22,657 nt of DNA, taken from contig NW_003150760.1 of NCBI RefSeq assembly GCF_000003605.2, positions 77,208-99,864 of the forward strand, in the 5' to 3' direction. A program made the translations under genes and the position numbers. The notes beneath the pieces were generated by a model that was not told where the DNA came from, searched no databases, and saw nothing but the letters and a program-made list of their open reading frames with translations. Positions 1-22,657 of this stretch are shown here, in pieces. How positions within the stretch are numbered: the first letter of the stretch is position 1; every line of letters begins with the position of its first letter. The stretch is from Saccoglossus kowalevskii (taxonomy: Eukaryota; Hemichordata; Enteropneusta; Harrimaniidae).

Positions 1-395
1 TCCGTGGGTATGAGGAATGGGTTGTTTTGGTGGGTTAGAGGGTACTAGTACGAATACGAATGTACCATTTGATGAATATGAAGAATTTGTGGGTTATTGT
101 GTATGTGGAATGGGTTACTAAGGGGTGTGTGGGTATGCGAAATGGGTTATTTGGCGGGTCGGTGAATGTGTTACTCGGCATCGTATACTTATTTAGTAAG
201 TTTATGTGATAAGTATTAGATGCGTGCCTGGGTTGCTGGGTGTGCAGAATGGTTCCATTGTGGGTGCATGTGTTATTGTATGTATGCAGAATTAGTTGAC
301 TTGGCGGACAGATGCATGGGCTCTTGGGTATGCTGAATTAGCTCTCGGGTATGCGGAATGGGTTCCCGGGAAAGTGGAATGGGCTCCTGTACATA
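1..395. repeat. Degenerate 21-bp minisatellite (GGGTATGCGGAATGGGTTCCC-like)
   Basis: The motif GGGTATGNGGAATGGGTT recurs from base 2 onward. At about 313-395 it settles into near-perfect 21-bp units: one ending GAATTAGCTCTC, one ending GAATGGGTTCCC, one ending GAATGGGCTCCT. Earlier units (about 7, 107, 135, 238) are diverged and interrupted. Because 21 is a multiple of three, it gives a 7-residue repeat (LGYAELA, LGYAEWV) in a 62-codon frame at 296-484. I treat that frame as a by-product, since it has no other sign of being a gene. The array probably extends left of the window. Confidence 0.75.
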
Positions 396-3099
396 CGAAA
401 TTCAAAAGTCCTAATCCCGGAAACGGGAAAGATGCACCAAGAGATATTCGAATTCGACATGATATCTATTATTTTTATTTTTAAACCTTAGTCTGTTCGT
501 TGAGTACGGATTAAGAGAGACAAACATTATATGTTACCATGGTGATCGCCTCTTACATCTTGTATCATTCTACCTTTTAATTTATTACTGGTGTCCATTT
601 CGGAGTTTAACAAATTTTCTCAGATCGGTCAGCGGGTGCATAAGGACAACGTGTACCAAACGTGATAACCACACCCGTTGCAAATCCAAAATATTCTAAA
701 AAGAAGACGAACTCATCCCGACGGATAAACAACAGAGGTGTTTTTGTCAAGCGAAATCACTTGAATGCGTTTTACCCACTATTCAGAATAACTTGTGGTC
801 AATGAGTCCAGTCGGGGGTGTTGTATTGGTTGGGTGACCATGCAGATCGATACAATCGGATAGTGGGTGGAGTCTCTTCACTTCGTCTATTCTTAGACCA
901 AGGAGCTATGTTGTGGCGATAAAGAGTATAATAGGGCAGGTGGTGGGTCCATGAACACGGCAACAAATTACAGTTCTCTTTCATCACTGTAAGTGACAAG
1001 TTATGTCTTTATTTCCCACGTCGCACTCCACACTGTCAGTCTGTTAGTGATTACTCCCGGAAATGACGTCACACGTGTGTGGAATGCACGTCGGTAGCAA
1101 TGACGCCGCTGACAATGATTCTTGAAAAAATAATATTGGTGAATTTATTTCAAATTCTACTTTTTGTAACATTTTAGGTTTGACAACAACTAATTGCGGC
1201 TGTAATAACCATGGCAACAATTTGTACGTAAGCTAGTAGACACCAGATCACAATAGCCATGCAGAGATTAACAACATCCTATTAATAGTATTCCAAAGGC
1301 CCGACTTCGGATTTGTGGATTTATTTGACGGGTGACAGTCATTCTACTAAAAGCAAATTGTAACGCAATGTTGTTACAATCATACACCATATCAATATTT
1401 TGTAATCTAAATAGTAGATTATACACATGACGTATGGTTTCAACAAGATCTAGGTGTAATTCAATCGAAAACATTATACGGGTATGCGTTTACTTTTAAA
1501 AAAACAAAGCAGAAAGGGACGCTTTAGTCGTTTCGATATAGATAAATTATAAATAAATTCAATATTACAATGCAATTTGTTGTTTTCACTGGAAAGCTGG
1601 ATAATACAGGTTATACATTCTCTATAAATGACAATCATAGTTCTTAAATTCAAATATACCGTTTTAAAAACTATTTTTAATTTCTAGTATGACATGGCGT
1701 CACGTGGCGCTTAGATTCGTGAATTGGAATAATGCCGGTTATTTTTTTTCAAATAAATGTACCCAAATGTATATGTAATTTAATTTTGAAGTTAATAAAT
1801 CAAATATCTAAATATTGTTTTTCAGCCGCAATTCATGCATCAATCGTGTTTTCACAAATTGGCATTATTTCCTCTGTTGAGATTCACGAATTCTGATATC
1901 AATTAAGTTATTTGTTCTTTTAATTACCTACCGGTCTAACATACATTGGATAGGTGTTTCTAATTGTCGCCGCATTCCGTGTCACATATGGTCAAGTACA
2001 ATGACATATACTGAGCATTATGAAAGAATAGACACTCAAACACTGCTTGACGAATCTGTTACAAACAAATACAAACAAGGGTAGCAAGACAAAGATGCAT
2101 GAAACATAACAAATACTTCGTACCCGAGAAAGGACTTGTTGATTTCCCACGGGTCAATAACCTGCCCAATTAACGTACATATTGTGCGTTGTTTGTTTCG
2201 TCGTGGGTAGGATATGACTTTCGATTAGTTTTAATTAATTAGATGATTTAATTATGTGTATTACTATCGTTATTAGAGTACTATGGCGAGGACACTGACA
2301 TTTTATTGTTTGACCCCACTGTGTGGATCCTCGCCACATATGTTGTAAATCCCTGGTCATAAAATCGTGTCAAAAATAGGACAAAGAAATCGTGACTAAC
2401 TTGAAGTTGGCGGAGAAACGCGAGAAAGTCAGTGTATAATAAAACAAATACGAGAAACGGAACTTGACAGCGTCAGAGAGCGATGTGAATAGACTGACTC
2501 AATTTATTAACACAACTAGTATTAAGGTTTTATGATGAACGAGGTTTGTGTACTTAGGGGGACTTTCCAATTTTGTGATTCAACCACCAAACTTTGCAGT
2601 CTAGTAGTTTTGCATTAATGACATTGATAATCATGACTAAGCAATTTCTACTGCACTGTGCGAAACATTGGGGATATGGTAGTTTTTCCTTTCTACCTTA
2701 ATTAAGTCATATAGTAACCAACGTTATTATGATTACACAGAAAGTTATTATTGCTAAAATTGCAATGATTTAATGTACACATTAGGTGCAAACTTTATTG
2801 TATGCGGAACGATTCAGGAAAAAACCAAACCGCTTCTCATTGGTTGGTTTACAAGTACAACGGAAACGTGCTTTGTTTGGCCCACGAGAAATTATCACCG
2901 ACTAATTATTATTGTGTACGAGACACTAGTAATTAACACCCCACTGTTTCTTTCTAACCAGGTTACATTCCGATAGTTTTTTTTGGATCAAAGAACATTA
3001 AAGGATGCCACACCTGTATTTTGTAAAACAAGACACTGATTAATTTGGAATAAATAGTATACAATTTACTGGTCCAGGAGTTCTTTGCAATTAATCACT
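396..3099. other. Non-coding stretch, no gene supported
   Basis: I found no convincing gene here. Short open frames at 799-999 (-), 1268-1474 (-) and 2773-2976 (+) have unremarkable composition and no recognisable motif. Consensus-like 3' splice sites occur on the + strand at about 1824 (GTTTTTCAG) and 2961 (TTTCTTTCTAACCAG), but the frames after them close within about 5-27 codons. The one dense cluster of regulatory-type motifs is listed separately at 1064-1077. Confidence 0.5.
1064..1077. promoter_or_regulatory. CRE abutting an E-box (TGACGTCACACGTG)
   Basis: A perfect palindromic CRE (TGACGTCA, 1064-1071) runs directly into a perfect CACGTG E-box (1072-1077). CREs bind CREB/ATF bZIP factors and CACGTG binds bHLH-zip factors; that is family knowledge. 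Function here is inference, because no gene start is evident nearby. Confidence 0.35.
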
Positions 3100-3790
3100 A
3101 TGGGAATGTAAAGAGGATCCCACGAGAACGCAGAGGTACAAACACGATCCCACGGAAACGTAGAGGTGCGAACACGATTCCACGCGAACGCATAGCTACA
3201 GGCACGAATCCATGCGAACGCAGAGGTACAGACAAAATCCTACAAAAATACAGAGGTACACACACGAACACGTGGGAACGCAGCGGTACAGACACGTTCT
3301 CATGGGAATGCAGAGGTGCAAACACGATCCTACGACAACACAGAGGTGCAAACACGATCCCACGTGAACGCAGAGGTGCAGACAAGATCCCACGGGAACG
3401 CAAAGGTGCAAACACGATCTCACGTGAACGCAGAGGTGCAGACAAGATCCCACGGGAACGCAGACGTGCAAACACGATCCCACGTGAACGCAGAGGTGCA
3501 GACAAGTTCCCAAGGGAACGCTAAGGCGCAAACACGATCCCACGTGAACGCAGAGGTGCAGACAAGATCCCACGGGAACGCAAAGGTGCAAACGCGATCC
3601 CATGTAAACGCAGAGGTGCAGACAAGATTCCACGAGAACACAAAAGTGCAAACACGACCCCACGTGAACGCAGGGGTACAGACAAGATCCCACGGGAACG
3701 CAAAGGTTCAAACACGACCACGTGAACGCATATGTGCAGACAAGATCCCACGGGAGCGTTGACGATTGAAACACGAAAACATGAGAAAAT
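3100..3790. repeat. 30-bp minisatellite with 60-bp higher-order unit, about 22 copies
   Basis: Units begin at 3121, 3151, 3181 and so on with an almost unbroken 30-bp period to about 3720, where a 2-bp slip occurs. From 3361 to about 3720 two unit types alternate: A (CACGTGAACGCAGAGGTGCA, then GACAAGATCC) and B (CACGGGAACGCAAAGGTGCA, then AACACGATCC). This gives a 60-bp higher-order repeat. Flanking units (3100-3300 and after 3730) are more diverged, as expected when the centre is homogenised by unequal exchange. Since 30 is a multiple of three and the unit lacks stops in several frames, overlapping open frames appear on both strands, including a 10-residue repeat on + (QTRSHVNAEV, QTRSHGNAKV). 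None has a convincing ATG start, so I do not call them genes. Confidence 0.93.
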
Positions 3791-3916
3791 ATGTTCTTCT
3801 TACAGGAAGACATAGGAAAGCATAATTACAGGAACCTGGGGCACCAACGAAAAAGCTTTGGATAAGCAAAGATGCAGGCAAGATAATTTGGAAATATGCG
3901 TGAATTTGAAAGATTT

Positions 3917-3986
3917 GCGAAAGCTCCTACTTCCCAAAAAACAGATATTTGAGAAAGTTTCTACTTCCCAGAAACAGTTGTATCTG
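3917..3986. repeat. Two-copy tandem duplication, about 35 bp
   Basis: GCGAAAGCTCCTACTTCCCA (3917 onward) followed by AAAAACAGATATTT is repeated at once as GAGAAAGTTTCTACTTCCCA followed by GAAACAGTTGTAT. The copies differ at a few positions. It lies just outside the 30-bp minisatellite. Confidence 0.7.
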
Positions 3987-4197
3987 CAACAAATGACTTT
4001 CGATAACCTTGAAAACTAAATAGACTAATAAACATATCATAACACAGTAAAATATATTAATAAATCCAATCTCCAAACGCAAGCCGTTGCCATTTCAACT
4101 GAAAACAAATCCATACTTATACTGAGTCTAAATTAATTTTGCGATAGAAATATGTACACCTAATGTAATATACCAATATGTACATAGGTATAGCACA

Positions 4198-4204
4198 TAT
4201 ATAA
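4198..4204 (+). promoter_or_regulatory. TATA-like box (TATATAA)
   Basis: TATATAA sits 36-42 bases upstream of an ATG at 4240 that has A at -3 and G at +4. A start about 30 bases downstream would leave a leader of only about 12 bases, so it could serve a very short-leader transcript or be chance in AT-rich DNA. Confidence 0.2.
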
Positions 4205-4223
4205 CTAGAAGATCAATTTTCAG

Positions 4224-4371
4224 CAAGAACACTCTGAAAATGGCTGCCGAAATCTCATTTTTAAAGCAAGAGAGCAGCGAGAAGTCTCGTTATGCTGTGG
4301 AGAGTACAGGAAAAACAAGTCACGTGACTGTCTCGCTCCCAACGAGATCTTGGCGACCATTTGCGATTACG
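4224..4371 (+). CDS. Candidate cysteine-rich internal exon
   Basis: An acceptor-like site (GATCAATTTTCAG, ending 4223) is followed by a frame open for 63 codons to a TAA at 4413. A possible donor (GATTACG then GTATAT) lies at 4371/4372, leaving one base of the last codon. The peptide starts QEHSENGC, then has a CC pair (LCCGEY), RDCLAPNEI and TICDYG. Five cysteines in about 45 residues suggest a disulphide-bonded extracellular segment, but spacing matches no family I can name. A second frame (ATG 4240 to 4431, 63 codons, beginning MAAEISFLKQ) is open over the same bases and has a good initiation context. At most one is likely real. No other part of this gene was identified with confidence. 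Confidence 0.25.
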
Positions 4372-4431
4372 GTATATCGATATCTAGCTATGCCATCTAT
4401 GTGTCTGAATACTAATGCTATTTATAGATAA

Positions 4432-6486
4432 CATGTATCTAAGTCATCGGTGGGCACAACAACGGTTAAATTTGCTTATTAGTATACAATAAATAATATC
4501 TACTATAAAATACTTTATTTGCGCTTTGAATTCATTTTTACTGAGGAGATGGTTCAGTGAGCATAAAATGCATCGAATATAATTTTGTTCTATACTCTAT
4601 ATTCAACTCATAAAAAATCAGTAAAAATAAATTCCATACAAAACACCAACAAGCCTTTTCGGTGAAAAGTAATTCCAGCTAAAATCACGGTATTTTACAG
4701 TATTGGTCTATGTGTTCTTATGAAGTGAAAGTTGAACATCAAATACTTTAATTTTATGTACTGCACTTTACATTTTTAGTAATTGACACGGAAAAAACGT
4801 ATAGTGTGTGATAGGCCAAGAATGTTACGGAGGAGAATACAAAAGGCTTCTTGTAAAAACGAAATGCAGACGTGAAGTGGTGCTTGACATAACCATGATG
4901 TAATTGTGCAAATATAACTATGCAGTAATTAACCTTAGTTTACTTTTTTCAAAATGTTAAACCAACTAAAAAAGTATGCATTGTTGACCCACAAGGAGAA
5001 GATAGGGGTGTTTAGAAACCGACACGTGACATGCTGGAATGGGACCCCTTGTTCCAATCGCACCACTCATGGCGGTAGTACAGTCTGAACATTATGATCA
5101 AAACTAAAATTAAATATGAAAAAATTGTTTTTCTCTAAAAAAACTCATCACTTATACATGTAACTTATATTTTATCCATGAAGCGAGGAACATTGATTGC
5201 ATTTGCAATTTGACCCTAAAATAAAATGTCCCAGTTACTAGTAAAGTTTGCCGTTAGAAAACAATTAGCATAAAGGTTGTCGCTACTTGCTGAACTTGAT
5301 TAGTGTGTTTGATCAATGTGTACGTGTTTTTTCTGTTTATATAGTGGACCTAGAACAGGTGAAGTAACCCGGATGGCCATCGGACATTCCGAGCACGAAG
5401 GACAATTAGAAACATTTAAAAGTACAATTTTATTTCAATATAATTTTATAATCGTAATTGATAAACCACGATCTCGTTCAAGTTGTAATAACACGATATT
5501 TGTGACGGGGTCTCACAATAACACGACTTGTTTCTTCTAACATGTTCCCAATGGGCTCACAAATTTAAGTCGAACAGCGATACGAAACAATTCTATGTTT
5601 CTGCTGACACTTTATTTTGCAAATTGAGTGACATGAATTAATTAAATAACCATGAAAAAGTAGGTTTTACATTTCTCGAATTTGCATACTCACTGGGATG
5701 TGTATTAAGGTAACATACTATTGACTATGACATTGGACATTTACTTGCTTTAGGTATCCAACACACTAGAGAGAATGCGCCTTATTGACGCTATCGACAC
5801 ACCCTGTTTACCCACGGAGCACCGCGTTCTAATAACGCGTAATTGTTTTGAATCACGTGGAACGTGAAGTGATCGCGTGTGAATTTAGGACCAGAGACTC
5901 TTACAGCGATCGACAGCCCGCACAACAAGCGCACTTTGCAGCAAGATCTTAATTCCTTAACAAAGAAAACACTTGTAACTCTAGCTCGACCACACTTTGA
6001 AAAAACTCGCTAAGGCGACAGTCCCGCGATAGGGGGATTGTGTTTAAAGCTTTGGGTTTTGTAGAAAGAAAAAAAACACACAGAAAAGACAGAATCCTAC
6101 CGTGATTGTATCGAGTAAATTAAATGTATTGTACCGAATGTCTGCTTATTGTTACACGGGATTTACGCTGACCACCACGCTCGGATGACTCTGTTGTAAT
6201 ACCAACATCTGCCACCGCTTGGAACACTGTCTTTCCTATCTCCGTTTCCGCTGTCTAATTATTCCAATTATTTTGGTTATCTTAAAAAAACGCCTGTTTA
6301 AGTATTTGGCCATGACCGCACCATTTACTTTTACTTGGTTACTAATGCAAGAAATTAGCGTATTTCGAAAATGTTTTTTTCTTCTTAATCTCCCAGACCG
6401 TTAATTGGACGGAATAATTTGTAAAACGGATGAAAGCTACCAGAGAGTGTTTCTCTTTGGTGAAACAAACGGGTGAAAGACTTTAA
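4432..6486. other. Non-coding stretch, no gene supported
   Basis: AT-rich sequence. The strongest splice-like signal is a + strand acceptor at about 5345 (GTTTTTTCTGTTTATATAG) with a frame after it that stays open for about 70 codons (begins GPRTGEVTRMAIGHSEHEGQ). It lacks a clear donor, poly(A) signal or recognisable motif. Two copies of AATAACACGA flank a small GTGAC/GTCTCAC hairpin at about 5488-5525. I see nothing else. Confidence 0.45.
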
Positions 6487-6852
6487 TCAGTTACCTGAAT
6501 GATGGCGTGCTCGCATTGCATCATGGGGGTTTGGGGTACGACCGTCTCGGTGTTTTTCGAAAGTGTAAATCAACAAAATTTCAAACAACGCAGTATTAGC
6601 TTTTGGATAATGGCTCACTACTGTGACTTCAATATTTGAAACGGCCGTCTCATACGGAGTGAAACCGTGACGATTATAGCAAAAAATAATAGTTGAAATA
6701 CTGAACATTGCCCTTGAAAACAATCTATTGGTTCCTGTAATTATCAGACGCCATTTCATTTGAGATATCAAGTTGCAATAGGGAAGTAAATACATCGTCC
6801 AGGCGTGGCATACTCGATATACTTCAACCACAGACCTTGGGCTTGCAATGGT
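6487..6852 (-). other. Open frame ending in a strong splice donor; faint ankyrin-like motifs
   Basis: The frame is open on the minus strand from just after a TAA at about 6853 down to a stop at 6487. It has no ATG near its start, so it would be an internal exon rather than a complete gene. A consensus donor (CATTCAG then GTAACT) lies at 6495/6494, just before the stop. Upstream of it the peptide contains NRHGFTPYETAVSN and, about 41 residues later, RDGRTPNPHDAMRARHHSG. These resemble the start of ankyrin repeats (DGxTPLHxAaxxGH), but key leucines are missing and the spacing exceeds the usual 33 residues. The acceptor is unresolved: ATTACAG at about 6744 and TTTTCAAG at about 6722 are options. 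It may equally be chance. Confidence 0.2.
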
Positions 6853-6899
6853 TTACCTGAACGTGCCTAATGATATAACTTAGAGTATGCGATTCCATT

Positions 6900-7179
6900 T
6901 ATTGGCTATTCACCATAAACCAGGTGGATGTGTGGATTATACACCAAGAATATATGTTAGGTACAGTGTACATGTGATGGAGTGATTGCAAGCAATTACT
7001 GCGATTCTCAGTCGGCTTTGCAAGTAGACGACGCTCCTTGCATGTCTTAGTTCGTGGCCAGACCTTTTGTCCATTGCATATGATGAGATAAAATAAAATA
7101 AACACAATAAAAGATGTACAGTACAAAAATATTCAATGTATTTACTAGTACCTTGGGAACATATCTCCGGAAAAGTAGA
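6900..7179. other. No gene supported
   Basis: A minus-strand frame (6899-7126) contains a basic stretch (VWPRTKTCKERRLLAKPTEN) downstream of an ACAAAAG acceptor-like site that has no adjacent pyrimidine tract. I do not consider it supported. Confidence 0.3.
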
Positions 7180-7185
7180 TTTATT
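7180..7185 (-). terminator. Candidate poly(A) signal AATAAA
   Basis: AATAAA on the minus strand lies about 185 bases downstream of the candidate stop at 7369-7371. That is a plausible 3' UTR length for the tentative membrane-protein gene above it. It is immediately preceded on that strand by a run of 13 C. Confidence 0.25.
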
Positions 7186-7198
7186 GGGGGGGGGGGGG
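7186..7198. repeat. Homopolymer run of 13 G
   Basis: Thirteen uninterrupted G residues on the + strand, one of two long G runs in the window. It could form a G-rich structure but has only one run at this position. Confidence 0.95.
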
Positions 7199-7368
7199 CT
7201 TCACAGACAACGTAACATTCTGCATGTAACATTCAATTTGAAAAAAAAAATATTTATAAAGGAACCCACGCACATTTGATAGAGCGAGGAAAATAAATTA
7301 ACATCATCGTGAAAATAAATAGCTCTGAGTGAAACTGAAGAAGAAAATAATTTGCACACAGTTTTCTG

Positions 7369-7413
7369 TCATTTCCGTTCTCCTTCCAAAGTTCGAATGG
7401 TCCAACCCAGGCC
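7369..7413 (-). CDS. Candidate terminal exon of a membrane-protein gene
   Basis: A good acceptor (AGTTGTTTTCAG, ending 7414) precedes 14 codons and a TGA. Read in phase 0, as the previous candidate exon requires, it encodes GLGWTIRTLEGERK then stop. The match of phase and the AATAAA downstream at 7180-7185 are the only support. A different downstream exon could be the true partner. Confidence 0.2.
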   Translation of the reverse strand, partial: GLGWTIRTLEGERK

Positions 7414-7523
7414 CTGAAAACAACTCTATTTTGAAAACATATAAACACGTGTGTGGCATCGCCAATTACCGAGAGTCCACAATAGGTATTATCGCGGGAG
7501 ACTAGGATAGGAAAGTGACTTAC

Positions 7524-7553
7524 TTCATCATAAAGGAATTCTAAATTTGAACT
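7524..7553 (-). CDS. Candidate 30-base micro-exon (SSNLEFLYDE)
   Basis: This 30-base block lies between a pyrimidine-rich acceptor (TTAATTAACTCCGATTAG) and a perfect GTAAGT donor. It is open in phase 0-0 and encodes SSNLEFLYDE. The phase matches the upstream candidate exon at 7766-7850, which ends on a complete codon. The acidic, tyrosine-containing peptide would suit a cytoplasmic tail. Micro-exons are hard to establish from sequence alone. Confidence 0.3.
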
Positions 7554-7765
7554 CTAATCGGAGTTAATTAAAAATAAATATACATTTTGCAAGAAAATAG
7601 GTGATAAACGAAATGTAAGGAAAATCATATGATATGTGCTTACGATTCTTTCTGTGAAATTAAACTAGCACAGCGAATAAAATATAACGTACTCGCAATA
7701 TCTGGCCCCAGCTAACCTGATCCATCCACCGGTAATACCGCAAATTCACCGGAACAAACACTTAC

Positions 7766-7850
7766 CGAGTGGATATCCCTACATGACCTTGTGTCGTGAT
7801 GTATAGACACGTCATCCGGTAAATAGGTGTGTTTTAAGTCGCCCCTTAAA
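7766..7850 (-). CDS. Candidate cytoplasmic-tail exon
   Basis: An acceptor (GAGCGTTTTGTTAG) and a consensus donor (CACTCG then GTAAGT) bound an 85-base block. Its first base completes the split codon CG|T left by the candidate exon at 8551-8668; the other 84 bases are 28 open codons. The peptide reads LRGDLKHTYLPDDVSIHH, then DTRSCRDIHS. It is polar and charged, as expected for an intracellular tail after a membrane span. No family is recognised. The main support is the consistent reading-frame phase across three consecutive candidate exons. Confidence 0.33.
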
Positions 7851-8550
7851 CTAACAAAACGCTCAGCGGATACATTGAATTACCACGCACCAACATAATT
7901 TCCACTTTTTAATTAGACACATCATAAAAGCGGAATTCTGAATTAGTATGCATGTCGAGTGCATGCATAGAATAGTCTTTGAAGTTAAACTCATTGTCGG
8001 TGGTGTTTGAGAAACTTCCACACGAGTTGAAACGTTTTGGTGTACTTTTCATTAGATGTTTGTCCGAGGAATCCGATTTGAGGTGATTAAGGATATGTGA
8101 GACGGTCTAACGAAGAAACAGAAGCGACGTATATATTGATGGGCTGTGTGAATGGTTTGGTAACGCGCGAGTCGCCAGTAGCGTAACCCATGAGTCGTAG
8201 TACGATGTTTTATGGGAATGTCTTTATTTATGTCACATGACGTAAAATGTGAAACAAATACACTCCCCGCATTCCCACCCGAGATTAATTATTTCCACCA
8301 ACTTAGGAGGTTCAATGCTATCAATCACCCCAGCACGGTTCAGGATATCAGACATTTCTTGTTTGTACGGTGTGTTGCAATTTACAATAAACTACTGCAC
8401 TAAAATAGCACTCTATTCACAAGCAACAAAAAATAAGACGTATAGTCGCCTCCCTTTTAACAACGAACCAAAACATGAAATGTACAAGCGGTGAAACTAA
8501 TAGCAGTTGTCGGTTACAGTCGGTGCCAATGCATAATGAAATGGACCTAC
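7851..8550 (-). other. Candidate intron; nothing else seen
   Basis: This stretch would be the intron between the candidate exons at 8551-8668 and 7766-7850: GTAGGT at its 5' end and TTTTGTTAG at its 3' end on the minus strand. Plus-strand frames at 8212-8403 and 8249-8494 overlap one another in different frames and have no recognisable content. Confidence 0.25.
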
Positions 8551-8668
8551 CGGGGACGCTCAACTTTATCGTCATTCCCAGACTTGAATTGAATTCCTCG
8601 CTTGCCTTTCAAGCACGCCTTGCATTTGTATGCAAGTGCCAATAGCATCACGCATAGCAGGGTAATTA
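8551..8668 (-). CDS. Candidate exon: end of a transmembrane helix and basic juxtamembrane region
   Basis: The 118-base block follows a pyrimidine-rich acceptor (CTATTTCTTTCCAAG) and ends at a donor (CCCCG then GTAGGT). Read with one base from a preceding exon, it encodes a hydrophobic run (VITLLCVMLLALAY). A cysteine/lysine-rich boundary follows (KCKACLKGKRG), then a polar tail (IQFKSGNDDKVERP). Hydrophobic residues followed by positive charges is the classic stop-transfer pattern of a type I membrane protein with its C-terminus inside. The hydrophobic part is only about 14 residues, so the rest of the span should lie in the previous exon, which I did not identify. Base composition is more GC-rich than the flanks. 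No family is recognised. It could be a decayed or chance frame. Confidence 0.35.
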
Positions 8669-8914
8669 CTTGGAAAGAAATAGTCGAATATGCGGGATTT
8701 TTGTAGATTAATAGATTGTAATGTATTATCATTTTTTTCAAAAATGTGATGTGCTTTTTTTATGTTCAAAAGTTCCATATTTATTTCCGAGTATCCTGTA
8801 GTGTACTGTGATTAGCGCCACGGTGCATGTGGACGCAGCTTAACGCGCAACTTGGGGTGATTTTTGATGTATGAACCTGACAATACACCATTTGCGGGTT
8901 TCTGCGTCACGTGG

Positions 8915-9210
8915 TATCCTCGGGGGCGGAGCTACGTCACAAGACGTTCCACGTTGCTAAAACGCGCACCACGTATTTCTATGGGCTCTGCGCGCGCTGC
9001 CGAGAAACAACAGGAACTCAACTTTGAAGTAATCCTGAACAATCAAATTTATATGTGTTACACACGCAGTGGTAATTTTGTTATCCTGTTTAGGAGAAGG
9101 AGAGTCTCAACAACTATCCCAAAGTACCGTTCTCTGAGAGTGTTCGGCCTTTGTTTTCACCGTGATGGTTGCCATGCGGTGAAAATGCCCGGATGTCCGC
9201 TCCGAGAATA
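8915..9210 (+). mobile_element. Inverted-repeat element, copy A (complete, about 296 bp)
   Basis: The left end TATCCTCGGGGGCGGA (8915-8930) is mirrored by TCCGCTCCGAGAATA (9196-9210). The interior from about 9010 is shared with copy B (9455 onward) and copy C (12193 onward), including CAACAACTATCCCAAAG and GTGATGGTTGCCATGCGGTG. No transposase is present, so it would be a non-autonomous, MITE-like element. A clear target-site duplication was not found and the superfamily is unknown. The 135-codon frame at 8864-9271 runs through it and is probably not a gene. Confidence 0.7.
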
Positions 9211-9439
9211 CGCCACACTTACACGCCATTATATCGTCCTTGTTCTTAGTACTATTAGTTGGTTGTTATAATACAACTAAGAAAATCCTTCAGGTATTCA
9301 TTCAATATTAATCCAAGCGTTTTCAAGCAAACGTTAAACTTGAACGTGAACTCATGGAAAAGTACAGTCGCCTCGTACAAACTGGAGTAAAATATGAATC
9401 GTTGAGGGCGCTGGCATGGAACTTCTGGACGAAGAGCTG

Positions 9440-9657
9440 TGAAAATAGCTAAATTCAAGAAAACAGCACAAATCAACTTTGAAGTAACCTTGAACAACCA
9501 AATTGATATATGTTGCACATGCATGGACAACCTTCTCACATTATTCAGGGGAGTCTCAACAACTATTCCAAAGCACCATTTTCTGAAAGTTTTGGTCTTT
9601 GTTTTCACCGTGATGGTTGCCAGGCGATGAAAATGCTCGGATGTCCGCCCGAGGGTA
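9440..9657 (+). mobile_element. Inverted-repeat element, copy B (left end missing or diverged)
   Basis: Aligned to copy A in the same orientation from ATCAACTTTGAAGTAACC (about 9472) to TCCGCCCGAGGGTA (9644-9657). Only the right terminus is recognisable. The peptide similarity between the plus frames of A and B (NFEVILNNQI against NFEVTLNNQI) follows from DNA similarity and does not by itself show coding. Confidence 0.65.
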
Positions 9658-9660
9658 GAG

Positions 9661-9942
9661 GTTTTACGAGGTACAGATAACTAGTGTTTTTCAGCTTATT
9701 TAATTATTCTAAAATAATACCTACCTAATACCTTAGTTAAGCGCCAGGGTGTGAAATGTTTTTGTTCACGTACAAAGACTGCTTGCTCTATACTAGCCAC
9801 GTTACACGACCTCGGCTTGCTCTTATGGATAATAATTATTTGAGGGAAATAAATTAAGTATAATTATAATCTGAATCGTGTTCAGTTTGATCAATATCAT
9901 AACGCTACCAGGCCACCGTAACATACAAGTACATGTACTCAC
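9661..9942. other. No gene or element recognised
   Basis: AT-rich sequence between element copy B and the candidate exon at 9943. Nothing seen. Confidence 0.4.
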
Positions 9943-10094
9943 GTTTCAACTCTGCCGTGAATTTGCCGCGACATGAGGGCGCACTTTAATCTGTGCTGGG
10001 CATTTATGAACAGGGTCAGCATTACACAGGTTTTGGTGATAGACAAATGTTTGTTGGAAGGCCTAGTGCTGAGCTGACATAGTCTTATTTTGAT
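9943..10094 (-). CDS. Candidate exon of unknown gene
   Basis: A 152-base block lies between an acceptor (GTGTTAATTACAG) and a consensus donor (GAAAC then GTGAGT). It is open throughout in phase 0, ending with two bases of a split codon. The peptide begins IKIRLCQLSTRPSNKHLSIT and ends with MSRQIHGRVE. It resembles nothing I know. Its end phase does not fit the candidate exon at 8668 directly, so if both belong to one gene another exon must lie between them. Confidence 0.22.
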
Positions 10095-11450
10095 CTGTAA
10101 TTAACACTGTGTTAAAGACTTTCTTTCGTGTTTATGCAGAAAAGTACAATATTTTTACGCAGTAAAATCATATTTGTCAAAGTTATTTTCAACATGAGTT
10201 GTTGAACACATTACATAGTTTGTAATTCATTCATTTTTTCAGTCATAATTCAAGACAAATAAAAGGTAAAAATATAGAGAATATAGTAAATTATCTTTTT
10301 CTGTAATCTTGTGTAATCGGTAATTATGAAAATTATTTATGGGTGCAGAGAGAATACGTTTCGTTATGAATTATTCTTAATATAAATTTTTGAATTATCT
10401 TGTCAAAATCAGATTTTTAATTTTTTTTCCGCTAAAAAACGAAAGAATTTCACAATGTTGAAAACGGAACTCTTTATGGTAATGTTAATTGTACAATTCT
10501 CTCTTTAAATATATATATCCGCGATTGTGCAGAGCTACATTAAATATTAAACACAAGTCTAGTTCTCTATGATCAACATGTGAACACCGTCTCGGTTAGT
10601 TGAATTCAGCCTCCTCGCTTTTATAATGCCTCAAATCAACCGATTGAGGGCGCAATCATAGAACAACATCGGCTTTCTAGGAAGAGGGGTTAGGGATGGA
10701 GGAGTAGCTGGCACAAGATACAGAAAAATAAATAAACAGCATTTGACATTGTTGCTGAAAATAAAGAGCAAGTCCAATTGTACAGTATATAGCATGTTTA
10801 CAAATATAAAATAACCTTAATGTTCATAAAAATATAAGGTGAGTGATTTGTTTGCTCGTTCTCAAATATTTGTGAACTATTTTTGTTCAAAATCATTTTT
10901 ACTTATAAAAGCGCTACAAAAGGTCATAGCATATTTTTTTGTCTATTTATAACTCTCATTGAGAAAAAAGGTTAGATTATTATTTTTAAATTGTTTATCC
11001 TATTTTCGAATTGACTCTTTTCATTGTTAGTGTTGCTTTCACAATCTTCTGATATAATTATGATTGACTTGTAATTCATCAAGAGACAAGGAACCATCAG
11101 TCACTGACATGAATTATTTGTTTCCCTCTCAGTTCCAAAATATATCATATATATAAGTTATTTTTTCATAGGGTTTCTTTCGATAATTGTTTGATATCAT
11201 GTATTATCTACCAGTGTCTTTTAATAGAGTTGCCCCCTGGATGATTGATATCTAACCCAAAGCTCCTTCCCAGGCTACAACTATAAGACAAAAATTTCAT
11301 GATTTGAATTTGAACTCAATAGTATTATCGAAATGCCTATCTGGCATTGAGATTCGCTCACTTCATCAAAATTGATCATCATCAAATGTTCATGGCACAT
11401 TAATAAGTATGGAAATACTTCCAAAATACTTGTGTGTTTGCAAACAAATT
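10095..11450. other. Non-coding AT-rich stretch, nothing recognised
   Basis: Very AT-rich, with no open frame of note on either strand. A + strand GTGAGT donor-like site at about 10839 has no convincing exon before it. Confidence 0.55.
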
Positions 11451-11561
11451 GTAGAATTTATTTATTTATTAAGTGTCAGTGTGACTGATAGGGGTTTGAA
11501 CTGCGGTTTGGACTGCGGCTGCGGGCGACCAAGCTAAGCCACTTCAACCAGTATATTCTAC
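11451..11561 (-). mobile_element. tRNA-derived SINE-like unit
   Basis: On the minus strand, TGGCTTAGCTTGG (11529-11541) matches an RNA polymerase III A box. About 40 bases later GTTCAAACCCC (11491-11501) matches a B box. The spacing is close to that in tRNA genes. The unit ends in TTAATAAATAAATAAATT, a simple tail typical of SINEs. It is not an intact tRNA: the acceptor stem does not pair and there is no clear anticodon arm. The unit is bracketed by GTAGAAT (11451) and ATTCTAC (11555-11561), which is an inverted rather than a direct repeat. No target-site duplication was identified. Confidence 0.55.
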
Positions 11562-12187
11562 GTAAGCAATCGCACTGTAAAAATGCTTCGCACAGGAAAC
11601 CCGTGTAAAATGAAAAACTTTAAACAGAGATGGGTCCTAAAATTTTAATGAAACAATCATCTTTTATCTTTAAATTTGCCAGAATCATGGTTGATTATCT
11701 AAGCATGTCCATTATCCGGCTTACATAAGTTGCCATAGTAACAGAGGAATACCACATGTAATCACGTGTCTCATATAAGTGTAAGAGACAAGTTGCGAAG
11801 CAGAAAATTATTTTCCAGCTACCGTATTACATTTACTAAATGTACGTTGAACAGTTTATGTCACTTGAACACTAAATTGTAGTAGGAAATGATGAGACAA
11901 ATTTGTAGAAAATAAAATTATAGCAACAGCCGTGCAGTCGTTATATGGTGTTATAATTTAGCGATATAACAGATCTATATATAACCCAAACCCATATTTG
12001 CATGCAACATTATTTTATATAAATTCATAAATTCTACTACTGTGAATATATATTTGCATCGCTTCAAGTTCAATAAAGCACAAAATACTACACCACCAAT
12101 AAAAAATATGAATTTTAATTAAAACAATCCAAATTTTATTTGCACCACTTGTAAATCATCTTTAAAACACTGTACCTCTCAAAATTA
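11562..12187. other. Non-coding stretch, nothing recognised
   Basis: AT-rich, no long frame on either strand, no repeat unit that I could match elsewhere in the window. Confidence 0.5.
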
Positions 12188-12297
12188 CTACACAACAATT
12201 ATCCCAAAGTACCGTTTTCTGCGAGTTTTTGGATTTTGTTTTTCACCGCGATGGTTGCCAGGCGGTGAAAATGCCCGGATGTCCGCCCCCGAGGATA
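12188..12297 (+). mobile_element. Inverted-repeat element, copy C (right end only)
   Basis: Shares CAACAATTATCCCAAAGTACC and following bases with copies A and B. It ends with TCCGCCCCCGAGGATA (12282-12297), the exact reverse complement of the 16-base left end of copy A. Near the terminus, TTTTCACCG (12240-12248) and CGGTGAAAA (12263-12271) form a perfect 9-base stem with a 14-base loop, a feature also present in copy A. Confidence 0.68.
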
Positions 12298-12906
12298 GAA
12301 TGAAAAAAAACCTATACAATCTATATTTATTAGTTGTCTGAGAAGAAAAAAAACAAAAACGCAACAGATCATCATAAACAGAAGGTCCGGCAACCATAGT
12401 TTCATTTACCATAACGACCATTTCAAATTCAAGCAAAGCAGATATATATATACAGGATATACAGGAGTATTTTCTAGATGCTGACTAGAGTATGATCACT
12501 GAGTTGATATCCGGCTTTCATTCTTTGGTCTTAACATCCCGGTAAGAGGCGCTCTTTCAAAACGCTATATTTACACCAGGGATTTGGTTTCTTAGATTGC
12601 CTGACAAGGTCTCAACATTGAAATGATGCTCATAAACGTTTTTGAATTTTTAGATGTGTACCCTGGGATTCAATGATGCTAATATTGTTGGGTACCATGT
12701 TACTTACACGTCATGCACAATGCACAAAAACTGTTCGACGTGAAGTTTGATTGTGGGAGAGAGGAATTCATGTATCAGGTGCGTAGGGAAAGGGGAGGCA
12801 GAACATTAAAAGGGGTTGCAAATTCACTAAATGGGAGGATAAGTTCTGAAATGAGTGAGGGAGGATACAAGCATATTTCAAGGTGACCTAATTTATTTGG
12901 ACGACT
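12298..12906. other. No gene supported
   Basis: Minus-strand frames at 12188-12436 and 12199-12405 overlap copy C in two frames and are not credible. Nothing else seen. Confidence 0.45.
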
Positions 12907-12955
12907 TTAAAGGGCAATGGTTGTCGCGCTGCGCATGTGCGACATTTGTGTTTTA
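12907..12955 (+). mobile_element. TTAAAGGG-type element end
   Basis: TTAAAGGGCAATGGTTGTCG then CGCTGCGCATGTGCGACATTTGTGT. It is similar to the reverse complement of 17130-17206 (CAAAGGGAAGTGATTGTTGC, then GCCACGCATGCGCAAG). This suggests one terminus of a TTAA-targeting non-autonomous transposon. The partner end is not certain. Confidence 0.4.
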
Positions 12956-13127
12956 AACATTGATTTTCCCAACAATCCAATGCGCTCTTCTAATAGAAAT
13001 CACAAGTACGAGTTTTGACCTGGGTGCGACTCACACTAATAACCGCCGATGACTCCTGCGATACCTCTCAATAACCAAACTACTTAAAGCTTGGTAACCT
13101 CACAGATTGTACTCGTTGGCCTGCCCA

Positions 13128-13200
13128 AAGTCAAGGTCGCCATCTTTGTTTATATGAGACCCATATCTATCGCATGGGGAAACCATATTTTCCAACGTGA
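13128..13200 (-). mobile_element. GATGGCGAC-type repeat end
   Basis: On the minus strand CATGCGATAGATATGGGTCT then CATATAAACAAAGATGGCGACCTTG aligns over about 45 bases with the minus strand of 17130-17175 (CATGCGCAAGATTAGTGTCC then CATACGAACAAAGATGGCGACTTTG). It is probably an end of the same repeat family. The 72-codon minus frame at 13150-13368 runs into it. Confidence 0.45.
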
Positions 13201-13719
13201 CGCCATATTAGGATCATCGCCCATGCACGTAAAAATTACCCCGTTTCGTTGAACTGGAAGGTCACTATACTTGACAGTAACATTATCGGAAATACGCGTG
13301 TGCAGTCGTAAATTCGCCGAAATAGGAAGACTTAGCTGTTGGGCAGGACTTTGGACCCGTGATAACACGTGACATGAACGGAATTTACAGCATATGCTAT
13401 AAAATCGTTATTCCCAACCAATCACTAAACCTTTGTCACTGTAATCAACACAAAATGATAGCCGAGTTCTGATAACCCCGGAATGTGGCGCAAACTAATG
13501 TCATTACAGCTTTAATGTGTCAATGTGTCACGTGTTGTTCAGTCTGGGTCCCATGCGTCATCACATGTAAAATATTAGTTTCTACGAATTTCGATCATGA
13601 GTACGACGCGTGTTTGTCAAGTTCATGACTAATATATTTTCTCAGTATCTGATTAATATACCTATACGATATTCATTATTCATAATAAAAGTATGTTGTT
13701 TCAATCGGTGAGGGTTGTC

Positions 13720-14283
13720 ACGTGCCTGGGTGGTTTGAACCAAATCACGACTTTGACTGTGGCACATCGCTGTGATCGATTATTGAATTTTTTTTTAGAA
13801 ATGGTTGGAAAGCTGAGTTGCCTGCACGTTTGGGAATTTCACACGCCCTGTGTTCAGCCCGATGAATTTGAACCAGGTCACTAATCTTGGCAGATTCTGT
13901 AACAATCTTGGTATAACCACCACCGGCGTTATCGTTATACCCATAAAATACCAAACACCCGGTTTTTATGATGTTAAAAAAGACATCCAGACTTTTATTT
14001 CATATTGTTTCTGAGCGCTCCCAGACATTACATAAATCACTTTTACCAGGTGACGATGTCATCGTTCATAATATCCGAGGATGAGGCACACAGACACAGA
14101 GACGATGTCTTGCCGACAAAGTCGACTCGGTCGTATAATATCTCATCCGGTAAATACACTTGGTTACAAGTACTTCGCTGCATAGTTCGCACAGCAGAGT
14201 TCGCCATACATGTATGTGTACGCCATACTCTGTGGCTTCGACACTTATCACTGGCGTGGTGTTTGCTTTAGTCGGATAACCAC
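13720..14283 (-). pseudogene. Decayed paralogue of the 20338-21666 methyltransferase-like gene (C-terminal 40%)
   Basis: Reading the minus strand and changing frame at breaks, this stretch aligns continuously with about residues 258-439 of the intact 442-residue protein. Matching pieces include TPVISV (for LPVIVQ), MANSAVRTMQRST (for MADTILRNFQRRT), VYLPDEILYDRVDF (for VYVLDQVAYDCIDF), the TSSLCLCASSSDI region, LVKVIYVMSGSAQ (for LVKVVSAMAGSGQ) and VVIWFKPP (for VVILLKPT). In the best 50-residue stretch about half the residues are identical by my count. Frames break near 14220, near 14049, near 13996 (with a TGA) and in a run of T at about 13789-13797. It is collinear and intron-less, like the intact copy. 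The upstream limit falls at a 14-G run. I infer a duplicate that lost its N-terminal part, including the glycine-rich cofactor loop, or whose N-terminus has diverged beyond recognition. Confidence 0.9.
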
Positions 14284-14285
14284 GT

Positions 14286-14299
14286 GGGGGGGGGGGGGG
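14286..14299. repeat. Homopolymer run of 14 G
   Basis: Fourteen uninterrupted G residues just at the 5' limit of the pseudogene homology. It may mark a duplication or deletion breakpoint (inference). Confidence 0.95.
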
Positions 14300-14420
14300 A
14301 AACGTGTATGGTATGTAATTAGTGATACTGTGTGGATATAAATAGATCTGAATGTATGGTGTTAGCGCTAGAGCATTGTTTGCCGATCTGACCCAAAATA
14401 ACGAACGGCAAATATGTGTG

Positions 14421-14524
14421 TACTGTGAAGGGATTAATTATTCACTGGGTTTTAATTTTGCCCATTTCGCTGACTGGAAAATGCGCGAAATTTAAACCCA
14501 GTGAAAATTAGTCATTTTACAGTA
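14421..14524. mobile_element. 104-bp palindromic MITE-like element, TACTGTRAA ends
   Basis: The left arm TACTGTGAAGGGATTAATTA then TTCACTGGGTTTTAATTT is mirrored by the right arm, whose reverse complement reads TACTGTAAAATGACTAATTT then TCACTGGGTTTAAATTTCGCGC. Arms of about 40 bases surround a short centre (CATTTCGCTGACTGGAAAATG), so the whole element is a near-perfect hairpin. A second family member is at 18200-18411. No coding capacity. Confidence 0.8.
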
Positions 14525-15188
14525 TTTTTAGTGTCTTTGGCCTGACGCAGTCAGAGAGCTACCATATTTGTCAAACACCCCGGGTAATGTCAGTTTGCTT
14601 CTTTGTCTTCATTTAATATGTAGGTTGCATTTACTTGTCAATGGAGTATCGAACGAATACGAAGATGGCGACTTTCATTTTATTACGGAAACGGCGTCTC
14701 CCTGGACGGAAATGATGACCGAGGATACGGAAATGGCGTGATATCAGTTGAAAGCATCATATTGTAGTTGAAAACTATACTATTTGTATATTTACATACA
14801 TTAGCTTTGATGTAACTCCTTGCAACATGCCTTATTAGAATCATTTGTCTGTACTTTTATATGCCAACCTGTTATTACAATTGGAAATTAACCACACAAA
14901 TATATGGAACAACATAACATATATTTTATGCTATTGAAATATATTATAAACTAAATATAGTCTGTGTTTTATTTTATCTATGTATGATGTTCTTATTATA
15001 AATCAACTCCGTTTTTATACTAAATAGAATGTTCTCCATATCCTTTCATGAAGCGTTATTTGTATACATCATGCATTGTCCATGTTTGATTTATGATAAG
15101 AAAATGCGAACTTTTCACCTAAAACAATACACTATAATCTATGTCTATACTAGCACGAGTGTGCTTACTTTATTTTTTTTTGTCCCAG
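14525..15188. other. Non-coding stretch with one repeat fragment
   Basis: Contains ATACGAAGATGGCGACTTTC (about 14656-14675), matching the GATGGCGAC repeat ends at 13137 and 17130 in opposite orientation. A + strand ATG frame beginning 15029 continues into the candidate exon at 15189, but its first half looks like pyrimidine-rich intron. Nothing else seen. Confidence 0.4.
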
Positions 15189-15412
15189 AAGTATGCCGGT
15201 CAGGTCACGTCACTATAAACATGACCACTTCATACGTAGACAAATACTTGACCTCCGGTCGCGATATTTATAATCGTTGTCATACTTCGGAAGTGGTGAA
15301 TAATTATCATCATGATAATACTGTTTCAAATACAAATGTTGAAACTTGTGCTAAATACGTAATCCTAAACTACATCAACAGTAACATCATCATCCCCTAT
15401 ATTACTGTATGA
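15189..15412 (+). CDS. Candidate terminal exon of unknown gene
   Basis: A very strong acceptor (CTTTATTTTTTTTTGTCCCAG, ending 15188) is followed by two bases of a split codon and 74 codons, the last being the TGA stop at 15410-15412. The peptide starts VCRSGHVTINMTTSYVDKYL and contains HTSEVVNNYHHDNTVSNTNV. It has three cysteines and several N-x-S/T sequons, so an extracellular location is possible. No family is recognised. The same bases also hold an imperfect inverted repeat (GAAGTATGCCGGTCAGGTCA against TGACCTCCGGTCGCG...CATACTTC), so it could be a mobile-element remnant. No AATAAA occurs close downstream. Confidence 0.25.
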
Positions 15413-17127
15413 TTTGAAAGTATTTTCAGTGGCCAGACTATTATATTAGATAAAAACCGCTTTTCAAGCTGCCCGATATTCATAAGCGTGAACTATATAT
15501 AGCAAAAAAGAAAGACCAGTCAAATCGACAACGGTCATATGACTATAACCCTGGTTAATCTGGCTAGATCTTGCTCGAACATCTATATAGACTTATAATT
15601 ATTTCGACCACGGTCACGTAACTTAATTACACCCAATATATTGTGACCATCGCTAAATCCTGATGTGCATGAATATAAAATAGAATCTCATTCCATAATT
15701 ACGTCTTATTTGAAATAATGAAATGGTTTAGGTGTGTATACGTTCGAAATATACCGATAAGATCCAACATAGACTTTATATAAATTGTCAGTTATTATTG
15801 CTCGATTGAAAAAAGAATACGCAGAAGACTGAAATATTTCACGTTCGGTTAAAACATTGCCTATCTACGAGCCAGTGTCATTGTGAGCGTTATTCAATGG
15901 CCGCCATGTTTACGCCTCTTGTAAGATTTGGTGAACTCTAGATCATACAACTTACGCGGACGTAATTGTTTTCTATGGAGAATTTCAGAGACGACGTACA
16001 TAAAAGACAACCTGCCCATAATGGCACCCCTTTTGGCACTCCCAGAGTGTAATTTTTTTGAGAAATTGTTGTCATTCGATAGTAGCTCGTAAATATTCAA
16101 CCTCACATTTCAAGTAGCTTCAGTGGTCTTTGCACGCAGGTTTGACTGCGTACGTCAGTGTTAACCGTAGTGGACGTCATCACCCATAAAAGCTGAAAGT
16201 CCAACAAATAAAACAGATGGTACGTGTAATATTGGTATTCGCTCTAGATCTGTCACCTCCGTTATTTCAAATCCGTTTTCTTTTTGTTCACTCACAAATC
16301 GTAGATTTGGTTCAGAATATGTATTCTGGTACATATTCCATAACACAAATCGAAAATGTTGTCCCTTTTAACATATCTTTTTCCAAAACGAGGGAATTAC
16401 ATTCGTGCCTATGTGATCAATTGGTGAACATAATTAAAGTTTGGTGTCTTCTATAATAATGCAGTTATATTCATGCTGATTTGTAAAATCATTCATGTGT
16501 TTATGTCGGCTCACACAGACTGACGCACTAACTCTTGTCAATACTCTCGATACGTTTTTATCATTTTTTTTGGTGATCCAAATAATCAGTTCGAGGAATG
16601 CAACTTTAACACTGTTATTTGTGATAACATGGCGTTCTTCATGAATAGCATGTATTGGCTTCCCGTTAGTTAGCACCGGTTTGTCATACATGTATTTTCG
16701 GACGTCACCGTGTCTCAGCGTATGTAGACTTACTCGTCCGTCTCTAACGTGGATTATTCGCATACACCGTGCATGAATATTATCAGAGGTACATTACTTG
16801 GGGTTTGCAACTACGGTGACATTATACCAAGATCCCGTTTCAATCTCGCTCTCGCATAAGCGTTCCAACTCAGAAAAATGCGAATGCGCATGCCCGAGGT
16901 AACTAGGATACTGAGATGTCCAGGTGGATCAAAATAGCTGCTCACGGGTGACGGATTACGATAACTATATTTTCTGTACATTTTCATTTTCAGCCGATTT
17001 TGAAAACTTCCTTTATAAGTCATACATGAAACTCTGGGGTTTTAGATGGCACAGTTTCAAAAAAATGGCAAAAAAAAAAATGAATCACGACGTGCAATAA
17101 TTAACAACTCTTTTTTTTATTAACACT
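15413..17127. other. No gene firmly supported
   Basis: Two short opposite-strand frames occur at 16217-16456 (+) and 16434-16763 (-). The minus frame starts at an ATG (16763) and meets a perfect GTAAGT after 10-11 codons (MRIIHVRDGR). Its continuation contains HIRDGRV-like polar sequence with no motif I recognise. A minus frame at 16811-17023 begins MTYKGSFQNRLKMKMYRKYS. None has enough support to call. Confidence 0.35.
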
Positions 17128-17206
17128 CAAAGTCGCCATCTTTGTTCGTATGGGACACTAATCTTGCGCATGCGTGGCGCAACAATCACTTCCCTTTGAA
17201 TACCGA
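17128..17206 (-). mobile_element. GATGGCGAC / GCATGCGC repeat end
   Basis: On the minus strand it reads TTCAAAGGGAAGTGATTGTT, GCGCCACGCATGCGCAAGAT and then CATACGAACAAAGATGGCGACTTTG. The first half matches 12907-12955 and the second half matches 13137-13185, so it links those two segments as parts of one family terminus. The adjacent A-rich tract at 17060-17115 may belong to it. Confidence 0.5.
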
Positions 17207-17847
17207 CTTTGTATACTTTACGTCGGCAATAACGGTATTAAATGTCTTTCAATATTTCTGCTTTTTCAGATGTGGAATATATTACTGATGTTATTGAAGA
17301 AAAACCATAGATGAAGTAGGAATGCCTTGATTGGAATAGCTTGATTGGACGACAAAGAATTTACCTGGGCTGAGATTTGTCTCCAAATACTATGGTACCG
17401 AAGATTTTACGATTCCCGAGAATTAGGATGACGTCAGATGCGATTCTGCTGTGGTATGAACTTGAATGTCTTAGGCCGAGGTGATTTCAGCACTCTGTAT
17501 GAACTTGAGGATAAACTTTGGTGAACTTGGTTAGACGGGTCAACAAACTCGTTTATGCATTTCTGTTAGTTTGCATAACATTCCTGTCGCCTTGAGGGTA
17601 TTCTGTTGTATAACAAATGATGTATGACACCTGATGTGGTAGTTTCTCGCAATTCTTTGGTTTCGACCAATTAGGAATGAGCAGGGTAAACACAGTGATG
17701 TCATCTTGATTTACATATGTTTCCCTATAAATTAAACAATAAATCGTGCCCACGACGGTACATAATGGTACAAAGTATCCGTTTATCTATATGAAAATTG
17801 ACACCTGGCGAGTCGTCTTTGGTTTGATTTAATTGTGAGACGAGGTG
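17207..17847. other. Non-coding stretch; one CRE
   Basis: A perfect TGACGTCA lies at 17429-17436. The minus frame at 17553-17753 has no recognisable content. Nothing else seen. Confidence 0.45.
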
Positions 17848-18013
17848 TTAAAGCGGCGGTGTCGTCACCTACGCATGCGTCAGGTCGCTATAAGCTTGTC
17901 ATTGTTTACAAACAAGCGTCTACCCATGAGCCTTTGCGTTCTTAGCGTGTGTTGTTATCATCGCTTGGGACTCAATTCTCGCGCGTGCGCAGGTGACGAC
18001 CCTTCCGCTTTAA
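17848..18013. mobile_element. 166-bp MITE with TTAA at both ends
   Basis: The left end TTAAAGCGGCGGTGTCGTCA then CCTACGCATGCG is mirrored by the right end, reverse complement TTAAAGCGGAAGGGTCGTCA then CCTGCGCACGCG. The inverted repeats are about 34 bases with few mismatches, and TTAA occurs at each boundary. TTAA target duplication is characteristic of piggyBac-type transposons, so I infer a non-autonomous piggyBac-like element. No transposase. The 104-codon frame at 17845-18159 spans it and is an artefact. Confidence 0.72.
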
Positions 18014-18199
18014 TTCCATCTAATTTTGTGAGGTACATTTCTACCCAAGTTTCAGGACCTATGCCAGCTGCTGTAGAGAAGCGTGATTACACAAGCTCCA
18101 CCATGATTATGCTCAAGATAACTAACAGGACACTGAGTAGTAAACATAGGCGACAATAACCACTTGTTTCAGTCCTAAAAATAGAACCATTCTGCGAAA

Positions 18200-18411
18200 T
18201 ACTGTAAAATGACTAATATTCACTGGGTTTAAATTTCACTGATTTATCATTTCAGGCATATTCAGTGGGTTTTAAATTCACGGTTTCATCATTTAGATAA
18301 TGTGTTCTATGCTAAATTTTACATATTCACTGTGTTTTAATTTAGCGCATTTTTCCAGTCAGCGAAATAAGCTAAATTAAAACCCAGTGAATAATTACCC
18401 CCTTTACAGTA
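18200..18411. mobile_element. 212-bp compound TACTGTAAA element
   Basis: The ends are TACTGTAAAATGACTAATAT and, reverse-complemented, TACTGTAAAGGGGGTAATTA. The same CACTGGGTTTTAAATT arm follows each. The right half (about 18318-18411) is a reverse-orientation copy of most of the 14421-14524 element, including CATTTTTCCAGTCAGCGAAAT. Two further CAGTGGGTTTTAAATT/CACTGTGTTTTAATTT copies lie inside. The structure looks like a nested or tandemly expanded family member. Confidence 0.75.
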
Positions 18412-19632
18412 GCCAGCTGCTTGTTATCGATCAATCGAAATACTTCAACTGAAGCCCACCAGATTTGTGTTGAGAGCTACAATCATATAGTGAATCTAAT
18501 CGTAGTGGATCACAGTATTACGTTGCCATTGATTTATTTGAAGATTGGAAATACGGGTAAACATTTACCATTGTTTACTTCAATATTAAGTGAGATTTAT
18601 TATTATTAAAAAGGACATTGGTCCCAAAAGTAAATACACAGAAAATGAGCGCTGTACAAATGGTAGCTTAGCGGCTTCCCCCGAAATATTATCGTGATGA
18701 CATGGTAGACAAACGCAGCAACACGCTGCAAAATCACATCATTGAGTGATGTGAGTAAATCGAGTAATTTGGTTTCAGATGGAGGAGTGAAGAAAAAATG
18801 AAGCATAAATATAGCTCATATACTCTGAAAAATATACAAACCAGCGTAAAGTGATACTCATTTTCCGGTGTGTGGATGTCCGTCGCAGAGCTCACCAGTA
18901 ATGCTGTGTCTTTTAAGATTACCACTGCCTGTCTCAAAACGTAAACAATGAGAGGAACAGCGTAGACGGGCTAATGCCTGGCATGAACATAACCATTAAT
19001 GGTAAAAAATATCTAATTCTAATTTATTTTTAAATTACTTTTACGATATATATCCAGTTTATCCATAATGCTTAATCTCCTAATAAAATTATGTACAATT
19101 TTATCAATATCTCCCTCTCCTTGAGCAAACCATACCTTGTTCATATTACAAAAAAAATTCATTTTAATTTCAGGCGGTTCCAGGCTCTTTAATTTGAACT
19201 AATACGTCACAACACTTTTTAGAGTACCTCGAATTTGACATACATATTAATTTCGCCCAAAATTTGAATGTAAGCAAGATACTGAACTTTCTAGATGCTC
19301 ATTATATATACAAATAACGCAACAAAATGAAAATATATACAGTAAAATATTTTCTTTACCTTTCTGTCTTTGTATTACTATAATATTTGTAGTTTTATTA
19401 CGCTATTGATACGTGTTTGTCTCTAATATTTTGTCATCTTTCCATTAAAATTACGTAAAACTCCACCGTTTTTTCAATCATTCGTCAATTTGGTCAAGGG
19501 GTACCATCATTGAAAATGCAACACAGACTAATTTGTGGCTTGCCATATATTAAAGAAATAGAAAAAAACGACAACAATATATTTTTGTGACAAGATATTA
19601 GACAAGAGCTTAGTCTACCCTAAATGTCACCC
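18412..19632. other. Non-coding stretch, no gene supported
   Basis: A possible 43-base minus-strand mini-exon lies near 18890-18933 (GAGACAG acceptor-like; GCATTACTG then GTGAGC donor; encodes AVVILKDTALLV), but isolated blocks this short carry little weight. The remainder is AT-rich with nothing recognisable. Confidence 0.4.
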
Positions 19633-19680
19633 AAACAGCTTGGCAAACAGCTTGGCAAACAGCTTGGCAAACAGCTTGGC
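19633..19680. repeat. Four perfect tandem copies of AAACAGCTTGGC
   Basis: The 12-bp unit AAACAGCTTGGC is repeated four times without a mismatch. Perfect identity suggests recent expansion. It contains CAGCTT/AGCTTGGC, partly self-complementary across neighbouring units. Confidence 0.97.
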
Positions 19681-19747
19681 TGCGTGACAGCAGCTTCAAA
19701 TGACATTACATATTAAAACACTGTTTCATCAGTTAGTATCGTCTATC

Positions 19748-19753
19748 TTTATT
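19748..19753 (-). terminator. Candidate canonical poly(A) signal AATAAA
   Basis: This is the first AATAAA I find on the minus strand downstream of the methyltransferase-like stop, about 585 bases away. A variant signal, AGTAAA (minus strand, 20162-20167), is nearer at about 170 bases. Which is used cannot be decided here. Confidence 0.25.
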
Positions 19754-20066
19754 TACTGGATTTTTAAGTTCCCCCATTTTCCTTAAATAAAGAAATCCGC
19801 TAAATTTAAAATTAAAGTTACAGGAAATCAGGAAAAACCCTAAACTCATTGAATATGATAAGACAGTCAAAGTAATCCAAAAAGTGAAAATTAACTGTCT
19901 ACTATAATCACATGTACAGAATGGACGCGTAGCTCATGATATATTTAAGCCATATAGTATACATATTATACTAGTATATAAAATCAACTGAAAATACCAT
20001 TACCAGGTAAATACACTTGTTCATATGATGATTCATGTGCTTCGGAGAAAAAGTCACTCATAAAAA

Positions 20067-20095
20067 TGACGTCAGTGCACTCAAAAATGACGTCA
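20067..20095. promoter_or_regulatory. Two perfect CREs 21 bp apart
   Basis: AAAAATGACGTCAGT occurs twice, with TGACGTCA at 20067-20074 and 20088-20095, as part of a 21-bp direct duplication (CACTCA...AAAAATGACGTCAGT). A spacing of 21 bp places both on the same helix face. They lie about 240 bases past the stop codon of the minus-strand gene, so if active they would be a downstream enhancer or a promoter for something else. Confidence 0.4.
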
Positions 20096-20337
20096 GTACC
20101 AGTAATATAATTATTATTACAAAAGCATGTTAGTTATAGTTTTCGAAAATCAGAGAATAATTTTACTCATATTTTGTTAGAAAGTGTTTGACCTACAGAG
20201 ACATACCCCGGGATGGGCAGAACACCGACTAAAGTGGAACATTCGATAAACTCATTAACTAAGGATGAAATAAAAACGAACTGAACTTGACGAAAATCAA
20301 TGACACTGAAACGTCAGCAAAGACTAGAACACAATTT

Positions 20338-21666
20338 TTAGAATTTTGTTGTTGGTTTCAACAAAATCACAACGCTCACTGTGGCACGTAGTTGCGGTCC
20401 GATGTGGAAATATTGTTTGAATGGCTCAAGCATTTGCGCCACACCATAACTGGGTACTTCACATGGCACGTGCTCCGCTCTGTATATCTCAATGAGACCG
20501 CTTCTATTGGCCGCTTCCTTCACGAGCTGTGTGTACGGCCCACCGGAGTTGTCCATATAGAATACTACGCCGCCGCATTTCATTACGTCAAATACAATCT
20601 CCAGCGACTCCACCGTGTCTCGTCTTCTCTGTCCACTTCCAGCCATTGCTGAAACCACTTTCACCAGTGTCACGACGTCGGCGTTCGCTATATCCGAACT
20701 GGTGTTGCATATGCGCAGCAGGGAAGATTTGTCGGCGAAGTCGATGCAGTCGTAAGCAACCTGGTCAAGCACGTACACGTGATTTCCGGTTCGTCGCTGG
20801 AAATTTCGGAGTATTGTATCTGCCATGTTTTTCCACTCAGTGCAGTTGTCCAAGACGGAGGCCTGGACGATCACTGGTAAAGTCTGTGTTATCAACGGGG
20901 ACGAGTGATTCATATAATGCGCCCTCTGTGGTTGTATTGGCGGCGATAAAAGACCCGTCGTTGGTGTACCGGTCTTCCGGTTGCTGTTAGCCTGACTCCC
21001 AAAAACGTAATTGTTTGGCAGCGGTCGACCAAAGTTAAAATTAAAATTCAAGTGTGGTGGAATGTGTCGAATGTTCCATGGACCAGAGTCTCTAGAGGAG
21101 TAATCTAAATGAATACTTCGACATAAAGGTTGTTGCAAACAAATTGGAATGCTAAGCTTCTGTAATATGGAACCATACTGTCTCTGGGCGTGTAGAAAAC
21201 ACAGTAACCCGAGAATATCGGTAGCTGGGCCTCCGCCGACTGCGCACAGACGTATTCGACGAGAAGCGAATAACGCGTCCATGGCACCCCTAAACGCGAC
21301 ACATACGCAGTACGACTCCAGGAAAAAACGTTGCATCATATAGACATGAGAAGTGAAGAATCGATAGAAATACGCTAATCTGTAGATCGGCGAACAGAAT
21401 ATGTTTATACTGGGGTGTGCCTTTAGACCCTCACTAGAATAAGCAGCGAAAATGATTTTCACCGCGTCACCAACCTCGGTGCATAGCCGGTACTGCTTCC
21501 GTGTACGGTTGAGTACATAACCCGTTCTTTGTGTAAGCGGGTCGAACAACAGGTCATAATCAGAAACGCGTGACATCGATTCGTCTGAAACCATTTCCCC
21601 ACAGACTAGAACGTCAAGCGTTTCCTTGCAAAGCGAGAACAGAGACGGAAACGCCGCAACCTCCAT
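20338..21666 (-). CDS. Putative class I SAM-dependent methyltransferase-like protein, 442 aa
   Basis: Single open frame; longest in the window by far. I start it at ATG 21666 (MEVAAFPSLF; A at -3, G at +4). The frame extends 14 codons further up only to a TAG, with no ATG. Residues about 90-130 form an aromatic, helix-like region (CSPIYRLAYFYRFFTSHVYMM). At 142-150 lies AVGGGPATD, preceded by a short strand (RIRLC) and followed by a hydrophobic helix (ILGLLCFL): the shape of motif I, the cofactor-binding loop of Rossmann-fold methyltransferases. A Pro/Asn/Ser-rich insert spans about 195-262. Strand-like segments follow: VIVQASVLD (265-273), ADVVTLVKVVSAM (329-341), GGVVFYMDNSGG (365-376) and VSVVILLKP near the end. 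Substrate is unknown and the family unnamed by me. No signal peptide or clear membrane span, so probably intracellular. It could be a catalytically altered family member. The related pseudogene at 13720-14283 supports a genuine gene family. Confidence 0.85.
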   Translation of the reverse strand: MEVAAFPSLFSLCKETLDVLVCGEMVSDESMSRVSDYDLLFDPLTQRTGYVLNRTRKQYRLCTEVGDAVKIIFAAYSSEGLKAHPSINIFCSPIYRLAYFYRFFTSHVYMMQRFFLESYCVCVAFRGAMDALFASRRIRLCAVGGGPATDILGLLCFLHAQRQYGSILQKLSIPICLQQPLCRSIHLDYSSRDSGPWNIRHIPPHLNFNFNFGRPLPNNYVFGSQANSNRKTGTPTTGLLSPPIQPQRAHYMNHSSPLITQTLPVIVQASVLDNCTEWKNMADTILRNFQRRTGNHVYVLDQVAYDCIDFADKSSLLRICNTSSDIANADVVTLVKVVSAMAGSGQRRRDTVESLEIVFDVMKCGGVVFYMDNSGGPYTQLVKEAANRSGLIEIYRAEHVPCEVPSYGVAQMLEPFKQYFHIGPQLRATVSVVILLKPTTKF

Positions 21667-21694
21667 TATATAGTATAAATGCTGTACTCTTCCC

Positions 21695-21806
21695 CTATCG
21701 AATAACAACTAATTCCATGCCGTAGCGCCTCCAATCTGACGTTCAATCAGGTGTTCTCTGCACCATTAAATAACACAATTGTTGTACAATGCCGAGCGTA
21801 TCCCAT
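21695..21806 (-). promoter_or_regulatory. Three short upstream ORFs in the leader
   Basis: Between the TATA box and the main ATG, three upstream ATG frames open and close: 21806-21747 (19 codons, MGYARHC...), 21766-21743 (7 codons, MVQRTPD) and 21718-21695 (7 codons, MELVVIR). If the leader is unspliced these would limit translation of the main frame. A 5' intron ending at the TACAG near 21682 would remove them. Confidence 0.4.
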
Positions 21807-21843
21807 CACGTGATATTCAGAAAACAGTGTGTACTTAGGTCCG

Positions 21844-21852
21844 TTTTATATA
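21844..21852 (-). promoter_or_regulatory. TATA box TATATAAAA
   Basis: On the minus strand TATATAAAA is flanked by GC-rich bases (CCGG before, CGG after), a textbook TATA context. It lies about 180 bases upstream of the methyltransferase-like ATG, so transcription would start near 21815-21822. A CACGTG E-box at 21807-21812 sits at or just after the expected start. Confidence 0.5.
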
Positions 21853-22398
21853 CCGGCGGAACTTCAAGCCAGCTGTCGTGTGTATGGACACACATATCAA
21901 CAAAACATGATGGGGGTAATGTCCAACAATCTATTAATATTCTTTTATAACCGATTAAGCAGAAATTGCCACCGCGTGACTCGCATATTCCACGTAAAAA
22001 TGACTCACGATATCCCCGCGGTCAGGAGTTCTAATGAAATCACAATGATATAATACAATAGATAATACTTCGCGTAAAATCTCGCGTAAATATGCACAGC
22101 GATGTAGGTCAAGCAAATGGGTCATCACGGAGCATGACAGCCAAACGTGAATTAACATTTTGAAATGAGCAATAAACCACGCACCATGGTACAAAAGTAT
22201 AAGTACCATCTTCATTAATATTCATGACTGACAAACATAACTGAACAAAGCCTAGATAATGGCAAGTAGGATTATTTCTAATATTTGTCATTTGTTAACA
22301 CCTACAGATAAAATATGCACACTGTTATTTTTTATTGACAAGAGAAAGCTGCACGATAATACCCACCCAAACACTGATAACAATAAGATCTTAGTTTG
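21853..22398. other. Upstream region, no gene supported
   Basis: Short overlapping frames on both strands (21829-22053 +, 21955-22215 -, 22109-22291 -) have no recognisable content. It may hold regulatory DNA for the minus-strand gene. Confidence 0.4.
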
Positions 22399-22473
<75 letters not shown>

Positions 22474-22475
22474 TT
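22399..22475. repeat. (TTTA)n microsatellite, about 19 units
   Basis: An uninterrupted TTTA/TTAT tetranucleotide run of about 77 bases. The 72-codon plus frame ending here (repeating LFIY) is a product of the repeat. Confidence 0.98.
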
Positions 22476-22657
22476 AGTAATACAAAAGTCAACTGTAACA
22501 ATAAAAACTACAGTCGTCTTGTGTGATTTCCTGGTGCAACACTTTCAATAAAGCTGTTATCAACATGTAATCCGACGTCTTTCACGTGTACGTTCATTGT
22601 TTACAGTGTCTGCGCAAACAATGAAACGAATTACAGTATCCAATAATTTCCTAAATT
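22476..22657. other. Window end, nothing recognised
   Basis: AT-rich flank after the microsatellite. A + strand AATAAA-like TCAATAAAGC at about 22546 has no gene before it in view. Confidence 0.4.

Follow-up and report, generated by a model that had tools for sequence, protein, structure and literature searches.

A decayed methyltransferase-like paralogue and its intact relatives in a gene cluster of Saccoglossus kowalevskii

The stretch of the Saccoglossus kowalevskii genome analysed here (the window; 22,657 nucleotides, C4071:77208-99864) raises the question of how a short and seemingly trivial reading frame is related to a long one on the same strand. A sequence-only reading of the window had interpreted the short frame as part of a frameshifted paralogue of the only intact gene, produced by local duplication followed by decay, and had taken this as support for the open frame at 20338 encoding a member of a conserved protein family. 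It had also named sequencing errors in an intact gene as an explanation that would undo this view. The frame-aware protein-to-DNA alignment, the genome-wide search for further copies and the dN/dS estimates between copies that it proposed were all carried out. The short frame lies within P1, most probably an unremarkable duplicated pseudogene that belongs to a genuine but poorly catalogued methyltransferase family, as predicted from the fold.

Extent and breaks of the remnant

The features of the window that are compared in this section are the following.

13731..14275, minus strand: P1, probable decayed C-terminal half of a predicted class I methyltransferase paralogue, corresponding to ORF A residues 257-438 (beta-2 to beta-7 by predicted fold)
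13745..13954, minus strand: 69-codon open stretch inside P1, in register with approximately ORF A residues 367-416 (down to 13799), the remainder being out of register
20338..21666, minus strand: ORF A, intact single-exon frame of 442 amino acids, predicted class I SAM-dependent methyltransferase (fold via paralogue B)

No open frame in the window is longer than that at 20338-21708 (minus strand), and ORF A is its 442-codon reading from the ATG at 21666. The 69-codon frame is present as described by the sequence-only reading. Alignment of the ORF A protein to P1 by a frame-aware Smith-Waterman program written for the purpose (BLOSUM62, gap 11/1, frameshift 10) gave a score of 323 with 83 of 174 residues identical (48%), while 100 shuffled ORF A proteins yielded a mean of 38.3 (sd 4.6) and a maximum of 57. 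A tblastn search of the window with the same protein recovered, apart from ORF A, a collinear series of four pieces, in three frames, at 14207-13731 (minus strand; joint E = 3e-24), and two frames of P1 were also found by profile search (E 7.7e-20 and 5.6e-12). The alignment is interrupted by five frame-shift events at four sites, near 14223, 14047, 13998 and 13794, the third site being counted twice; the number of events depends on the gap penalties and four sites is the firm number. The first estimate, roughly 180 matched residues interrupted by four or more breaks, was thus borne out, and the limits first given for it (13720-14283) are right within about 11 bases. No stop codon occurs among the P1 codons of the frame-aware alignment. 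The single-frame match at C4071:91226-91417 contains one TGA and two TAA, because such matches read past a shift. P1 therefore combines significant homology to an intact paralogue with disabling changes (frame breaks and truncation), both of which mark a duplicated pseudogene.

The first half of the gene was searched for with the N-terminal parts of A and of its two intact paralogues B and C (see below), which scored within the shuffle range against window segments 14276-20337, 14276-15500 and 1-13730 (12 tests). The closest to a signal was C against the plus strand of 1-13730, whose score of 49 was equalled by two of 20 shuffles. As the N-terminal part was not found in the window, P1 is regarded as a C-terminal remnant. 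The SAM-binding beta-1 strand and its loop were found neither in P1 nor elsewhere in the window stretches tested. Since the missing half holds the SAM loop, P1 in its present form cannot, judging from its sequence, make an enzyme of the A, B and C kind.

Several repeats are found in these surroundings. A palindromic, MITE-like element that spans about 105 bases and has TACTGT/ACAGTA ends is located at approximately 14420-14524, about 145 bases beyond the end of the P1 homology, and relatives of parts of it are found at 18197-18245 and 18323-18411. At a guess, this element may have been involved when P1 lost its first half. A minisatellite with a 30/60-base unit (approximately 10.7 copies of 60) occupies 3116-3755; its frames are open throughout on both strands and show no sign of being genes. 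A dispersed repeat is represented by three related copies (79-88% identity) at 9005-9206, 9461-9653 and 12193-12299. About 27 kb from gene C there is an open frame for a reverse transcriptase (L012:5419-5979; Pfam RVT_1, E 6e-17).

Intact relatives and their constraint

Searches of the whole 572-Mb assembly (4830 contigs) with A, B and C gave seven matches per query that fall into the same five loci, all on contig C4071 and all on the minus strand; with C as query, one P1 piece reaches only E 0.9. The positions on the contig are listed below.

91.0-91.4 kb, minus strand: P1
97.5-98.9 kb, minus strand: A
112.3-113.4 kb, minus strand: B
117.4-118.7 kb, minus strand: C
188.6-188.8 kb (188458-188778), minus strand: P2

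The sharing of contig and strand by all five of the family loci found supports the idea of a paralogue that arose by local duplication and decayed. The family has at least these five loci: of the 223 kb of contig examined about half is read as N, and further copies may lie within the N stretches. B and C sit approximately 13 and 18 kb away and both are single-exon: B is an intact open frame of 355 amino acids, while C is likewise intact, with 476 open codons counted from a TTG and a reading of 428 amino acids from the ATG that is aligned with that of A. ORF A is the only intact copy within the window, as first proposed, but not in the cluster, since the genome holds these two more intact copies. 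P2, a short fragment, is 88% identical in DNA sequence to the 3′ end of C over 297 nt, a similarity that continues into the 3′ flank of C, and carries an in-frame stop; on this sequence evidence it is a second, younger decayed copy.

The codons of A, B and C were compared over 343 positions. A single omega of 0.158 describes them, and a model in which all are neutral is worse by 114 lnL. Neutrality of A alone costs 5.6 lnL, a drop that is no formal test because this model and the one-omega model have equal numbers of parameters. By this codon-model measure A, B and C are working protein genes under strong purifying selection. The view that the open frame at 20338 belongs to a conserved protein family is upheld by these three intact paralogues, by their low omega and by the predicted fold that they share (see the next section).

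The three proteins differ by a segment of approximately 85 residues between A residues 161 and 263, which is common to A and C and absent from B. Over the whole aligned insert (87 codons) omega between A and C is 0.231, and over its core (34 codons) it is 0.055. The sequence RDSGPWNI...FNFNFGRP...NYVFGS of this core is conserved between the two proteins. The core and a short motif upstream of the gene are placed in the window as follows.

20995..21096, minus strand: insert core between helix A and beta-2 of ORF A (A residues 191-224), found in C and not in B
21844..21852 (contig 99051-99059), minus strand: TATATAAAA, a possible TATA box identified by eye, located upstream of ORF A at about 180 bp from its start codon

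Predicted methyltransferase fold and neighbouring genes

Class I SAM-dependent methyltransferases have a glycine-rich loop after strand beta-1 and an acidic residue that ends beta-2. The structure model of B, which is of middling confidence, is predicted to have this fold; its Foldseek matches have good E-values but TM-scores of about 0.3-0.4 and an rmsd near 11. The model of A itself has a pLDDT of 42 and its fold was taken from paralogue B. A class I alpha/beta fold with the expected strand order is predicted for A, B and C. A glycine loop reads GGGPGTD in B and C and GGGPATD in A (residues 144-150, window 21217-21237); the loop glycine kept by B and C is thus an alanine in A. D273 (A numbering) is invariant in the three proteins and is placed at the end of beta-2. 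We take GGGPATD 144-150 to be the putative SAM glycine loop of ORF A and D273 to be its beta-2 acidic residue. A, B and C are presumed to be active enzymes, with a predicted transfer of methyl groups from SAM. Among the nearest known systems are class I SAM-dependent methyltransferases such as histamine N-methyltransferase (HNMT; 2aou, 1jqe), nicotinamide N-methyltransferase (7nbj) and, from the yeast mitoribosomal small subunit with METTL17/Rsm22, one chain (8om2).

Searches by sequence gave no match to catalogued families: in Pfam, NCBIfam and PHROGs nothing was found below E 0.01 for A, B and C (best values 0.22, 0.016 and 0.084, respectively), and in the PDB the best E was 3.2 for A alone and 0.41 for profiles. 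A tblastn search of phages with E up to 1 found nothing, none of the 5 and 79 pattern matches in viral contigs or of the 66 in prokaryote genome contigs was confirmed, and Rfam at gathering thresholds and a tRNA search gave no match. A limited literature search by title or abstract start found no account of the family. Similar uncharacterised proteins are presumably present in other invertebrates and fungi.

The same contig carries, on the plus strand between 122.9 and 225 kb (122973-224978), an array of HNMT-like exons (L010, L011, L017, L025, L026, L027). Three of these exons used as queries gave 16 matches, three of which are the queries themselves; one exon matches PDB 1jqd (E 1.4e-05), and Pfam Methyltransf_12 is matched by two of the six pieces scanned. 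Like A, B and C, these genes are predicted methyltransferases found in a local array on the contig. Unlike them, they have several exons and lie on the plus strand. Comparison of the two groups by hhalign, with one exon and with profiles three sequences deep, detected no relation between them (probability 0.1, E 0.74). We would propose only tentatively, and judge it somewhat doubtful, that A, B and C form an undescribed family of class I methyltransferases, intronless and confined to a single locus next to the HNMT-like array, that the insert of A and C may serve as a lid over the substrate or as a docking loop, and that the decayed copies P1 and P2 record repeated gain and loss; "undescribed" refers here to a few literature searches and libraries.

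Probable functional life and death of P1

The divergence of P1 was analysed in a gap-free set of 153 codons that omits 21 of the 174 aligned ones (19 before residue 281 and two beside the third break). P1 and A differ at 58 first, 35 second and 88 third positions, which corresponds to a dN of about 0.37 and to a dS of about 3.2, a rough value near saturation. Their proteins are nevertheless identical at 73 of the 153 positions, whereas 2000 neutral simulations at equal DNA divergence gave at most 63. The silent sites are too old and the protein too conserved for P1 to have decayed from birth. In a four-sequence codon model P1 is placed beside A by 4.0 lnL, with a resampling support of 0.87 (0.10 for B and 0.02 for C), and it is probably the sister of A. 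The P1 branch has an omega of 0.17, and fixing it at 1 is worse by 3.4 lnL (2dlnL 6.7), while leaving it free (0.17 versus 0.13) gains only 0.1 lnL. Within the codon model most of the divergence of P1 is thus shown to have accumulated under protein constraint. Near-saturated synonymous divergence along a mostly constrained branch suggests that P1 stayed functional for long before its truncation and breakage, probably working as a paralogue over most of its history. Of the proposed duplication followed by decay both events stand, but decay was probably not immediate.

When the P1 branch is split into a long constrained phase and a subsequent neutral one, the neutral phase is best fitted at 0.10 substitutions per site, with an interval that includes zero and an upper limit (1.92 lnL) between 0.27 and 0.33. 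The 153 P1 codons contain no stop, 1.85 being expected at 0.10 per site (P(0) = 0.16), and P(0) falls to 0.025 at 0.20 per site; the absence of stops is compatible with 0.10 and favours a young death, at the low end of the range. P1 retains 44 of the 68 positions that are invariant in A, B and C and has replaced 24. At positions where two intact copies agree it keeps 50 of 81, 53 of 88 and 51 of 86, and the third intact copy keeps 68 in each of these sets. These counts suggest, without proving it, that constraint on P1 is now relaxed, although its long constrained branch could instead account for the lower retention.

We assign a probability of about 0.9 to P1 being what remains of a duplicate, once functional, from a small tandem family whose single-exon genes are predicted to encode class I methyltransferases. 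It would have originated at the DNA level, through unequal exchange or a segmental duplication, and would have diverged from A as a working gene before its 5′ half was lost and indels accumulated. Duplicated (unprocessed) pseudogenes are known from tandem families that undergo birth-and-death evolution. As in those families, intact and broken copies lie close by on one strand in the P1 cluster, with frame breaks and truncation, and there is no difference in kind; the parents of P1 are single-exon, so that the usual intron test is inapplicable.

That P1 is instead a processed copy, reverse-transcribed from a family mRNA and inserted with a truncated 5′ end, is improbable. P1 and P2 both retain only the 3′ part of the gene, like 5′-truncated retrocopies, and as A, B and C each consist of one open frame, with no parental introns to lose, the absence of introns does not exclude retroposition. 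However, retrocopies are dispersed, unlike the five loci found on one contig and strand, and the long constrained phase of P1 is at odds with a copy that was dead on arrival. Neither P1 (after 13731, minus strand) nor P2 is followed by an A tail, which at P1 is weak evidence against retroposition since old A tails decay; the identity between P2 and C extends into the 3′ flank of the latter and ends without such a tail. Still less credible is an intact gene whose breaks stem from errors of sequencing or assembly, a reading favoured by one break in a run of nine A and by the stop-free aligned codons. All five shift events fall in the 545 nt of P1 and none in the 3,675 nt of A, B and C, a distribution with a chance of 3.6e-5 if the rate is uniform; errors of this type would not remove the first half of P1, and 24 of 68 family-invariant residues are replaced. 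A chance or low-complexity match, favoured by nothing other than the shortness of the single frame, is refuted by the shuffle control and the profile E-values.

The remnant of a duplicated working gene that P1 most probably represents is in itself ordinary, and its value lies in the evidence that it provided, through which three clustered, intact paralogues that evolve under purifying selection came to light. Through these paralogues the open frame at 20338 is recognized as a real gene of a family that has no Pfam model. P1 further illustrates, on a small scale, how a paralogue seemingly remained functional long after duplication and died late, a case of ordinary birth and death within a tandem family.
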